Below, piece by piece: positions 1-64,000 of a stretch of DNA of 64,000 nucleotides. The stretch covers positions 1,178,001-1,242,000 of the forward strand of contig NZ_JACHIU010000001.1 in NCBI RefSeq assembly GCF_014207705.1, written 5' to 3'. This stretch comes from Sphaerisporangium rubeum. GTDB taxonomy: Bacteria > Actinomycetota > Actinomycetes > Streptosporangiales > Streptosporangiaceae. Both the position numbers and the translations under genes were made by a program. Under the pieces are notes generated by a model. The model ran no database searches, had not been told where the DNA came from, and was given only the letters and a program-made list of their open reading frames with translations. How positions within the stretch are numbered: position 1 is the first letter of the stretch; each line of letters starts with the position of its first letter.

Positions 1-1553
1 ACCGGCTCGGCCGTGTCCGTCGGCACGTCGTCGACCGTGCGGCGCGGCCCGGTGAACCAGTGCTTGGCCGACAACGTCCACCACAACGCGATGCCGATCA
101 GCACCGCACCGACGGCGATCGGCGCGTAGTTCACCGACGTCCACGTGAAGTCCGCGTTGCCGGGCACGCCGGAGGGGCCGAGCGGCAGCACGAAGTAGAT
201 CGAGATGATCGCGATCTCGATCACCGCGATCCACCCGAGCACCTTGTACTTGCTTCCGAGCGTCCACGGCCCCGGCTTGAACGCGTCACCCATGCGCAGC
301 CGCAGCCAGATCGGGATGAGGAACGCCAGGTACAGTCCGATCACCGCGATCGACACCACCGCGAGGAACGCCACCGGCGTGGCGCTTCCCTCCGGCGCGT
401 ACAGCGCCGGCAGCGTGATCAGCAGCGCCACCGCGCACCCCGCGATGATCGCGTTGACCGGTGTGCGGTTCCTGTCCACCTTGGACCACAGCCGCCACCC
501 CGGCACCGCGCCGTCCCGCGAGAACGCGTACATCATGCGCGACATCGACGTGACACAGCTCATGCCGCAGAAGAACTGGCCGATCGTCGAGATGCCGAAG
601 ATCACCGTGGCGAGCCCCGGCGTCAGGGACGACGTGAAGATCGCGCCGACGAAGCCGAACTCCTTGTTCACCGCGTCCACGTCGGTCGCCGCGAACAGGA
701 ACGCCAGCAGCAGGATCCAGCCGCCGATCGCCGAGTAGAAGATCGACCGCCACAGCCCCTTGGCCGCGCTGGTCGCCGCGCCGTGCGTCTCCTCCGACAC
801 GTGCGCGCACGCGTCGAACCCGGTGATCGTGTACTGCGTCAGCAGGAACCCGAGCGGCAGCACGTACAGCCAGAACGTCGTGCCGGACGCGCCGTCCCCG
901 AACCCGGAGTTGTTGAACGTCTCGAACAGGAACCCGACGCTCTGGTGACTCGACGGCCCGAAGATCAGGATGGCCACGACGACCGCCGCGCCGAACACGT
1001 GCCACCACACCGAGACGTTCTGCAGGATCGAGATCAGCCGGTGACTGAAGATGTTGATCAGCGCGTGCAGGACCAGCACCACCGCGAACAGCAGGAACGT
1101 CTGCTTCAGCGCGTCACCCTGGGCCCAGGAGTCGCTGAACCGGCCGATCGTGATGTTGAGGAACGTCGCGCAACCGTAGTCCACCGAGGCGGTCACCGCG
1201 ATGAGACCGATGAGGTTGAGCCACCCCGTGAACCACCCGTGAATGGGCCTGCCGAGCTTGGCGGCCCACCAGTAGATGCCGCCGGCCGTCGGATACGCCG
1301 AGACCAGCTCCGACATGCAGAAGCCGATGATGAGGATGAACGCCGAGATCAGGGGCCAGCCGACCGAGATGGCCAGCGGACCGCCGTTGTTCCACGCCTG
1401 ACCGAAGGTCGTGAAACACCCGGCCAGGATGGAGATGATCGAGAAGGAGATCGCGAAATTGGAGAAGCCGCTCCAGGTACGGGAAAGCTCTTGTTTGTAC
1501 CCGAGTTCGGCGAGGCGTTGTGCGTCGTCGTCGAGGGAAGACTGCTGAGCCAT
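1..1553 (-). CDS. APC-family amino acid/amine permease (3' end cut by window edge)
   Basis: Integral membrane secondary transporter of the amino acid-polyamine-organocation family. It is read from an ATG at 1553, with AAGGAGA about 5 nt upstream, and stays open to the window edge (about 517 codons). The N-terminus (MAQQSSLDDDAQRLAELGYK) is soluble. A series of hydrophobic helices follows, beginning FSNFAISFSIISILAG and including the typical APC stretch ELVSAYPTAGGIYWWAAKLG in helix 2. The visible end (GPRRTVDDVPTDTAEP) looks like a hydrophilic C-terminal tail, so little is missing. The gene lies 83 bp downstream of a choline/ethanolamine-kinase-like gene on the same strand, which suggests a choline-, ethanolamine- or amino-acid-type substrate; that substrate is an inference. 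Confidence 0.85.
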   Translation of the reverse strand, partial: MAQQSSLDDDAQRLAELGYKQELSRTWSGFSNFAISFSIISILAGCFTTFGQAWNNGGPLAISVGWPLISAFILIIGFCMSELVSAYPTAGGIYWWAAKLGRPIHGWFTGWLNLIGLIAVTASVDYGCATFLNITIGRFSDSWAQGDALKQTFLLFAVVLVLHALINIFSHRLISILQNVSVWWHVFGAAVVVAILIFGPSSHQSVGFLFETFNNSGFGDGASGTTFWLYVLPLGFLLTQYTITGFDACAHVSEETHGAATSAAKGLWRSIFYSAIGGWILLLAFLFAATDVDAVNKEFGFVGAIFTSSLTPGLATVIFGISTIGQFFCGMSCVTSMSRMMYAFSRDGAVPGWRLWSKVDRNRTPVNAIIAGCAVALLITLPALYAPEGSATPVAFLAVVSIAVIGLYLAFLIPIWLRLRMGDAFKPGPWTLGSKYKVLGWIAVIEIAIISIYFVLPLGPSGVPGNADFTWTSVNYAPIAVGAVLIGIALWWTLSAKHWFTGPRRTVDDVPTDTAEP

Positions 1554-1636
1554 CAGCTCTCCTTGGCTGCACAGTTCGTGCCGGTGGTGCTAGGGGGTGA
1601 CGAGGTGGAAGTGGACATTACGCCTGTGCGGGGAGG

Positions 1637-2554
1637 TCAGCCACCCCGTACTCGGTCGATCAAGGTGCCGAGCCCCGGGTCCGACAGATCACGCACCGCC
1701 TGCGCGTACTTGTCGGCGGCCTCGGCGTCGTAGTCGAAGTCCGCGGCGGCGGCCTGCTCGGCGAGCAGACCGTGATGGACGCCGAACCACAGCGTCCACG
1801 TCAGGTTGGACATGGCCAGGTACAGCCGCACCCGCGCGGCCGGCCGTTCGTCCCCGTAGTAGGCACGGGTCAGCCGCGCCACCATGTCCGGGTCGTAGTC
1901 CGCCTCGGCGGCGATGTCGCCGAGCTCGAACGCCGGGTCGTTGTTCCCGGAGAGCTGGTAATCGACGATGCGCACCGCCGAGCCGTCGAAGATGAAGTTC
2001 TCCGGCAGCAGATCGTTGTGACACGGCACCGCGGCCGGCATGTGCCGCGAGAGCGCCGCCTCGATCTCGCCGACCAGCGGCAGCCAGTCCTCGTACCCCG
2101 CGGGGATGCTCAACCCGTGCGCACGGCAGGTCGCCAGCAGTTCCTCCTGCTTACGGAAGATCGAGAAGTCCGTCGCGAACGCCGGCCCCGCGTGCAACCG
2201 CCGGCACGCCGCCGCGATCCCCTCGGCCATCCCCGGATCCCGCACCGCGGCGGCGTCCAGCGTGACCCCGTCGATGTACTCCAGCAGCACCGCACCCGGC
2301 AGCCGCAGCAGCACATCCGCGCCGACCCCCGTCCCCGCCGCGCACACCGTGTTGGCGATCTCCAGATCGAGCGGTATCCCGAGCCCCGCCGCCGACACCC
2401 GCGGATCCAGCACCCGGAGCAGCCAGCGATCACCGGCGTCGCTCTCGACGCGCACGATGTGGTGGCTCAATCCCCCCTTGATCCGGGTATGGGACACCGG
2501 GCGGCCGGCCCAGGCGGCAACCAGCTCCAGGGCTGGAGCGAGCGCATCTGGCAC
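1637..2554 (-). CDS. choline/ethanolamine kinase-like phosphotransferase (APH fold)
   Basis: 305-aa predicted cytoplasmic ATP-dependent kinase of the aminoglycoside phosphotransferase/choline kinase superfamily. The catalytic loop CHNDLLPENF (about residues 176-185) supplies the HxD...N signature. The metal-binding segment follows as IVDYQLSG (about 196-203), where choline kinases usually have DYE. Start chosen at GTG 2554 because AAAGGAGG lies 6 nt upstream; the frame stays open further upstream but has no better site and would run into the divergent promoter. It probably forms an operon with the permease at 1-1553 and is divergent from the FAD oxidoreductase at 2627. The context fits uptake and processing of choline, ethanolamine or a methylated amine; the real substrate is unknown. 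Confidence 0.8.
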   Translation of the reverse strand: MPDALAPALELVAAWAGRPVSHTRIKGGLSHHIVRVESDAGDRWLLRVLDPRVSAAGLGIPLDLEIANTVCAAGTGVGADVLLRLPGAVLLEYIDGVTLDAAAVRDPGMAEGIAAACRRLHAGPAFATDFSIFRKQEELLATCRAHGLSIPAGYEDWLPLVGEIEAALSRHMPAAVPCHNDLLPENFIFDGSAVRIVDYQLSGNNDPAFELGDIAAEADYDPDMVARLTRAYYGDERPAARVRLYLAMSNLTWTLWFGVHHGLLAEQAAAADFDYDAEAADKYAQAVRDLSDPGLGTLIDRVRGG

Positions 2555-2567
2555 GCTGTGCCTCCTT

Positions 2568-2585
2568 TGGTCTACCTTCAGACCA
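2568..2585. promoter_or_regulatory. inverted repeat in divergent kinase/dehydrogenase promoter region
   Basis: TGGTCT-n6-AGACCA is a perfect 6-bp inverted repeat. It sits in the 72-bp gap between the kinase start (2554, minus) and the dehydrogenase start (2627, plus), immediately upstream of the kinase ribosome-binding site. Its TGGT...ACCA ends resemble GntR/FadR-type operators, and its position would let one regulator control both directions. No regulator gene is adjacent, so the cognate protein is unknown. Confidence 0.45.
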
Positions 2586-2626
2586 TTGATCCGATTTTCT
2601 GGGTGGCTTGTTACAGGGGAGTAGAA

Positions 2627-5125
2627 ATGATGCAACTTCCTGCCGAAGCCCAAGCCGTAGTGATCGGCGGCGGCGTGGCCGGCTGCTCCGTCGCCTACCA
2701 CCTGGCGCGGCTCGGCTGGACCGACATCGTCCTACTGGAACGCCACGACCTCACCGAAGGCACCACCTGGCACTCGGCCGGTTTCGTCGGCCAGCTCCGC
2801 TCCACCGTCACCCAGACCCGCATGATCATGTACTCCGCCGGTCTGTACCCCGAACTCGCCGACCTGACCGGCCTCGACCCCGGCTGGCACGGCGTAGGCG
2901 GCCTCCGCCTCGCCACCACCCCGGAACGCCACGAAGAACTCCTCCGCCAAGCAGGCGCCGCCGAGACCTACGGCCTCGACATGGAACTCCTGTCCGGCCC
3001 CGCCGCGCAGGAAATGCTCCCCCTGCTGAACGTCACCGACGTCCTGTCGGCCCTCTGGCTCCCCGGCGACGGCTGGCTCGACCCCGCCGGCCTGGTCCGA
3101 GCCCTCGCCGCAGGAGCCGAGAAACTAGGCGTCCAGATCATCACCGACGCCGAGGTCACCGGCATCGACGTCCACGAAGGCCAAGTGACCGCCGTCCGCG
3201 TAGGGGACCAGCTCATCCGCACCCCCACGGTCGTCAACACCGCAGGCGCCGCAGCCGGGAAAATCGGCCGTCTGGCCGGTGTGGACATCCCCATCGTCCC
3301 CATAAAACACCAGTACGTCGTCACCCCACCCTTCGGCGTCCCCGCGACCACCCCCACCGTCCGCGACCCCGACAACATCGTCTACTTCCGCGAGGAATCC
3401 GCCGGCATTCTGGTCGGCGGCTACATCCGCACCCCCCAGATCTGGGACACCCCCACCCCACTCACCACCCCCCGCACCCTCTTCCCCCCCGACATGCCGA
3501 AATTCGCCGAATCCTGGCAGTCGGCCACCCGCCGGATCCCAGACCTGACCACGGTGGTCCCCGACGGCGACACCCCCGAAGCCTTCGCCAAGGTCGTCCA
3601 CGGCCCGGAAGCCTTCACCCCGGACGGCGAGTTCCTCCTCGGAGAAACCCCGGTGACCGGCTTCTGGGTGGCGGCAGGCTTCTGCGTCCACGGCCTCGCC
3701 GCAGCAGGCGGCGTAGGCAAGGTAATGGCCGAGTGGATAGTGGACGGCACCCCCGAATACGACACCTTCGGCATGGACATCCGCCGCTTCCCCGCACACG
3801 CGAGCAGCCGGCGCTGGTCCCGCACCAAAGCCATCGACTCCTACAGCAAGTACTACGACATCATCTACCCCGGCGAAGAACGCACCGCGGCCAGACCCCT
3901 CCGCCGTTCCCCCGCCTGGCCCCGCCACCAGTCCCTAGGCGCCGCCTTTGGCGAAAAAGCCGGCTGGGAACGCGTCAACTGGTTCGACCTCCCCGCCACC
4001 CGCACCTCCGGCAACGCCACCGAACCCACCTCCGCCGACGGAGCCCCCGGCAACGTCACCTCCGCGAACGGATCCCCGCACCTCGGCGACACCTCCGACG
4101 GCGAACGCTTCCGTCCCGCCGGCTGGGCCGGAAAACACTGGTCCCCCGCCATCCGCGCCGAATGCCTCGCCACCCGAGACACCGCCGCGCTCTTCGACCA
4201 GACCTCCTTCGCCAAACTAGAGGTGACCGACCTCGCCACCCTCCAACACCTCTGCGCCGCCGACCTCGACCGCCCCGTAGGCACAATCGTCTACACCCAG
4301 ATGCTCAACGACCGAGGCGGCATAGAAGCCGACGTCACGGTGACCCGCCTCGCCCCCGACCGCTTCCGCATAATCACCGGCACAGCCTTCGGCGTCCACG
4401 ACGCCACCTGGCTACGCACCCACGGCCTCGACGTCCAGGACGTCACCTCCGCCTACGCCTGCTACTGCCTGTGGGGCCCCAACTCGTTGTCCATCCTCAG
4501 CGACCTCACCGAGGACGACCTCACCTTCCCCTACATGCAGGCCAGAGAGATCACCGTAGGCAACATCCCCGTCCTGGCCCAAAGAGTCACCTTCACCGGC
4601 GAATTCGGCTGGGAACTCTACTGCCCCACCGAATACGCTCTGACCCTCTGGGACACCCTGACAGAAGCCGGCACCCCCAAAGGCCTCCGCCCCGCCGGCT
4701 ACCGAGCCCTCGACTCCCTCCGCCTCGAAAAGGCCTACCGAATCTGGGGCTCCGACATAACCCCAGAAACCACCCCCCACGAAGCCGGCCTCACCTTCGC
4801 CCTCTCCAGAACCAAGAACTACCTGGGCCGCCAAGCCCTCACCCCCCCAACCAAAACCCTCCACTGCCTCGTCCTCGCAGACCCCACCCAAATCTGCCTA
4901 GGCGGCGAACCCGTAAGAGTCGCCGGCCACCCCACCTCAAGAGTGACCAGCGGCGGCTACGGCCACCGAGTAGACAAGTCCATCGCCTACGCCTACCTCC
5001 CCACGACAGCCCCAGAAGCCCTCGTCGAAGTAGGCGTAACCGGCACCTGGATCCCCGCCACCATCACCAAAACCCCCCCGTACGACCCCACCAACTCCCG
5101 CATCCGCCACCTCCCCAGCATGTAG
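2627..5125 (+). CDS. dimethylglycine/sarcosine dehydrogenase-like FAD oxidoreductase with C-terminal GcvT domain
   Basis: 832-aa two-domain flavoprotein of the GcvT/DMGDH family. These enzymes oxidatively demethylate N-methyl glycines and pass the one-carbon unit to tetrahydrofolate. The N-terminus has a Rossmann motif, VIGGGVAGCSVAYHLA (about residues 12-27). TTWHSAG follows, with His49 in the place where DMGDH and SARDH attach FAD covalently. A DAO-type oxidase domain follows, then an Ala/Thr/Ser/Pro-rich insertion near residue 460 (TEPTSADGAPGNVTSANG). The C-terminal half is an aminomethyltransferase domain (GEFGWELY, RLEKAYRIWGSD). Two adjacent ATG codons occur; 2627 was used, with AGGGGAG upstream. 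It is divergent from a kinase and permease, consistent with a methylamine catabolic locus. Confidence 0.85.
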   Translation: MMQLPAEAQAVVIGGGVAGCSVAYHLARLGWTDIVLLERHDLTEGTTWHSAGFVGQLRSTVTQTRMIMYSAGLYPELADLTGLDPGWHGVGGLRLATTPERHEELLRQAGAAETYGLDMELLSGPAAQEMLPLLNVTDVLSALWLPGDGWLDPAGLVRALAAGAEKLGVQIITDAEVTGIDVHEGQVTAVRVGDQLIRTPTVVNTAGAAAGKIGRLAGVDIPIVPIKHQYVVTPPFGVPATTPTVRDPDNIVYFREESAGILVGGYIRTPQIWDTPTPLTTPRTLFPPDMPKFAESWQSATRRIPDLTTVVPDGDTPEAFAKVVHGPEAFTPDGEFLLGETPVTGFWVAAGFCVHGLAAAGGVGKVMAEWIVDGTPEYDTFGMDIRRFPAHASSRRWSRTKAIDSYSKYYDIIYPGEERTAARPLRRSPAWPRHQSLGAAFGEKAGWERVNWFDLPATRTSGNATEPTSADGAPGNVTSANGSPHLGDTSDGERFRPAGWAGKHWSPAIRAECLATRDTAALFDQTSFAKLEVTDLATLQHLCAADLDRPVGTIVYTQMLNDRGGIEADVTVTRLAPDRFRIITGTAFGVHDATWLRTHGLDVQDVTSAYACYCLWGPNSLSILSDLTEDDLTFPYMQAREITVGNIPVLAQRVTFTGEFGWELYCPTEYALTLWDTLTEAGTPKGLRPAGYRALDSLRLEKAYRIWGSDITPETTPHEAGLTFALSRTKNYLGRQALTPPTKTLHCLVLADPTQICLGGEPVRVAGHPTSRVTSGGYGHRVDKSIAYAYLPTTAPEALVEVGVTGTWIPATITKTPPYDPTNSRIRHLPSM

Positions 5126-5208
5126 CGGCCAGCCAAATCGGCATTTATGGAAGTAGCAGCACCGTCCCCGAAATGGAGCCTTCGGCGCTGTTTTATTTAA
5201 GGCGACCC

Positions 5209-5649
5209 TCACCTCACTCCCTGAGGTCCGTCGCGCAAGCAGTCCGCCGTCCGTATCTCGAACCACACCGTTCGTCCATTGGTGTGCTGTCCCCATCCCC
5301 ACGCCGAGGACAACTCCTGGACCATCCACAGTCCTCTGCCGCCTTCGTCGAACAGCCCGGACCGTTCCGGAATCCTCGGAACGCTGTCCGGCGACCCCTC
5401 ATCGGTCACCTCGACCCGCACGGTCTCCCCGTCGTCGTACACGCACAGCGTCACCACTCCACCCGGCCTCCGTCCCGACTCCGAGTGCCGAACCGCATTC
5501 GTGAAGACCTCGCTGACCAGGGTCTCGACGTCGTCCACATCCTTCCGTCCAGCCCGGTACAGCACCGACCGCACGTACATCCGGGCCACCTTGACCCAAC
5601 TGCTCCGTCCTTGAAGATCGATCTTGCCGAGAAGATTCATGCCCCTCAC
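5209..5649 (-). CDS. single-domain ATP-binding protein (RsbW/HATPase_c_2 anti-sigma-like), WhiJ-module ATPase
   Basis: 146-aa GHKL-type ATP-binding domain with no other domain. The N-box is LVSEVFTNAVRHS, the G1-type motif is VEVTDEGSPD, and the G2 region is GGRGLWMVQELSSAWG. Such proteins (AbaA-like or RsbW-like) are very common in streptomycete-type actinobacteria beside XRE-DUF5753 and DUF397 genes, and this copy is divergent from exactly that pair (5972-6945). By family it may be an anti-sigma kinase, but the partner is unknown. The start is uncertain: GTG 5649 (used) or ATG 5640, each with an imperfect Shine-Dalgarno (GGAAGGG / GAGGGG). Confidence 0.8.
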   Translation of the reverse strand: MRGMNLLGKIDLQGRSSWVKVARMYVRSVLYRAGRKDVDDVETLVSEVFTNAVRHSESGRRPGGVVTLCVYDDGETVRVEVTDEGSPDSVPRIPERSGLFDEGGRGLWMVQELSSAWGWGQHTNGRTVWFEIRTADCLRDGPQGVR

Positions 5650-5971
5650 GACCCTTCCCGGAGTCGGGACGCCTTGCCGGCTCCGGTACTGATCAGGTCA
5701 GTTCCATGCCATTCCCAGCCTCTCGATGAATTGCCCAGATCGGGCTGATTGTTCCGGTAAAGCGAGGAAGGGGACTCAGGGGTCTGTAGTTCCCATCGGA
5801 ACCAAATCGAGGAGTGGCTGCACCCCCGCCGTCGGCTCTCTATGACATTCGGCATGCCTCAAACATCCCGCGAGCGAGTCCAGATTTCACGGTCAACAGG
5901 TCGTCAAGCGAGACCGAATCATGCTTCTATGGAGTTATCAGTTCCGGTCCCACGCCTGAATTGGACTGAGA
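5650..5971. other. 322-bp divergent intergenic region
   Basis: Gene-free gap between the ATPase (minus) and the XRE regulator (plus). It is visibly AT-richer than the flanking genes and must hold both promoters. I see no convincing -35/-10 pair, no long inverted repeat and no conserved small ORF. Confidence 0.5.
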
Positions 5972-6781
5972 ATGACTACTCCACCAGATCCCCCTGCCGC
6001 ACAATTCGGGCAAGAGGTAAGAAAATATCGCCGTTGTCACGGTCTCAGCCAAGAAGCCCTCGCGGCGAAGCTGCAGATCACCCAGGGACACCTGTCCAAG
6101 ATCGAATTAGGTGCCAGAAACCCCCACCGCGAGATCGCCGGAAAACTCGACACCGTGTTCACCCTCGACGGCCACTTCCTGACCCGCTACCTGTCCCTCT
6201 TCGAGAGCCGGCGAGGAGTCGCGGAGTGGTTCCTGAAGTACCTCGACCTGGAACCCAAGGCATCGATCATCAGGTCCTACGATCTAGCGATCATCCCAGG
6301 CTTCTTCCAGACGGCCGACTACGCGAGAGTCATCTTCCAAGGCGGCATGGTCAAGCCGTCCGAAGTGGAAGCCCGCGTCAACTCCCGCCTCGCACGTCGC
6401 ACGATCCTCGACTCCGACGACCCCCCGTCCGTGTTCGCCGTCCTGGACGCGTCCTCACTCCACCGCGAGATAGGCTCCCGCGAAATCATGATCGACCAAC
6501 TGGCGTTCCTGCTCGACATGATGGAGCACTCCACCGTGAGTATCCAGGTCGTCCCCCTCACGGGTGTACGTACCACCGTTGGCGTCAGCTCGGGCTTCAT
6601 CATCATCGAGGTAGACGAAACCCGATATGTCTCCATCGAGGCCGCTGGCCTGTCTAGCATTACAGCAGATCCGAGAACGGTCGACCGGACGATGATGTTC
6701 TTCGACCACCTGCGGAGCGAAAGCCTGCCAACAACTCAGAGCCGGAAGGTGATCGAGGAGCAATGGAAGACTCTACGCTGA
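5972..6781 (+). CDS. XRE-family regulator with DUF5753 (WhiJ-like)
   Basis: 269-aa DNA-binding regulator. The N-terminal helix-turn-helix lies around residues 14-65 (CHGLSQEALAAKLQITQGHL...IELGARNP). The remainder is a DUF5753 domain with the family's typical blocks: SIIRSYDLAIIPGFFQTADYA, RLARR, and VQVVPL-like IQVVPLTGV. In Streptomyces, WhiJ-type proteins pair with a DUF397 protein and influence development and antibiotic production. Here the DUF397 gene overlaps the 3' end (6763) in another frame, so the two are translationally coupled. Start ATG 5972 follows GGACTGAGA. Target genes cannot be predicted from the sequence. Confidence 0.88.
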   Translation: MTTPPDPPAAQFGQEVRKYRRCHGLSQEALAAKLQITQGHLSKIELGARNPHREIAGKLDTVFTLDGHFLTRYLSLFESRRGVAEWFLKYLDLEPKASIIRSYDLAIIPGFFQTADYARVIFQGGMVKPSEVEARVNSRLARRTILDSDDPPSVFAVLDASSLHREIGSREIMIDQLAFLLDMMEHSTVSIQVVPLTGVRTTVGVSSGFIIIEVDETRYVSIEAAGLSSITADPRTVDRTMMFFDHLRSESLPTTQSRKVIEEQWKTLR

Positions 6782-6945
6782 TGTTCCGCAAGTCGAGCTA
6801 CTCGGCACAGGAAGGCCAGTGCGTGGAGGTCGCGATCCTTCCCGATCGCATCGCGATCCGCGACAGCAAGAACCCAACCGGCCCGGCCTTGGTGTTCCCT
6901 GCCACCGACTGGATGCTCTTCTTGGATACGCTGAGGACTGTCTGA
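6763..6945 (+). CDS. DUF397 protein (BldB/WhiJ-partner family)
   Basis: 60-aa protein. Its 5' end overlaps the upstream XRE gene by 19 bp. It shows the DUF397 pattern: FRKSSYSAQEGQCVEVAI, then IAIRDSKNPTGPALVF, then a W-rich tail (TDWMLFLDTLR). The full domain is about 55 residues, so the protein is complete. DUF397 proteins are thought to act with the adjacent WhiJ-like regulator; this is known of the family and not shown here. The GAGGAGCA before the ATG lies inside the end of the XRE gene. Confidence 0.88.
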   Translation: MEDSTLMFRKSSYSAQEGQCVEVAILPDRIAIRDSKNPTGPALVFPATDWMLFLDTLRTV

Positions 6946-7013
6946 ATTGTGGGAGATCATTAGGCCTCGATTTCTAATATGAGTCTCACGTGACAATTCT
7001 TGTCTCGTGCTGG

Positions 7014-7043
7014 AATCCTGCTCGCCGTGCTACAGGCAGGATT
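7014..7043 (+). promoter_or_regulatory. stem-loop in the leader of the cold-shock-domain gene
   Basis: AATCCTGC (7014-7021) and GCAGGATT (7036-7043) form a perfect 8-bp stem with a 14-nt loop, ending 34 nt before the ATG at 7078. It may be an mRNA leader hairpin or a protein-binding dyad. No U-tract follows, so it does not look like a terminator. Confidence 0.3.
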
Positions 7044-7077
7044 GTTAGTTCGCTGTATTAAGAGCGGAGAGGTCTGG

Positions 7078-7902
7078 ATGGCCAAAGGAACTGTGAAGTG
7101 GTTTAACCCGGATAAGGGTTATGGCTTCATTACGGTAGACGGTGGCAAAGATGTGTTCGTCCATTACTCGGCAATCCTAAAGGAAGGATACCGATCTCTC
7201 GAACCAGGGCAGCGCGTCGAATTCAACATATCAGTTGGGGAAAGTGGGCCGCAGGCCGAGGAAGTTCAGCTTGTGGCTGCAGTTGGAACTCGGGAATCTG
7301 AAATCCAAGGCGCGCATTCTGGACGGCCACCTGTGGATAGGTCTACTTATAGACCTCTGCCGCCGAAGCCGAGATCATTTGTCGGCGAAGTGACCGTCTC
7401 GATCTATCTTGAAAATGAAGCGGCCTCGTTGGAGGTGGAGACCGCAGTTAGAGAGGTGCTTAAGGAGGCAGGTCTTAAGGTCGAGATCGACTATCCACCT
7501 GTACTCGGATCGTGGTTTAAGCGGATGATAGCTCGCGCTAATGATGAGGTCGCGGAGGCGGGCCTTGAGGGGGTTGTTAATAAGGCTGCGCGTGCAGTCG
7601 AGCTCGACCAGTTGCAGCGTCGCCAAGCGGAAATTAACGAGACCAATCTAAATGCTGTCGCCAACCTGATCGAGAAGTTAGAGAAGACGTCGGCGGCGGT
7701 TATTCAGATTGGGTCGATCTTGATTGTTAAGACCGAATCAGAACTTAGAATTCGAGAGTTGACTCTGGTAGAGCTACAATATCTGGAGTCCAACCCGATT
7801 CTCAGGAAAGATCCAGCTGCGGCTGCTGCGGCGTTTGGAGTCCGAGAAGAGGCAAGAGAGTTCAGAGAGACACCTTCAAGTCGCGTACTGGGAAGTGAAT
7901 AG
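7078..7902 (+). CDS. cold-shock domain fused to a ~200-aa C-terminal domain of unknown function
   Basis: 274 aa. Residues 1-66 are a classical cold-shock OB fold with RNP1 (KGYGFITV) and RNP2 (VFVHYSAI). Ordinary Csp proteins end there, but this one continues. After a Pro-rich linker ([16 protein letters not shown]) comes a domain starting [20 protein letters not shown], with [14 protein letters not shown] and later an [13 protein letters not shown] segment. I recall the PPVxGSWFRRM and GxxLLVK blocks from uncharacterised actinobacterial proteins but cannot name the family. Start ATG 7078 follows GGAGAGG. Codons are much less GC-biased than in neighbours (many TTA/GAT/ATT/AAT-type codons), suggesting transfer. 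It may be an RNA-binding effector or sensor; the function is unknown. Confidence 0.75.
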
Positions 7903-8271
7903 CGCCTTTGCATGTAGTACCCGGGTTCACTGCACCGACGTGTGGCCTCCAGTTCGGGAGAGTTCTTTCTGGACGCTGTAAACACCGGGGAGCTCGCCGA
8001 CTGCGCGTTTAACACGGTCGACCGGCTTTCGGGGGTTCACGCCAGGTGTGCATGACTCCGGTACCTGCGTGTGATGGTTTGTGTTGTCCTGCGACCGGGT
8101 GGCTGGCCGTCGCCCCGGTGAGAGGCGTATACCATGGTTCCCGGCTCTCTGCTGCGGATCTTCTCGAAGGTCTCGGCGCTGGACTCTCTTTGCAGGCGAA
8201 CCGGACGACTCCACCCAACATGCACATCCTCCTTGATCTCACGTCATCATGAGGTGAACTGACGCGACAGC
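7903..8271. other. 369-bp intergenic region
   Basis: Between the cold-shock fusion gene and the Cys-rich hypothetical gene. Short open frames exist on both strands but none has a ribosome-binding site plus recognisable sequence. I see no tRNA, terminator or convincing operator here. Confidence 0.4.
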
Positions 8272-8802
8272 GTGCTGGCGAAGCTTGACCGCCCGAACCA
8301 TCGTTTCCCGGTACTGATGACCAGGTACGCAAAGCCCGCAGCTTCATCCCCCAACTATCTCCTCGTCCACCCGGAAGCCGAACTGATCGTCGGCGTACTC
8401 GCCCCCAACGCTGTACGGGAACTTCCCTCGGAGCACTTGCGTAACTCACTGCCAAGCATCGTGTGGATTGTCAATAATGTCCGGGTGGCAGAAACGCGTT
8501 GCGAACGGTGTGATCTGAAAGTCGGCTTGGGGTGCTCCTGCTCTGGTGTACAGGTGAGGAGGTTCGTCCCCTCTGAGATCCTGATCTCGCCTAAGCGGTA
8601 CGCGCACTTGCCTAACGGGTGTAATCACACCGCGACACCGGACATCATGGAGAGCGATTGGGGGGCGATTCGCCAACCTCGTCCAGGCTTATGGACCAGT
8701 ATCAGTCCAGGTAGTCCTGCATGGGCCGAGAGCGGCAACCTGGGCCGATACGCCGAGCGACGGTGCGAAGACTGCAACGGCGCATTTCCCGGCGCCAACT
8801 GA
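8272..8802 (+). CDS. hypothetical Cys/His-rich protein (possible zinc binder)
   Basis: 176-aa open frame not recognised as a named family. The central CERCDLKVGLGCSCSG and the C-terminal CEDCN provide CxxC-type clusters. HLPNGCNHTATPD adds further Cys/His, suggesting metal binding. The N-terminal part contains YLLVHPEAELIVGVLAPNAVREL. Third codon positions are moderately GC-biased and the Cys spacing looks constrained, so I consider it a real gene. The start is uncertain: GTG 8272 has only a distant GAGGTGA, and ATG 8317 has none. No operon partner is obvious; the pfkB-like gene converges from the right. Confidence 0.55.
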   Translation: MLAKLDRPNHRFPVLMTRYAKPAASSPNYLLVHPEAELIVGVLAPNAVRELPSEHLRNSLPSIVWIVNNVRVAETRCERCDLKVGLGCSCSGVQVRRFVPSEILISPKRYAHLPNGCNHTATPDIMESDWGAIRQPRPGLWTSISPGSPAWAESGNLGRYAERRCEDCNGAFPGAN

Positions 8803-8872
8803 CGCAGGGGCATGTGGGTACCTGACGGGGTCCGTCCTTTTGCGAGCCGTCGCGGGATTTGAGGGGTACAGA

Positions 8873-9760
8873 TCAGAAGGTCAGCGGGGGTAGCTCCGTG
8901 CGGGTGGGGAGGCCCTGCCAGTTGCTTTGGCTGGCGATGGTGAAGGCGGCCAAGGCGCAGCCGCGGCGGAGGCGGTCGGTGGGGTGGAGTTCTTCGAGGA
9001 CGCCGCTGAGGTAGCCGGCTACGAAGGCGCCGCCGGCGCCGGCTGGGTCTACGGCGGTCACGGGGGCCGCCTGTGCGTCGTAGCGCATGCCGTTGACGGT
9101 GCTGCTGGCTCCTTTGCTGCCTCGGGTGACGACCAGTTCGCGGATCGTTCCAATGGTGGGTTCGATGAGTTGGAGCTCTTCTTGGTTCGCGAAAAGGACG
9201 TCGGCGCCGGTGGCGAGTTCGTTGAGGGCTTCTACGGCTTCTTGGCGGTCTATCCAGAGTTGGGGTCGGTAGTTGACGTCGACCGAGACGGCCAGGCCGG
9301 AGTCTCTGGCGAGTTTCACGGCGTGGTGTGCGGCGCTCCAGGCGGTGCCGCTCAGAGCGGGGGTTATGCCGGTCACGTGGAGGATTTTGGCGGACTGTAC
9401 GGCGCGGGCCGGGATGTCGCCGGGGCCGAGGCGGGAGCCGGCGCTGCCGCCTCGGTAGTGGACGACGTGGCCGGCTCGGCCTATGCGGCGTTGACGCATG
9501 GCGAGGCCGGTGGAGGCGCCTGGGTCGGTCTGGATGTGGGTGGTGTCTATGCCTTCGCCGCGGAGGACGGTGACTATGCGTGCGCCTAGTTCGTCGGCGC
9601 CTACGCGGCCGAGCCAGGTGACGGAGTGGCCGAGCCGGGCCAGGCCGACGGCGGTGGTCAACTCGGGGCCGCCGATGTCGAGGCGGACGTCCATGTCGTG
9701 ACGGATGCGCTCGGCGGTGATGATGCCGACGGCCTCTCCGAGCGTGAACACGTCGGTCAT
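8873..9760 (-). CDS. PfkB-family sugar kinase homologue lacking catalytic residues (possible pseudokinase)
   Basis: 295-aa ribokinase-fold protein closest in layout to 2-keto-3-deoxygluconate kinases. Secondary elements and spacing are intact, from TLGEAVGIITAE through VDVNYRPQLW and FANQEELQLIE. Two key motifs are altered. The substrate-binding GGxxxN near the N-terminus reads GGPELT. The C-terminal GAGD anion-hole and catalytic-base motif reads DPAGAGGAFVAGYL, so Asp is replaced by Gly. Known PfkB kinases need this Asp. The protein may be catalytically dead or regulatory, or the change could be a single-base error (GAC to GGC). Start ATG 9760 was chosen because it begins the fold; a GAAAGA lies upstream. 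Confidence 0.82.
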   Translation of the reverse strand: MTDVFTLGEAVGIITAERIRHDMDVRLDIGGPELTTAVGLARLGHSVTWLGRVGADELGARIVTVLRGEGIDTTHIQTDPGASTGLAMRQRRIGRAGHVVHYRGGSAGSRLGPGDIPARAVQSAKILHVTGITPALSGTAWSAAHHAVKLARDSGLAVSVDVNYRPQLWIDRQEAVEALNELATGADVLFANQEELQLIEPTIGTIRELVVTRGSKGASSTVNGMRYDAQAAPVTAVDPAGAGGAFVAGYLSGVLEELHPTDRLRRGCALAAFTIASQSNWQGLPTRTELPPLTF

Positions 9761-10045
9761 GTCAGATCTTTCGTGCCAGGCGGACTCGTGCATCTGCGGT
9801 GCTTGATGGCGGAAAGCATGGCAGAGACCGGAGGGGCTCACAACGAAGTGCGTGATTCCTGTCTGTCGGTGCGAACGAAGTGTGCGGTGCGGCACATCGG
9901 TGGCGAAGGTGTGCGACTCCACGAGCCGCAGCGTTCCTGTCCGCCGGTGTGCTGGTCGACAGTGATCGTGGGATAAGCGGTGATCTTGCTTCGGTTTCGG
10001 TAAGGATGAGGTGGATCTCGGAAAAACGACGAAGGGGTCGAAGTG

Positions 10046-10387
10046 ATGACGAAGTACCTGATCTCATTCCCGAGTGACGCAATGGTCGTTTCCCAGGAGG
10101 AACTGCCGGCGGTCGCCGACGCGGCGCACGCTGTGGTGCGGGAGGCGAAGGACGCAGGGGTCTGGGTGTTCGGTGGGGGTATCGACGAGAGCGTTCCGCC
10201 GGTCATGGTGGACGGGGACGGGACGGTGACGGAAGGTACGTATCCGCAGACGCGGCGGATCGAAGGCGGGTACACGGTTCTGGAGCTGCCGTCGCACGAG
10301 GCGGCACGGGAGTGGGCCGCGAAGATCGCGGCCGCGTGCCGGTGCGCGCAGGAGGTTCGTGCCTTCCAGTACGACCCCGCCAGTTGA
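10046..10387 (+). CDS. YCII-related domain protein
   Basis: 113-aa single-domain protein of the YCII/DGPF superfamily, a ferredoxin-like dimeric fold often found with ECF sigma factors in actinobacteria. It begins MTKYLISFPS, has VFGGGIDESVPPVMV and ends with LPSHEAAREWAAKIAAACRCAQEVRAF. Start ATG 10046 was preferred over GTG 10043 because AAGGGG lies 8 nt upstream. It is followed by a bidirectional-looking hairpin at 10397-10427. No sigma factor adjoins it here; function unknown. Confidence 0.82.
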   Translation: MTKYLISFPSDAMVVSQEELPAVADAAHAVVREAKDAGVWVFGGGIDESVPPVMVDGDGTVTEGTYPQTRRIEGGYTVLELPSHEAAREWAAKIAAACRCAQEVRAFQYDPAS

Positions 10388-10396
10388 CGTGCCGGC

Positions 10397-10427
10397 GGGC
10401 CGCCTCATGTTGTTCCTGAGGCGGCCC
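10397..10427. terminator. hairpin terminator between converging genes
   Basis: A perfect 11-bp stem (GGGCCGCCTCA at 10397-10407 with TGAGGCGGCCC at 10417-10427) with a 9-nt loop. It sits between the convergent YCII gene (ends 10387) and the PfpI gene (ends 10455). There is no U-tract, as is common in high-GC actinobacteria. Confidence 0.7.
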
Positions 10428-10454
10428 GGGGTGGCCGCTCGTCGAGCGGCGACG

Positions 10455-11000
10455 TCAGTCTTCGAAGGCGTCGACGATGGCCTGGCAGAAGGCCTTGAGG
10501 TCGTCCGGCATGCGGCTGGTGATGAGTTTGTTCGGGCCGTTGGTGCAGACGATGACCTCTTGGTCGGTCCAGGCGGCGCCGGCGTTGGTGAGGTCGGTCT
10601 TGAGGCTGGGCCATGAGGTGACGGCGCGGTCGCCTACGACCTTGGCCTCGATGAGAGTCCACGGTGCGTGGCAGATGGCGGCCACGGGCTTGCCTGCGTC
10701 GAAGAAGCCGCGTACGAAACGGACGGCGTCCTCGTCCATGCGCAGGAAGTCGGGGTTGGCCACGCCGCCGGGGAGCACCAGGCCGTCGAAGTCGGCGGGG
10801 CCGGAGTCCTGGACGGTGGTGTCCACCGGGAAGGTGTCACCCTTGTCCAGGTGGTTGAACGCCTGGACGCGGCCGGTGTGCGTGGAGACCAGACGCGGGG
10901 TGCCGCCTGCCTGTTCGACGGCGCGCCATGGCTCGGTGAGTTCGACCTGCTCCACCCCCTGGGACGCCACGAGGAAGGCGATCTTCTTACCCTGAAGCAT
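10455..11000 (-). CDS. DJ-1/PfpI-family protein (type 1 glutamine amidotransferase-like)
   Basis: 181-aa PfpI/YhbO-type protein. The nucleophile elbow is AAICHAPW with Cys110 and His111, and the conserved acidic residue near the N-terminus lies in GVEQVELTEPW (about Glu20). PGGVANPDFLR and the C-terminal block SRMPDDLKAFCQAIVDAF are typical. Members are stress-linked peptidases, glyoxalases or deglycases; the exact activity cannot be read from the sequence. Start ATG 11000 has AAAGGAGT 6 nt upstream. It is probably monocistronic, with an XRE regulator 129 bp upstream on the same strand. Confidence 0.88.
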   Translation of the reverse strand: MLQGKKIAFLVASQGVEQVELTEPWRAVEQAGGTPRLVSTHTGRVQAFNHLDKGDTFPVDTTVQDSGPADFDGLVLPGGVANPDFLRMDEDAVRFVRGFFDAGKPVAAICHAPWTLIEAKVVGDRAVTSWPSLKTDLTNAGAAWTDQEVIVCTNGPNKLITSRMPDDLKAFCQAIVDAFED

Positions 11001-11128
11001 GAGTCACTCCTTTGAGCTGCGGTTCCTTTCTGCTCTATGAACCCGTGCCCGTTGGCGCGCGGGGTATGCGCGGGTGGCCGCGGTCACGGGACGGCGGCCA
11101 CGGACGTACCTGGTGGGTGGGGGAAAAC

Positions 11129-12037
11129 TCAGAACTCGTCGAGGAGTGAGCTGAGGAGGCGGCGCGACTCGGTGACGGTGGCGGCTTCCACGCACAGATG
11201 GTCCATGACTTTCATGTACGGGTCGGTCTCCTCGCGTTTGTCCAGGTACAACGCGCTGGTGAGCTGTTCCATGTACACGACGTCCGGCAGGTCGCCTTCC
11301 AGGAAGCGCAGGATGCTGAAGGGGCCGCCGGCGGCCGAGTGGCCGCCTTGGCCGAACGGGACGACCTGCACGGTGATGTTGGGCCGGGCCGCCATGTCCA
11401 GCAGGTGTTCCACCTGTGCGCGCATCACGCCGGGGCCGCCGAGGGGACGGCGCAGCGCGGCCTCGTCCACGAGGGCCCACAGTTTGGGGCCGCCGGGGTG
11501 GGTGACGCGTTGCTGGCGGGCCATGCGCAGGTCGACGCGGCGGGTCATCTCGTCGGCGGAGGCGCCGTAGTGGCCGAGCTTGATGACGGCACGTGCGTAG
11601 TCGGGGGTCTGGAGGAGGCCGGGGACGAACTGGATCTCGTAGGTGCGGATGACGGACGCGGCTTCTTCGAGGCCGACGTACAGCTCGAACCAGTTGGGGA
11701 GCAGGTCGCTGAACTTGTGCCACCAGCCGGGTGCGTTGGCCTGCCTGGCCAGTTGGAGGAACGTGTCGCGTTCGGCGGCCTCGGTGACGCCGTACAGGGT
11801 GAGCAGGTCGGCGACGTCGCGGTCCTTGAAGCCGACGCGGCCGAGCTCCAGCCGGCTGATCTTGGCTTCTGACGCGCGGATGGTGTGGCCTGCTTGATCG
11901 CGGGTGATGCCACGGGTGGTGCGCAACCGGCGGAGTTGCGCGCCGAGCAGGATGCGCAGCGCGGTGGGGCCTCCGCCTCCGGGTCGGACTAAGGAGGGTA
12001 TGTCCGGTTTGTCGTCCTGGCCGAGTGGCATGGCCAT
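11129..12037 (-). CDS. XRE-family regulator with DUF5753 (WhiJ-like, second copy)
   Basis: 302 aa. The HTH occupies about residues 25-80 (LRRLRTTRGITRDQAGHTIRAS...SRLELGR). DUF5753 follows, with SVIRTYEIQFVPGLLQTPDYA, RMARQQR and VQVVPFGQGGH. The start at ATG 12037 (MAMPLGQDD) follows AGGGAG; upstream in-frame codons lack a ribosome-binding site. It is divergent from an ATPase gene at 12299, matching the WhiJ/AbaA-type arrangement, but no DUF397 gene is present beside it, unlike the copies at 5.9 kb and 31.5 kb. Confidence 0.88.
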   Translation of the reverse strand: MAMPLGQDDKPDIPSLVRPGGGGPTALRILLGAQLRRLRTTRGITRDQAGHTIRASEAKISRLELGRVGFKDRDVADLLTLYGVTEAAERDTFLQLARQANAPGWWHKFSDLLPNWFELYVGLEEAASVIRTYEIQFVPGLLQTPDYARAVIKLGHYGASADEMTRRVDLRMARQQRVTHPGGPKLWALVDEAALRRPLGGPGVMRAQVEHLLDMAARPNITVQVVPFGQGGHSAAGGPFSILRFLEGDLPDVVYMEQLTSALYLDKREETDPYMKVMDHLCVEAATVTESRRLLSSLLDEF

Positions 12038-12298
12038 GCGTCTTCGCTCCCTGGAACCATGATGGAGAAGTCTTTCAATGTTCAATCTTGACGCTGCGGA
12101 GGGTCTGGCGACTACCCCATAGGGCATCCTTACTACTCAGGTCGGGTAAACCACGCACAGTGACCTATACCGGTGTTCTGTAGGGAAAGTTATGAGTTTG
12201 CACGTGCAGATGTTCTTGCATATGCATCGTGCGTGGAGAAAGATTGATCCTCCCGCGTCGACCACGCACTCGCGGGGCCGCGACGTAGTGAGGACGTG

Positions 12299-12790
12299 AT
12301 GACGGCTCAACCGGTACGCCGGCAGGCGGTCATAAGGGGCGAGGCCCCCTGGTGGCTGCTCCCTTCGGTGGAGGCGGCCCTCTGCGGCCCCGCCGGCGCC
12401 GAACTGCGGGAACTCGGCCACACCGGAGCCCCCGTCAAGGAGGCACGCGACTTCACCGCGCAGACCCTGACCGCCTGGGGCCTCGCCGAACTCTCCGCCG
12501 ACGCGCGCCTGGTCGTCTCGGAACTGGTCACCAACGCACTTCGTCACGCCGGCCCGCCACAAGGCGTACGCCTCCTGCACCGCTCCGCGCACCTGGTCTG
12601 CGCCGTCCTCGACTCCGCCGACCACCCCCCGATCCTCACCACGGCCGACCATTTCGCCGAGTCCGGCCGCGGCCTGTGGCTGATCGACACCCTCTGCTCC
12701 TCCTGGGGCTGGCACCCCCTGCCGCACGGCAAACTCGTCTGGGCCAGCTTCCCCACACCTCTCCCGTCCCACCACCGCACCTCGGCCTGA
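12299..12790 (+). CDS. single-domain ATP-binding protein (HATPase_c_2), WhiJ-module ATPase
   Basis: 163-aa GHKL ATPase. The N-box is LVVSELVTNALRHAG, the G1 region is VLDSADHPP and the G2 region is ESGRGLWLIDTLCSSWGW. It has an extra 40-residue N-terminus compared with the copy at 5.2 kb. ATG 12299 was chosen over GTG 12296 for its spacing from TGAGGA. It is divergent from the XRE-DUF5753 gene. By family it is anti-sigma-like, with an unknown partner. Confidence 0.82.
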   Translation: MTAQPVRRQAVIRGEAPWWLLPSVEAALCGPAGAELRELGHTGAPVKEARDFTAQTLTAWGLAELSADARLVVSELVTNALRHAGPPQGVRLLHRSAHLVCAVLDSADHPPILTTADHFAESGRGLWLIDTLCSSWGWHPLPHGKLVWASFPTPLPSHHRTSA

Positions 12791-12911
12791 CGCGCCGCTC
12801 CGCGAGGCTCTGACCTGGTCCGCGGCCCCGATCCGGGTGGTTGTACTGTGGTGATGAGTCCTGGCCTCCCCCCGCAGCCGCACCGTTTCATCGTGGGGAG
12901 AGGGAGCGATC

Positions 12912-14777
<1,866 letters not shown>

Positions 14778-14778
14778 C

Positions 14779-15279
14779 GTGAACGGCCACGACGACGAGC
14801 GTCCGCTGGTGGCCGAGGCGCAGGGGACCGAGGGGCCGGACGAGGACCTGGAGGCCGCCGCGGCGAAGCTCGCCGACATGGAGGACAAGTGGCTCCGCGC
14901 GGTCGCCGACCTGGACAACATGCGCAAACGGCTCCTGCGGGACGCCGAGCGGATCCGCGCCGAGGAACGGGTGCGGTCCGCGCGCGAATGGCTTCCCGTC
15001 CTGGACAACCTCGACCTCGCGCTGCGGTTCGCCGACGCCGAGCCCGGGGGTGTCATCGAAGGCGTGCAGACCGTGCGCGACCAGGCCGTGGCGCTGCTGG
15101 CCCGCCTCGGGTACCCTCGGCGCGACGAGACAGGGGTGCCGTTCGACCCCGCCGTGCACGAGGCCGTCGGCACCGTACCGGCGGGGGACGCCGCGCCTGG
15201 CACGGTGGCCGAGGTGGTGCGGCCGGGGTACGGCGAGCTGCGTCCGGCGGCGGTGCTGGTCGCCATGGCGCAGGAGTGA
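14779..15279 (+). CDS. grpE: GrpE nucleotide exchange factor
   Basis: 166 aa. An acidic, coiled-coil N-terminal half contains ADLDNMRKRLLRDAERIRAE. The C-terminal beta domain includes GVPFDPAVHEAVGTVPAG and VVRPGYGELRPAAVLVA, the standard GrpE signature. It starts at GTG 14779, one base after the dnaK stop, so it is translationally coupled. It releases ADP from DnaK. Length is at the short end for actinobacterial GrpE. Confidence 0.93.
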   Translation: MNGHDDERPLVAEAQGTEGPDEDLEAAAAKLADMEDKWLRAVADLDNMRKRLLRDAERIRAEERVRSAREWLPVLDNLDLALRFADAEPGGVIEGVQTVRDQAVALLARLGYPRRDETGVPFDPAVHEAVGTVPAGDAAPGTVAEVVRPGYGELRPAAVLVAMAQE

Positions 15280-15285
15280 GGCACC

Positions 15286-16185
15286 GTGGCGGCCCGCGAT
15301 CTGTACGAGGTCCTCGGGGTGCCGCGGACGGCGACCCGGGAGGAGATCCAGCGCGCGTACCGCAAGCTGGCCCGGTCCCATCACCCCGACGTCAGCAAGG
15401 ACCCCGGCGCGGAGGAGCGGTTCAAGGACATCGCCGAGGCCTGGGACGTGCTGTCCGACCCGGCGAAACGGCGCCGGTACGACGCCTTCGGCCCGGACTG
15501 GCGCTCGGTGCCTGAGGATGTGGACCCCGAGGCGTGGGCCAGGGCCCGGCGCGGCCCGCGTGCCGGTGCCGGACGTCATGCCGCCCCCGGTTTCGGCGGT
15601 CTCGGCCCCGACATCGACTTCGCCGACCTGTTCGGCGGCGGCTGGGGACCGGCAGCCGGCCTCGACCAGGAGGCCGAGATCACCATCGGGGTCGGCGAGG
15701 CGTACCACGGGGGCCGCCGCCACATCACCCTGACCGGCCCGGAAGGCGCACGCGACCTGCGGGTCGACATCCCGGCCGGCGTCACCGACGGCCAGCGGAT
15801 CCGCCTCGCGGGACAGGGAGGCAGAGTCGACGCGGGCCGGCCGGGGGATCTGTACCTGAACGTCAGGATCTCCGACCCCCGGTACCGCGTGGACGGCCGC
15901 GACCTGTACGTGTCGCTGCCGCTCACGCCGTGGGAGGCCGCGCTCGGCGCCACCGTCGCGCTGGACACCCCCGGTGGCGAGGCCAAGCTCAAGATCCCGC
16001 CGGGTACGTCCAGCGGCCGCCGCCTGCGCCTGCGCGGACGCGGCCTGCCGAGCCCCCGCGCGGGGCCGGGGGACCTGTACGCCGAGGCGCGGATCGTGGT
16101 GCCGCCGCGTCTCACCGACGAGGAACGCCGGCTGCTGGAACGGCTCGCCGACGTGTCGGCCTTCGACCCGAGGAGGAGCCTGTGA
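15286..16185 (+). CDS. DnaJ-type co-chaperone without zinc finger (CbpA class)
   Basis: 299 aa. The J domain occupies residues 5-70 with HPD in RSHHPDVSKD. A Gly-rich stretch follows (APGFGGLGPDIDFADLFGGG), then the two-barrel C-terminal substrate domain (VDIPAGVTDGQRIRLAGQG). The four CxxCxGxG repeats of canonical DnaJ are absent, which places it in the CbpA class. GTG 15286 lies 6 bp after grpE. The gene directly downstream encodes a CbpM-like modulator, the known partner of CbpA. Confidence 0.92.
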   Translation: MAARDLYEVLGVPRTATREEIQRAYRKLARSHHPDVSKDPGAEERFKDIAEAWDVLSDPAKRRRYDAFGPDWRSVPEDVDPEAWARARRGPRAGAGRHAAPGFGGLGPDIDFADLFGGGWGPAAGLDQEAEITIGVGEAYHGGRRHITLTGPEGARDLRVDIPAGVTDGQRIRLAGQGGRVDAGRPGDLYLNVRISDPRYRVDGRDLYVSLPLTPWEAALGATVALDTPGGEAKLKIPPGTSSGRRLRLRGRGLPSPRAGPGDLYAEARIVVPPRLTDEERRLLERLADVSAFDPRRSL

Positions 16186-16466
16186 CCACCGCGCTCATCC
16201 GGCTTCCCGGCCTGAGCCTGGAGCAGTTCGCCAGAGCCGGGGGACTGCACCCCGACCAGGTGCGCCGCCTGGTCGCGCTCGGCCTGATCGACCCGCTCGG
16301 CGGCCCCGACCTGCGGTTCGCGCCGTCGCAGCTCATCGTGCTCGGCCGCATCGAACGGCTCCGCGAGGGCCTGTGCGTCAACTACGCGGCGCTCGGGCTG
16401 GTCATGGATCTGCTCGACCGGGTCGCGGAGCTGGAGGCGGCGCTCCAGCGGGCCCGGCATTTGTAG
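16182..16466 (+). CDS. cbpM: CbpM-like chaperone modulator (MerR-like fold)
   Basis: 94-aa protein starting at GTG 16182, overlapping the dnaJ stop by 4 bp (GTGA). It begins TTALIRLPGLSLEQFARAGG, continues LHPDQVRRLVALGLIDPL in MerR-like helices, and ends MDLLDRVAELEAALQRARHL. CbpM in other bacteria binds the J domain of CbpA and inhibits it; here the pairing is supported by the coupling. It could alternatively be a small HspR-like DNA-binding protein, but it lacks the HspR tail. Confidence 0.82.
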   Translation: MTTALIRLPGLSLEQFARAGGLHPDQVRRLVALGLIDPLGGPDLRFAPSQLIVLGRIERLREGLCVNYAALGLVMDLLDRVAELEAALQRARHL

Positions 16467-16492
16467 GAAATGTCAATGAAAATCCGTTCACG

Positions 16493-16519
16493 GCGTAATA
16501 CGCGCGACGCGTAATCCGC
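16493..16519. promoter_or_regulatory. direct repeats upstream of the clpP pair
   Basis: GCGTAATACGC (16493-16503) and GCGTAATCCGC (16509-16519) repeat at 16-bp spacing about 100 bp before the first clpP ATG. A CGC-n5-GCG dyad (CGCTTTGCGCG) follows at about 16518. The layout fits an activator or repressor site; ClgR- or PopR-type control of clpP is known in actinobacteria, but these bases do not clearly match the sites I know. Confidence 0.35.
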
Positions 16520-16619
16520 TTTGCGCGAAAATGTGCCGACGGTGAAACGCGTGCCGATCAGGTCCTTTTTCTGGAAGTGTTGACGCCGTATTCGACCTTC
16601 GGGAAAGGAAGCAGATCTC

Positions 16620-17261
16620 ATGATCGTCTCCCCGCGTCCCCACTCGTTCGGCCGCGTCGTCGCCACCACCACCAGCGACATCGCCCCTGTGGTCCCCTAT
16701 GAACCCGTCGTCCAGCGGCTCCTGCGAGAACGCATTGTCTTCCTCGGACAGGAGGTCGACGACCAAATAGGCAACCGCATCTGTGGTGAATTGCTCCTGC
16801 TCGCCGCGGAAGACCCGCAGCGCGACATTTTCCTTTACATCAACTCACCTGGCGGCTCCGTGAGCGCCGGCATGGCCATTTACGACATGATGGAATACGT
16901 CCCCAACGACGTCTGCACCGTCGGCATGGGCCTCGCCGCGTCCATGGGCCAGTTCCTGCTCTGCGCCGGCACCCCCGGCAAGCGGTACGTCCTGCCGCGG
17001 GCCCGCGTCATGATGCACCAGCCCTCCGGCGGCATCGGCGGCACCGCGTCCGACATCAGGATCCAGGCCGAGCAGATGCTGTACACCAAGCAGACCATGG
17101 CCCGCCTCATCGCGCAGCACACCGGGCAGCCCCTGGAGCGCATCGAGGCCGACTCCGACCACGACCGCTGGTTCACCGCCGAAGAGGCCAAGGAGTACGG
17201 CATCGTCGACCACGTCGTCGCCACCGCGCGCAACATCCCGTCCGCCGGCCCCGTGTCATGA
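16620..17261 (+). CDS. clpP: ATP-dependent Clp protease proteolytic subunit (first of pair)
   Basis: 213-aa serine peptidase ClpP. The catalytic Ser lies in [10 protein letters not shown], His in [10 protein letters not shown], and Asp in the ADSDHDRWF region. The N-terminal 28 residues are a longer, Ala/Thr/Pro-containing extension, probably processed. ATG 16620 follows AAAGGAAG. The gene overlaps the second clpP by 4 bp (ATGA), matching the clpP1P2/clpP3P4 arrangement of actinobacteria in which two ClpP types form a mixed tetradecamer with ClpX or ClpC. Confidence 0.94.
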
Positions 17262-17884
17262 GCGACGCCGAAGTGATCCCCATCCACAGCCGTTACGTCA
17301 TGCCGACGTTCACCGAGCGCACCTCCTACGGCGTCAAGGAGATGAGCCCCTACAACAAGCTGTTCGAGGACCGCATCATCTTCCTCGGCGTGCAGATCGA
17401 CGACACCTCGGCCAACGACGTGATGGCGCAGCTCCTCACCCTGGAGTCCCTCGACCCCGACCGCGACATCAGCCTCTACATCAACTCACCCGGCGGCTCG
17501 TTCACCGCCATGACCGCCATCTACGACACCATGCAGTTCGTCCGACCCGACGTCCGAACCGTCTGCATCGGCCAGGCCGCCTCCGCCGCGGCCGTCCTGC
17601 TCGCCGCCGGCACCCGCGGCAAACGCGCCGCGCTGCCGCAGTCACGCGTGCTGCTCCACCAGCCGTCCATGGAAGGCAGTTTCGGCACGGGAAGCGACCT
17701 CGAGATCCAGGCCCGCGAGATCATGCGCCTGCGCACCATGCTGGAGGAACTCGTCGCGCGCCACTCCAACCGTCCCGTCGAGACCGTCCGCGCCGACATC
17801 GAACGCGACAAGATCTTCACCGCCACCCAGGCCAAGGCGTACGGCCTGGTGGACGACGTCTTCGAGAACCGCAAACGCTCATGA
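17258..17884 (+). CDS. clpP: ATP-dependent Clp protease proteolytic subunit (second of pair)
   Basis: 208-aa ClpP. The catalytic Ser lies in [15 protein letters not shown], and His in [29 protein letters not shown] is conserved. It starts at ATG 17258 inside the stop of the preceding clpP. The active-site neighbourhood (QAASAAA) differs from the first subunit (LAASMGQ), as usual for complementary ClpP isoforms. A strong hairpin follows at 17897-17922. Confidence 0.94.
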
Positions 17885-17896
17885 CATGAGAAAAGA

Positions 17897-17922
17897 CAGG
17901 GGGTGCCGCGCCGCACCCCCTG
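17897..17922. terminator. hairpin terminator between clpP and glnII
   Basis: A perfect 10-bp stem (CAGGGGGTGC with GCACCCCCTG) and 6-nt loop lie between convergent clpP (ends 17884) and glnII (ends 17938). It probably terminates from both sides. Confidence 0.75.
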
Positions 17923-17937
17923 CCACGTCTCTTCGGG

Positions 17938-18954
17938 TCAGACCTGGCCGGCCTTCTCCAGGGCCGAGCAGCAGGTGTCCACGATCAGGCGGGTCACCAC
18001 GTACGGGTCGGCGTTCGCGTTCGGCCGCCGGTCCTCGATGTAGCCGTGCTTGTCGACCTCGACCTGCCACGGGATGCGCACCGACGCGCCGCGGTCCGAC
18101 ACGCCGTAGCTGAACTCGCTCCACGGCGCCGTCTCGTGCATGCCGGTGAGCCGGTGCTCGATGTCCGCGCCGTACCCCGTGATGTGCTCCTGCGCCTTCG
18201 TGCCGAGCGCCTCGCACGCCGTGATGATCGGGTCGTACGACGACCGCATCGCCTGCGTCGAGAAGTTGGTGTGCAGGCCCGCGCCGTTCCAGTCACCCTT
18301 CACCGGCTTCGGGTCCAGCGTCGCCGCGACCCCGAACTCCTCGGCGATGCGGTACAGCAGCCACCGCGCCACCCACAGCTGGTCCGCGACCGCCACCGGC
18401 CCCGCCGGCCCGACCTGGAACTCCCACTGACCCGGCATGACCTCGGCGTTGATGCCGGAGATCGCCAGCCCCGCCTCCAGGCACGCGTCGAGGTGCGCCT
18501 CGACGATCTCGCGGCCGTACACCTCGTCCGCGCCGACCCCGCAGTAGTAGAACCCCTGCGGCGCCGGGAAGCCCTGCGGCGCGGGGAACCCCAGCGGACG
18601 GCCGTCCTTGAAGAACGTGTACTCCTGCTCGATGCCGAACCACGAGTCCTGCGCGGCGAACTGCTCGGCGACCGGCGTCAGCTTCGCGCGCGTGTTGGTC
18701 GGGTGCGGCGTCATGTCGGTCAGCAGAACCTCCGACAGCACCAGCACGTTGTCCCCGCCACGGATCGGGTCCGGGCACACGAACACCGGCTTCAGCACAC
18801 AGTCCGACGCCTTACCCGGCGCCTGGTTCGTGCTGGACCCATCGAACCCCCAGGTGGGAAGCTCGGCCCCATCCGCAAGGATCTTGGTCTTGGACCGGAG
18901 CCGCGCCGTCGGCTCGGTCCCGTCGATCCAGATGTACTCGGCCTTGTAGGTCAC
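17938..18954 (-). CDS. glnII: glutamine synthetase type II (eukaryote-like)
   Basis: 338-aa short glutamine synthetase. GSII signatures are TWGFDGSSTNQAPG near the N-terminus, WFGIEQEYTFF for metal/ATP binding, GINAEVMPGQWEFQVGP, and DWNGAGLHTNFSTQ. A GFPAPQ motif is duplicated in tandem (residues about 122-133), a small in-frame repeat. It assimilates ammonium into glutamine. Start GTG 18954 is preceded by AGAGGG. GSII genes in actinomycetes are commonly under GlnR nitrogen control; a weak candidate site lies at 19021-19036. Confidence 0.94.
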   Translation of the reverse strand: MTYKAEYIWIDGTEPTARLRSKTKILADGAELPTWGFDGSSTNQAPGKASDCVLKPVFVCPDPIRGGDNVLVLSEVLLTDMTPHPTNTRAKLTPVAEQFAAQDSWFGIEQEYTFFKDGRPLGFPAPQGFPAPQGFYYCGVGADEVYGREIVEAHLDACLEAGLAISGINAEVMPGQWEFQVGPAGPVAVADQLWVARWLLYRIAEEFGVAATLDPKPVKGDWNGAGLHTNFSTQAMRSSYDPIITACEALGTKAQEHITGYGADIEHRLTGMHETAPWSEFSYGVSDRGASVRIPWQVEVDKHGYIEDRRPNANADPYVVTRLIVDTCCSALEKAGQV

Positions 18955-19020
18955 TGTCGATCCCTCTCAACCTCTCGGGCAACAACACGCGAAGCGCAAC
19001 GCCGACGCTGTCAACCCCCC

Positions 19021-19036
19021 GTTTCCCACCTGTTGC
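19021..19036 (-). promoter_or_regulatory. candidate GlnR-type box upstream of glnII
   Basis: On the glnII strand the bases read GCAAC-n6-GAAAC. This matches the GlnR a-site/b-site layout GTnAC-n6-GAAAC with one mismatch. It lies 67 bp upstream of the GTG start. A TTGACA hexamer sits between it and the gene. This is tentative. Confidence 0.3.
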
Positions 19037-19247
19037 CCATGTATGAACACCATGTGAAATGGTCCCAGGACCCTACGTGTCCTCCCTCACAAGTCCCCCC
19101 AGCTAAACCCCCGACTTCCCCATCCCTTCCCCACCCGGCGTACCGACCCCCAACCCAGTTTTCGGACCCCACCGTCCGCAACCCGCCGATCCAGCGACCC
19201 ACACCCGGCGACCACCCACCCCGGCCACAACCTGCGTCTCATTTCCG

Positions 19248-19267
19248 AACTCTGCTATGGCAGAGTT
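19248..19267. promoter_or_regulatory. perfect inverted repeat upstream of thioesterase
   Basis: AACTCTGC-TATG-GCAGAGTT, with 8-bp perfect arms, lies 38 bp upstream of the thioesterase ATG (19306). It is an AT-rich spot in very GC-rich surroundings and fits a dimeric repressor operator overlapping the promoter; the regulator is not adjacent. A leader hairpin is the alternative. Confidence 0.5.
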
Positions 19268-19305
19268 GCCGTGAGCACCTCACCCCGACCCAGGAGGACC
19301 CCCGC

Positions 19306-19821
19306 ATGTCCACCCCGGAACAACTCGACGCACCCTCCCGCCACCGCCAGTACACCTGGAACGACCCCATGATCACCGCGACGGCCGGCCGCGACCTCGA
19401 CGGCATGACCACACTCAAAGCGATCATCGACGGCACCGTCCCCCCACCCCCCATAGCCATAGCCCTCGGCTTCGACCTGGAAGAAGTGACCCCCGGAAAC
19501 GCCGTCTTCGCCTTCACCCCCGCCGAGTACCACTACAACCCCATCGGCTCCGTACACGGCGGCGTCTTCGCCACCCTCCTCGACTCGGCCGCCGGCTGCG
19601 CCGTCCACTCGATGCTCCCGGCAGGCGTCGCCTACACCACTCTCGACCTCATCGTGAAGTACCTCCGTCCCATAACCACCGGGACCGGCCGGGTGACGGC
19701 GACCGGCACCGTCACCCACCTCGGCACCCGCACAGCTCTCGCGGAAGCGAGACTTCAGGACAGGACGGGCCGCCTACTGGCCACCGCCACCAGCAGCTGC
19801 CTCGTCATCCGCCCCACCTGA
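19306..19821 (+). CDS. PaaI-family hotdog thioesterase
   Basis: 171-aa hotdog-fold protein. The catalytic motif is NPIGSVHGGVFATLLDSAAG and the substrate-channel strand is TTLDLIVKYLRPITTG, both typical of PaaI/acyl-CoA thioesterases. It likely hydrolyses a CoA ester; the substrate is unknown. Start ATG 19306 has AGGAGG 9 nt upstream. Its last 48 bp overlap the convergent SDR gene on the opposite strand. Confidence 0.9.
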   Translation: MSTPEQLDAPSRHRQYTWNDPMITATAGRDLDGMTTLKAIIDGTVPPPPIAIALGFDLEEVTPGNAVFAFTPAEYHYNPIGSVHGGVFATLLDSAAGCAVHSMLPAGVAYTTLDLIVKYLRPITTGTGRVTATGTVTHLGTRTALAEARLQDRTGRLLATATSSCLVIRPT

Positions 19822-20724
19822 CGCGAAGTAGTGCCCCTTCTCCAGATCGTCGATGAACCCGATCTGCGTGGGCCGCCACCCCAGCATCTCCCGCGTCACC
19901 GCACTGGACGCCGCGCCGTCCGTCCCGAGGAACCCGGCCAGCCACCCGAAATGCCCCGCCGCGTCCTCAGGCCGTACCGCCACCACCGGCACCCCGAGAT
20001 GCCGTCCGATCACCTCGGCGACCTCCCGCAACGCCACCCCTTCGTCGGCGATCGCGTGCAGCACCGACCCGGCGGGAGCCTTCTCCACCGCGAGCCGGAA
20101 CAGAGAAGCCGCGTCGTCCCGATGCACGAACGGCCACCGCTGCGTCCCGTCCCCGATGTACCCCGACACCCCTTTCTCCCGAGCGATCCCGATCAGCACC
20201 GCGAGGAACCCGGGATCCCCCTCACCATGCACGATCGGCAGCCGCACGACCGACGACCGCACCCCACGTGACGCGTACCCGAGCGCCACCCGCGCCGTCG
20301 CGATCCGTCCGTGCACCCCGCCATTCCCCTGCTCCACCGGCCAGTCCGCCTCCGTCGCGACCCGTCCCGGCGCGATCCCCCCGACCCCGGAGGCGATGAC
20401 GAACGGCCTCCCGGACCCGGCGAGCGCCTCCCCGAACGTCTCGACGGCCACTCGATCCGCGTCCGCGGCCCCCTGGTAGTCCCCGCTGAACGCGATGTCG
20501 TGCTTGAACGCGAGGTGGATCACCCCGTCCGCCGCCTCGGCCTCGCGCCGCAACGTACCGAGGTCGTCGAGGTCTCCCCGAACCACCCGGACCCCGGCCG
20601 CGTCGAGCGCCGCCGCCGAAGCGTCCGACCGCGCCAGCCCCACGACCTCGTGGCCGGCCTCGATCAGTTCGGGAACGAGCGCCGACCCGCACCACCCGGA
20701 AGCACCGGTGACGAGAACACGCAT
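19774..20724 (-). CDS. NAD(P)-dependent extended SDR / sugar epimerase-like protein
   Basis: 316-aa Rossmann-fold protein with VLVTGASGWCGSALVPELIEAGH (GxxGxxG) at the N-terminus, GDLDDLG, and a late WPFVHRDDAASLF segment. The YxxxK of active SDRs is not obvious: the corresponding region reads GRIATARVAL. It may be an atypical reductase. Start ATG 20724 has GGAGGGG 6-7 nt upstream. An inverted-repeat operator overlaps its promoter (20747-20765). The 3' end overlaps the thioesterase convergently. Confidence 0.82.
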   Translation of the reverse strand: MRVLVTGASGWCGSALVPELIEAGHEVVGLARSDASAAALDAAGVRVVRGDLDDLGTLRREAEAADGVIHLAFKHDIAFSGDYQGAADADRVAVETFGEALAGSGRPFVIASGVGGIAPGRVATEADWPVEQGNGGVHGRIATARVALGYASRGVRSSVVRLPIVHGEGDPGFLAVLIGIAREKGVSGYIGDGTQRWPFVHRDDAASLFRLAVEKAPAGSVLHAIADEGVALREVAEVIGRHLGVPVVAVRPEDAAGHFGWLAGFLGTDGAASSAVTREMLGWRPTQIGFIDDLEKGHYFASGGADDEAAAGGGGQ

Positions 20725-20746
20725 GAGAATCCCCTCCACAGAGTAC

Positions 20747-20765
20747 GATGTCAGTCACTGTCATC
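20747..20765. promoter_or_regulatory. TetR-like inverted repeat in SDR gene promoter
   Basis: GATGTCAGT-C-ACTGTCATC has 9-bp arms with one mismatched pair and sits 22 bp upstream of the SDR start. On the minus strand a TACTCT -10-like box (20744-20739) directly follows it, so a bound repressor would block RNA polymerase. No adjacent TetR gene exists. Confidence 0.5.
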
Positions 20766-20907
20766 TGAAAGCCGTCACAGCAGGCACCTGACCGGCCGGG
20801 CCGGAGCCGTGCCAGCGCCGTGTGCGCGCGATGCCAGCGGCCTGCCCCAGTCTGCGTGTCGAGAACGAAGCCCGACACGGCCCCGTCCGCGACGAAAGGC
20901 CGCAGAC

Positions 20908-22140
20908 ATGAGCAACTGGATCGCCACCTGGGGCACGGCGCAGCAACTGGCGCGACCCGCCGAATCCGGCGGAGGACCGCAGCTACCGCCGGACGACGAC
21001 CCCACCGCAGGTGACGCACCGGTGGGGGATCTCCAGGCCGAACCGGCCGCCGCACCGACGAAGATCAGTGCGCAGACCGTACGCATGGTGGCGCGCACCA
21101 CCGTAGGCGGCAGCGCCGTCCGCGTAGCGCTGTCGAACTCCTTCGGCCACCCGCCGGTACGCGTCGAGGCCGCGCGCGTCGCGCTCCACGACAGCGGAAC
21201 CGCGACCCGCGACGGCAGCGCACGCCACCTCACCTTCGGTGGCCGCACCACCGTGGTACTGCCGACCGGCGCACAGATCCACAGCGACCCCATCGAGTAC
21301 GACGTACCAGCACAGACCGACCTCGTCGTCTCGCTGTACATCCCCGGCGAGGAGGTCACCCCGACGACCCACGAACTCGGCCTGCGCACGGCATGGTTCG
21401 CGCCAGGCGACCAGTCCGCGGCACGGCACCTGCGCGACGCCACCGCGTTCACGTCCTACCTGTGGCTCACCGGCATTGACGTGCTCGCACCGTCCACGGC
21501 CGCCACCATCGTCGCCATCGGCGACTCCATCACCGACGGCGCCGGCACCACACCCGGCGCGGACACACCGTGGCCGTCACGACTGGCCCGCCGGCTCGCC
21601 GCGCGGCACGACCTGCCGCCACGCGCGGTGATCAACATGGGGATCGCCGGCAACCGTCTCCTGCGCGAGACCGACGGCTTCGGCGCCGCCGCACTGGCCC
21701 GTTTCGACCGCGACGTCCTCGCCAGACCCGGCGCGCGCTGGGTGGTCCTGTCCGAAGGAGGCAACGACATCATCTTCGGCTCGATGCCAGGCATGCCGGA
21801 CAGCGAGCAGGCGACGACGGAGGACATCATCGCCGGGTACCGCACGCTGATCGGCCGCGCGCACCTGCACGGCCTGCGGATCATCGGCTGCACACTGACC
21901 CAGATCGGCGGCTCGTTCGTCTTCACGCCGGAGAACGAACGCACACGCCAGGACGTGAACCGCTGGATCCGCGGCGGCGGCGAGTTCGACGCCGTGGCCG
22001 ACCTGGACGCCGCCACCCGCGACCCGTCGGAACCCACGAGGCTGCGCGCCGAGTTCGACTCCGGCGACCACGTCCATCCGAACGACGCCGGCAACAAGGC
22101 CATCGCCGACGCCTTCGACCTGGAACTGTTCCGCGACTAG
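20908..22140 (+). CDS. SGNH/GDSL hydrolase
   Basis: 410-aa esterase-type protein. An N-terminal beta-rich accessory domain (about residues 1-190; VRVALSNSFGHPPVRVEAA) precedes the SGNH core. Block I is IVAIGDSITDGAGTT with the nucleophilic Ser, followed by INMGIAGNRLL, then GGNDII, and the catalytic DxxH in SGDHVHPNDAGNKAIAD. This architecture is shared by secreted actinobacterial GDSL esterases, but here the N-terminus (MSNWIATWGTAQQL) is not a signal peptide, so it is probably cytoplasmic unless the start is further upstream. ATG 20908 follows GAAAGG. The stop lies 2 bp from the convergent SARP gene. Confidence 0.9.
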   Translation: MSNWIATWGTAQQLARPAESGGGPQLPPDDDPTAGDAPVGDLQAEPAAAPTKISAQTVRMVARTTVGGSAVRVALSNSFGHPPVRVEAARVALHDSGTATRDGSARHLTFGGRTTVVLPTGAQIHSDPIEYDVPAQTDLVVSLYIPGEEVTPTTHELGLRTAWFAPGDQSAARHLRDATAFTSYLWLTGIDVLAPSTAATIVAIGDSITDGAGTTPGADTPWPSRLARRLAARHDLPPRAVINMGIAGNRLLRETDGFGAAALARFDRDVLARPGARWVVLSEGGNDIIFGSMPGMPDSEQATTEDIIAGYRTLIGRAHLHGLRIIGCTLTQIGGSFVFTPENERTRQDVNRWIRGGGEFDAVADLDAATRDPSEPTRLRAEFDSGDHVHPNDAGNKAIADAFDLELFRD

Positions 22141-22142
22141 CC

Positions 22143-25100
22143 CTACGCTGTGCCGTCCGGCTCCCGGCGCAGCCGCGCCGGATCGACCCGCAGCAGAGCC
22201 GTCTTCCCGTCCAGCCCCCAGCCTTCCTGGTACGCCGCCGCGAAGACGTCCTCACCCAGAGCAGTACGGCCACACGCCGCCATCGCCTGGATCTGCGGGT
22301 CGCTGACGTCATGGGTGCCGCGCAGCCGGGCTGCCGCGCCGAGCAGCAGGGCCACGTCCCGGTGCCGGCCGAGCAGCCCGGCCAGCTCGGCCCCGGCCAC
22401 CGCGACCGTGGCCACGCTCGGCAGGTCCCCACCCTCCAGCGCCGCCTCGTACGCCACGGCCAGCGCCACCCCGGCACCCTCGGCGTCACCCCGCCGCACA
22501 CACACCGAGGCCCGCACCGTACCGGCGGTCACGTCACCGGCGCCGGCCGCCTCGACACAGGCCCACGCACGGTCCAGGTCACCGAGCCGCAGCCACATGC
22601 GGGCCTCCGACGCGGCGACGGCGGCCGCCAGCGCTGGTGAGGCCGACCGCTCCACCCGCTCGCGGACCGCGTGCAGCATCGCCTCCGCCTGCGCGTCCTC
22701 GCCGCGCCGCAGATGGAGGTCGATCCAGCGCACATCGAGGAAGACCTCGTCGGCCAGGCTCAGCGAGCCGAACTCCCGCGCCAGGGACCGGGCCTCCCGC
22801 AGGTCCCCCAACGCGCCGTCGAGATCCCCGTCGTACTGCCGCAGCAGCGCACGCGCCGGCAGCACCGCGGCGAGCCCCCACCGGTCACCGGCCCGGCCGA
22901 ACGCGTCGAGCGCGGCCGCCACGTCGGCGCGTACCTGGTCGAGGTCCCCCTCGTCCTCGGCGAACGAGGCCCGGAACATGTGGGCCAGCCCTGACAGCCA
23001 GACATCGGGCCCGTCCGCGAGCCGCCGCACCAAGGCGAGCGACGCCTCGTGCTCCCGCAGGAAGTGCAGCGTGATCGCGGCCATCACACCGGCGATCCCC
23101 GGCAGCGACGGGTACGCGACCAGGCGATCGGCCAGGGCCCGCAGCGCGGCCTCGTTCTCCCGCAGCAGCTCCACGGTCAGCGGTGAGCGTGCGTTCATGC
23201 GGTTGAGCAGGAGCACCGCCTCGGCGATGTCCCGGTCCCGCCTGTCCCCCGTGGCGGGGAGGGCCAGCGCCTGCTCATGCCAGTACACCGCGTCGGCATG
23301 AAGGCCGAGTATCAGCCAGTACCAGGACAGATCCAAGGCGAGCGCGACGGCCCCGGCGCCGTCGCCGGTGTCGCACAGATGGCGCAGCGCGGCGAGCGCG
23401 TTGTCGTACTCGGCGCGCAGCACACGCAACGCGGCGAGCTGACCGGCCCCGCGCAACAGCGGATCCTCCCGCGCGACCAGCCCGGCCAGATGACGGGCCG
23501 CGAGATCACGCACGGCCCCGAGCGCACCCCGATCGGCGAGCCGCTCGACGCCGTACTCACGCAGCGTCTCCAGCATCCGGTGACGACCCGCGTCCGGCGC
23601 GAGCCGCAGCAGCGACTTGTCGACCAGCGCGGCGAGCAGCTCAGGAACCTCGCTGGGAACCACCGCCGTGCCGGCGCAGACCGCCGCGGCCGACTCCCGC
23701 GTCACACCACCCGGCAGGACCGAGACCCGCTCCGCCACCGTCCGCTCGTCCTCGCCGAGCAGATCCCAGCTCCAGGCGATCACCGCGCGCAACGTGCGGT
23801 GCCGCGGCGCCGCGACGCGACTCCCCGTGGTGAGCAGCCGGAACCGGTCGGACAACCCGGCCGTCAGCTCGGCCGGCGACAAGGTACGCAACCGGGCCGC
23901 CGCCAGCTCAAGCGCCAGCGGCAAACCATCCAGACCACGAACCAGCCGTACCACGTCCGCACAGGTCCGCTCATCGACCTCGAAACCAGGACGCACCGCC
24001 GCGGCCCGCTCGGTGAACAACCGGACCGACGCGCTGCGGCGGACCTCCGCCAGGTCGTCCCCAGGGCCCGGCAGCGCCAGCGACCCGATCGGCACCAGCG
24101 CCTCACCGTCGATCGCCAGCGGCTCCCGGCTGGTCGCCAGCACCCGCAACTCCGCGCAGCGCGGCAACAACGCCGCGACCAGATGCGCGACCGCGTCGAT
24201 CAGATGCTCGCAGTTGTCCACCACGAGCAGGCTCTCCCGTCCGCCGAGCCGGTCGGTGAGCACGTCAAGCTCACTTCCCTCGGCCCGCATGCGGCCGAAG
24301 CCCTCGAAGAGCGCCACGCCAACCGACCCGATCGCCGCCAGCACCGCCGCACCGACCTTCGCCGGCTCGGTGACCGCCGCCAGATCGACCAGCCAGGTAC
24401 CGTCGCGGTACTCGCGCCGCCGGGCCGCCTCCACCGCGAGCCGCGTCTTACCGGCCCCACCCGGCCCGACCACCGTGACCAGCCGCCCCCGGTCCAGCAG
24501 CGCGCCGACACGAGCGAGGTCGTCGTCCCGTCCGACGAAACTGGTCAGCGGCGCGGGCAGATTGCTCACCGGCGCCTCGGGAACCGGAGCGGGCGACCGC
24601 AGCAGACGCAGGTGACGCTCACGCAGCGCCGCGCCGGGATCGGCGCCGAGCCGCTCGGCGAGCGTCGCACGTACCCGCTCGTACAGGTCGAGCGCATCGG
24701 CCTGCCGTCCCTGCGCCGCCAGCGCGTCCATCCGCAACGCCGCCACCCGCTCGTCCGCCGGATGCTCGGCGAGCAGCACGGCCAGCCGATCGGCCGCCTC
24801 TCCGGCACGGCCCAGCGCCAACTCCGCCTCAGCCAGATCGGCGGACACCTCGACCGCGACACGTTCCAGCCGCGCCGCCACCGCGGGGGCCACCGCGGCG
24901 ACCACCGGCGTTCCGCCGTACAGCCCGGCCGCCGCACCGAGCACCTCCACCGCCGCCTCCGGATCCCCGGCCCGGAGCCGTTCACGTCCGTCCGCCGCCA
25001 GCCGTTCGAACCGCAGCACATCGACATCGTCCTCAGCGACGCCGAGGCGGTAGCCACCACTCCCGGCCTGAGCGACCATCCCGGCGTCCCCGAGCACCCT

Positions 25101-25334
25101 GCGCAGACGTGACACCAGCGACTGCAACGCGTTCACCGGATCGGCCGGCGCCTCCTCCGGCCACAACGCGTCGACCAGCACCCCCGGCTCGACCGGCCGC
25201 CCCCCGGCCAGCGCCAACCGCACCACCAGCCCCCGGAGCCTGGCCCCGGGAACAGTCACCGCACGCTCGCCGCGCCACACCTCAAAACCCATGAGCAGCG
25301 TCACCCGTAGACGCGTCCCCCCGTTCCCATGCAC
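22143..25334 (-). CDS. AfsR/SARP-type regulator: BTAD + NB-ARC ATPase + TPR region
   Basis: About 1063 aa. A winged-helix DNA-binding domain and bacterial transcriptional activation domain occupy about the first 260 residues (VEPGVLVDALWPEEAPADPVN, LVSRLRRVLGD). An NB-ARC/AAA domain follows with Walker A VVGPGGAGKTRLA and Walker B LLVVDNCEHLID. The C-terminal 450 residues are helical repeats. Such proteins activate secondary metabolism genes in response to unknown ligands. The start is uncertain: GTG 25334 (GGGAGA upstream) or a GTG about 11 codons later. It is not embedded in a biosynthetic cluster within this window, so its target is unclear. Confidence 0.9.
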   Translation of the reverse strand: MHGNGGTRLRVTLLMGFEVWRGERAVTVPGARLRGLVVRLALAGGRPVEPGVLVDALWPEEAPADPVNALQSLVSRLRRVLGDAGMVAQAGSGGYRLGVAEDDVDVLRFERLAADGRERLRAGDPEAAVEVLGAAAGLYGGTPVVAAVAPAVAARLERVAVEVSADLAEAELALGRAGEAADRLAVLLAEHPADERVAALRMDALAAQGRQADALDLYERVRATLAERLGADPGAALRERHLRLLRSPAPVPEAPVSNLPAPLTSFVGRDDDLARVGALLDRGRLVTVVGPGGAGKTRLAVEAARRREYRDGTWLVDLAAVTEPAKVGAAVLAAIGSVGVALFEGFGRMRAEGSELDVLTDRLGGRESLLVVDNCEHLIDAVAHLVAALLPRCAELRVLATSREPLAIDGEALVPIGSLALPGPGDDLAEVRRSASVRLFTERAAAVRPGFEVDERTCADVVRLVRGLDGLPLALELAAARLRTLSPAELTAGLSDRFRLLTTGSRVAAPRHRTLRAVIAWSWDLLGEDERTVAERVSVLPGGVTRESAAAVCAGTAVVPSEVPELLAALVDKSLLRLAPDAGRHRMLETLREYGVERLADRGALGAVRDLAARHLAGLVAREDPLLRGAGQLAALRVLRAEYDNALAALRHLCDTGDGAGAVALALDLSWYWLILGLHADAVYWHEQALALPATGDRRDRDIAEAVLLLNRMNARSPLTVELLRENEAALRALADRLVAYPSLPGIAGVMAAITLHFLREHEASLALVRRLADGPDVWLSGLAHMFRASFAEDEGDLDQVRADVAAALDAFGRAGDRWGLAAVLPARALLRQYDGDLDGALGDLREARSLAREFGSLSLADEVFLDVRWIDLHLRRGEDAQAEAMLHAVRERVERSASPALAAAVAASEARMWLRLGDLDRAWACVEAAGAGDVTAGTVRASVCVRRGDAEGAGVALAVAYEAALEGGDLPSVATVAVAGAELAGLLGRHRDVALLLGAAARLRGTHDVSDPQIQAMAACGRTALGEDVFAAAYQEGWGLDGKTALLRVDPARLRREPDGTA

Positions 25335-25733
25335 CGGCCGATTCTCCCGCGTAGGGCCCCCGAGCCCCAACCCACCTCTCAAGGCCAGGTCCCCCCGGAC
25401 GGCATCCACCGCGGCCCTCCGCTCGGCCTTGAACGATTTCCGCACCGGGCACATGCACCCCGCTGTCCTAAATGGCCACACCATAATTTAAGTAGTGACT
25501 TGAGCGATTTATGTATATCTGAATAGCGTCGGCGACATCGTTGCCGCAGGCAGCTGATTTTCCAACGGCGACAGGCGAAATCATCGGACAGGGATTGTCA
25601 AGGGCTGTGATCAGGCGCATGATTGATGTCGGTGCTCCACATTCACCGATTTCCCGAGCGAGCCATGTACTGACGAGGCGGAGCATGCTGCCCGCAGTCG
25701 GCCAAGCCCCCCTGAAACGTTATGAGGGAACCA
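25335..25733. other. 399-bp divergent intergenic region
   Basis: Between the SARP gene and the first Tat-exported repeat protein. The stretch around 25480-25530 is clearly AT-rich and likely carries promoters. A 72-codon minus-strand open frame (25468-25686) has no recognisable motif and no ribosome-binding site, so it was not called. Confidence 0.45.
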
Positions 25734-26339
25734 ATGCAGGACGCACCCGATACCAGGCGATTACCGCGCCGTTCCGTGCTGGCCGGCGCGGTGACGCTGG
25801 GCCTCGCGGCAGCGGCGACAGCGGCGCAGTCCATAGCCGCACCCACCGCGGCGGCCGCGGAACCCAGATACACGCAGAACGGCTGGCGTTTCTGCGTGAA
25901 CTGCTGCGAACTTTTCCTGGTCTCGTTCGCGGGCTCGGTCTGCCCCCGCACCAGAGGCCCGCATCAGGTCGCGGGCTGGACCTTCCGGCTGACCTACAAC
26001 CTCGAGACAGGCGGTACCGGCGAGGACTCCCACACCCAAGCGAACTGGCGGAACTGCAACCGGTGCGCGGCACTGTTCTGGGCTCCCGGCGAATGGAAGG
26101 CATGTCCCCTGGGTGGGACGCACAGCTACCGTCCCGAGTCCGGGCAGTTCCTGTTGCCTTTCAACCTCGGCCAGCCGCCGTGGACACAGAACCAGTGGCG
26201 CTTCTGTCTCAACTGTTCCGTGCTGTTCTACAACGGTTACGCCTACAGAGGCGACACCGGCCTGTGCCCTTACCGGTTCCTCTACGGCCACTTCGCCGCC
26301 GGCTACGACTTCGCGATCCCCGTCTCGGCCTATACCTGA
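25734..26339 (+). CDS. Tat-exported protein with three WRxCxxC zinc-ribbon-like repeats (first paralogue)
   Basis: 201 aa. The signal is a twin-arginine type: RRLPRRSVLAGAV, then an Ala-rich hydrophobic core ending near AAAA, so it is probably exported folded. The mature part is three repeats: GWRFCVNCCELF...CPRTRGPH, NWRNCNRCAALF...CPLGGTH, and QWRFCLNCSVLF...CPYRFLYGH. Each supplies CxxC plus a later CP and a His, a plausible four-ligand metal site. I recall similar WxxCxxCxxLF repeats in secreted bacterial proteins, function unknown. Start ATG 25734 was chosen for the GAGGG 5 nt upstream; ATG 25722 is possible. A paralogue of identical length follows. Confidence 0.82.
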   Translation: MQDAPDTRRLPRRSVLAGAVTLGLAAAATAAQSIAAPTAAAAEPRYTQNGWRFCVNCCELFLVSFAGSVCPRTRGPHQVAGWTFRLTYNLETGGTGEDSHTQANWRNCNRCAALFWAPGEWKACPLGGTHSYRPESGQFLLPFNLGQPPWTQNQWRFCLNCSVLFYNGYAYRGDTGLCPYRFLYGHFAAGYDFAIPVSAYT

Positions 26340-26497
26340 TCAGCCCGTAGGCGGATCGTCATCTTCAGGGCGAGCCGATCGGAAAATGTCGTGCTGTGAA
26401 TCCAAGGCGAATCATCATCGCGCCGGATGGAACCGCTCGCCATCGGTTCCATCCCACCTGGACGCATGCCTGAATCGATGGAGAAAGAGAGATCCTC

Positions 26498-27103
26498 ATG
26501 CCGGAAGAATCTGGTTCCAGATGGTTGCCGCGCCGTTCCGTGCTGGCCGGCGCGGTCGCGCTCAGCATATCGGCGGTGGCAGTGGAATCCGTTCTGGCGC
26601 CAACCGGGGCAGCCGCGGAACCCAGATACACCATGGACGGCTGGCGGTTCTGCGTGAAATGCTTCGAACTTTTCCCGACCACGAACACGACATACTACAA
26701 AAGCGTCTGTCCCGCCGGGGGCTCACATCAGGCCGCAGGCTGGACCTTCCGCCTGACGTACAACGTCAGCGTCGCCGGCGGCGACGGTGAGGACGCTCAC
26801 ACCCAGGGTAATTGGCGACTCTGCTGGAAATGCGCAGCCGTGTTCTGGGCCCCTGGCTCCTCGAAACCGTGTGCAGGAGGCGGCGGTCACGACTACGTCT
26901 CAACCGCACAGTTCCTGCTGCCTTTCAACATCGGCCAGCCGGCCGGGATGCAGAACCAGTGGCGGTTCTGCTTCAAGTGCTCCGCGTTGTTCTACAACGG
27001 CTACGCCTACAGAGGCGAGTACGGCCGATGCCCCTACGACTACATCTGGGGCCACACCGCCGCAGGCTACGACTTCGCGATCCCCGTCTCGGCCTACACC
27101 TGA
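26498..27103 (+). CDS. Tat-exported protein with three WRxCxxC zinc-ribbon-like repeats (second paralogue)
   Basis: 201 aa, tandem duplicate of the preceding gene. The Tat signal is WLPRRSVLAGAVALS; the repeats are GWRFCVKCFELF...CPAGGSH, NWRLCWKCAAVF...CAGGGGHD and QWRFCFKCSALF...CPYDYIWGH. Both paralogues end YGHFAAGYDFAIPVSAYT or WGHTAAGYDFAIPVSAYT and share near-identical DNA over the RR motif, so the duplication is fairly recent but the interiors have diverged. In this copy the second repeat keeps its Cys (PCAGGGGH). ATG 26498 follows AGAGATCC. It probably also has its own promoter in the 158-bp gap. Confidence 0.82.
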   Translation: MPEESGSRWLPRRSVLAGAVALSISAVAVESVLAPTGAAAEPRYTMDGWRFCVKCFELFPTTNTTYYKSVCPAGGSHQAAGWTFRLTYNVSVAGGDGEDAHTQGNWRLCWKCAAVFWAPGSSKPCAGGGGHDYVSTAQFLLPFNIGQPAGMQNQWRFCFKCSALFYNGYAYRGEYGRCPYDYIWGHTAAGYDFAIPVSAYT

Positions 27104-27113
27104 TCGCACGGCG

Positions 27114-27875
27114 TCAAACTCCCTGCCGCATCGCGCGGGTCCCGATCGCCAGCCCGATCACCCCCACCGCCACCGCGCACCCCATGCCGTACATCACCGA
27201 CATGTCGACCCGTCCAGCGAGCAGGGCCCGCTCGGCGTCGGCGATGTACCGCACCGGGTTGGCCGCCGCCGCGACCCGCAGCCACCCCGGCCCCGACTCC
27301 ACAGGAAGCAACAACCCAGACAGCAAGACCAACGGAAACATCACCATCTGCGTGACCCCCCAGAAGAGATCACCCCCCGGCCGCGAAGCGATCGCCAGCG
27401 CGAACGACAAGGCTCCGAGCCCCACGCCGAACACGACGAGCACCCCCAGCCCCATCACCACCCCAGGAACCGAAGGCCGGAACCCCAGCGGCACCGCCAG
27501 CACAATGATCAGCCCCGCCTGGAACAACAGGAGCACGAACTCCTTCAACGTCCGGCCCACCAGCATCGCCACCCGGTTGAGCGGTGTCACCAGCATCCGC
27601 TCAAGCGACCCACCCATCAGCTCCACCAGCAGCGAATACCCGGCCATCATCGGCCCGGAAAGACACATCATCACGAGAATCCCCGGCACGAACCACTGCC
27701 ACGACGCACCCGCCTCCCCGACCGTCCCCTCCAGCATCGACCCGAAAAGAAACAGGAACAGCAACGGCTGCCCCATCGTGAACACCAGCACAAAAGGCTT
27801 CCGCACCACCGGCACGAACTCCCGCGAGAACACCGTCCCGGTATCGCGCACGAACCGCCGCACAGAGCCGTTCAC
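27114..27875 (-). CDS. ABC-2 type transporter permease (DrrB-like)
   Basis: 253-aa membrane protein with about six hydrophobic helices, from VFTMGQPLLFLFLFGSML to VAVGVIGLAIG, and the ABC-2 motif region NPVRYIADAERALL near the C-terminus. GTG 27875 overlaps the ATPase stop by 4 bp (GTGA). Together they form a DrrAB-type exporter for drugs or lipids; the substrate is unknown. Confidence 0.9.
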   Translation of the reverse strand: MNGSVRRFVRDTGTVFSREFVPVVRKPFVLVFTMGQPLLFLFLFGSMLEGTVGEAGASWQWFVPGILVMMCLSGPMMAGYSLLVELMGGSLERMLVTPLNRVAMLVGRTLKEFVLLLFQAGLIIVLAVPLGFRPSVPGVVMGLGVLVVFGVGLGALSFALAIASRPGGDLFWGVTQMVMFPLVLLSGLLLPVESGPGWLRVAAAANPVRYIADAERALLAGRVDMSVMYGMGCAVAVGVIGLAIGTRAMRQGV

Positions 27876-28828
27876 GCCGCCCCCTCCTCACGCAACGTCC
27901 GCCCCGTGAGCGCCAGGAAAACGTCATCCAAAGTGGGCCGCGCCGTCTCCGCGGACAGCACTTTCACCCCCGCCTCATCCAGCGCACGCAAATACCCCGG
28001 CACCGCGGAAGCCGCTCGCGCCACCCGCAGCCGCACCACCGTCCCCTCCACCACGACCTCACCGGGTTCCACCACCCGCCGAGCCATCTCCGCGGCCCTC
28101 CCCGAGAACCCTTCCTCGACCTCGACCGTCACCCGGTCCCCGGCCAATCCCGCCTTGAGCCCGTCAGCCGTCCCGTCCGCGATGACCCGTCCCCGGTCGA
28201 TGATCACCACCCGCTCCGCCATGCTGTCCGCCTCCTCCAGATAGTGAGTGGTCAGGAAGATCGTCATCCCATGCCGCTCCCGCAGCCGCAGAATGTGCCC
28301 CCAGATATCAGCCCTGCTCTGCGGATCGAGCCCCGTGGAAGGCTCATCCAGAAACAGCAACTCGGGCCGATGAACCAGCCCCAGCGCGATGTCAAGCCGC
28401 CGCCGCTGCCCTCCCGACAACGTCGCAGGAGTCCGATCCGCCAGCGACTCGAGCTCCAAAAGCCCCATCACCTCATCGGCCCGCACCCGCGCCACGGCCC
28501 GGCTCATCCCATAAGCCCGCCCCTGCGTGACCAGCTCATCCCGGACCCGAAACCCCTCGCCGGCCCCGTTCTTCTGCCCCACATACCCGATCCGTCCCCG
28601 CACCCCGACGGGATCCCGCACCACATCCCGTCCCGCCACCACCGCCGACCCCGCCGTAGGCCGCAGCAGAGTCGTCAACATCCGCAGACACGTCGACTTC
28701 CCCGCTCCGTTAGGCCCGAGAAACGCCACCAGTTGTCCCTGCTCCACATCCATATCCACCCCCCGAACGGCCTCCACCACCCCCCGCCTGACCTTGAACC
28801 GCCGAGTCAGCCCACGAGCACGAATCAT
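27872..28828 (-). CDS. ABC transporter ATP-binding protein (DrrA-like)
   Basis: 318 aa. Walker A is FLGPNGAGKST, the signature is LSGGQRRRLDIALGL, Walker B is LLFLDEPSTGLDP, and the switch His lies in FLTTHYLEEAD. The C-terminal 90 residues form the DrrA-type regulatory extension ending LDDVFLALTGR. Start ATG 28828 has GGAGGGG 5 nt upstream. It is the first gene of a two-gene operon with the permease. A perfect 14-bp palindrome lies about 120 bp upstream (28950-28963). Confidence 0.92.
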   Translation of the reverse strand: MIRARGLTRRFKVRRGVVEAVRGVDMDVEQGQLVAFLGPNGAGKSTCLRMLTTLLRPTAGSAVVAGRDVVRDPVGVRGRIGYVGQKNGAGEGFRVRDELVTQGRAYGMSRAVARVRADEVMGLLELESLADRTPATLSGGQRRRLDIALGLVHRPELLFLDEPSTGLDPQSRADIWGHILRLRERHGMTIFLTTHYLEEADSMAERVVIIDRGRVIADGTADGLKAGLAGDRVTVEVEEGFSGRAAEMARRVVEPGEVVVEGTVVRLRVARAASAVPGYLRALDEAGVKVLSAETARPTLDDVFLALTGRTLREEGAA

Positions 28829-28949
28829 CGCCACCCCTCCCACCGAGAAAAGCCCGATCCGCAGGCACGCCAAAGAAAGCCCTGCTCAGGCCCGCATCAG
28901 AAGATGACTCATCCTGAACCCCCCAGAACCGTCTTGGCAAACGTGAAAC

Positions 28950-28963
28950 GGATGTGCACATCC
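28950..28963. promoter_or_regulatory. 14-bp perfect palindrome upstream of ABC exporter
   Basis: GGATGTGCACATCC, a perfect palindrome, lies 121 bp upstream of the ABC ATPase start. Its position suits an operator for a dimeric repressor of the exporter; the divergent AraC gene starts 350 bp away. The regulator is unknown. Confidence 0.4.
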
Positions 28964-29005
28964 ACCTCTGACCTGCAAAAACACCTTTCACGCCTCCCAC
29001 CAAGA

Positions 29006-29045
29006 CCCCCCACCCACAAATTTGTCCCACACCCCCCACCCACCC
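29006..29045 (-). promoter_or_regulatory. G-quadruplex-type G-runs flanking an ACAAATTTGT palindrome
   Basis: On the minus strand 29045-29026 reads as four G-runs (3, 3, 6, 3) separated by 1, 1 and 3 bases, matching the G3N1-7 pattern. A 10-bp palindrome, ACAAATTTGT (29016-29025), and two more G-runs (3 and 6) follow. It may fold as DNA or in a transcript; no function has been shown. Confidence 0.3.
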
Positions 29046-29314
29046 ACTGACCAGCGAATTCTCATCCCATCCACCCGACTCCCGACCCCCGAGCCAAGAT
29101 TTTCCGCCAACGAGCCCTCATCCCCGCGAACCCCACATCCCCCAGACCCCCGACCTCCGGCCCCGCCACCAGACTCCCCACCTCCGCACGTACGACATCC
29201 ATCAGCCCCCACCCCGCCACCACGACCCGGCCGTTCCCCAGACGACCCGACCGCTCCACCACACGAACTGACCTCTCCACCGAGGTTGTCAGTCCCACCA
29301 GCGATACTGACCCC

Positions 29315-29791
29315 ATGCCGTCCGTCCCACCCGCACGCCACCTCGTCCGCGCGAAAGACCTGGTAGACACCCGCTACCACGACCCCATAACCGTCGCCGA
29401 CATGGCCAAGGCGGCCGGCCTCTCCCGCTCCCACTTCAGCCAGCAGTTCCACCGCGCCTTCGGCGAAACCCCCCACACCTACCTCCTGACCCGCCGCCTG
29501 GAACGCGCCGCCGCACTCCTCCGCAACACCGACCGCTCAGTAGCCGACATCTGCCTGGCTGTAGGCCTTCAAAGCATCGGCTCCTTCACCACCAGCTTCA
29601 CCCACACCTACGGCATGCCCCCCACCACATACCGAGCCCAGTTCCCCGACCCCGCCAAGTACGCCTTGATCCCCGCCTGCGTCGTCCGAGCCCACTCCCG
29701 TCCCCAACACCGGACGTTTCGAGAAGACACCCCCGAACCCACCCCACTAACGTCAGAGATGTCCGATTCACCACCCACCGGAGACCTCTGA
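29315..29791 (+). CDS. AraC-family DNA-binding protein (short)
   Basis: 158 aa. Two helix-turn-helix motifs occupy residues 15-110: ITVADMAKAAGLSRSHFSQQF and SVADICLAVGLQSIGSFTTSF, followed by GMPPTTYR. There is no N-terminal sensor domain, so it is an HTH-only AraC. Its stop shares a base with the ATG of the VOC gene (TGATG), so the two are translationally coupled and likely one regulatory unit. Confidence 0.88.
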   Translation: MPSVPPARHLVRAKDLVDTRYHDPITVADMAKAAGLSRSHFSQQFHRAFGETPHTYLLTRRLERAAALLRNTDRSVADICLAVGLQSIGSFTTSFTHTYGMPPTTYRAQFPDPAKYALIPACVVRAHSRPQHRTFREDTPEPTPLTSEMSDSPPTGDL

Positions 29792-30219
29792 TGATCAATA
29801 TCGCCAACGCACAGCTCTGGGTCCACGACCAGGACGAAGCCCTCGCCTTCTACACCAAGAAACTCGACATGGAAGTCCGCTCCGACGTCACCGTCCCCGA
29901 GATGGGCAACTTCCGCTGGCTGACGGTAGGCCCCACCAACCAGCCCGACTTCGCCATCGTCCTCATGGCCATCCCCGGCCCCCCGCTGATGGACGACGCC
30001 ACCACAGCCCAGGTCCACGACCTCATGTCCAAGGGCTTCGCCGGCACCGTCTTCCTCACCACCGACGACTGCGAAGCCACCTACCGCGACCTGAAGTCCC
30101 GAGGCGTCGAATTCACCGAAACCCCCGAGCAGCGGCCCTACGGCATAGACGCCGGCTTCCGCGACCCCTCAGGCAACCAGTTCCGCCTGACCCAGCTCAA
30201 CGTATCCTTCGGCGGCTGA
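29791..30219 (+). CDS. VOC-superfamily (glyoxalase/bleomycin-resistance fold) protein
   Basis: 142 aa with two paired beta-alpha-beta units. It begins INIANAQLWVHDQDEALAFYTKKL and ends GIDAGFRDPSGNQFRLTQL, the typical VOC C-terminal signature. Length matches a complete single-chain domain pair. It is coupled to the AraC gene; HTH-only AraC plus VOC pairs are common in actinobacteria. The activity (dioxygenase, lyase or binding protein) is not determinable. Confidence 0.88.
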   Translation: MINIANAQLWVHDQDEALAFYTKKLDMEVRSDVTVPEMGNFRWLTVGPTNQPDFAIVLMAIPGPPLMDDATTAQVHDLMSKGFAGTVFLTTDDCEATYRDLKSRGVEFTETPEQRPYGIDAGFRDPSGNQFRLTQLNVSFGG

Positions 30220-30226
30220 CGAGCCC

Positions 30227-30847
30227 TCATTCCTCCCGCACATCAGGCGGTGGAAGGCTCTCGATCCGCCGGGGAAAGTACCGCAAGATGTCCTCCCCGC
30301 ATCGCCAGAGAGCCGCGACCTCCCGCCTGCAGACCTCGATGAGCTCCCGGTCGACGAACCTGCGAGCCCCAGAGAGCACCCCCGCGCTGTACTGAATGAC
30401 GTACATCACGGGTGAAGCCACCCGCTCCCCAAGGATCAGCACCTCAGGCAGCTCCTCCCGCGCCTCCAGATGAGCGACGGCCGCCGTAGGAAGCACCGTG
30501 ATCTGCTCCCCGAGCTCGGCCCAGATCGTCAGCACATGCAGCTCCCACTGCAAGTAAGCCGTAAGCGGCTCACAAACAAACCGAACCCGCCGCTGCACGA
30601 TCCCCCGCCGATCCAGTGCTCTCTGGTGCTCCACTCTCCCGGCCCGCATCCCCTCCGCAAGCCGAAGAGCCCCATCCCAGTCCCCGCCACGCATCGCCAC
30701 CCAACTAGGCGACCCCGGCTCCCGAAACGTCAGCCCCCTCTCCAACCTCCACGTCACATCGGCGACCCAGAAGTGCCGCCGAAAGTCCTCCTTGTACTCC
30801 TCCAGCCCCAACACCGGCGCCGGTAGCGACCCAAGCTCCTCAAGCAT
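30227..30847 (-). CDS. DUF6879-like protein
   Basis: 206 aa. The sequence YKEDFRRHFWVADVTWRLERGLTFREPGSPSWVA, then RRVRFVCEPLTAYLQWELHV and the C-terminal RFVDRELIEVCRREVAALW, matches the actinobacterial family I know as DUF6879, usually found beside XRE-DUF5753/DUF397 genes. ATG 30847 overlaps the end of the upstream ATPase gene by 8 bp, so the two are co-translated. Function unknown, probably part of the WhiJ-like regulatory locus. Confidence 0.75.
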   Translation of the reverse strand: MLEELGSLPAPVLGLEEYKEDFRRHFWVADVTWRLERGLTFREPGSPSWVAMRGGDWDGALRLAEGMRAGRVEHQRALDRRGIVQRRVRFVCEPLTAYLQWELHVLTIWAELGEQITVLPTAAVAHLEAREELPEVLILGERVASPVMYVIQYSAGVLSGARRFVDRELIEVCRREVAALWRCGEDILRYFPRRIESLPPPDVREE

Positions 30848-31340
30848 CTGTCCCCTCCGTCCCCGCCGCGCAGGCCAACGGCAGCGACCCCTCCCGAGGC
30901 AACAGACACCGAACCTGCTTGCCGATCGGCGTCACCGCCACGTCCCACCCAGGAGTAAGCGCATCCAGCAACCAGAGCCCCCGCCCCGACTCGACCTCCG
31001 GATCATCCGCACTCGTCCCGGCTCGAACCGGCAGCCGAACCGGATCCGGATCATGAACCCTGACCCAGACCCCCGCACCGCCGACCTCCACCTCCACGAT
31101 CACCGGAGCCCAGTGCCCACAGGCCCGCACCGCGTTCCCCACCAACTCCGACGCGACCAGCCGCGCCGACTCCACCGTCTCACCGTCGACGCCGAGCACG
31201 GCAAGGACCTCTTTGATCATCTTCCGAACGGCACTCAGGTTTTCCGCACAGACATTCATGTGTACCGCGAAACCGTTTGTCCGAGTTGATGGATAGAAGC
31301 CCAACCTGGCGAACGATGCGTATTCTTCTATATTGGACAT
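30840..31340 (-). CDS. single-domain ATP-binding protein (HATPase_c_2), WhiJ-module ATPase (third copy)
   Basis: GHKL ATPase with N-box RLVASELVGNAVRACG, D-box RVHDPDPVR and G2 region VESGRGLWLLDALTPGWD. Start taken at ATG 31340 (MSNIEEY) after GGGGTGAAA; ATG 31358 would add six residues. It is divergent from an XRE-DUF5753 gene and coupled to a DUF6879 gene. As with the other copies, an anti-sigma-like role is inferred from the fold. Confidence 0.82.
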   Translation of the reverse strand: MSNIEEYASFARLGFYPSTRTNGFAVHMNVCAENLSAVRKMIKEVLAVLGVDGETVESARLVASELVGNAVRACGHWAPVIVEVEVGGAGVWVRVHDPDPVRLPVRAGTSADDPEVESGRGLWLLDALTPGWDVAVTPIGKQVRCLLPREGSLPLACAAGTEGTDA

Positions 31341-31545
31341 TTTCACCCCGTTCCTCATCTCCGACCCTGTGGTGACTGGAATCCGACAATTTACTCAAAG
31401 TATCTGTAGTCTGACCCTGAGTCATTGTCACTGGTAGGGATGATGGAGGGTTTCCAAGTTTTGGCGCAAGGTTTCTACCCAACTCCTCGCCAGCTTTTTT
31501 TGAAAGGCATCGCTTTGCCTATGGTGGAGTGCCAGACTTGCGCTC

Positions 31546-32415
31546 ATGCCGAACGCGCCTGTGATCCCGACCGTCCGACGCCGCCGCTTGGGTTCAACTC
31601 TGAGAATGTTGCGAAATAAAGCGGGAATGACACTGGACGAGGCTTCTGTCGCTATGGGGTGGAAGGCGCCAAAAATGTCCAAAATCGAGAATGCCTTCGC
31701 GACCATCCGCTCCGCAGAGGTGACCACGCTGCTACAGGTGTACGGCGTCACCGACCCCGAGATCTACAGCGCACTGGAGGCACTCGCCAAGGACGCCGGC
31801 AAGAAGGGTTGGTGGCAGACGTACAGCGGAGTGGTCGCCCCCGCGTACGCCGACTACATCTCCCTTGAGTCCGACGCCGAGAGCATCAAGGTCTTCGCCC
31901 CACTCCTCATCCCCGGTCTCCTCCAGACAGCCGCCTACGCGCGCGAGACCATCTCCGGCATCACCATGACCCGAACCCCCGAGGAGATAGCAGCCCTGGC
32001 GGAACTCCGCTTGGCCCGACAGTCCGTACTGACCCGCCCCAGTGGTCCACTGAAGCTCTGGGCCGTCATCTCAGAAGCCGTCCTCCACCAGCGATTCGCC
32101 GTACGCCCGTCCACAATGCGCGACCAACTACGCAGACTGACCGACTGCGCAGACCTCCCCAACGTCACCATCCAGGTCATGCCTTTGGACGCCACCCCAC
32201 ACCCCGGCTACGCAGGAGGCTTCAGCGTCGTCGGCTTCCCCTCAGCCCTCCCCGACGTAGTGACGCTGGAAAACCTCCTGGGCCTCGCCTATCTTGAAGA
32301 GGACTCGGAGGTGAACACCTTTACCGACGCCTTCAGTCGAATCGTCGCCGCCGCCTCTCCGGTAGACGACTCCAAGGCCCTGATCGCCCGCATGGAGAAA
32401 GGCACCAGGCAGTGA
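31546..32415 (+). CDS. XRE-family regulator with DUF5753 (WhiJ-like, third copy)
   Basis: 289 aa. The HTH lies around residues 15-65 (LRNKAGMTLDEASVAMGWKAP...KIENAFATI). DUF5753 follows, with IKVFAPLLIPGLLQTAAYA, RLARQSVLTR and IQVMPLDATPHPGYAGGF. The 3' end overlaps the DUF397 gene by 4 bp. No strong Shine-Dalgarno precedes ATG 31546. This locus directly abuts the restriction-modification island. Confidence 0.88.
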   Translation: MPNAPVIPTVRRRRLGSTLRMLRNKAGMTLDEASVAMGWKAPKMSKIENAFATIRSAEVTTLLQVYGVTDPEIYSALEALAKDAGKKGWWQTYSGVVAPAYADYISLESDAESIKVFAPLLIPGLLQTAAYARETISGITMTRTPEEIAALAELRLARQSVLTRPSGPLKLWAVISEAVLHQRFAVRPSTMRDQLRRLTDCADLPNVTIQVMPLDATPHPGYAGGFSVVGFPSALPDVVTLENLLGLAYLEEDSEVNTFTDAFSRIVAAASPVDDSKALIARMEKGTRQ

Positions 32416-32633
32416 CCCCTAATTGCCCCAGCCAAGACACCTGCGACCTGGCCACACTGAGGTGGCGCAAGTCCTCCGCCAGCGCGGCCGAAGGTGACTG
32501 CGTGGAAATCGCTGATATCCCGTCCGGCGGGAAGGCGATCCGTGACTCCAAGCACTTGGGTACGATGCCGCTGAGGCTCACAGATGCCGTATGGTCGGCC
32601 TTCCGGCAAGCCGTACGGAGCGGCGAACTCTGA
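32412..32633 (+). CDS. DUF397 protein
   Basis: 73 aa, starting at GTG 32412 within the stop of the XRE gene (GTGA). It has the DUF397 blocks LRWRKSSASAAEGDCVEIAD, KAIRDSKHLG and TDAVWSAFRQAV. It is probably the partner of the WhiJ-like regulator. A short N-terminal extension (TPNCPSQDTC) carries two cysteines. Confidence 0.88.
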   Translation: MTPNCPSQDTCDLATLRWRKSSASAAEGDCVEIADIPSGGKAIRDSKHLGTMPLRLTDAVWSAFRQAVRSGEL

Positions 32634-32685
32634 GCTTCTCCATGCTCCGATGGCGTGCGCTCAGTGCCGCTGCGGTGCGGATTGT

Positions 32686-33849
32686 CTAAGGGCCGCTGTG
32701 GAGACGGCCGCCTGCGAGCGGTCGGTCTTGCTCCCGATAGTGAACCATTGATGGCTCGGCGTCGTGGATCGGGCCCGAACACTTCCGGATGTCCCAGGTC
32801 TCAAGGCTCTGCAGCAGATAGTCGTCCGGAGCGTCCCAACCGAATGCAGCACAAAGGATGTGCATTGCCAATCTAGGAGGCACAGCATTTCCGATCTGCT
32901 GACCCACGTCCCGCCCGGACCAGGGGTAGTTCACTGGGAAAGTCTGCAGGCGACCGGCTTCGGAGAGGGAGAACCGCGGCAGCTCGATGTCCCTTGCAGA
33001 CACGACACGGTTACGAAAGATCTTTCCTGTAACAGTGGCAGACGGTTCCCAGGAGGCCCTACGACCGCGAGCTTTGGGATCCCCGCCGGTTCCGTAGTTC
33101 GAGATCACGAAAAAGTCCGACGGTCGATCGAGCGCGTCAGCCATTCTTCTCCACGGTTGGAGTGCTCGATCCCCTGCCTCGCGTGAGATGCCTCTGCGGT
33201 AACGCCGATGTGTAGGCGATGGCAGAGACACTTTTTCGTCGCCTAGACGAGCGATGAGCACTGCCCGTCTGCGTGTCTGAGGTACGCCGTATTCCTCAGT
33301 GCGGAGGATTGCGCAGTCCACGCCATAGCCTTCGTGCTGAAGAGCAGCCGCGTACGCCTCCCATACAGGGAGCGCCGCCGGAACCTGCTCAAGGATTATT
33401 GCGTCATACGGGGTGGCGTTCTCTACGTCGATCGCTGCGAGCGCCCAGCGAAGAGGCTCCAGGACCATGCGCGTTCGCTCGTCCCTAAGCCTGGAAAGAT
33501 CCTTTACGATCTCCGTCCGTTCCTCCCGGGCAACCATGCGTTTGATGAAGTGCTGGACCTCGTCAAGAGCTTTGCGCCCGGTCCCCCGGCCGGCGACGGT
33601 GAAGGTCTGACACGGTGGTCCTCCCGCAAGCACGTTCGCCCTGGGGAAGTTCAGGGGGCCATAGTCACGTACGTCTGCTTCCACCGTGACCAGACCAGCT
33701 GCTCGCCGCGTCTGACATGCCGAGGCATCCCATTCCAGACCCACAGTCGCGACACCGAGCTTCTCCGCCGCCACGTCGAGTCCGCCAGGCCCAGCGAACA
33801 AGTCGACCATCTGGGCAGGACGCCAATCGATCTTAGGGCGGTGTGTCAC
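32686..33849 (-). CDS. DNA (cytosine-5) methyltransferase of the Z1/MORC restriction-modification island
   Basis: 387 aa. The C5-methyltransferase motifs in order are: I, MVDLFAGPGGLDVAAEKLG; IV, AGGPPCQTFTVAG with the catalytic Cys; VI, AIILEQVPA, where most C5 enzymes have ENV (here EQV); VIII, QTRRRAVLIA; and X, GQQIGNAVPPRLA. The short target-recognition stretch lies between VIII and IX. GTG 33849 is the only upstream start. It is divergent from vsr (34026) and probably protects host DNA from the operon at 34499-41543. Base composition is visibly less GC-rich than the flanks. Confidence 0.92.
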   Translation of the reverse strand: MTHRPKIDWRPAQMVDLFAGPGGLDVAAEKLGVATVGLEWDASACQTRRAAGLVTVEADVRDYGPLNFPRANVLAGGPPCQTFTVAGRGTGRKALDEVQHFIKRMVAREERTEIVKDLSRLRDERTRMVLEPLRWALAAIDVENATPYDAIILEQVPAALPVWEAYAAALQHEGYGVDCAILRTEEYGVPQTRRRAVLIARLGDEKVSLPSPTHRRYRRGISREAGDRALQPWRRMADALDRPSDFFVISNYGTGGDPKARGRRASWEPSATVTGKIFRNRVVSARDIELPRFSLSEAGRLQTFPVNYPWSGRDVGQQIGNAVPPRLAMHILCAAFGWDAPDDYLLQSLETWDIRKCSGPIHDAEPSMVHYREQDRPLAGGRLHSGP

Positions 33850-34025
33850 CCGTGAGATGCTGCCACAGTTTTCGTTGTCTGAAGTCCGGTGGGGTGAGGA
33901 GATCAGGCGTATCCATGGACAGACGAAGCATCAGTTCATGACGTGCACCTTCCCAGCGAGAGGTCGGCGAACAGATGATCACGATCTCGGTGTCAGGGAC
34001 AGGGGACAGGGGATAGCGTTCTGGT

Positions 34026-34454
34026 GTGGCAACCATGCCTTCTCCCAGTTCGCCCGGTGTGTCGGCGCGGATGAGCAAGCAGCGTCGCAGGGACACCGGG
34101 CCAGAGGTCTCGATTCGCAAACTTCTGCATGCCAGCGGTCTGCGGTACCGGGTGGCCTGGTCCATACCAGGTATGAAGCGCCGCTCGATCGACATCGCTT
34201 TCACGCGAGCTAAGGTGGCGATCTTCGTGGACGGGTGTTTTTGGCACTCCTGCCCGGAGCACGCCACTCGTCCGGCTGTGAACGATACATGGTGGTCTGA
34301 GAAGTTGGCGAAGAACGTGGCGCGAGACATGGCCACGAACGAGCATCTCAAGCAGGCAGGGTGGCGAGTCATCCGGATCTGGGAGCACGAGGACCCGTCC
34401 CGAGCGGTCGAGCGCATCGTCGAAGCGGTCACACGTGCACAGGCCGAGTGTTGA
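34026..34454 (+). CDS. vsr: very short patch repair (Vsr) mismatch endonuclease
   Basis: 142 aa. RMSKQRRRDTGPEVSIRKLLH, the catalytic region KRRSIDIAFTRAKVAIFVDGCFWHSCPEH, and the late VIRIWEHEDP are characteristic. Vsr nicks beside T:G mismatches produced by deamination of 5-methylcytosine and is usually encoded next to a C5 methyltransferase, as here (33849). Start GTG 34026 was used; ATG 34035 is an alternative, and neither has a strong Shine-Dalgarno. It is transcribed opposite to the rest of the island. Confidence 0.93.
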   Translation: MATMPSPSSPGVSARMSKQRRRDTGPEVSIRKLLHASGLRYRVAWSIPGMKRRSIDIAFTRAKVAIFVDGCFWHSCPEHATRPAVNDTWWSEKLAKNVARDMATNEHLKQAGWRVIRIWEHEDPSRAVERIVEAVTRAQAEC

Positions 34455-34498
34455 CTCGTCCTGCGATGACGTCCAGCGTTTGCCCGGTCCGAGGTGCC

Positions 34499-35251
34499 CT
34501 ACGGTTCGAGGCCGCGTTCTCTGGAATCCCCAGACCGTCCGGTCAGCCGCGTGACCGTCTCGGACGTCAATGCTCGACAGATGTCTCGCACCTGCTGGTC
34601 GGAGAGGGCTCGTACGTCCAGGAACGCCAAGTACCTGCGCAGGCGAGCTGTGACATCTCGGATCACCGGTCTACGAGAGACATTCGTGGCGAGTTCGGTG
34701 ACAGCTCCGGCCATCTCCCGTACCAGACGAGGGTCACCGCCAATGCTGCGGCGTTCGAGAAGCTGGTTGAGGTCGCTCTCGCTGAGCGCAGCCAGGATGT
34801 GCTCGTGGCCGGCGAAGACAACGGCCTGCCACCACAGCCGAGCCCAGGTGTGCCGCGTGAGATCGGTGGCGATCCACCGCTCCTTGTTGTTCGGTCCGAA
34901 GCGCCACATGGTCACATGCGGCAGGGCCACGAGGGAGAGGAAGGACCAGAGGTCCCGGTTGCCGGCTTCCGCCCATGACAGATTTAAGTGAGCGCGGATC
35001 ACCTTGGCGGCGTCACGATCAAAGGCCACCCGCGCGTCGCTTCCGGCAGCTTCCGGGAAACGGTATTCACGGGCCACTGTCGAAACCGCATCGATCAGTT
35101 CCCGTACGTGCTTCGGTGCGACACGGCCCCCGACGGGTGCCCATGTCTGTTCCGGATGACTCTCTCGTGGCTCGCGGAGTCGCCCGGCGTAGATATCGGC
35201 ATACAGGGTTGCGCCGACAACGGCGGGGAGATGGGGCCACAGTTCGCTCAT
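34499..35251 (-). CDS. DUF6339-like protein, last gene of the Z1/MORC operon
   Basis: 250 aa, helix-rich. Landmarks are LWPHLPAVVGATLYADIYAGRLREP, WAEAGNRDLWSFLSLVALPHVTMWRF, WWQAVVFAG and LARR-type basic repeats near the C-terminus. I recall this as the DUF6339 family associated with Z1-type islands (memory, not searched). ATG 35251 overlaps the preceding gene's stop by 4 bp. There is no obvious nuclease motif. It is possibly a structural or DNA-binding subunit; function unknown. Confidence 0.7.
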   Translation of the reverse strand: MSELWPHLPAVVGATLYADIYAGRLREPRESHPEQTWAPVGGRVAPKHVRELIDAVSTVAREYRFPEAAGSDARVAFDRDAAKVIRAHLNLSWAEAGNRDLWSFLSLVALPHVTMWRFGPNNKERWIATDLTRHTWARLWWQAVVFAGHEHILAALSESDLNQLLERRSIGGDPRLVREMAGAVTELATNVSRRPVIRDVTARLRRYLAFLDVRALSDQQVRDICRALTSETVTRLTGRSGDSRERGLEP

Positions 35252-36135
35252 TGGAAGATGCGCCCCCTGCCGAGGCTCCGCACGGCACCCGAGACCTGGG
35301 TCCTGAAGTCCGCGAGGTCCACCGCCGACGGTGGGGCGACGACATGCAATGGTGATGCGGCGATGGTCCTCGCAAGGACGTCCCCGACGCTGTCGGGTGG
35401 CCAGTCCTCGCGTTCCTCCAGTTCGGTGCGGAGGTGCAGGGCGAGTTCCAGCAGTAATGCGGCGACTCCGGCCTGAAGTTCGTCGAGCAGAGCCTGCTGT
35501 CGTCTGTCCTTGACCCCTCGGGACACGGCTGTCCGTAACTCACGGTCGCGTTTGTTGATGAGCACGCGGAACACACCGTAGAAAGGTGCAGTCAGGTCCG
35601 TGCTCGTCTCCAGATGCCAACTGGCGGTGGGGGAGAGGCGTGTGTGCGAGAAGTCGATCTCGTGAACCGGGAACATGGAGGACATGCTCTCCAGCACCAT
35701 TCGCTGGATGTGCTCTGCGAGCACCGAGCCCGGTACGGTCGCGACGCCGACGTGTCGCTCGACGGAGTAGCGGACAAGGCTGATGGTGCTGCGGAGGGAG
35801 AGGGTTCCGGCCAGGCGTTCCCCGGCGAGTATCGTGTCGATCGATGCCATGCCGTTCGGGTCGAATTTCACTGCTGGCGCGGCCTCGGTCATATCGGTGG
35901 TCGAACTGGTCCAAGAGACCGTCAGCGCGATGTCCGTGAGATCGAGTCCTGTCTCCTGTACGAAGCGTGCAACATCGATCCGTACATGTCGTGCTGCGCG
36001 TAGATCTGTGCCTGGATCCCATCCCTCGATGGCGTCCGGCAAAGGTCTCCACTCCCCTGCGTCGAGCAGGAACCATGGTTCCCACATGATTGTGCCCGGA
36101 CGTGGTACCAAGTAAGGGCGGACGTCAGCCGGCAT
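35248..36135 (-). CDS. unassigned 295-aa protein of the Z1/MORC operon
   Basis: I do not recognise a family. It begins with an Asp/Trp-rich segment (YLVPRPGTIMWEPWFLLDAGEWRPLP). Beta-like segments follow, including GLDLTDIALTVSWTSSTTD and LAGTLSLRSTISLVRY. Late in the chain comes a helical part (RRQQALLDELQAGVAALLLELALHLRTELEER). ATG 36135 overlaps the MORC ATPase gene by 11 bp, and the stop overlaps the DUF6339-like gene by 4 bp, so it is translated as part of the operon. The overlaps argue for a stoichiometric component of the complex. Confidence 0.75.
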   Translation of the reverse strand: MPADVRPYLVPRPGTIMWEPWFLLDAGEWRPLPDAIEGWDPGTDLRAARHVRIDVARFVQETGLDLTDIALTVSWTSSTTDMTEAAPAVKFDPNGMASIDTILAGERLAGTLSLRSTISLVRYSVERHVGVATVPGSVLAEHIQRMVLESMSSMFPVHEIDFSHTRLSPTASWHLETSTDLTAPFYGVFRVLINKRDRELRTAVSRGVKDRRQQALLDELQAGVAALLLELALHLRTELEEREDWPPDSVGDVLARTIAASPLHVVAPPSAVDLADFRTQVSGAVRSLGRGRIFQ

Positions 36136-38002
36136 CGGACGTCTCCTGAATCACCTTGAAGCGCACGACGGCGTCGGGCACGTGTGTGGCGTAGACGTAC
36201 CAGTCCGACTCCTGACCCGCGGGTATCGTGACGGTCCTTCCGCGAGCGACGGTTCCGGCGGCGGATTGCCACTGCATTATCTGTGGCACTGGGGCACCGA
36301 GCGGTGGTTCACTTTCGCGGCCGCCCCCTTCCACCACGACCTCAACGTCAGCGGCAAGGACTCTGGCGGTCTCCGCCGCAGGAACCTTCACCATGGCGAC
36401 CAGGTATGGCTTTCCTGCGTGAACCAGCAATTCCGGATTGCCGTGCAACCGAGCCCTTCCTCCCCGTCGCGCTGACGAACCACCATGCTCGCCGCCGCCA
36501 CCGCGGTTGGTGTTGGTCGCTCCAGGCGCTCCACCGATGGCACCGTCCCTTGACTCGCCGTCCTTGGCTCCCAGGTGCGACCGCGCGGGAACTATGCCGG
36601 CCAGCAGTACCGAAAGCTGCCCCAGTCCCTGGCCGCCTGAGCCGCCGGACTGAGGGCCGAGTCCGAGTCGTTCGTCCAGTTGTTTCTGTACAAAGGTGCG
36701 TGCTCCCTGGACGACTCCTCGTGCGGCTCCGGTCAGCCCCTTGGAGATCCAGTCGTCGTGCGTGGGTGGTTCTGCCAAAGCGAACAGTGCGTCGGCGTCC
36801 TCGGATGTCTTGAACACCCCGGCGTAGGCGAGGCGAGGGTCGGTATGAGGAGGACCGGCGAGGTAGTCGACCACGAGTTCGGCCACGCGCATGCGTGCGA
36901 CGTGGTGGGACGGTCCCTCGAACGGCTTCGCCGCGTCGATCAGAAGACGTGTGGTCGCACTGTCGGCGGAGCCCAAGGCCATGGCGAAGTTTCCGGCGTG
37001 CTTCGGGCGGACGGTACGTGAGAAGGGTTCGCCGTTACCTGCCCTGACCTCCCGCAGAGCATCGACGAAGGGTGCCAGCTCGTCGAAGCTCTGGGGATCG
37101 GGAACAGGGACAGCGGAACCGTTGACACCCACGACGAAGCGCATGTGACGGCCGTGCTGGTCCGGGACCATCTTCGGCCACAGATTCCAGAGGATGGAAG
37201 ACGCGATGAAGGTCGCGGCCTCCTCGGCGGTGCGCTCACGCACGTCGGGCTCGGATCCGACCGTGCCACCAAGGTCGGCTGCCAGGATGACGACGTCCGT
37301 TCCGGTTCTGCCGTCGCCGAACCCCAACAGTCCCAGGCGATGAGAAATCGTGTCGGCCTGTGCGTCCAGGATCGGGTCTGGTATTTCATCGTCGGCGATG
37401 GTGCCCCACCAATGGCGGCCGGTGAAACGACGCTTGCCGAGGTACCAACTGTGGCCGAGAGCTGCACCCATCAGCCGGCGGGCATCCGGGCCGCCCGCCG
37501 CGGTGTGGGTGTCCACGAGGATCGTGCCGGCCCGGCTGAGACTGTAGAAGATGCCCTTCCCGAATCCGTACGTCCCTCCACCGAACACGTGGTCACTGGG
37601 CTCTCCGACGTTCCGGAGGAACTGCACGAAATCCGGTGTCTCGTCGTCGTGGGCTCGCACACTGGCGCGGAGAGGACCACCCAGTCCCCTGGTGTTCCGG
37701 TCGGAGACCACCAACACGACGGCATCCCGGCGCAGCGCCTTGGAGAGATCGATGTTCGACTCGCTGTGCGGCCCCGGCAACAGCAGCTCTCGCAAGGTGT
37801 CGGCGTGATCGCCGAGCACACGGACATCCACGCCGAACTCGACCACGCCCTCGGGCAGGCGCGCGTCCCAGCTGTTCTGTGCCGCCTCCCGAACCAGGAC
37901 GGTCAACGGGTCGAGGGCCGGGCGTCCTAATTGCTTGACGATGCCCTCGGCCGCGGCGGAGCCCTCCGGTGCGAACGGTTGTGACCACCAGCGAGGGTTC
38001 AA
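36125..38002 (-). CDS. MORC/MutL-like GHKL ATPase of the restriction-modification island
   Basis: 625 aa. The N-terminal GHKL ATPase has the N-box LTVLVREAAQNSWDAR, the Asp box VLVVSDRNTRGLGG and the Gly-rich lid FGGGTYGFGKGIFYSLS. An S5-like transducer region follows, including NLWPKMVPDQHGRHMRFVVG. A Gly/Arg-rich linker around residues 510-550 precedes a C-terminal beta domain. The start TTG 38002 was chosen because AGGAGG lies 7 nt upstream and TTGA overlaps the stop of the upstream gene; extending the frame upstream would cover that gene. MORC-type ATPases in R-M islands were described by Iyer, Abhiman and Aravind (2008); they are thought to act as ATP-driven clamps. Confidence 0.85.
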   Translation of the reverse strand: MNPRWWSQPFAPEGSAAAEGIVKQLGRPALDPLTVLVREAAQNSWDARLPEGVVEFGVDVRVLGDHADTLRELLLPGPHSESNIDLSKALRRDAVVLVVSDRNTRGLGGPLRASVRAHDDETPDFVQFLRNVGEPSDHVFGGGTYGFGKGIFYSLSRAGTILVDTHTAAGGPDARRLMGAALGHSWYLGKRRFTGRHWWGTIADDEIPDPILDAQADTISHRLGLLGFGDGRTGTDVVILAADLGGTVGSEPDVRERTAEEAATFIASSILWNLWPKMVPDQHGRHMRFVVGVNGSAVPVPDPQSFDELAPFVDALREVRAGNGEPFSRTVRPKHAGNFAMALGSADSATTRLLIDAAKPFEGPSHHVARMRVAELVVDYLAGPPHTDPRLAYAGVFKTSEDADALFALAEPPTHDDWISKGLTGAARGVVQGARTFVQKQLDERLGLGPQSGGSGGQGLGQLSVLLAGIVPARSHLGAKDGESRDGAIGGAPGATNTNRGGGGEHGGSSARRGGRARLHGNPELLVHAGKPYLVAMVKVPAAETARVLAADVEVVVEGGGRESEPPLGAPVPQIMQWQSAAGTVARGRTVTIPAGQESDWYVYATHVPDAVVRFKVIQETSDAG

Positions 38003-38988
38003 CGGACCACCTCCTCGGCAATCTCGGCCAGCGACGCCCCGGAGGTGAACGGAAGCATGGCGGTGAGATCGATCTGATAATCGATGTCCATGACACCGTC
38101 CGGCAGTGAGCCCGTGACGAGGGATGACGGGACGAGACGAGGAATGCCCGGGCCGATCATGATCCTGTGTGTCTCCTCGACTGTGAACGAGTCCAGGTCG
38201 GGACGGTCCGGATACTCCGTCCATCCTGCCGCAGAGAGTCGTGCACGGAGGGTGGACCGCGACACCACTGTGCTGCGGAGTTGTTCGACGAGATCACTCA
38301 CGGTCCGGCCGTCCGGGTCTTCTGTGACACGCAGAAGAAGGAGGTCCAGTGGTCGTCCACCGTGCGTGTTCAGCTGCTCCAGACCGTGGACGACGATGCT
38401 GTCGCTCGTCGGGCTCAGTCCTTTCACCTCGAGACAGCGTAGGACGCCCTCGAAGTCATGTGGTTCGCCCAGTGGTCCCCGCCACTTGTCCACCGGGAAC
38501 GTGCGGTCCGCCTCGACGAGGGACGAGAGCACGGTAAGTTCCGCGAACAGGCCGATCTTGGCCTGACGGGACAGTCCGCGCAGCAGGCCGTTCCGGAACA
38601 GACGCCGCCATCGTGCGATGGTGGCCACGGCCACCGTCGCCGGTCGTGGTGCGCCGGTCATGGCCTCCAGCACGTCGGACACGACTTCGTCGAATTCCGG
38701 GAAGAGGTCCGACTCGGCGCACGACACGTCGACGTACGCGACAGCAGGACCGCCGAAGCTCAACCTGCGGACCACCGTCCCGAGCACCGCGGTTCTGGGG
38801 TCGACGGACACGTCCTCGTCACCCGCCGGGACCAGCAGATGACGGGCACCCTTGCTGTCGATCGCCACGCGGCAAGGTTCCCCATGGCACGCCATCCCGA
38901 GCGGGAACGAAGTCAGTTCCTTCCCACTTGGCCGGCTCAGGACCGCCCAGGCGCGCTCCAACACGGTCGGCCGGAAGTTGTCCGTCAC
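37999..38988 (-). CDS. PD-(D/E)XK nuclease-like protein (DUF4420 type)
   Basis: 329 aa. A restriction-endonuclease-like core is visible: GLFAELTVLSSLVEA supplies the first Glu, GEPHDFEGV the Asp, and LRCLEVKGLSP the E-x-K. This matches the PD-(D/E)XK proteins known as DUF4420 that accompany Z1 and MORC genes. GTG 38988 overlaps the Z1 stop by 4 bp, and the stop overlaps the MORC start. It is the probable DNA-cleaving subunit. Confidence 0.85.
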   Translation of the reverse strand: MTDNFRPTVLERAWAVLSRPSGKELTSFPLGMACHGEPCRVAIDSKGARHLLVPAGDEDVSVDPRTAVLGTVVRRLSFGGPAVAYVDVSCAESDLFPEFDEVVSDVLEAMTGAPRPATVAVATIARWRRLFRNGLLRGLSRQAKIGLFAELTVLSSLVEADRTFPVDKWRGPLGEPHDFEGVLRCLEVKGLSPTSDSIVVHGLEQLNTHGGRPLDLLLLRVTEDPDGRTVSDLVEQLRSTVVSRSTLRARLSAAGWTEYPDRPDLDSFTVEETHRIMIGPGIPRLVPSSLVTGSLPDGVMDIDYQIDLTAMLPFTSGASLAEIAEEVVR

Positions 38989-41543
38989 GCCGTGTCCTCG
39001 GTGTCGACGCCGAGGGCCTCGTCGACGTTCTCGCTCTCGACATCGGTGAGATCCACGGCGACGTGGGTCGCCTGGATGTACTTCGTCTCGACATCCCCGG
39101 GGAAGGTGATGCCAAGGCCGACCACCGGCTGTACCGCATCCAGCGCAGTACGCGGTGGGTGTGCGATCTGGGTGCTCGGCTGCGGGGTGGCGGGTTCACT
39201 CGTCGCGTCGATCAGGTACAGGACGATCAGTCCACGGTCATGACAGACCGGATGCTTGTTGCGGAGCGTGACGAGTTCGCTCTCGGTCTTCGTTCTGGCC
39301 TGTGCGGCCGTCAGACCGAGATCCAGCGCACGGTCCTGCTTGCTCATGAGCGTCTTGATGTCGGCGCGTTCGGTGTTGCCGTCATTCAATCGAGATCGGA
39401 TCGAGTACTTGAGGTCCAGGCCGCCCAGTCTCGCTTCTGCGCCTTCTCCCTTGACGACAGCGACGGACCACATCACCAAGCTCGGTGGATCGCTGGTGAG
39501 CTGATGGTCGATGTACTTGACCATAAGCGACGGTTCCAGATCCGGTGAATCTTCGTGCACCTGGTACCGAGAGAGAAAGGTCTTCACGAGTGACACAGGG
39601 ACTTCCCGGATCAGCCGTGCGGCGCCTAGGTCTTCGACCTGGCCATGCCGTACGCCTTCCTGGACCAAATTCTCTGCGGCCTGACGGTTCCTGTCCAGCC
39701 ATTCGACGTCCCGGTGCCTGAAGTACCGGGTCTGCAACCGACGTCCGGCGTAGGAGATGTAGGTCGGTTGAGCTGCGCCCATCTTGGCAGTGATTCGCAA
39801 TGACGGGTGTGTCCGGATCCGCACCGCCACGTCGGTCGGAGTCAGGTTCTCCCTCTGATAGCGGTCGATGTCGTCGCGCATCTCATGTTCGACGGTGGCG
39901 AGGTGGCGGAACGCAGCAGCCAGGCTCGGGGTCATCCAGATCCTTGGAAGATCTTCGTACCCGGTTCGGTACCCGAACCAGCGACCCATCTGGAGCAAGG
40001 TGTCGTAGGCGGTCGCCCCTCGGACGAAGAAACTGACAACGAGCCCTTCGAGTGTCAACCCGCGGGAGAGGGTGTTCCCACCCACGGCGATGGCCACCAC
40101 GGAGTCCTTGGAGTAGTCGAGTCGATCCTGACTGCGGTAGTTGTCGAGCACTATGCGCGTGGTGGCGATGACCTCACTTAGGTGCGGGAGTACGTCGTCG
40201 AAGGTGTTTTGCGGCCGGTCGAATTCCTCGGCCGGGACCCGTGACGACTCCTTCTCCCAAAGGTTCCGCCACTCGTCGAGAATCTCGGAGCGGCCGGAGG
40301 CGAGGCCAGCGAGGGCCTGCTGCTGGAGGTCATGCAAGGGTGCACGGTAGCTTTCGTGGACCGCGATCTTGACGGACGTGTGGATGAGCATCGTGCTGTG
40401 GTCGCTGTCTCCGCGTGCCCGTCGGGCTGCTGTAGCCAGCCAGAACCAGTGGACGGCCGTTACCAGCTCATGGATCATTGTAGGGATAAACCCGTCCACA
40501 GACTCTTTGCTACCAGGCCGCAGCAAAGGGACGTCGCTTTCGGTCACCAGTCGAACCATGTCGTAGCCGTCAGGTGGACCCTGTTCGTCGGTCGTCTCCC
40601 ATTCGACCGCATCGCGACCGAAGATCTTCTCAGGGCCGAAGTAGCCGTCCGGACGCGGAAGGTTGAGGATGAACGACTTCGGATACAGGTCGGTCTGCGT
40701 GGGATCGATGAAGACGTTAGCGAAAGGCGTCGCGGTGTATCCGATATAGGTGCAACGCGGCATCAGGCTCAGAAGCTTTCTGATGAGCGGGTTGATCCGT
40801 CCCGTGGCCACTGAGGCCTGATCCGCCTCATCATCGATGATCAGAACCGGCGAGGAAGCGAGTGCGTTCCGACTGTTAGGTGTGCCCAACCACTTGATGA
40901 GCTTGTTCAGAACGGCCGAGTTCTTCTTGACGACCGCCAGGACCGTCTTCTCCGCACTGAGTGCGGCGGAGGCCTCGTGGGTCTGCACGACGAAGTCACG
41001 GGACTCGCTTGTCAGCGTTATCCAACGGTCGGGGTTGAGGTCCTTTAGATACTGGTCCAGCCGCACCTGGGTCTGGCGACGTAGCCCGTTGTGGATGCCG
41101 GAAAGCACGATGACGAGGCGGTAACGCACATCCGCTAGTTTCGCGATGACGGCGGTGAAGTTGGTGGTCTTCCCGCTCTGCACGTATCCCACCACGAGAC
41201 CCTTGGAGTCCCATGTGGAACGGTCCGGCCTTGGGGTATGGGCGACGACAGTACTGGAGGAGTGATCCACTGAGTCGATTCGATCGCCTGGCCATTCTTC
41301 GTTCTTGAACCGGTCCTTCAGCGCCAACCAGTAGCGGTCGGACTCTCCCGGGCCGCTGTACCAGTCGTCCGAACCGGCGGTGATGATCGGCGGGCCGCCG
41401 GCTTGTACCTTCGCCATGTCGGCCTCGAACTGACGCCGGAACTTGTCGATGTCAGCTTGTGGCAACGAGTCCGAGAAACTGGTCACGGCCGCCTCGACGC
41501 CGTGACGTCTGGCCCAGTCCGCGAAGACGGTGTACAGGCCCAA
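38985..41543 (-). CDS. Z1-domain helicase-like ATPase of the restriction-modification island
   Basis: 852 aa. A helicase-type P-loop, GLVVGYVQSGKTTNFTAVIA, lies near residue 118. Walker B/DEAD-like is VLIIDDEADQAS, followed by CTYIGYTATPFANVF (motif III-like TAT). The Z1 domain follows with AIAVGGNTLSRGLTLEGL and LLQMGRWFGYRTGYEDL, an arginine-finger-like block. The H subunit of the CglI restriction enzyme is a DEAD-Z1 motor (established). The start is TTG 41543, after GGGTGAT; a stop lies just upstream, so no longer frame exists. It is the first gene of the five-gene operon. Confidence 0.9.
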   Translation of the reverse strand: MGLYTVFADWARRHGVEAAVTSFSDSLPQADIDKFRRQFEADMAKVQAGGPPIITAGSDDWYSGPGESDRYWLALKDRFKNEEWPGDRIDSVDHSSSTVVAHTPRPDRSTWDSKGLVVGYVQSGKTTNFTAVIAKLADVRYRLVIVLSGIHNGLRRQTQVRLDQYLKDLNPDRWITLTSESRDFVVQTHEASAALSAEKTVLAVVKKNSAVLNKLIKWLGTPNSRNALASSPVLIIDDEADQASVATGRINPLIRKLLSLMPRCTYIGYTATPFANVFIDPTQTDLYPKSFILNLPRPDGYFGPEKIFGRDAVEWETTDEQGPPDGYDMVRLVTESDVPLLRPGSKESVDGFIPTMIHELVTAVHWFWLATAARRARGDSDHSTMLIHTSVKIAVHESYRAPLHDLQQQALAGLASGRSEILDEWRNLWEKESSRVPAEEFDRPQNTFDDVLPHLSEVIATTRIVLDNYRSQDRLDYSKDSVVAIAVGGNTLSRGLTLEGLVVSFFVRGATAYDTLLQMGRWFGYRTGYEDLPRIWMTPSLAAAFRHLATVEHEMRDDIDRYQRENLTPTDVAVRIRTHPSLRITAKMGAAQPTYISYAGRRLQTRYFRHRDVEWLDRNRQAAENLVQEGVRHGQVEDLGAARLIREVPVSLVKTFLSRYQVHEDSPDLEPSLMVKYIDHQLTSDPPSLVMWSVAVVKGEGAEARLGGLDLKYSIRSRLNDGNTERADIKTLMSKQDRALDLGLTAAQARTKTESELVTLRNKHPVCHDRGLIVLYLIDATSEPATPQPSTQIAHPPRTALDAVQPVVGLGITFPGDVETKYIQATHVAVDLTDVESENVDEALGVDTEDTA

Positions 41544-41901
41544 GATTTATCACCCATTCCCATGCCTAGAGGGAGAAACTTAGCCGAGTAGAGCAAAGTC
41601 GACCACAAAGTGCCGACGGAATGTGTCTCGAATGATGGGGTTGATGGTGCAACATCCTGTATTGGTGCCGAGCTCAGGCACCTGCTGACGACCAGAGCGT
41701 GCATGCGAGCGGTCAAGGTACGGTTCGTCGATGGGTATGCCCCGATGCGCACCAGGTCTCTTGAGCGGTCGTGAGTGCATGAGGCAGGTCATGTAGTTGG
41801 CCGGAGAGTGTCCTGCCCATCGGGACGGGGATCGGGAGCGTCCGTTGGGGATGGAGTTGAGTGACGCCGTGGAGACACAACGGTCGTCGTAGTGTGGGGG
41901 C
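41544..41901. other. 358-bp intergenic region at the right edge of the island
   Basis: This must contain the promoter of the five-gene Z1 operon (minus strand). A 118-codon minus-strand open frame runs through it (41580-41936) into the next gene's start, but it has no motif or ribosome-binding site that I recognise and may be a degraded remnant. No attachment-site repeat is visible. Confidence 0.4.
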
Positions 41902-42363
41902 ATGAGTCCGAAGATTGCGACGAACCACATGGTCACCCGGGAAGAGCTGCTCGACTTCGTTCGTGAGCGGCATCAGGCGATCCTGCTGACCTTGCGGAGG
42001 GATGGGATGCCGCAGGGGTCTCCCGTCACCTGTGGGGTGGATGGGGAGGGACGGATCGTGGTGTCGTCATACCCGGAGCGGGCCAAGGTGGTCAATGCTC
42101 GGCGGGAGCCGCGGGTGAGTGTGGTTGTGCTGTCGGATGACTTTGGTGGGGCCTGGGTGCAGGTGGATGGGATGGCTGAGGTGCTTGATATGCCGGAGGC
42201 TTTGGAGCCGTTGGTTGAGTACTTTCGGGTGATCTCGGGGGAGCATCCGGATTGGGACGACTATCGGGCTGCCATGGTGCGGCAGGGGAAGTCGTTGATT
42301 CGGGTTACGCCTACTCGTTGGGGGCCGGTGGCTACTGGGGGGTTTCCAGCTCGGTTGGGGTAG
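41902..42363 (+). CDS. PPOX-class F420/FMN-dependent oxidoreductase
   Basis: 153-aa split-barrel flavin/deazaflavin-binding protein. AILLTLRRDGMPQGSPVTCGVD, IVVSSYPERAKVVNARREPRVSVVV and the C-terminal LIRVTPTRWGPVATGGFP are typical of PPOX-class F420-dependent proteins. Start ATG 41902 lies in a G-rich stretch (GTGGGGGC). It converges with the TetR gene (30-bp gap). The substrate is unknown. Confidence 0.9.
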   Translation: MSPKIATNHMVTREELLDFVRERHQAILLTLRRDGMPQGSPVTCGVDGEGRIVVSSYPERAKVVNARREPRVSVVVLSDDFGGAWVQVDGMAEVLDMPEALEPLVEYFRVISGEHPDWDDYRAAMVRQGKSLIRVTPTRWGPVATGGFPARLG

Positions 42364-42393
42364 GGCCGGGTGGAGGTCTGAGGGGGAGGGACG

Positions 42394-43047
42394 TCAGGTC
42401 GGTAGGGTTGATTTCAGGCCGGTGAGGATGGTGTTCAGGGACTGGTCGAACTGGTCGGTGGGGTCTGTGGTGGAGAGGTAGTTCAGGGCCTGGGTGGTTC
42501 TTGGGTGGCGGGTGGGAGTTGTCGGGGAAGTTGGGGTGGCGTACGGGTTTTGGTCGGGTGGGTAGGGGTGGCCTTGTCTTGCTTGTTCTTCGATGGTGTG
42601 GCCGATTGTGTAGTGGAGGACCAGGGAGAGGGCTTGGGCTGACTTGTCGGGGGGGAAGCCGGCGTCTTCGAGGATGCGGAGCGTGGTTTCCAAATGGGTG
42701 GTTATGGCGGGGTGGGTGACGTAGGTGCCTGCTACCACCCTGGCGCCGTCTCGGTAGGTGAGGAGGGTGGTGCGGAGGGCCTGGGCCCAGGTGTGGAGCC
42801 AGGTCTGCCAGAAGGGGGTGCCCTTCTCGGGGGAGATGGTGTCCAAGGGGAGGGACTCGGTGGCTACCACGGAGATGATGGTGGCCATGGCGTCCAGGAG
42901 TTCTTGTTTGTTCTTGATGTGCCAGTAGAGGGCTGGGGCCTGGACGTTCAGGGACTTGGCGAGCAGGCGCATGGTCAGGCCCTCTAGGCCGGTTTCGTTG
43001 AGCAGGGTCAGGGCTGCTCGGGCTATGGCTTCGCGGTTGATCTTCAT
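42394..43047 (-). CDS. TetR-family repressor with tetracycline-repressor-type C-terminal domain
   Basis: 217 aa. The HTH occupies residues 8-50 (AIARAALTLLNETGLEGLTMRLLAKSLNVQAPALYWHIKNKQELLDAM); the LYWH block is typical of TetR proper. The C-terminal domain contains HYTIGHTIEEQA, resembling TetR_C. It is divergent from a Rox-like FAD monooxygenase, and the 99-bp gap holds three copies of a palindromic site. This strongly suggests that it represses the monooxygenase and itself, with induction by the monooxygenase substrate. Confidence 0.9.
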   Translation of the reverse strand: MKINREAIARAALTLLNETGLEGLTMRLLAKSLNVQAPALYWHIKNKQELLDAMATIISVVATESLPLDTISPEKGTPFWQTWLHTWAQALRTTLLTYRDGARVVAGTYVTHPAITTHLETTLRILEDAGFPPDKSAQALSLVLHYTIGHTIEEQARQGHPYPPDQNPYATPTSPTTPTRHPRTTQALNYLSTTDPTDQFDQSLNTILTGLKSTLPT

Positions 43048-43086
43048 TGCTGGTGCTCCAGGTGGGTGGGGTGTGCGGTTGACAGC

Positions 43087-43136
43087 TTAACGGTGTTCGG
43101 GTAATCCTTAACGACGTTAGAGTTTAACGGCGTTAA
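43087..43136. promoter_or_regulatory. three-copy TetR operator array
   Basis: Site 3, TTAACG-G-CGTTAA (43124-43136), is a perfect palindrome. Site 2, TTAACG-A-CGTTAG (43108-43120), has one mismatch. Site 1, TTAACG-G-TGTTCG (43087-43099), is degenerate. Centres are 21 and 16 bp apart. Site 3 abuts the AAGGAG ribosome-binding site of the monooxygenase. The sites fill the TetR/monooxygenase gap, so they are probable TetR operators. Confidence 0.75.
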
Positions 43137-43146
43137 GGAGGCTGTC

Positions 43147-44712
43147 GTGGAGGCAGAGGTCGTTGTCGTCGGGGGTGGGCCCACGGGGCTCATGCTGGCC
43201 TGTGAGCTGCGGCTCGCGGGGGTGGATGTGCTGGTGCTGGAGCGGCGGGGGTCGCGGGAGACGGGGGAGTCGCGGGCCGGGGGGATGCACGCGCGGACCA
43301 TGGAGGTGCTCGATCAGCGGGGGTGGCTGGCGCCGTTCCTGGCGCAGGGACGGGCCATGCCGGGGGCTCACTTCTCGGCGTTGCCGCTGGATCTGAGCGG
43401 GTTCGCAACGCGATATCCCTATCTGTTGATGCTGCTTCAGACGCGGATCGAGAAGTTGCTGGAGGAGCGCGCGCTGGAACTCGGGGTTCGTCTTCGGCGG
43501 CCGGTGGAGGTCGTCGGGCTGCGGCAGGACGACGGTGGGGTGGACGTGCAGGTGGTGTACGGAGAGAGGCAGGACGACGGGGGGAGTGTGCAGGGGGAGG
43601 CTGGGGGGATCGATTCGCGGAGGCACGAAGGGGAGTGGATCCGAGGTCGCTATCTGGTGGGGTGCGACGGGGGGAGGAGTGCGGTGCGGAAGCTGGCGGG
43701 GGTGGGGTTTTCGGGGACCGAGGCGACGCTGACAGCGCTGCTGGGGGATGTGGAGCTGGCGGAGCCGCCTGCGTGGCCGATGTTCCAGGAGCGGTATGAG
43801 CACGGGACGGTGGGGGTGCTGAGTTTCGAGCCGGGGTGGTATCGGGTGATCACCACGGAGTACGACCGGGTGGCTCGGCGGGATGAGCCGGTGACGTTGG
43901 AGACGCTGCGGCAGGCCTGTCTGAAGATCGCGGGGACGGACTTCGGGATGCGCCGGCCGCGGTGGTTGTCGCGGTTCGGGGACGCGGCGCGGCAGGTGGA
44001 TCGGTACCGGGTGGGGAGGGTGCTCCTGGCGGGGGACGCGGCGCACGTGCACTTTCCCGCGGGGGGTCAGGGGCTCAATCTGGGGGTGCAGGACGCGGTG
44101 AACCTGGGGTGGAAGCTGGCGGCGGTGGTGCGGGGGGAGGTGTCCGACGGGCTGCTGGACACCTATCACGCGGAACGGCATCCGGTGGGGGCTCGGGTTC
44201 TGCACAACACGCGGGCCCAGTCGGCGTTGTCGCGGCCGGACGCGCAGACGGGTGCGTTGCGGGAGCTGATGGCGGACGTCCTGCGGGCCGGGGAGGTGAA
44301 CGATCTGCTCGGGGGGATGGTGTCGGCGCTGGACGTGCGGTACCCGAGCGCGGGGCATGTGCTCGCGGGGTGCCGGATGCCGGATGTCGATCTGCTCCGG
44401 GGGGAGGGGGGTGCGCCGGAGCCGGCGTTCGCGTTGCTGCGGTCGGGTCGGGGGGTGGTGCTCGATCTCGGGGGGCTCGGTGATGTGGACGTGGCCGGGT
44501 GGGGTGACCGGGTCGAGCTGGTGCGGGCCAGGGGGACGGCGCGGACGTGGGGGATTCCCGGGGTGGGACGGGTGGCGGCGCCGGGGGCTGTCCTGATCCG
44601 GCCGGACGGACACATCGCGTGGGCCGCGGACGGGACGGTGACGGACGTCGAAGGGCTTCGGGAGGCGCTGACGGTGTGGTTCGGTGCGCCGGTGAGTGTC
44701 ATGGCCGGATGA
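43147..44712 (+). CDS. FAD-dependent aromatic monooxygenase, Rox (rifamycin/tetracycline-inactivating) type
   Basis: 521-aa class A flavoprotein hydroxylase. FAD motif GxGxxG is VVVGGGPTGLMLACELRLAG, the DG motif is RYLVGCDGGRSAVRKLAG, and the GD motif is GRVLLAGDAAHVHFPAGGQG followed by LNLGVQDAVNLGWKLA. From memory the body closely parallels rifampicin monooxygenases (RYRV/LLDTYHAERHPVGARVLHNTRAQ, and a thioredoxin-like C-terminal domain ending LLIRPDGHIAWAA). A tetracycline- or polyketide-type substrate is equally possible. GTG 43147 has AAGGAG upstream. TetR control is likely. Codons end in G unusually often, unlike the C-ending genes at 2.6-5.1 kb. Confidence 0.85.
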   Translation: MEAEVVVVGGGPTGLMLACELRLAGVDVLVLERRGSRETGESRAGGMHARTMEVLDQRGWLAPFLAQGRAMPGAHFSALPLDLSGFATRYPYLLMLLQTRIEKLLEERALELGVRLRRPVEVVGLRQDDGGVDVQVVYGERQDDGGSVQGEAGGIDSRRHEGEWIRGRYLVGCDGGRSAVRKLAGVGFSGTEATLTALLGDVELAEPPAWPMFQERYEHGTVGVLSFEPGWYRVITTEYDRVARRDEPVTLETLRQACLKIAGTDFGMRRPRWLSRFGDAARQVDRYRVGRVLLAGDAAHVHFPAGGQGLNLGVQDAVNLGWKLAAVVRGEVSDGLLDTYHAERHPVGARVLHNTRAQSALSRPDAQTGALRELMADVLRAGEVNDLLGGMVSALDVRYPSAGHVLAGCRMPDVDLLRGEGGAPEPAFALLRSGRGVVLDLGGLGDVDVAGWGDRVELVRARGTARTWGIPGVGRVAAPGAVLIRPDGHIAWAADGTVTDVEGLREALTVWFGAPVSVMAG

Positions 44713-44889
44713 GGACGAGGGGTCGCGGACGCCGGGGCTTCTCGTTGGTCCGGCCGCGTGGTTCGGTGGCCGGGTGGGGTGGTGGACGTCCGGTCGCGTG
44801 ACGGCCTTGGAGGGAAGGCGGCGGACGTCCAGGCTGCTTGCGGGTCTATTGACGGGGTCGAATCGGGGATCTACGATCCGTCAGAACTA

Positions 44890-44906
44890 ATAGGAAACTT
44901 TCCTAT
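44890..44906. promoter_or_regulatory. 17-bp perfect palindrome upstream of chitinase
   Basis: ATAGGAAA-C-TTTCCTAT lies 31 bp upstream of the chitinase start. It is AT-rich in GC-rich DNA and has the AGGAAACTTTCCT core that I recall before glycoside hydrolase genes in actinomycetes. A shorter sister core, GAAAGTTTC, occurs at 54189 before the CBM2 sugar dehydrogenase. It is a probable carbohydrate-responsive operator. Confidence 0.6.
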
Positions 44907-44936
44907 GAAATGCACCCCTTCACAGTGGAGATGGCC

Positions 44937-46214
44937 GTGCGACGACCCTTCCTGCATCTTCTTACGGCGGCGGTGCTGGCCGCCGGACTCGGCGCGGTGG
45001 CCGTTCCGGCTCAGGCGTCGGCCGGCCCGAGCGACGGGGGTGACCGGTTCAAGCGGGTCGCCTACTTCATCCAGTGGGGAATCTACGGACGGAACTACCA
45101 CGTCAGGGATATGGACGTGAGTGGTGCGGCCAAGAAGCTCACGCACGTCAACTACGCGTTCGGGAACGTCGGGGCGGAGGGGACGTGTGTCTCGTTCGAC
45201 GCCTGGGCCGACTGGCAGCGGCCGGTACCCGCCGAGCAGAGTGTGGACGGGGTCGCGGACGCTCCGGGTCAGGCGCTGAACGGGAACCTCAACCAGCTCA
45301 AGAAGCTCAAGGCCAAGTATCCGAAGCTCAAGGTGCTGATCTCGCTCGGCGGATGGACGGGGTCGAAGAACTTCTCGGACGCGGTGCTGACGGCCGAGGC
45401 GCGCGGCAGGCTGGCGGCGTCCTGTGTGGATCTCTGGCTGAAGGGGAACCTGCCGGGGCTTCCCGCGGGGGCCGGCGCGGGGGTGTTTGACGGGATCGAC
45501 CTGGACTGGGAGTGGCCGGGGTCGGACGGGGACGTCGGCAACGTCATCAGGCCGGAGGACAAGCGGAACTTCACGTTGTTCGTGACCGAGCTGCGGCGGC
45601 AGATGCGGGCCTTCGACGCCAAGGCGCAGCTCACTGCGTTCCTGCCGGCCGCCGAGGCGAAGATCGACGCGGGGTTCGAGGTGCGGCAGGTGTTCGGTCA
45701 GCTCGACTTCGCCACCGTGCAGGGGTATGACCTGCACGGCACGTGGGAGAGCCGTACGGGGCACAACGGGAACCTGTTCACCGATCGCAGGGATCCGAAT
45801 CCGGTGAGGTACAGCGTGGACGCGACGGTGAAGGCGTATCTCACGCGGGGAGCGCCGGCGAAGAAGATCGTCGTGGGGGTGCCGGCGTACGGTCAGGGCT
45901 GGACCGGGGTGGGGCCGGTGGCGCATGGGCTGTACCAGGCGGCGGCGGGGCCGGCGCCGGGGACGTGGGCCGCGGGGAACGAGGACTACAAGGTGCTCGC
46001 CGGCAAGCCGGGCCGGCGTTACCACGACGTGCTGACCGGCACGCAGTGGCTGTACGACGGTAACGAGTTCTGGTCGTACGACGACCCGGCGACCCTGGTG
46101 GCCAAGGCGGCGTACATCAGGTTGCACGGGCTCGGTGGGTCGATGATGTGGTCGATCGACGGGGACGACGGCAAGGCGTCGCTCACATCGGCCCTGTACA
46201 GCGTGCTGCGCTGA
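44937..46214 (+). CDS. secreted GH18 chitinase
   Basis: 425 aa. A Sec signal, RRPFLHLLTAAVLAAGLGAV, ends at AQA. The catalytic GH18 domain has KVLISLGGWTGSKNF and the DxxDxDxE motif FDGIDLDWEWPGSD with the catalytic Glu. Further conserved blocks are VQGYDLHGTWE and a C-terminal GGSMMWSIDGDD. It hydrolyses chitin outside the cell; no separate chitin-binding domain is visible. Start GTG 44937 is preferred because GGAG lies 6 nt upstream and it leaves a compact signal; ATG 44931 overlaps the Shine-Dalgarno spacing. A strong terminator follows. Confidence 0.92.
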   Translation: MRRPFLHLLTAAVLAAGLGAVAVPAQASAGPSDGGDRFKRVAYFIQWGIYGRNYHVRDMDVSGAAKKLTHVNYAFGNVGAEGTCVSFDAWADWQRPVPAEQSVDGVADAPGQALNGNLNQLKKLKAKYPKLKVLISLGGWTGSKNFSDAVLTAEARGRLAASCVDLWLKGNLPGLPAGAGAGVFDGIDLDWEWPGSDGDVGNVIRPEDKRNFTLFVTELRRQMRAFDAKAQLTAFLPAAEAKIDAGFEVRQVFGQLDFATVQGYDLHGTWESRTGHNGNLFTDRRDPNPVRYSVDATVKAYLTRGAPAKKIVVGVPAYGQGWTGVGPVAHGLYQAAAGPAPGTWAAGNEDYKVLAGKPGRRYHDVLTGTQWLYDGNEFWSYDDPATLVAKAAYIRLHGLGGSMMWSIDGDDGKASLTSALYSVLR

Positions 46215-46223
46215 CGGATTTCG

Positions 46224-46269
46224 CGAGGTGTGGCCCGCCGGGCCGGACGAGCCGGCGGGCCACACCTCG
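46224..46269 (+). terminator. intrinsic terminator after chitinase
   Basis: An 18-bp perfect stem (46224-46241 with 46252-46269, CGAGGTGTGGCCCGCCGG and its complement) with a 10-nt loop, followed by TTT. It lies 9 bp after the chitinase stop. Confidence 0.9.
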
Positions 46270-46350
46270 TTTCCCGAAAGGTTGAGAAGGGTTTGGGACG
46301 GGCAGTGCGGGCTATGGGCAGGTGGTAGGAAAGCACGCAAGGGGGGAAGA

Positions 46351-47211
46351 GTGGGGACTCCCTGGGGTGGAACGGTCAGCGTGGTCATCGCCACCAGGGA
46401 CCGGCGCACGGAACTGCTGAGGACGCTGAAGCGGCTGACGGATCTTCCGGAACGGCCGCATGTGATCGTGGTGGACAACGGCTCGCTGGACGGGACTCCG
46501 GACGATGTGGCGGAGCGGTTCCCCGGCGTCGAGCTGATCAGGCTGGGACGCAATCACGGCGCCGCCGCGCGCAATGTCGGGGTACAGGCGGCCACCACGC
46601 CGTATGTGGCGTTCTGTGATGACGACTCCTGGTGGGAGCCGGGGTCGCTGGACAAGGCGGCGATGCTCTTCGACGCCGAGCCGCGGCTCGGGTTGATCGC
46701 GGCGCGGCTGCTGGTGGGACGTGCGCGTGCGTCGGATCCGGTCAACGACGACCTCGGTGACGGGTCGCCGGTGATGGGGTTCCTGGCGTGCGGCGCGATC
46801 GTGCGGCGGCAGGCGTTCCTTGAGGCCGGCGGGTTCAACGACCTGCTGTTCTTCGCCGGTGAGGAGCAGCTCGTGGCGTACGACCTGGCGGCGCTCGGGT
46901 GGGAGCGCAGGTATGTGCCGGAGGTGGTGGCGGTGCACGAGCCCTCGAAGCGGCGTCCGGTGGCGTCCGGCAGGCGGCGGCTGGAGCTGCGCAACGCGTT
47001 GCTGACGGCGTGGTTGCGGCGGCCCGGCCGGGTCGCGCTGCGGGAGACGCTACGGGTCGCGGGCCGTATGTGGGCCGATCCGGACGCGCGGTCGGCGATG
47101 CTGAGCGCGCTCAGGCGACTGCCGCACGCGATCTCGGCGCGACGGCGCCTGCCTGGAGAGGTCGAGTCGGAGGTGCGGCGCGCGGAGACGGCCGGCCGGG
47201 ACGGCGGATAG
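46351..47211 (+). CDS. family 2 glycosyltransferase
   Basis: 286 aa. GT-A fold with SVVIATRDRRTELLRTLKRL at the N-terminus, VVDNGSLDGT, and the metal-binding FCDDDSWWEPG. A later GGFNDLLFFAGEEQLVAYDLA matches the acceptor-site region. No transmembrane segments, so it is probably peripheral. GTG 46351 follows GGGGGGAAGA. It transfers a sugar to an unknown acceptor; no polysaccharide cluster surrounds it. Confidence 0.88.
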   Translation: MGTPWGGTVSVVIATRDRRTELLRTLKRLTDLPERPHVIVVDNGSLDGTPDDVAERFPGVELIRLGRNHGAAARNVGVQAATTPYVAFCDDDSWWEPGSLDKAAMLFDAEPRLGLIAARLLVGRARASDPVNDDLGDGSPVMGFLACGAIVRRQAFLEAGGFNDLLFFAGEEQLVAYDLAALGWERRYVPEVVAVHEPSKRRPVASGRRRLELRNALLTAWLRRPGRVALRETLRVAGRMWADPDARSAMLSALRRLPHAISARRRLPGEVESEVRRAETAGRDGG

Positions 47212-47266
47212 CGGGTCTGGCCAGGGGGGGTGTCAGGTTTTCCCTGGTCAGGTGGATTATGGGGAC

Positions 47267-47710
47267 ATGGAGCATTCGGGGGACGGCTGCGTGTTCTGCG
47301 AGGTGGCTTCCGGAACGGCGGAGGTCAGCCTGGTGTGGCAGGACGACGGCCTCATGGTGGTGATGGACTCTCATCCGGTGAATCCCGGCCACACGCTGGT
47401 GGTGGTGCGGCGGCACGGGTCCTCGCTCGAGGACCTGGACGACCAGCTCGGCGCGCGGCTGTGGTGTACGGCGCGGCGGGTGGCGCGGGGGTTGCGGCGT
47501 TGCGGGTTGCGGTGCGACGCGGTGAACATGCTGCTTGAGGACGTCGAGGGTTCTCATGCGCACATGCATGTGTTCCCGAGGTTCGCCGACGACGACTTCG
47601 TGATCGACGCGGACTGCGAGCCGAGGGAGCGCAGGCTGCTGGACCGTGAGGCGTGGTTGCTGCGGGAGGCCATGTCCTCGATAGGGCCGCGACTACCGAT
47701 ACGTGGATGA
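47267..47710 (+). CDS. HIT-family protein
   Basis: 147 aa. GCVFCEVASG has two Cys, MDSHPVNPGHTLVVVRRH follows, and the histidine triad is EGSHAHMHVFPRF (HxHxH). HIT proteins hydrolyse or transfer nucleotides (AMP-lysine, Ap4A-type substrates). ATG 47267 was chosen for the preceding GGGGAC. It is probably monocistronic. Confidence 0.92.
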   Translation: MEHSGDGCVFCEVASGTAEVSLVWQDDGLMVVMDSHPVNPGHTLVVVRRHGSSLEDLDDQLGARLWCTARRVARGLRRCGLRCDAVNMLLEDVEGSHAHMHVFPRFADDDFVIDADCEPRERRLLDREAWLLREAMSSIGPRLPIRG

Positions 47711-47877
47711 ATGCGTATTTTGTGGGGTTTCTTTGGGCTGTAAGAAGATAACGGGTGAGAGTGGCTATACGTGAGGTTGATGACTCGTTATCGGTACATA
47801 CCTCTTTGAGGGGTGCTCCGGGGTTATTATCAGGCCCAGTTCCCCGCGATCAAGCGGGGCCTTCGATCGGAGCAAGG

Positions 47878-48744
47878 ATGGGCGAGGTGTCCGAGCACGG
47901 CGAGGGTTGGGACTGGGCGAAGCCGAAGACCGATCCGCTTCCCCCGGAGATCGACACGACGAAGCCCAGCATCGCCAGGGTCTACGACTGGTTCCTCGGT
48001 GGGAAGGACAATTTCGCCATCGACCGCCAGGTCGCCGAGATGGCGCTGAAGATCTCCCCCGGCGCCAAGGAGGCCGGCCAGCAGAACCGTGAGTTCCTGC
48101 AGCGGGTCGTGTACCACATGGCGGCCGAGGCGGGGGTCAGGCAGTTCATCGACATCGGTTCCGGCCTTCCCACCCAGGGCAACGTGCACCAGGTGGCGCA
48201 GCAGGTGGACCCCGCGGCCAAGGTCGTCTACGTCGACAACGACCCCATGGTGCTGGTCCACGGACGAGCGCTGCTCGCGACCAACGGCAGCACGACGGTC
48301 ATCCAGGCCGACGCGCGTGAGCCGCAGGCGATCCTGGACCACGAGCAGGTGCGCGACTTCATCGACTTCAGCCAGCCGGTGGGGCTGCTGCTGCTGAGCA
48401 TCCTGCACCACCTGAACGACGCCGAGGACCCGAAGGGGGTGGCCGCCACGCTGCGCGCGCCGCTGGTGTCCGGCAGCTTCGTGGCGGTGTCGCACTTCTG
48501 CAACCCCGGTGACGTGGACCCCGCGGCGTCCCAGCAGGCCGCGACGGTCGAGAAGGTCTTCAACGAGAACCTCGGCACCGGCCGCTGGCGCACCCGCGAG
48601 GAGATCACCGAGTACTTCGGCGACTTCGAGGTCCTCGAACCGGGACTCGTGCCGCTTCCCGAGTGGCGTGCCGAGCCGGACCTCGCGGTCAGGAACGCGC
48701 TGCTGTACCACACGTACTACGGCGGACTGGCGCGTAAGGCCTAG
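47878..48744 (+). CDS. SAM-dependent methyltransferase, DUF574/PF04672 type
   Basis: 288 aa. [21 protein letters not shown] is the family hallmark, followed by motif [30 protein letters not shown] and the SFVAVSHF segment. The actinomycete-specific family is abundant and its substrates are mostly unknown. ATG 47878 follows GGAGCAAGG. The last 4 bp overlap the convergent alcohol dehydrogenase gene. Confidence 0.9.
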
Positions 48745-49751
48745 CCGCCGATCCGCAGCACCGCTGCGCCGTTCACCCGGTCGGCCGCCAGGTCCGCGAG
48801 GGCCTCGTCGGCGCGGTCGAACGGGTACGGCGTCGTGGTGACGGCCGGCGGGTGCCGGACGGCCAGGCCGAGGAAGGCCTGGCCGTCGGCGCGGGTGTTG
48901 GCGGTGACGCTGCGCAGGGTGCGTTCGTAGAACAGGTCGCTTTCGTAGTTCAGCACCGGGATGTCGCTGAGGTGGATGCCGGCGACGGCCAGCGTGCCGC
49001 CGCGGTCCAGGGCCCGCAGTGCCACCGGCACGAGGTCGCCTACCGGTGCGAACAGGACGGCGGCGTCCAGCGGCTCGGGTGGGGAGTCGTCGGCGTCGCC
49101 GGCCGAGGCGGCGCCGAGTTCGAGCGCCAGCTCACGGGCCTTGGCCGAACGGGTGAGCACGTGCACCGTGGCGCCTTGCGCCATCGCGACCTGCGCGGTG
49201 AGGTGCGCGGAGGCGCCGAAGCCGTACACGCCGAGCCGGCCGCCTCGCGGAAGGTCGGCGCGCACCAAGGCGCGGTAGCCGATGATGCCGGCGCACAGCA
49301 AAGGGGCCAGCGCGTCGGCGGGGCCCTCCGGCAGCGGGTAGACGTAGTCCTCGCGCGCGGTGACGAACTCGGCGTAGCCGCCGTCGACGTCCCAGCCGGT
49401 GTACCGCGAGTAAGGACACAGGTTCTCGGTGCCGCGCCGGCAGTACCGGCACTCGCCGCACGTGGAGTGCAGCCACGGCACGCCGACGCGCGTGCCGAGC
49501 GGAAGCCGGGTGCCGAGGCCGTGCGCGACCACGCGGCCCACCACCTCGTGGCCGGGTACGGTGCCGCGACGGCGCGGCGGCAGGTCGCCTTCGGCCAGGT
49601 GCAGGTCGGTGCGGCAGACCGCGCACACCTCGACCCTCACCAGCACCTCACCCGCCTCGGGGCCGGGGACGGGGAGCCGTACCCGCTTGAGGGGGCCGGT
49701 GCGCATGGGGCCGGGGTCGGTCACGACCCACGCGGTCATCGTGTCCGCCAT
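48741..49751 (-). CDS. zinc-dependent alcohol dehydrogenase
   Basis: 336 aa medium-chain dehydrogenase. Catalytic zinc ligands lie in [11 protein letters not shown] and VPGHEVVG. Structural zinc cysteines are in [17 protein letters not shown]. The cofactor fold is [27 protein letters not shown] is typical of the group that includes AdhP-like enzymes. Start ATG 49751 is used; MTAW at 49739 is possible. The aldose 1-epimerase gene lies 24 bp upstream on the same strand, so an operon is likely. Confidence 0.9.
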
Positions 49752-49775
49752 GACTCCATGATCACACGGGCCGGG

Positions 49776-50684
49776 TCACAGGGGACGGATACCCCACCGG
49801 TGGCCGGTCCGCGTCCCCGGCGCGATCCTGATGACGTCCTCACCGGTGCGGAAGGCGTTCGGGGGACAGCTCATCGGCTCGACCGCGAGGCCCGCGCGGC
49901 GGTACGGCCCCGGCAGCGCGTCGCCGGTGAAGAGCTGGAGCCAGCGGACCCCCTCGCCGGCCCACAGCTCCACGCCGTGCGACCCGCCGGTGAGGCGGAC
50001 CCGCACCACCCCGTCGGGGCCGGGGGTGAGGCCGGTGAACGCCGTGTCCAGGGCCGTGCCGCCGACGGGCCGCGGGGTGCGGAAGTCGTACGGCGTGCCG
50101 TCGACGTCGTGGCCCGCGACGGGGATCTTGCGTTCGTCCACCGACAGCCACCGGGACGCCGGCAGCTCCAGCACGGCGTCGTCCACCGGGCCGCCGAGGG
50201 TGAGGTAGGGGTGCGCGCCGAAGCCGTACGGCGCGTCGGAGCCGCCGAGGTTGTGCGCGTCGAACTCCACGGTCAGGCCGGACGGGTCCAGGGTGTAGGT
50301 CACCCCGAGGTCCAGGATGTGCGGGTAGCCGGGCTGGGGGAACAGCCGCAGGCCGAGCCGGATCGACGACTCCTCGTGGGTCTCGGCGCGCCACGGCAGG
50401 GTGCGGGTCAGGCCGTGCGAGGCGTTGCCGAACTTCGGCTCGGTGATCGCCAGTTGCCGGGTCTGGCCGTCGAAGTCGTATTTCCCGTCCTCGATGCGGT
50501 TCGGCCACGGCAGCAGCGGCAGGCCCGCCGAGCCGAACGGCGTCTCGCTCTCGCCGTACCCGAGGACAAGGGGCCGTCCCTCGTGGGTGAGCTCACGCAG
50601 ACCCGCTCCGACCTCGGTGACCACGGCACGCAGGCCGCCGGCCGTGATGGTGTGCTGTGTGCCGGTAGGCGCGATGATCGTCAT
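49776..50684 (-). CDS. aldose 1-epimerase family protein
   Basis: 302 aa galactose-mutarotase fold. LPLLPWPNRIEDGKYDFDG, FGNASHGLTRTLPW (catalytic His), LTVEFDAHNLGGSDAPYGFGAHPYL (second His) and the late GLAVEPMSCPPNAFRTG with the catalytic Glu are all present. It interconverts sugar anomers. ATG 50684 was chosen as the start of the fold; the Shine-Dalgarno is weak. It is co-directional with the alcohol dehydrogenase. Confidence 0.9.
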   Translation of the reverse strand: MTIIAPTGTQHTITAGGLRAVVTEVGAGLRELTHEGRPLVLGYGESETPFGSAGLPLLPWPNRIEDGKYDFDGQTRQLAITEPKFGNASHGLTRTLPWRAETHEESSIRLGLRLFPQPGYPHILDLGVTYTLDPSGLTVEFDAHNLGGSDAPYGFGAHPYLTLGGPVDDAVLELPASRWLSVDERKIPVAGHDVDGTPYDFRTPRPVGGTALDTAFTGLTPGPDGVVRVRLTGGSHGVELWAGEGVRWLQLFTGDALPGPYRRAGLAVEPMSCPPNAFRTGEDVIRIAPGTRTGHRWGIRPL

Positions 50685-50869
50685 CAGGCAATTCAACACC
50701 ACAGGGTCCGGACGAACGTTCCAGGTTACCCGGCGTCGATGTGGATAGATCACCATCCGGGGACGATGCCGGACCTAGGGGGACCTACGCGATCACATGT
50801 GGGGCGGTGCTGGGGTGACCGATGTGGGGGGACGGGTGTTCACCTGGAAGGAGCACGGCTGGAGGCGAC

Positions 50870-51172
50870 GTGGACGCGATGACGACGCGAGCGCTGGGTG
50901 ACGAGGGCGGGGAGCCGCAGGAGCCCGGGGAGCGGGCCAAGCTGTCGAGGCTGCGTGACTCGCTGGAGCGGCTCGGCATGCGGGCCGACCTGCACGAGGA
51001 GATGCCGGCCCTGACGGTGCGCTGCCCCGGCGCCGGGCCGCCGGTGTGGGTGTTCGTCGGGTACGGCGGGGGCTACTTCTCGTGGCAGTCCGCCGAGAAG
51101 CGGCACCCGGTGGGGGACGTGCCGGGGGCCGCCGTGGCGCTCGCCGAGTACGTCACCGGCAGAGTGTTCTGA
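50870..51172 (+). CDS. hypothetical small actinobacterial protein
   Basis: 100 aa, not assigned. It has an N-terminal charged helix (GERAKLSRLRDSLERLGMRADL), then VRCPGAGPPVWVFVGYGGGYFSWQSAEKRHPV and GAAVALAEYVTGRVF. I recall similar short proteins in actinomycetes without a function. GTG 50870 follows GGAGG by 4 nt; ATG 50879 is too far. No partner is obvious. Confidence 0.65.
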   Translation: MDAMTTRALGDEGGEPQEPGERAKLSRLRDSLERLGMRADLHEEMPALTVRCPGAGPPVWVFVGYGGGYFSWQSAEKRHPVGDVPGAAVALAEYVTGRVF

Positions 51173-51279
51173 ACCGGTCCTGATGGCGTCCGTCCCTGAC
51201 GCCGTCGCCGGCCGGGACGCGACTGAACAGGACACGGTCATCCCGGTCGGCGACCTGTGTGAACGTCATCGGCCACAAG

Positions 51280-51288
51280 TTGTCCACA
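51280..51288 (+). promoter_or_regulatory. single DnaA-box match upstream of recQ
   Basis: TTGTCCACA matches the actinomycete DnaA box exactly and lies 51 bp before recQ. It is a single copy, so not an origin. It may be chance; similar near-matches occur inside genes. Confidence 0.3.
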
Positions 51289-51327
51289 GGTCACTCGCGA
51301 GCCCCGGCGTAACTCTCGCGGTCCTCA

Positions 51328-51333
51328 TAGAAT
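51328..51333 (+). promoter_or_regulatory. -10 box of a probably leaderless recQ promoter
   Basis: TAGAAT lies 6 nt before the recQ GTG, and no Shine-Dalgarno is present in between. The geometry predicts that transcription starts at the GTG. No clear -35 is visible. Confidence 0.4.
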
Positions 51334-51339
51334 CGGCCG

Positions 51340-53406
51340 GTGAGCACCCCCGAGGACGATTTCCCGTTTCCCGACTGGGACGACGCTCCGCTGCCGGAGG
51401 AGTCGTGGCAGGCGGACGACGACTGGCACGACGACGGCCCGGCGGCCACACCGGCCGCGCTCTCCGGGCCGGGGGTGTACGAAGAGCTGTTCGGCGGCCG
51501 GGACGCGCCGCGTGACGCCATCGGGGTGCTGCGGCGGGTCTTCGGCTACAGCGACTTCCGCGGCAGCCAGCAGGAGATCATCGACCACCTGGTGGACGGC
51601 GGGGACGCGCTGGTGCTCATGCCGACCGGTGGCGGCAAGTCGCTGTGCTACCAGATCCCCGCGCTGGTGCGGCAAGGCACCGGGGTGGTGGTGTCGCCGC
51701 TCATCGCGCTCATGCAGGACCAGGTCGACGCGCTGAACGCCGTCGGGGTGCGGGCCGGGTTCCTCAACTCCACGCAGGACCCCGAGACGCGGCGGGTCGT
51801 CGAGGCCGCGTTCGTCGCCGGAGAGCTCGACCTGCTGTACCTCGCGCCGGAGCGGCTGCGCACCGAGGCGACGGCGCGCATGCTTGACCGGGGTGAGGTG
51901 TCGCTGTTCGCCATCGACGAGGCGCACTGCGTGGCGCAGTGGGGCCACGACTTCCGGCCCGACTACCTGGCGCTGTCCGCGCTGCACGAGCGCTGGCCCG
52001 CGGTGCCGCGGGTCGCGCTGACGGCCACCGCGACCGAGGCGACCCGGGCCGAGATCGCGACCCGGCTCAAGCTGGAGGACGCACGCCACTTCGTCGCCGA
52101 TTTCGACCGGCCCAACATCCAGTACCGCATCGTCCCCAAGAACGAGCCGAAGCGGCAGCTTCTGAAACTGCTGCGCACCGAGCACGAGGGGGACGCCGGC
52201 ATCGTCTACTGCCTGTCGCGCACCTCGGTCGACAAGACGGCGCAGTTCCTGGTGGACAACGGCATCCAGGCCCTGCCGTACCACGCCGGCCTCGACGCCG
52301 CCACGCGCGCCGCCAACCAGTCGCGTTTCCTGCGTGAGGACGGCATCGTGATGGTGGCCACCATCGCGTTCGGCATGGGGGTCGACAAACCCGACGTGCG
52401 TTTCGTCGCACACCTCGACCTGCCGAGGTCCGTCGAGGGCTACTACCAGGAGACCGGCCGCGCCGGCCGCGACGGTCTGCCGTCCACCGCGTGGCTGGCG
52501 TACGGCCTGCAGGACGTCGTGCAGCAGCGGCGGCTCATCGACACCTCCGAAGGCGACGCCGCGCACCGCCGCCGCCTCGCCGTCCACCTGGACGCCATGC
52601 TGGCCCTGTGCGAGACCGTCGAGTGCCGCAGAGCCGGCCTGCTGGCCTACTTCGGCCAGAAAGTCGAAGGTTCCTGCGGCAACTGCGACACGTGCCTGAA
52701 CCCGCCGAAGTCGTGGGACGGCACGATCGCCGCGCAGAAACTGCTGTCCACCATCTGGCGCCTCCACCACGAACGCCGCCAGAAGTTCGGCGCCGGCCAG
52801 ATCATCGACATCTTGCTCGGCCGCCTCACCCCCAAGGTCACCCAGTTCGGCCACGACAAACTCACCGTCTTCGGCGTCGGCACCGACCTCACCGAAGCCC
52901 AATGGCGCGCGACCGTCCGCCAGCTCCTCTCCCAAGGCCTCCTCGGCGTGGAAGGCGACTACGGCACGCTGATCCTCACCGACGCCAGCCAGGAAGTCCT
53001 CGGCCGCCGCCGCCAGGTGATGCTCCGCCAGGACCCCGACCGCCTCCCCGCCACCTCCAGATCCGACTCCTCCCGTCCCCGCGCCACCGAGCCCTCCCAC
53101 ACCGACCGATCCACCCCGTCCTCTCCCAAACCCCGCCGCGCTCCGGTGGAGCTCCCCGAGCACGCCGTCCCCGTGTTCGAACGCCTCCGCGCCTGGCGCG
53201 CCGCCATGGCCCGCGAGCAGAGCGTCCCCGCGTACGTCATCTTCCACGACGCCACCCTCCGCGAGATCGCCGCCGCCGCACCCACCTCGCTCGCCGCTCT
53301 GAGCGAGGTCAACGGCGTCGGCGAAGCCAAACTGGCCAAGTACGGTGAGCAGATCCTCACCCTGCTGGCCGGCGAGGAACCCGAGGAGACCCCGGAGAAC
53401 GCCTAG
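51340..53406 (+). CDS. recQ: RecQ-type DNA helicase
   Basis: 688 aa. After an acidic N-terminal extension of about 55 residues come the helicase motifs: MPTGGGKSLCYQ (I), FAIDEAHCVAQWGHDFRPDY (II/aromatic loop), ALTATAT (III), TIAFGMGVDKPDVR (V) and YYQETGRAGRDG (VI). A zinc-binding RQC part follows (CRRAGLLAYFGQ...CGNCDTC). A Ser/Pro-rich linker precedes an HRDC domain ending LAALSEVNGVGEAKLAKYGEQIL. It unwinds DNA in recombination and repair. Codon usage turns more C-rich in the second half. Confidence 0.94.
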   Translation: MSTPEDDFPFPDWDDAPLPEESWQADDDWHDDGPAATPAALSGPGVYEELFGGRDAPRDAIGVLRRVFGYSDFRGSQQEIIDHLVDGGDALVLMPTGGGKSLCYQIPALVRQGTGVVVSPLIALMQDQVDALNAVGVRAGFLNSTQDPETRRVVEAAFVAGELDLLYLAPERLRTEATARMLDRGEVSLFAIDEAHCVAQWGHDFRPDYLALSALHERWPAVPRVALTATATEATRAEIATRLKLEDARHFVADFDRPNIQYRIVPKNEPKRQLLKLLRTEHEGDAGIVYCLSRTSVDKTAQFLVDNGIQALPYHAGLDAATRAANQSRFLREDGIVMVATIAFGMGVDKPDVRFVAHLDLPRSVEGYYQETGRAGRDGLPSTAWLAYGLQDVVQQRRLIDTSEGDAAHRRRLAVHLDAMLALCETVECRRAGLLAYFGQKVEGSCGNCDTCLNPPKSWDGTIAAQKLLSTIWRLHHERRQKFGAGQIIDILLGRLTPKVTQFGHDKLTVFGVGTDLTEAQWRATVRQLLSQGLLGVEGDYGTLILTDASQEVLGRRRQVMLRQDPDRLPATSRSDSSRPRATEPSHTDRSTPSSPKPRRAPVELPEHAVPVFERLRAWRAAMAREQSVPAYVIFHDATLREIAAAAPTSLAALSEVNGVGEAKLAKYGEQILTLLAGEEPEETPENA

Positions 53407-53465
53407 GGTGGCCGCCACCGGCGTTCGGCCGGCGTGGGTGCACGGAGTGGGGGTAGCAACACGGC

Positions 53466-54158
53466 ATGGCCGATAAATCGGGGCAGCATGAGGCCGTGGT
53501 CAGGGTGCTGCTTGATCGATACGGACGGACGTACGCTGAGGAGGCGGGGGTCGGCCTCGCCGACCGTCCTGCGGCGTTGTACCGGCTGCTGGTGGTGGCG
53601 ACGTTGCTGAGCGCGCGCATCTCGTCCGACATCGCGGTGGCGGCGGCGCGCGAGCTGTTCGAGGCGGGGTACGGCACGCCGGACGGCATGGCGGGGTCCG
53701 GGTGGCAGGACCGGGTGGACGCGCTCGGACGGGGACATTACCGGCGGTACGACGAGCGGACCGCGACCATGCTGGGGGACGGGGCCGCGCTGCTCAACGA
53801 GCGCTGGCACGGCGATCTGCGGGAACTGCGGGACGAGGGCCGGGGGGACGCCGACGCGATCAGGGGGTTGCTGACGGCTTTCCCCGGGATCGGTCCGGTG
53901 GGGGCCGACATCTTCCTGCGTGAGGTGCAGGGGGTATGGCCCCAGGTCGCGCCGTACCTGGACAGGAAGGTCCTCGACGGGGCCCGCCGACTCGGCCTGC
54001 CGCACCGCCCCGAGACCCTCGCGGCCCTGGCGGCCCGCGCCTGCTCCGACAAGTGCCTGGCCAGATTCACCGCCGCGCTGGTCCGCGTCGCACTGGACAA
54101 GCAGGCCGCCGAGAACGTGAAAGAAGAGGCCGCCGCTCAAACCGCGTCGGGGTCCTGA
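53466..54158 (+). CDS. HhH-GPD base-excision protein (endonuclease III-like)
   Basis: 230 aa. The helix-hairpin-helix with catalytic Asp reads LTAFPGIGPVGADIFLREV...PYLDRKVLDGARRLGL. The Asp is present, but the Lys of bifunctional EndoIII-type lyases is replaced (FPGIGPVGADI). The C-terminal [4Fe-4S] loop is missing (only CSDKC remains). This points to a monofunctional glycosylase or a divergent member. ATG 53466 is 59 bp after recQ, with a shared repair theme. Confidence 0.8.
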   Translation: MADKSGQHEAVVRVLLDRYGRTYAEEAGVGLADRPAALYRLLVVATLLSARISSDIAVAAARELFEAGYGTPDGMAGSGWQDRVDALGRGHYRRYDERTATMLGDGAALLNERWHGDLRELRDEGRGDADAIRGLLTAFPGIGPVGADIFLREVQGVWPQVAPYLDRKVLDGARRLGLPHRPETLAALAARACSDKCLARFTAALVRVALDKQAAENVKEEAAAQTASGS

Positions 54159-54188
54159 AGGGCCGGCGGCGCTCAGCCGGTGATTACT

Positions 54189-54197
54189 GAAAGTTTC
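54189..54197. promoter_or_regulatory. GAAAGTTTC core palindrome before the sugar dehydrogenase
   Basis: A 9-bp palindrome that matches, on the opposite strand, the core of the 17-bp site before the chitinase (44890). It lies 174 bp before the dehydrogenase ATG. Confidence 0.3.
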
Positions 54198-54370
54198 GCG
54201 TCCTCCAGGCTTCCGGGTCGGTGGGACGGTCCTGACAACGCAGGTCAGATGCGAGGCGGTCTCTCTGTGGGGAGGGACGTCGTTGCTGGGGTGGATGTCC
54301 GATATATACGGTGCGTGAATTCGGGCAACTGACGGAGTGGCGACCATTCAGATCGGCCGGGGAGTTCACG

Positions 54371-55867
54371 ATGCGGAAACGCTTGACCTTGATACTCGCG
54401 TTCTGGGCCTCGGTCGTCACCGCGGTCGTGGTGCTGGTCAACCCGCAGTCGGCGGGTGCGTTGATCGGTGGGTTCGACTACGGCCGCGTGCAGCAGGTCG
54501 CGTCGGGGCTCACTGTGCCGTGGGGGATGGCGTTCCTGCCGGACGGGAGCGCGCTGGTCGGTGAGCGCAACTCCGGACGCGTTCTGCAGATACGGCCGGG
54601 GTCGGCGGCCACGGCGGTGGCGACCGTGTCCGGGGTCGTGGCGCAGGGGGAGGCGGGGCTGCTCGGGCTCGCGGTGTCGCCGACGTACGCGAGTGACCAG
54701 TGGGTGTACGCCTACTACACCGCGGCCAGTGACAACCGGCTGATCCGGTTCCGGCTGAGCGCGCCGGGGTCGCCGCAGGTGCTGCTGACGGGGGTGCCGA
54801 AGGCGAGCAACCACGACGGTGGCCGGCTGGCGTTCGGGCCGGACGGCATGCTGTACCTCAGCACCGGTGACGCGGCGAACACGGCGAACGCGCAGAACGT
54901 CAACTCCCTGGCCGGCAAGATCCTGCGGATGACGCCGACCGGCGGGGTGCCGTCCGGCAACCCGTTCGCGAACTCGCTGGTGTACAGCTACGGTCACCGC
55001 AACCCGCAGGGGCTGGCCTGGGACGCGCAGGGCCGCATGTACGCGGCCGAGTTCGGCCAGAACACCTACGACGAGGTCAACCAGATCGTCGCGGGTGGCA
55101 ACTACGGCTGGCCGACCTGTGAGGGCCGCTGCAACAACGCGCAATTCCGCGACCCCATCGTGATCTGGACGACCGCCGAGGCGTCCCCGAGCGGCCTGGC
55201 GTACGCCAACAACACGCTGTTCGTCGGCGCGCTGCGCGGCACCCGCCTGTGGACGGTCCCGCTGAACGGCTCAGGCGGCGCCGGCACCCCGGTGGCCGAG
55301 CTGCAGGGCCAGTACGGCCGCATCCGGTCCGTCGCGGTCGGCCCCGACGGCTGGCTGTGGCTGACCACGAGCAACCGCGACGGCCGTGGCCAGCCGGTCG
55401 CCGCCGACGACCGCGTCCTGCGCATCCCCCCGACCGGCGTGCAGCCCACCCCGACGCCGACCCCCACGGTGACGCCGACCGTGACCCCGACGGTCACCCC
55501 CACCGTGACCCCCACTGTGACCCCCACTGTGACCCCCACTGTGACGCCGACGACCGGCCGTGGCTGCGCCGCGACCTACCGGGTGGTCAACCAGTGGAAC
55601 AACGGCTTCCAGGCCGACGTGACCGTGCGCAACAGCGGCACGGCCGCCATCACCTCCTGGACCGTCACGTTCACCTTCCCCAACGGCCAGACCATCAGCC
55701 AGCTGTGGAGCGGCACCTTCACCCAGTCCGGCGGCAACGTGACGATCCGCCCCGCCAACTGGAACGCGAACCTGGCACCCGGCACCTCCACCACGCTGGG
55801 CTTCAACGGCACCTTCTCCGGTAGCACCAACGGGGTGCCTGCCAACGTGACCTGCACCGCCGCGTAG
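54371..55867 (+). CDS. secreted PQQ-dependent sugar (sorbosone/glucose-type) dehydrogenase with CBM2
   Basis: 498 aa. A Sec signal (RKRLTLILAFWASVVTAVVVLV) precedes a six-blade GDH-type beta propeller: VPWGMAFLPDGSALVGER, NHDGGRLAFGPDGMLYLSTG (catalytic His region), YSYGHRNPQGLAWDAQG, and EFGQNTYDEVNQI. A TVTP repeat linker (seven units) leads to a C-terminal CBM2 (CAATYRVVNQWNNGFQADVT...NWNANLAPGTSTTLGFNG). It probably oxidises sugars at a polysaccharide surface, acting with lytic enzymes. ATG 54371 follows GGGGAG by 6 nt. A strong terminator follows. Confidence 0.9.
   Translation: MRKRLTLILAFWASVVTAVVVLVNPQSAGALIGGFDYGRVQQVASGLTVPWGMAFLPDGSALVGERNSGRVLQIRPGSAATAVATVSGVVAQGEAGLLGLAVSPTYASDQWVYAYYTAASDNRLIRFRLSAPGSPQVLLTGVPKASNHDGGRLAFGPDGMLYLSTGDAANTANAQNVNSLAGKILRMTPTGGVPSGNPFANSLVYSYGHRNPQGLAWDAQGRMYAAEFGQNTYDEVNQIVAGGNYGWPTCEGRCNNAQFRDPIVIWTTAEASPSGLAYANNTLFVGALRGTRLWTVPLNGSGGAGTPVAELQGQYGRIRSVAVGPDGWLWLTTSNRDGRGQPVAADDRVLRIPPTGVQPTPTPTPTVTPTVTPTVTPTVTPTVTPTVTPTVTPTTGRGCAATYRVVNQWNNGFQADVTVRNSGTAAITSWTVTFTFPNGQTISQLWSGTFTQSGGNVTIRPANWNANLAPGTSTTLGFNGTFSGSTNGVPANVTCTAA
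55466..55549 (+). repeat. in-frame tandem 12-bp repeat (TVTP linker)
   Basis: Seven 12-nt units of the type ACnGTnACnCCn encode TVTP repeats linking the propeller to CBM2. Three consecutive units are nearly identical, so slippage could change linker length. Confidence 0.9.
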
Positions 55868-55891
55868 GACCCCGCGGGACACCCCCCGAAA

Positions 55892-55938
55892 GGGCCGCGG
55901 GTGCGTCGAGCTCCTGACCAGCTCCGCACCCGCGGCCC
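55892..55938 (+). terminator. intrinsic terminator after sugar dehydrogenase
   Basis: A 14-bp perfect stem (GGGCCGCGGGTGCG with CGCACCCGCGGCCC) and a 19-nt loop, 24 bp after the stop. Confidence 0.85.
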
Positions 55939-56037
55939 ACTCATGCCGGGAACCGGTGAGAGCAGGGCTTGACTTCATGCGCGGATTGCCCCTAATCGTG
56001 GCCGCATGAACAACGGAGATCTCGCGAGGACCGGCCC

Positions 56038-56748
56038 ATGAACGTCCTGGAACGTCTGCTGCTGTCGGGGACGGTCGAGGAGTGCGAGCCGCTCACCCCG
56101 CGCATGCGGCGGGTGCGGATCGCCGGTCCGGCGCTGCGTGGGCTCGACTGGGTGCCGGGACAGCACGTCCGGCTCAAAGTGGGGGACGTGTTGTCCACGC
56201 GTGCCGTGCTGAGCGGGTTTCGTGATGTGTTGCGCAGCTACTCGGTCTGGCGGTACGACCCGGCCGGCGCGCTGGACGTGTGCGTGCTCGATCACGAGGC
56301 GGCCGGGCCCGGAGCACGGTGGGGACGGCAGGCCGCCGCCGGTCAGCGCGTGATGCTGACCAGGCCGGAGGGACGGCTGGTGCTGCGCGACGGTTCGCCG
56401 TACCACCTGTTTGCAGGGGACGAGACGGCGGCGCCGGCGTTCGGCGCCATGTTGCGGACCCTGCCGGAGGGAGAGCGTGTGTTCGGCGCCGTCGCCGTGG
56501 CGGACGAACGGCCGCCGGTCCCGCGCTCCGGTGAGCTGACCTGGGTGAGCCGGGACGAGACGCCGGACGGGCCGGCCGGTGTGGTCCGCGAGCTGCCGCT
56601 GCCTGCGGAACCCGGCACGGCCTACGTCGCGGGTGAGGCGGCGATTTGCCGGGACGTGCTGCGGCACCTGGTGCGCGAGCGGGGCTGGCCGCGCGCGGCG
56701 GTACGGGTGAAGGCGTTCTGGTCACCAGGGAAGAAGGGGATGGACTGA
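56038..56748 (+). CDS. siderophore-interacting protein (FAD-binding ferric reductase type)
   Basis: 236 aa. A split-barrel FAD domain (VLRSYSVWRYDP contains the RxYS FAD-binding motif; PGQHVRLKVG) is followed by a Rossmann-like NAD(P)H region (LFAGDETAAPAFGAML and YVAGEAAICRDVLRHLV). The C-terminal RVKAFWSPGKKG is typical of the SIP family. It reduces ferric siderophores inside the cell. An 11-codon mini-ORF (56006-56041) overlaps the ATG (ATGA). No siderophore genes are visible nearby. Confidence 0.9.
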   Translation: MNVLERLLLSGTVEECEPLTPRMRRVRIAGPALRGLDWVPGQHVRLKVGDVLSTRAVLSGFRDVLRSYSVWRYDPAGALDVCVLDHEAAGPGARWGRQAAAGQRVMLTRPEGRLVLRDGSPYHLFAGDETAAPAFGAMLRTLPEGERVFGAVAVADERPPVPRSGELTWVSRDETPDGPAGVVRELPLPAEPGTAYVAGEAAICRDVLRHLVRERGWPRAAVRVKAFWSPGKKGMD

Positions 56749-56779
56749 CCGGCCGTGTCGTCGTACCCGCCTGGCAAGG

Positions 56780-56810
56780 TTGACCCTGACACCGTGTGAG
56801 GTCGTAGACC
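56780..56810 (+). promoter_or_regulatory. MerR-type promoter with 19-bp spacer and internal dyad
   Basis: TTGACC (56780-56785) and TAGACC (56805-56810) are separated by 19 bp, the lengthened spacing used by MerR activators. The spacer contains CCTGACAC-C-GTGTGAGG (one mismatch). It sits 10 bp before the MerR-family gene and is probably autoregulated. Confidence 0.65.
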
Positions 56811-56819
56811 AGGGACGTC

Positions 56820-57638
56820 ATGTACAACATCGGAGATTTCGCTCGCATCGGGCGGGTGTCGGTGCGCATGTTGCGGCACTACGACACCCTCGGCCTGCTC
56901 CACCCCGCGCGGGTGGACCCGGTCAACGGGTACCGCTACTACGAGGCCGCGCAGTTGTCGCGGCTCAACCGGCTGATCGCGCTGAAGGAGCTCGGCCTCA
57001 CCCTTCAGCAGGTGGGGCTGATCCTCACCGACAAGGTCGGCACGGAGGAGCTGCACGGCATGCTGCGGTTGCGCCGTGCGGAGCTGGCGGCGCAGGTCGA
57101 GGCCGGCAACCAGCGGCTGGCCCGGGTCGAGGCGAGACTCCGGCTGATCGAGACGGAGGGTGTCGTGTCGACCGACATCGTGATCAAGAGTGTCCCGGCG
57201 GTGCGGCTCGCCGAGCTGAGCGCGGTCGCCGAGAGTTACGCGGCCGAGCACATCGGGCCGGTGATCCAGCCGCTGTACCCGGAGCTGATGAGCCGGATCG
57301 AGGCAGCCGGCCTCGCCATCACCGGCCCGAGCGTCGCCTACTACGAGCAGACCGGCGACGGCGTCCGCGTCCACGCGGGCTTCCCCGTCAACCTCGACCC
57401 CGTGAAGGAGTACGACTTCGACATCGCCGACCTGCCTCCCATCGAGCGGGCCGCCACCACGATCCACCACGGCCCGATGCACGACGTCGACGTCACCATG
57501 CAGCAACTCGCCAAGTGGATCGAGGAGAACGGTTACCGGAGCACCGGCTTCGCGCGTGAGGTCTACATCCAGTACGGCCACGGCGACCCGGCGGACTGGG
57601 TGACCGAGCTGCAGGAACCCGTCACCGGGCCCGCGTAG
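56820..57638 (+). CDS. MerR-family regulator with GyrI-like effector domain (BmrR type)
   Basis: 272 aa. The MerR DNA-binding domain (YNIGDFARIGRVSVRMLRHYDTLGLLHPARVDPVNGYRYYEAAQ) is followed by a coiled coil. A GyrI-like ligand-binding domain follows (VPAVRLAEL...YEQTGDGVRVHAGFPV...TTIHHGPMHDVDVTMQQL). It likely senses lipophilic drugs or cations. It starts at ATG 56820, very close to the promoter, so the mRNA may be leaderless. The target besides itself is unknown. Confidence 0.9.
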   Translation: MYNIGDFARIGRVSVRMLRHYDTLGLLHPARVDPVNGYRYYEAAQLSRLNRLIALKELGLTLQQVGLILTDKVGTEELHGMLRLRRAELAAQVEAGNQRLARVEARLRLIETEGVVSTDIVIKSVPAVRLAELSAVAESYAAEHIGPVIQPLYPELMSRIEAAGLAITGPSVAYYEQTGDGVRVHAGFPVNLDPVKEYDFDIADLPPIERAATTIHHGPMHDVDVTMQQLAKWIEENGYRSTGFAREVYIQYGHGDPADWVTELQEPVTGPA

Positions 57639-57646
57639 CCCTGACG

Positions 57647-58585
57647 TCAGCGGTACTCCTCCTGCTTCTCCACGATGCCGCGCACGTCCAGCGCGACATG
57701 GGCCTGCACGCCGCCGGGAAGGGTGGTGGCGACGGCGCGCCAGGTGCCGTGGTCGTCGGGACGGAGCTGGAGGTCGGCGCCGAGGAAGACGACGACACCC
57801 GCCGCCGCGAGGGCTTGGAGACGGGGGAGCCAGGCCGGCGGCGGGCCGTCGTTGACGAAACGGGTGAACCCGTCGAGCCAGGGGTCGCCGTGGGTGTCCC
57901 CCAAGGTGTCGCGCAGGGTGCGGGCCGCGACGGCGAGGGCCAGGTCGGCGCTGTGCGCCTGGTCGGTGCGGCGGGTGAGGTCGGCGTCGAGGTAGCCGTG
58001 CATCCAGCGGCGCAGGGCAGCCGTGTCGCCGAACTTGATGCCGTCGAGTGGCCGGTCCACACGGCTCAGGTTGAGGCGGTCGGCGAAGCGCGGCACGGCC
58101 CGGCGGATCAGTGCGCGCATCTCCTTGCCGTCCCACTCCTCGGCGGCGTACGCGGCGGCGAACTCGTCCCACGTCGTGCGGACGCGGCGGGGATGACCGT
58201 TGATCAGCTCGTGGTAGTAGGCGTACGCCAGGTCCTTGGCCACGTGGGGCCACACCTCGCGCCGCCACCGGGAGACCCGGCGCGGCAGCTTCCTGGGGGT
58301 GGCGAACCTCGGCGCCGGCACCGGGCCGGCCGCGAGCGGGTAGGGGATGGCGGCGCGGTACGGCACACCGCGGCCGGACCCGAGGAGGACGACCGGCTCG
58401 CCGCCGCCTGGCAGGTACGCCACCCGGCCGTGGCCGTCACGGGTGAACGCGCCGCCGCGTCCTTCGGTGAGCACCGCGAGCAGGCGGGGGAGTCCGGTCC
58501 CCATGCCGCGGACGATCACGGGCTGCCCGGCGGGCACCCGCTCGGGGGTGAGTTCCAGTGCCGGACGGTCGAGAACCTTCACCAT
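57647..58585 (-). CDS. truncated FAD/NAD(P)-binding protein homologue (middle-to-C-terminal part only)
   Basis: 312 aa. It corresponds, by recalled family layout, to the central part of actinobacterial FAD/NAD(P)-binding proteins (about 600 aa): PVIVRGMGTGLPRLLAVLTEGRGGAF, LLGSGRGVPYRA, VWPHVAKDLAYAYYHELIN, PAWLPRLQALAAAGVV. The FAD Rossmann N-terminus and the last part of the family are missing. Nonetheless ATG 58585 has a good GGGAGG, so it could be expressed. It is either a decaying pseudogene or a stand-alone domain; cofactor binding is not expected without the Rossmann motif. Confidence 0.7.
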   Translation of the reverse strand: MVKVLDRPALELTPERVPAGQPVIVRGMGTGLPRLLAVLTEGRGGAFTRDGHGRVAYLPGGGEPVVLLGSGRGVPYRAAIPYPLAAGPVPAPRFATPRKLPRRVSRWRREVWPHVAKDLAYAYYHELINGHPRRVRTTWDEFAAAYAAEEWDGKEMRALIRRAVPRFADRLNLSRVDRPLDGIKFGDTAALRRWMHGYLDADLTRRTDQAHSADLALAVAARTLRDTLGDTHGDPWLDGFTRFVNDGPPPAWLPRLQALAAAGVVVFLGADLQLRPDDHGTWRAVATTLPGGVQAHVALDVRGIVEKQEEYR

Positions 58586-58605
58586 GGCAGCCTCCCGCGC
58601 CTATT

Positions 58606-58632
58606 TACCTATATACAAGGTAGGAATTACCT
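58606..58632. promoter_or_regulatory. alternating TACCT/AGGTA half-sites in divergent promoter region
   Basis: TACCT (58606), AGGTA (58618) and TACCT (58628) alternate with 7- and 5-bp spacers in an AT-rich patch (TATATA). This is upstream of the truncated FAD gene on the minus strand. It is a possible operator/promoter. Confidence 0.35.
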
Positions 58633-58693
58633 GAATAACTGTCAACGCCGATCAGGGCATGTGTATCGCCTCTGGGGTTGCGGCGTCCGGTGA

Positions 58694-58723
58694 TTGACAG
58701 CTAAAACCGAGTTTTCCTACCGT
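58694..58723 (+). promoter_or_regulatory. promoter for the sfnB-remnant/ssuD unit
   Basis: TTGACA (58694-58699) and TACCGT (58718-58723) are separated by 18 bp. AAAAC-CGA-GTTTT (58703-58715) forms an inverted repeat within the spacer, a candidate regulator site, possibly for sulfur control. Confidence 0.5.
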
Positions 58724-58754
58724 GTACGTGGGTTAGTGAGCGCGCAGGGGTGGG

Positions 58755-58877
58755 ATGACACACGTGATCGGCTCCGAGCGGACCCACACCCCGCACGACC
58801 CGGTGCGCTGGAAGATCCAGCACATCGGCAGCTACACGCTCAACGGCACCCGTCCGCCGAGACACGGAGTCATCTGA
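58755..58877 (+). pseudogene. C-terminal remnant of an SfnB/DszC-like acyl-CoA dehydrogenase-type gene
   Basis: A 40-codon frame from ATG 58755: MTHVIGSERTHTPHDPVRWK, then IQHIGSYTLNGTRPPRHGVI and a stop. The RTHTPHDPVRWK...IGxYxLNGxxPPRH pattern is the C-terminus of SfnB/DszC-like flavoproteins used for organosulfur desulfurisation (recalled, not searched). Everything upstream is gone: an in-frame TGA at 58737 precedes the ATG. Its TGA overlaps the ssuD ATG (TGATG), so the remnant is still coupled to the next gene and may act as a leader. Operons of sfnB and ssuD are common. Confidence 0.65.
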
Positions 58878-60016
58878 TGAAGTTCCACTGGTTCCTGCCG
58901 ACCAACGGCGACAGCCGTACCATCGTCGGCGGCGGCCACGGGCTCGCCGCCGGCGCCTCGGGCCGGGACCGTCCGCCGACCCGCCGCTACCTCGGCCAGA
59001 TCGCGCAGGCCGCCGAGGACCTCGGCTTCGACGGCGCGCTCACCCCCACCGGCTCCTGGTGCGAGGACGCGTGGCTCACCACGGCGTTCCTGGTGTCCAC
59101 CACAGAACGGCTGAAGTTCCTCGTCGCGTTCCGGCCCGGCTTCGTCAGCCCCACGCTGGCCGCGCAGATGGCCGCCACCTACCAGTGGCAGTCGGAAGGC
59201 AGGCTCCTGCTGAACGTCGTCACCGGCGGCGAGACCCACGAGCAGCGCGCCTACGGCGACTTCCTCGGCAAGGACGAACGCTACGAGCGCACCGCCGAGT
59301 TCCTGCACGTCGTCCGCGGCCTGTGGCGGGGGGAGACCGTCACCTACGAAGGCAGGCACGTGCATGTGGAGAACGCACGCCTGGCCCGGCTCCCCGACCC
59401 GGTGCCGCCGCTGTACTTCGGCGGCTCCTCGGCCGCGGCGGGCCCGGTGGCGGCCAAGCACACCGACGTGTACCTGACCTGGGGAGAGCCGCCGGACGCG
59501 GTCGCCGAGAAGATCAGGTGGATCCTCGGCCTCGCCGCCGACGAGGGCCGCGCCATGCGGTTCGGCATCCGCCTGCACGTCATCACCCGCGACACCTCCG
59601 AGGAGGCCTGGGCCCAGGCGGACAAGCTGCTCGACGGCATCGACCCCGCCACCGTGCGGAAGGTCCAGGCGGGCCTGCGCCGCAGCGAGTCCGAGGGCCA
59701 GCGCCGCATGCTCGACCTGCACGGCGGCTCACGCGACGGCCTGGAGGTCGCCCCCAACCTGTGGGCCGGCGTCGGCCTGGTGCGCGGCGGCGCGGGAACG
59801 GCCCTGGTCGGCAGCCACGAGGAGGTCGCCGACCGCATCGCCGAGTACCACGAGCTCGGCATCTCCGAATTCGTCCTGTCCGGCTACCCCCACCTGGAGG
59901 AGGCGTACTGGTTCGGCGAAGGTGTGCTCCCCCTGCTGGAGGAACGCGGCCTGTGGGCCCACCCGGCCCGCCCCACCTCGCGACGACCGGCACTCGTGCC
60001 GTTCGCGGCGTCCTGA
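58877..60016 (+). CDS. ssuD: LLM-class flavin-dependent monooxygenase, alkanesulfonate monooxygenase type
   Basis: 379 aa. It begins MKFHWFLPTNGDSR and has the FMN-dependent luciferase-like fold: GFDGALTPTGSWCEDAW, FRPGFVSPTLAAQMAATYQWQSEGR, LNVVTGGETHEQRAYGDFL with the conserved region, and a C-terminal GxGISEFVLSGYPHLEEAYWFGEGVLP. SsuD-type enzymes release sulfite from alkanesulfonates during sulfur starvation. ATG 58877 is coupled to the upstream remnant (TGATG) and has CGGAG upstream. No ssuE or ABC transporter genes adjoin. Its convergent neighbour is a broken nucleoside hydrolase gene. Confidence 0.9.
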   Translation: MKFHWFLPTNGDSRTIVGGGHGLAAGASGRDRPPTRRYLGQIAQAAEDLGFDGALTPTGSWCEDAWLTTAFLVSTTERLKFLVAFRPGFVSPTLAAQMAATYQWQSEGRLLLNVVTGGETHEQRAYGDFLGKDERYERTAEFLHVVRGLWRGETVTYEGRHVHVENARLARLPDPVPPLYFGGSSAAAGPVAAKHTDVYLTWGEPPDAVAEKIRWILGLAADEGRAMRFGIRLHVITRDTSEEAWAQADKLLDGIDPATVRKVQAGLRRSESEGQRRMLDLHGGSRDGLEVAPNLWAGVGLVRGGAGTALVGSHEEVADRIAEYHELGISEFVLSGYPHLEEAYWFGEGVLPLLEERGLWAHPARPTSRRPALVPFAAS

Positions 60017-60060
60017 ACCGGTCGTGCCGTCGATGCCGAGCACGACCCAGGCAGGATCGG

Positions 60061-60838
60061 TCATCGGCTCAGTACCTCCACGAAGTCGGCGACGAAACGT
60101 GGTGCGTCGACCGCGGTGACGACACGGGTGGGTGGCGCCGGGGTGGAGGGGAACGCCGGCGGCAGCCCGTCGTGGGTGCGCATCAGCCGCGCGCGGCTCG
60201 TGAACCGGTGGCCGACGACGTTCACCGGCCCGTCGACCCACGCCGTGGCGAACGACGGGTCCAGCAGCACACCGGCGGCCAGCGGGTCGTGCAGCGGGAT
60301 GATCCCGCGGCCCCATTCGTGCCGGTAGAAGTCCAGGTAGGCGTCGAGGATCTCGGTGGCGAACGTGCTCACCGGCGTGCCGGCCGCGCGCAGCGCGCCG
60401 ACGGTAGCGGGTGAACAGCTCCGGATCGAGGCGCAGCGCCTCGGCCAGGTTGGTCAGCGGCCCGAGCGCCAGCAGGTCCAGCTCACCGGGCTGTTCCCGG
60501 CCGAGGCGCACCAGCAGCCCGGCGGCGCTCTCACCGGTGACGGCCGGCAGCGGACGGTCGTGGCCGAGGTCGCCGAGACCGTCCCGGCCGTGCGCGGTGC
60601 TCACGATGAGCGGCGGCCCCGACAGCGGCGCCGCGGCGCCGCGTGCCACCGGCACGTCCAGCCCGAGCAGCGCCGTCACGTACCCGATGTTGCGCACCGC
60701 GTCCTCCTCGGCGCAGTTGCCGAACACCGACGTGACGGCGGCGATCTCGGCGTCCGGCCTCCCGGCCAGGTAGAGCAGGGTGTGCGCGTCGTCGATCCCG
60801 GTGTCGGTGTCGACGACGACGCGCCTGACCTCGGTCAT
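60061..60838 (-). pseudogene. nucleoside hydrolase (IunH-like), broken by internal deletion/frameshift
   Basis: The N-terminal part starts at ATG 60838 (GGAAGAGG upstream): MTEVRRVVVDTDTGIDDAHT with the DxDxxxDD calcium/active-site motif, continuing to LALGPLTNLAEALRLDPELF. Around 60400 the frame shifts. The C-terminal part reads on in another frame from LRAAGTPVSTFATEILDAYL with PLHDPLAAGVLLDPSF, containing the conserved active-site HDP, and stops at 60061. The central part (the MGG...NVTPxAEFNxxxDPEA region of the family, about 70-90 residues) is missing. Total length of about 259 codons compares with about 320. Therefore it is a deletion plus frameshift and non-functional. Confidence 0.8.
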
Positions 60839-61023
60839 ACGGCCTCTTCCGCATCTTCTTGTGGCCGGTCGCGCGGGCCTCGTACCCGAGCGAGGTGCCC
60901 CACCGGACAGATCGTCAATCGGCCCGCGCAACATCGTGACAGCGGCCTGACAACATCGCGGTGCTTGCCTGTCTCCTGTGGCCCCCCGCCGTGGGGAGGT
61001 CCGGAGAACCAGGAGAGACGACC

Positions 61024-61956
61024 GTGTCCGACAAGAAGATCATCGCTGTGGTCGGTGCCACCGGAAGCCAGGGTGGCGGCGTGGCTCGCGCCGTACTCGG
61101 AGACCCGGCCTCGGGGTTCGCCGTGCGAGCGCTCACCCGCGACCCCGGGTCTGAGGCCGCGCGGGAGCTCGCGGCGCGCGGTGCGCAGGTCGTGGCCGCC
61201 GACCTGGACGACCCCGGCAGCCTGCGTGCCGCGCTGGACGGCGCGCACGGCGCGTTCTTCGTCACCGACTTCTGGGCCCACCTGTCGGTGGAGCGCGAGC
61301 AGGCGCAGGCACGCGCGCTGGCGCGGGCCGCGGCGGACGCCGGGGTGCGGCACGCCGTGTGGTCCACCTTGCCGGACACGCGGGTGGACATACCGCTGGA
61401 CGACGACCGCCTGCCTGTGCTGGCCGGCCGGTACACCACGCCGCACTTCGACGGGAAGGCCGAGGCGAACGGCTTCTTCACCGACGCCGGGGTGCCGACG
61501 ACATTCCTCGAGACGACGTTCTACTTCGAGAACCTCCTCGGCCCGATGGCCCCGGTCCGCCAGGACGACGGCACGCTCGCCGTGACCCTGCCGATGGCCG
61601 GTCACCGGATCGCCGGCATCGCCACCGAGGACATCGGCCGGGTCGCCTACGGCGTTCTCAAGCACCCCGAGCTGATCGGACGGACCGTCGCCGTCTCCGG
61701 CGACCACCTCACCGGCGCGGAGATCGCCGCGCACCTCACCGAGGCGCTCGGCGAGCCGGTGGCCTACCGGCCCCAGTCCCTCGCGGATTTCCGCGCGGTC
61801 GCGGGGGACGAGTTCGCCAACACCTTCGGGTACTACCAGTTCGCGGAGCAGACCATCCTCGCCGCGCGGGACTTCGCCGCGATCCGTGCGCTCGACCCCG
61901 ACCTGGAGGACTTCCCGGCCTGGCTGGCGCGCAACAAGGACCGCTTCGGCTCCTGA
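61024..61956 (+). CDS. NmrA-family NAD(P)-binding protein
   Basis: 310 aa. The Rossmann motif is IIAVVGATGSQGGGVARAVL. NmrA-type blocks follow: VAADLDDPGSLRAALDGAHGAFFVTDFW, HAVWSTLPDT, GRYTTPHFDGKAEANGFF and FLETTFYFENLLG. It binds NAD(P) and may act as a redox sensor or reductase; the catalytic triad is atypical, as in NmrA. GTG 61024 follows AGGAGAG by 6 nt. It converges with a SARP gene (7-bp gap). Confidence 0.88.
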   Translation: MSDKKIIAVVGATGSQGGGVARAVLGDPASGFAVRALTRDPGSEAARELAARGAQVVAADLDDPGSLRAALDGAHGAFFVTDFWAHLSVEREQAQARALARAAADAGVRHAVWSTLPDTRVDIPLDDDRLPVLAGRYTTPHFDGKAEANGFFTDAGVPTTFLETTFYFENLLGPMAPVRQDDGTLAVTLPMAGHRIAGIATEDIGRVAYGVLKHPELIGRTVAVSGDHLTGAEIAAHLTEALGEPVAYRPQSLADFRAVAGDEFANTFGYYQFAEQTILAARDFAAIRALDPDLEDFPAWLARNKDRFGS

Positions 61957-61963
61957 CGGGAGG

Positions 61964-63778
61964 TCAGCCGGCCATGGTGAGCCGGGCCAGGGCCGCCGCG
62001 CGGTCCTCGGCGGTGTCCTCGGCGAGGGCCCGCCGGACGCCGAAGATCCGCACCGGATCAAGGAGGCGGTACGTCCCGAGGCGGACGATCTCGATCAGAT
62101 GCAGGTCGGCCAGGGCCTCGAGCAGGTCCTCGGCCGCGGACGGCGGCAGGTCCAGCAGCGCGGCGGCTTCGGCGAGGGACACCGGCCGGTCACCCGCGAG
62201 CGCCGTCAGCCGGAGCGTGCGCGCCTGCGCGGCGGTGAGCATGCCGTACACCGACAGGTACGGCACGTCGATCGCCGTGCACTCGGGAAGCCGCGGCTCG
62301 ATCAGCCCGATGCGCCGCTCGGCCACGGCGAGCGACCACTGCGGCCGGGCCACCAGCCGGGTCCCGAACAGCCGGATCGGCAACGGCTGGCCGGACGTCT
62401 TGGTCACCAGCCTGCGCGCCACGTCCGGTTCGGCCGCGACGCGCTCGGCCCCCGCGATCCGTTCGAGCAACGCCAGCCCCTCGGCTTCGGTCAGGCCGTC
62501 CACGGTGCGCCAGTCGACGCCGCCGACCTCGTACCACCGGCGCCTCGCGGTGAGGACCACGGCCCCCGCTCCCGGCAGCAGCATCCTGAGCTGCTCGGCC
62601 GTCCGCACGTCGTCCAGGACCACGAGCACCCTGCGGCCCGACGTCATGCTGCGCCACAGCGCCACCCGGTCGCGCGCCGAGGCCGGCACGTCGGCGGCCC
62701 CGAACGACGCGAGCAACCCGCCGAGCACCTCGGCGGGTTCCGGCCCGTCCCCGAGTTCCACGAAGAACCGGCCGTCGGGGAACAGGTCCGCCGCCATGTG
62801 CGCGGCCCGCACCGCCGTGGCCGTCTTCCCCACCCCGGCGAGACCCGTGAGTCCGACCACCGGGACACCCGGGCCGGTCAGCGCCGCCACCACCTGGCGC
62901 AGCAGGTCCTCCCGTCCCACGAAGTCCGTCAGGTCAGCCGGCAACTGCGCGGGCCTGCACCCGGCGCCGGTGGCCACCGCGACCGGCTCGCCGGCCGCCG
63001 CGTCCCCGGCGAGGACCCGCCGCTGCATCTCACGCAGCCCCGGACCGGGGTCCAGGCCGAGCTCCCGCGACAGCAGCCGCCGTGTCTCGTCGAACACCCC
63101 GAGAGCCTCCGCCTGCCTGCCGGACCGGTACAGGGCCAGCATCAGCAGCTCACGGACCCGTTCGCGGTACGGATGCTCGGCGGCCATCGCGGCCAGCCCC
63201 GCCGCCGCGTCCACGTGCCGTCCGAGGTCGATGTCGGCGGCGAACAGATCCTCGGCCGCCGACAACCGCAGTTCCACCAGCCGTGTGCGTTCCGCCTCGG
63301 CGTGGTCCCCCCGCAGCCCGGCCAGCGGCGTGCCGCTCCACAGCGCCAGCGCCTCACGCAGCGCCGCGGACTGCGCGGCCACGTCCCCGGCCCGCCGCGC
63401 GTCCCGCGCCACGGACAGTCGTTCCTCGAACACCGTCCGGTCGATCTGCGCGCCGCGGGCCCGCAGCACGTACCCCCCGCCGGCCGCCTCGATCACGGCC
63501 GGCGCGCGGCCACCCGCCGGGTCGAGCACGCGCCGCAACCGCGAGACCTGCGACCTGATCACCTGAGCGGCCGACCGCGGCGGGTCGTCACCCCAGATCG
63601 CGTCCACCAGCTCGTCCCCCGGCACGGGCCTGCCGCCGTGCAGCAGCAACGCGGCCAGCAGCGCACGCCGCTGCGGCGCGCCGAGATCGAGCTCCGCGCC
63701 GTCCCGCCACGCGCGCACCGGCCCGAGCACCTCGAACCTCAGCTCCGCATCACGCACGCTCTGTCCCATGTCGTACAC
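61964..63778 (-). CDS. SARP-type regulator: BTAD + NB-ARC (second in window)
   Basis: 604 aa. An OmpR-type winged helix and BTAD occupy about residues 1-250 (RFEVLGPVRAWRDGAELDLG, LVDAIWGDDPPRSAAQVIRSQVSRLRRVL). The NB-ARC ATPase has Walker A LTGLAGVGKTATAV and Walker B VLVVLDDVRT. There is no long TPR tail, unlike the AfsR-like protein at 22-25 kb. Start GTG 63778 or ATG 63769; neither has a clear Shine-Dalgarno. The sigma-factor gene lies 21 bp upstream on the same strand, so co-transcription is possible. Confidence 0.9.
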   Translation of the reverse strand: MYDMGQSVRDAELRFEVLGPVRAWRDGAELDLGAPQRRALLAALLLHGGRPVPGDELVDAIWGDDPPRSAAQVIRSQVSRLRRVLDPAGGRAPAVIEAAGGGYVLRARGAQIDRTVFEERLSVARDARRAGDVAAQSAALREALALWSGTPLAGLRGDHAEAERTRLVELRLSAAEDLFAADIDLGRHVDAAAGLAAMAAEHPYRERVRELLMLALYRSGRQAEALGVFDETRRLLSRELGLDPGPGLREMQRRVLAGDAAAGEPVAVATGAGCRPAQLPADLTDFVGREDLLRQVVAALTGPGVPVVGLTGLAGVGKTATAVRAAHMAADLFPDGRFFVELGDGPEPAEVLGGLLASFGAADVPASARDRVALWRSMTSGRRVLVVLDDVRTAEQLRMLLPGAGAVVLTARRRWYEVGGVDWRTVDGLTEAEGLALLERIAGAERVAAEPDVARRLVTKTSGQPLPIRLFGTRLVARPQWSLAVAERRIGLIEPRLPECTAIDVPYLSVYGMLTAAQARTLRLTALAGDRPVSLAEAAALLDLPPSAAEDLLEALADLHLIEIVRLGTYRLLDPVRIFGVRRALAEDTAEDRAAALARLTMAG

Positions 63779-63799
63779 AACCGTATGAGCTGCTGGAAT

Positions 63800-64000
63800 T
63801 CATCCGGCACGCTCGGACGCCTTGTCGTCGGCCGCCGCGAGGCGGGTGGCGCGCAGAGTGAGGTGGCGTTGTTCCGGCACGGTGGTGGCGCGGCGCGCGG
63901 CCTCGCGGTAGGTGGGGGCCGCCGCGGGGTCGCCGGACAGTTCCAGCAGGAAGGCGCGGGTGGCGAGCAGGCGGTGGTGGCGTGCCATGCGGGGGTCGGA
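63800..64000 (-). CDS. ECF RNA polymerase sigma factor C-terminus (DUF6596 type, cut by window edge)
   Basis: About 66 residues ending at 63802-63800. DPRMARHHRLLATRAFLLELSGDPAAAPTYREAARR...VPEQRHLTLRATRLA matches the C-terminal extension of large ECF sigma factors (ECF42/DUF6596, TPR-like). The frame continues beyond the right edge. YCII proteins often pair with such sigma factors; none is adjacent here (the one in this window is 53 kb away). Confidence 0.75.
   Translation of the reverse strand, partial: SDPRMARHHRLLATRAFLLELSGDPAAAPTYREAARRATTVPEQRHLTLRATRLAAADDKASERAG

What the first reader, a model, noticed from the sequence alone, without database searches (positions are those of the whole stretch)
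32686..41543. Seven-gene Z1/MORC restriction-modification or defence island
A C5 methyltransferase and Vsr sit beside five overlapping genes on one strand: Z1 helicase-like ATPase, PD-(D/E)XK protein, MORC/GHKL ATPase, an unassigned protein and a DUF6339-like protein. Overlaps are 4, 4, 11 and 4 bp. The Z1 domain is known from the H subunit of CglI, and MORC-type ATPases in R-M islands were described by Iyer, Abhiman and Aravind (2008). Here two ATPases, a nuclease fold and two proteins without known function form one unit. The composition is less GC-rich than the flanks. I infer a methylation-guided, ATP-driven anti-phage system.
Basis: partly seen in the sequence, partly recalled or inferred. 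Interest (0 to 1): 0.85.

Follow-up and report, generated by a model that had tools for sequence, protein, structure and literature searches.

The report
Predicted C5-methylation-guided phage defence operon
A five-gene unit with two ATPases and a nuclease, linked to an exchangeable DNA methyltransferase and a repair enzyme, is probably an antivirus defence system of a kind already predicted but, as far as I found, untested; comparison with relatives suggests that the methyltransferase tells the unit which DNA to attack.

Summary
Five overlapping minus-strand genes (Z1 ATPase, DUF4420 nuclease, GHKL ATPase, an unassigned protein, a DUF6339-like protein; overlaps 4, 4, 11, 4 bp) lie beside a C5 methyltransferase and an opposite-strand Vsr. 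The GHKL protein carries the paraMORC2 signature, not the MORC one. The unit recurs: 79 of the 80 nearest Z1 loci hold paraMORC2, the unassigned protein and DUF6339; 73 of these 79 have a C5 methyltransferase within 4 kb. By its unassigned protein it is patchy (10 of 200 family genomes; 1 of 11 in the genus). The kind is known: Iyer 2008 described such operons; Miller 2022 predicted a 'Type I' defence system of Z1, PD-(D/E)XK, C5 methyltransferase and three more genes. It is not MZA (no AIPR in the genome). New here: the five core proteins co-evolve (r 0.94-0.98), while the methyltransferase follows them poorly (r 0.19-0.40 by subset) and is exchanged with no matching change found in the core; DUF6339 is fused to a methyltransferase in 24 of 79 loci. 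I infer that the methyltransferase is the interchangeable reader and DUF6339 its dock, as with PglX in BREX. Target sequences and phage activity are untested.

The parts
38985..41543 (-). Z1-domain SF2 ATPase (852 aa), first gene of the operon; Walker A GYVQSGKT, DEAD box, motif VI DTLLQMGRWFG
   Evidence: PF10593 E 5.3e-67; NCBIfam MzaC 359.6 bits against a cut-off of 1500; Walker A lysine, DEAD-box D-E and motif VI arginine each 71 of 71
37999..38988 (-). DUF4420 PD-(D/E)XK nuclease (329 aa), predicted active site E150-D178-E187-x-K189
   Evidence: PF14390 E 3.7e-43; also a sub-threshold match to DrmE_C, 18.6 bits against 27; E150, D178, E187, K189 each 71 of 71
36125..38002 (-). paraMORC2-type GHKL ATPase (625 aa from an inferred TTG start; the mechanical ORF runs to 38224)
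   Evidence: no Pfam hit in the window protein or in 42 aligned members; N-box E, N, D 41 of 42 (one gap), G1 and G2 residues and ExxxH 42 of 42, MORC motif 0 of 42
35248..36135 (-). unassigned protein 'UNK' (295 aa): beta-rich N-terminal part, helical C-terminal part in the model
   Evidence: no hit in Pfam, PADLOC or NCBIfam at E 0.05; AlphaFold2 pLDDT 89.4, pTM 0.64; Foldseek nothing at E 0.001 or better, weak matches to beta-sandwich proteins
34499..35251 (-). DUF6339-like protein (250 aa), all-helical in the model; proposed dock for the methyltransferase
   Evidence: PF19866 22.3 bits, cut-off 23.2; seven of eight relatives scanned are over the cut-off, L013 has no hit; pLDDT 92.6, no fold match; fused to a C5 methyltransferase in 24 of 79 loci (confirmed by Pfam in the two of them scanned)
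34026..34454 (+). Vsr mismatch endonuclease (142 aa), opposite strand
   Evidence: TIGR00632 116.5 bits, cut-off 97.85; PF03852 59.4 bits
32686..33849 (-). C5-cytosine DNA methyltransferase (387 aa); motifs I, IV (PPCQ), VI (EQV), VIII and X present
   Evidence: PF00145 E 2e-28; PADLOC MTase_II 2.6e-86; motifs by pattern (patterns recalled); solved relatives M.HaeIII and M.HhaI
41544..41901 (.). intergenic region between Z1 and the divergent F420-dependent oxidoreductase gene; presumed operon promoter, not tested
   Evidence: gene positions; inference

Best explanation
An ATP-dependent restriction-type defence unit whose sequence specificity comes from the partner C5 methyltransferase. The methyltransferase marks its sites in host DNA. 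On incoming DNA the same methyltransferase, docked through DUF6339, meets unmarked sites and signals to the core: paraMORC2 closes as a GHKL clamp, the Z1 ATPase moves along DNA, and DUF4420 cuts. The unassigned protein is a scaffold or sensor. Vsr repairs T:G mismatches left by deaminated 5-methylcytosine at host sites. Shown here: gene content, intact motifs in Z1, DUF4420, paraMORC2 and the methyltransferase, co-inheritance of the five core proteins, exchange of the methyltransferase on a near-constant core, no core segment found that follows the exchange in the clade tested, and DUF6339-methyltransferase fusions.
For: Core as a unit: 79 of 80 Z1 loci with tight junctions; 15 of 15 UNK places carry paraMORC2 and DUF6339 beside it; core distances r 0.938-0.976 over 71 sets (linked genes are expected to correlate, the contrast with the methyltransferase is what counts). 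Methyltransferase belongs: within 4 kb in 73 of 79 loci, fused to DUF6339 in 24, each of these with a second one nearby. Exchange: Z1 89% identical but methyltransferase 28-29% in L001 and L010, against 76-78% in L003 and L004; in 39 sets with one methyltransferase r is 0.194 with Z1, while Z1-UNK is 0.968. No tracking: 0 or 1 family-linked fixed differences per core protein, inside the range of the nine other splits; at equal Z1 identity, sharing a methyltransferase family changes core identity by -0.011 to +0.022. Motor precedent: the DEAD-Z1 ATPase of CglI (abstract; passages). Reader precedent: PglX in BREX (titles and abstract starts). Patchy distribution.
Against: No functional test. Target sequences of the methyltransferase families are unknown and could coincide, although the segments between motifs VIII and IX differ (101 aa in the window, 203 aa in L010; 34% in a forced alignment; the script found both motifs in 3 of 6 proteins and cut L011 at a second motif-like site). 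The methyltransferase still correlates with the core above chance (0 of 999 permutations reach it), reaches r 0.40 in the 53 sets that also have Vsr, and pairs sharing a family are closer in the core overall (Z1 0.858 against 0.789). The largest local core difference linked to family is at the C-terminal end of DUF6339 (window of 25 from column 221, +0.07), small but just where a dock would be. Over the 53 sets Vsr follows Z1 (0.54) better than the methyltransferase (0.41), so joint exchange is clear only in the window's clade. DUF4420 is missing between Z1 and paraMORC2 in 6 of 79 loci and from an Agrobacterium plasmid copy, which also shows no methyltransferase or Vsr in the 20 kb fetched. 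L017, L018 and L019 show no methyltransferase in the fetched DNA.
Confidence: 0.42

Rival explanations
1. Classical restriction-modification: a core protein (DUF4420 or the unassigned protein) recognises the same site as the methyltransferase and cuts it when unmethylated, with Z1 and paraMORC2 powering the cut, as the B3 domain of R.CglI reads the site for CglI.
For: Gene content matches the R-M operons of Iyer 2008; CglI precedent with its own recognition domain.
Against: No core protein was found to carry a segment that changes with the methyltransferase family, which an independent reader of the same site would need; no B3 or PLD domain found by Pfam in the seven proteins.
Confidence: 0.2
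2. The core senses something other than the methylated sequence (DNA ends, replication forks, a phage protein, or general absence or presence of 5-methylcytosine); methyltransferase and Vsr are a loosely linked guard that only marks self.
For: The core seems indifferent to which methyltransferase is present; the unassigned protein gives weak matches to beta-sandwich folds, among them the AGS-C domain of a Pycsar cyclase (E 2.8e-3); some loci lack a methyltransferase in the fetched DNA.
Against: DUF6339-methyltransferase fusion in 24 of 79 loci and linkage in 73 of 79 argue for direct contact.
Confidence: 0.25
3. Modification-dependent (type IV-like) restriction or abortive infection triggered by foreign methylation.
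For: The related Type II systems of Miller 2022 include an AIPR abortive-infection protein.
Against: AIPR is absent from the own genome; a resident C5 methyltransferase would make host DNA a target (inference).
Confidence: 0.06
4. Not defence: a DNA repair, recombination or gene-regulation unit.
For: Vsr is a repair enzyme; one relative fuses a paraMORC2-like protein to a sigma-70 factor.
Against: Patchy distribution, a variable gap that holds DISARM genes in a genus relative, exchange of the methyltransferase, kinship of Z1 and DUF4420 to MZA.
Confidence: 0.07

Closest known systems
'Type I' putative defence system of Miller et al. 2022 (PMC9523054)
   Same: Z1 + PD-(D/E)XK + C5 methyltransferase plus three further genes, associated with DNA repair endonucleases (section 11 read; passages)
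   Different: The three further genes are not named in the text that I read and Figure 5 is not held, so the identity is inferred from gene content; that section does not mention methyltransferase exchange or fusion
MZA (mzaABCDE; Gao et al. 2020, not held; known and family models)
   Same: Z1 (MzaC) and DUF4420 (MzaD) are homologous
   Different: No AIPR in the genome; no sigma factor among the window proteins scanned; Z1 and DUF4420 far below NCBIfam's MZA cut-offs; the GHKL of one AIPR-containing locus (L083) does not match the paraMORC2 profile
MORC/paraMORC R-M operons of Iyer, Abhiman and Aravind 2008 (PMC2292703)
   Same: SF2 helicase with DThhQXuRhFG motif, RE-fold protein with E-D-ExK, cytosine methylase, Vsr, paraMORC2 with ExxxH (two of four parts of the main section read)
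   Different: The parts that I read do not describe DUF6339 or the unassigned protein; Figure 2 itself is not held
PADLOC candidate PDC-M33
   Same: PDC-M33A matches the GHKL part and PDC-M33C the DUF6339 part of relatives L131 and L141; PDC-M33A also matches L142 and L082
   Different: The window GHKL matches only weakly (E 2.1e-4, no stretch passing) and the window DUF6339 not at all at E 0.05
CglI / NgoAVII (PMC4267653, PMC5737866)
   Same: C5 methyltransferase plus a DEAD-Z1 ATPase
   Different: Two-protein enzyme with a PLD-B3 endonuclease that reads the site itself; three genes, without GHKL, DUF4420 or DUF6339
BREX
   Same: Proposed logic: methyltransferase as specificity factor (titles and abstract starts)
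   Different: No BREX protein among the PADLOC hits shown for eight window proteins (the methyltransferase's list is cut at 25 of 54); here cytosine C5 and other core proteins

Membership tests
paraMORC2 (Iyer 2008) | GHKL ATP-binding boxes N, G1, G2 | tested here: met
   E39, N43, D46 41 of 42 (one gap); D101, T104, G106, G109 42 of 42; G142, G143, G146, G148 42 of 42
[quoted passage not shown]
   E411 and H415 42 of 42; that they lie in an S5 fold was not tested
paraMORC2 (Iyer 2008) | S5 fold after the GHKL domain | not tested
MORC proper | GhXhhpXXRhl motif in S5 | tested here: not met
   0 of 42 by pattern
MZA (mzaABCDE) | Z1 protein MzaC | tested here: inconclusive
   E 3e-107 but 359.6 bits against a cut-off of 1500
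MZA (mzaABCDE) | PD-(D/E)XK protein MzaD | tested here: inconclusive
   71.6 bits against 420
MZA (mzaABCDE) | AIPR protein | tested here: not met
   PF10592: no match in the own genome
MZA (mzaABCDE) | sigma factor MzaA | tested here: not met
   no sigma-70 or MzaA hit in the window proteins scanned, a part of the window's genes; the rest of the genome was not searched for it
Miller 2022 Type I | Z1, PD-(D/E)XK and C5 methyltransferase core | tested here: met
Miller 2022 Type I | three additional genes and association with repair endonucleases | tested here: met
   three additional core genes; Vsr within 4 kb in 57 of 79 loci
Miller 2022 Type I | sequence identity of the three additional genes | not testable with these tools
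   Figure 5 and the supplementary table are not available
PDC-M33 (PADLOC) | A and C components | tested here: inconclusive
   window: A weak (2.1e-4), C none; relatives L131 and L141: A 1.8e-21 and 7.8e-20, C 3.3e-10 and 2.8e-6
CglI-type | PLD-B3 R-protein beside the Z1 ATPase | tested here: not met
   no such domain in the seven proteins by Pfam
DISARM | DrmA and DrmB | tested here: not met
   no DrmA or DrmB among the PADLOC hits shown for eight window proteins; the methyltransferase gives DrmMII hits, but MTase_II scores higher; DUF4420 gives a sub-threshold DrmE_C match

The most novel reading that the evidence does not exclude
A C5-cytosine defence system in which the methyltransferase is an exchangeable specificity subunit: one near-constant Z1-DUF4420-paraMORC2-UNK-DUF6339 machine accepts methyltransferases of at least three families, docked through DUF6339 and sometimes fused to it, so that target specificity changes by exchanging one gene (in the window's clade together with Vsr) without change to the machine.
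Probability: 0.38. Interest if true: 0.75.

Novelty: new member of a known kind. Interest (0 to 1): 0.52.

Why it matters
The gene set was predicted as a defence system in 2022; in what I could read it has not been tested, and for two of its proteins I found no fold partner. The comparison turns a list of domains into a testable claim: specificity sits in an exchangeable C5 methyltransferase. If true, it would add a cytosine-C5 counterpart to the BREX logic, give DUF6339 a role, and give prokaryotic paraMORC ATPases, relatives of the eukaryotic MORC chromatin proteins, an assayable job.

Tried and rejected
Solved structures by sequence: no hit for the GHKL and unassigned profiles or for Z1; 11 weak hits for DUF6339, best E 0.041 to a Fis-family regulator, judged chance. 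Foldseek: no match at E 0.001 or better for the unassigned protein (best 1.1e-3) or DUF6339 (best 0.65). MZA membership: rejected. MORC proper: rejected. Homology of the unassigned protein to the middle protein of the Z1-less relatives: not supported, although those two resemble each other at 36%. One methyltransferase-Vsr cassette across all loci: not supported by the overall correlations. A replacement nuclease in the DUF4420-less locus L018: of four flanking proteins scanned, three have other functions and one has no hit. HEPN-like motif in DUF6339: looked at by eye only. Literature: no paper for DUF6339, PDC-M33 or Z1 domain + methyltransferase + defense system + Streptomyces from 2020; the library is partial.

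Limits: the 80 loci are the best of 465 Z1 hits, so the conservation figures are conditional on closeness to this Z1 (43-89% identity). The UNK-first searches do not depend on that choice, but their profile was built from these loci. Gene starts in relatives were set by a rule in a script. One gene call was incomplete in each of L008, L025 and L069; L071 holds Z1 alone. 70 of 80 loci plus the window entered: those nine-minus-L071 loci without a full five-gene call, L071, and L015 (its DUF4420 lies elsewhere) were left out. In some searches the nearest non-fused methyltransferase stood for the locus; some loci have two (L002 holds one 27% and one 61% identical to the window's), so 43 of 287 overstates exchange somewhat; one search repeats the correlation on 39 sets with one. 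The clade test uses six sets. Structure alignments held the window plus 65 (A4) and 39 (A5) of 78 relatives. Of nine gap loci (L129-L137) only L131 was scanned with Pfam and PADLOC; the others only with my seven profiles.
Full report
What is there. The seven genes have open, uninterrupted frames. On the minus strand, in transcription order, lie a Z1-domain SF2 ATPase (38985-41543), a DUF4420 PD-(D/E)XK protein (37999-38988), a GHKL ATPase (36125-38002, inferred TTG start), an unassigned 295-aa protein (35248-36135) and a DUF6339-like protein (34499-35251), overlapping by 4, 4, 11 and 4 bp. Downstream follow Vsr (34026-34454, plus strand) and a C5 methyltransferase (32686-33849, minus strand). 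DUF6339 is just under Pfam's cut-off in the window but over it in seven of eight relatives scanned. The flanks are ordinary: an XRE/DUF5753 regulator and HATPase and DUF6879 genes on one side, an F420-dependent oxidoreductase and a TetR regulator on the other.

Catalytic state. In 71 aligned sets (70 loci and the window) the Z1 Walker A lysine, the DEAD-box D-E and the motif VI arginine are invariant; in DUF4420, E150, D178, E187 and K189 are each 71 of 71, the E-D-ExK pattern that Iyer et al. reported for such operons. The methyltransferase has motifs I, IV, VI, VIII and X by pattern. The GHKL protein has no Pfam hit in any of 42 members and its profile finds no solved relative. It keeps the N, G1 and G2 boxes, has the paraMORC2 ExxxH motif in 42 of 42, and the MORC motif in 0 of 42 (motif definitions). 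It is therefore paraMORC2 by signature, not MORC.

A conserved unit. A Z1 search of the genome collection kept the best 80 of 465 hits, all from actinobacterial genera by their titles and my knowledge of the names. paraMORC2, UNK and DUF6339 are in 79 of 80, DUF4420 in 74 of 80. Neighbouring genes lie within 60 bp in 72 of 73, 72 of 73, 77 of 78 and 77 of 77 measurable cases for the four junctions. Starting from UNK instead, 10 of 200 genomes of the family (own included) and 6 of 396 of the phylum (own included) have it; in the genus only the own genome of 11. All 15 places (own included) have paraMORC2 and DUF6339 beside UNK, and the three distant ones that I extended hold all seven genes. 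Outside the phylum, an Agrobacterium plasmid holds Z1-paraMORC2-UNK-DUF6339 without DUF4420, and without methyltransferase or Vsr in the 20 kb fetched.

Methyltransferase and Vsr. A C5 methyltransferase lies within 4 kb in 73 of 79 loci, and Vsr in 57 of 79. In 24 loci the methyltransferase is fused to DUF6339, each time with a second methyltransferase nearby (Pfam check on two of the 24, L029 and L062, where it is C-terminal). Other DUF6339 copies are longer too: 7 of 78 are 430-560 aa and 2 of 78 are 346-355 aa. Of these nine, six were scanned: DUF3320 in L075 and weakly in L035, an HTH in L063, no extra domain in L013, L023 and L034.

Exchange on a near-constant core. Pairwise distances of the five core proteins correlate at 0.938-0.976 over 71 sets; the nearest non-fused methyltransferase correlates at 0.30-0.34 over 68. 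In the 39 sets with one methyltransferase, Z1-UNK is 0.968 and Z1-methyltransferase 0.194, a value that 0 of 999 permutations reach. In the 53 sets that also have Vsr it is 0.40. Of 287 pairs with Z1 at least 75% identical, 43 have nearest methyltransferases under 45% identical. In the window's clade, L001 and L010 have Z1 89% but methyltransferase 28-29% and Vsr 51-52% identical to the window's, while L003 and L004 have Z1 84-88%, methyltransferase 76-78% and Vsr 84-85%. Over all 53 sets, however, Vsr follows Z1 (0.54) better than the methyltransferase (0.41).

Does the core follow? For {window, L003, L004} against {L001, L010, L011}, the five core proteins are about equally similar within and between groups (Z1 0.879 and 0.878; UNK 0.826 and 0.820; DUF6339 0.811 and 0.807) and carry 0 or 1 group-fixed differences each, inside the range of the nine other 3:3 splits; the largest local difference, +0.07, lies at the C-terminal end of DUF6339. 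Over 68 pairs with Z1 at least 70% identical, pairs that share a methyltransferase family are closer overall (Z1 0.858 against 0.789), but at equal Z1 identity sharing a family changes core identity by only -0.011 to +0.022. Thus no core protein looks like a reader that must match the methyltransferase's site. The segments that should hold the recognition domain differ in length (101 and 203 aa) and hardly align (both motifs found in 3 of 6 proteins). That the target sequences differ is likely but not shown.

Mechanism. The CglI papers (passages of PMC4267653; abstract of PMC5737866) report that a DEAD-Z1 ATPase drives ATP-dependent cutting and propose translocation, but there a B3 domain in the nuclease reads the site. 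Here no such domain was found, and the exchange test speaks against a core reader. BREX offers the other logic: a title and abstract starts listed present PglX as methyltransferase and specificity factor. I therefore favour a methyltransferase-read, ATP-dependent restriction unit with DUF6339 as dock. The clamp role of the GHKL protein is inferred from the looping role that Iyer et al. propose. VcSduA, a paraMORC3-like Shedu protein, shows that a GHKL ATPase and a PD-(D/E)XK nuclease can together give phage defence (passages of PMC12137116). The role of Vsr in correcting mismatches from deaminated 5-methylcytosine is stated in PMC8011034 (passages).

Unassigned protein and DUF6339. The AlphaFold2 model of the unassigned protein (pLDDT 89.4, pTM 0.64) is a beta-rich N-terminal part and a helical C-terminal part; Foldseek gives only weak matches, many to beta-sandwich proteins, among them a Pycsar AGS-C domain. 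DUF6339 is a confident all-helical model (pLDDT 92.6, pTM 0.86) without a match but with invariant residues (R133, H134, R138, W140, W141, R167 each 71 of 71).

Relatives without Z1. In genus relative G182 the flanks of this locus are about 51 kb apart, and that gap holds DISARM DrmA and DrmB, an HTH-paraMORC2-like protein, a middle protein, DUF6339, two methyltransferase genes and Vsr. Another genome has a sigma-70-paraMORC2-like fusion (PADLOC MzaA, 5.6e-37) with a middle protein, DUF6339, methyltransferase reading frames and Vsr. Both match PADLOC's PDC-M33A and PDC-M33C. So paraMORC2, a middle protein and DUF6339 look like a module that occurs with and without the Z1-DUF4420 module; two Z1-less cases were seen.

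Novelty. The operon kind was described in 2008 (two of four parts of the main section read), and the six-gene 'Type I' was predicted in 2022 (section 11 read). The identity with Type I rests on gene content, since I could not see the figure or the table. I found no paper for DUF6339 or PDC-M33. As far as these searches go, the exchange test and the fusion are not in print.

Noticed in passing
L131 (G182:C2:109300-129299), 1216-6319 and 13891-19987: DISARM DrmA and DrmB near an HTH-paraMORC2-like protein, a middle protein, DUF6339 and methyltransferase genes, in the variable gap that corresponds to the window's locus; Vsr follows in L132
   Followed up: partly
L141:12031-15627 (G370): paraMORC2-like protein fused to a sigma-70 factor that resembles MzaA, followed by a middle protein and DUF6339, with methyltransferase reading frames and Vsr nearby but no Z1 in the 20 kb
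   Followed up: partly
window 32415-41902 and the corresponding gaps in G162, G191, G182, G148, G081: Left- and right-flank matches lie about 37-95 kb apart on one contig in five genus relatives; here 9.5 kb (12.5 kb to the right-hand gene that G162 and G191 match). The G191 gap (L130) holds a C5 methyltransferase and Vsr without the core, a 10-kb piece of the G081 gap (L137) likewise; the G148 gap (L134-L136) shows none of the seven genes. A probable defence hot spot
   Followed up: partly
L015-L018, L037, L051: Z1-paraMORC2-UNK-DUF6339 without DUF4420 between Z1 and paraMORC2; in L015 and L051 a DUF4420 lies elsewhere in the locus
   Followed up: partly
L071: A second Z1 locus in Streptomyces aureus NRRL B-1941 in which tblastn finds none of the other six genes
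   Followed up: no
window 5209-6781 and 30840-32415: Two places where an HATPase_c_2 gene lies beside an XRE/DUF5753 regulator
   Followed up: no
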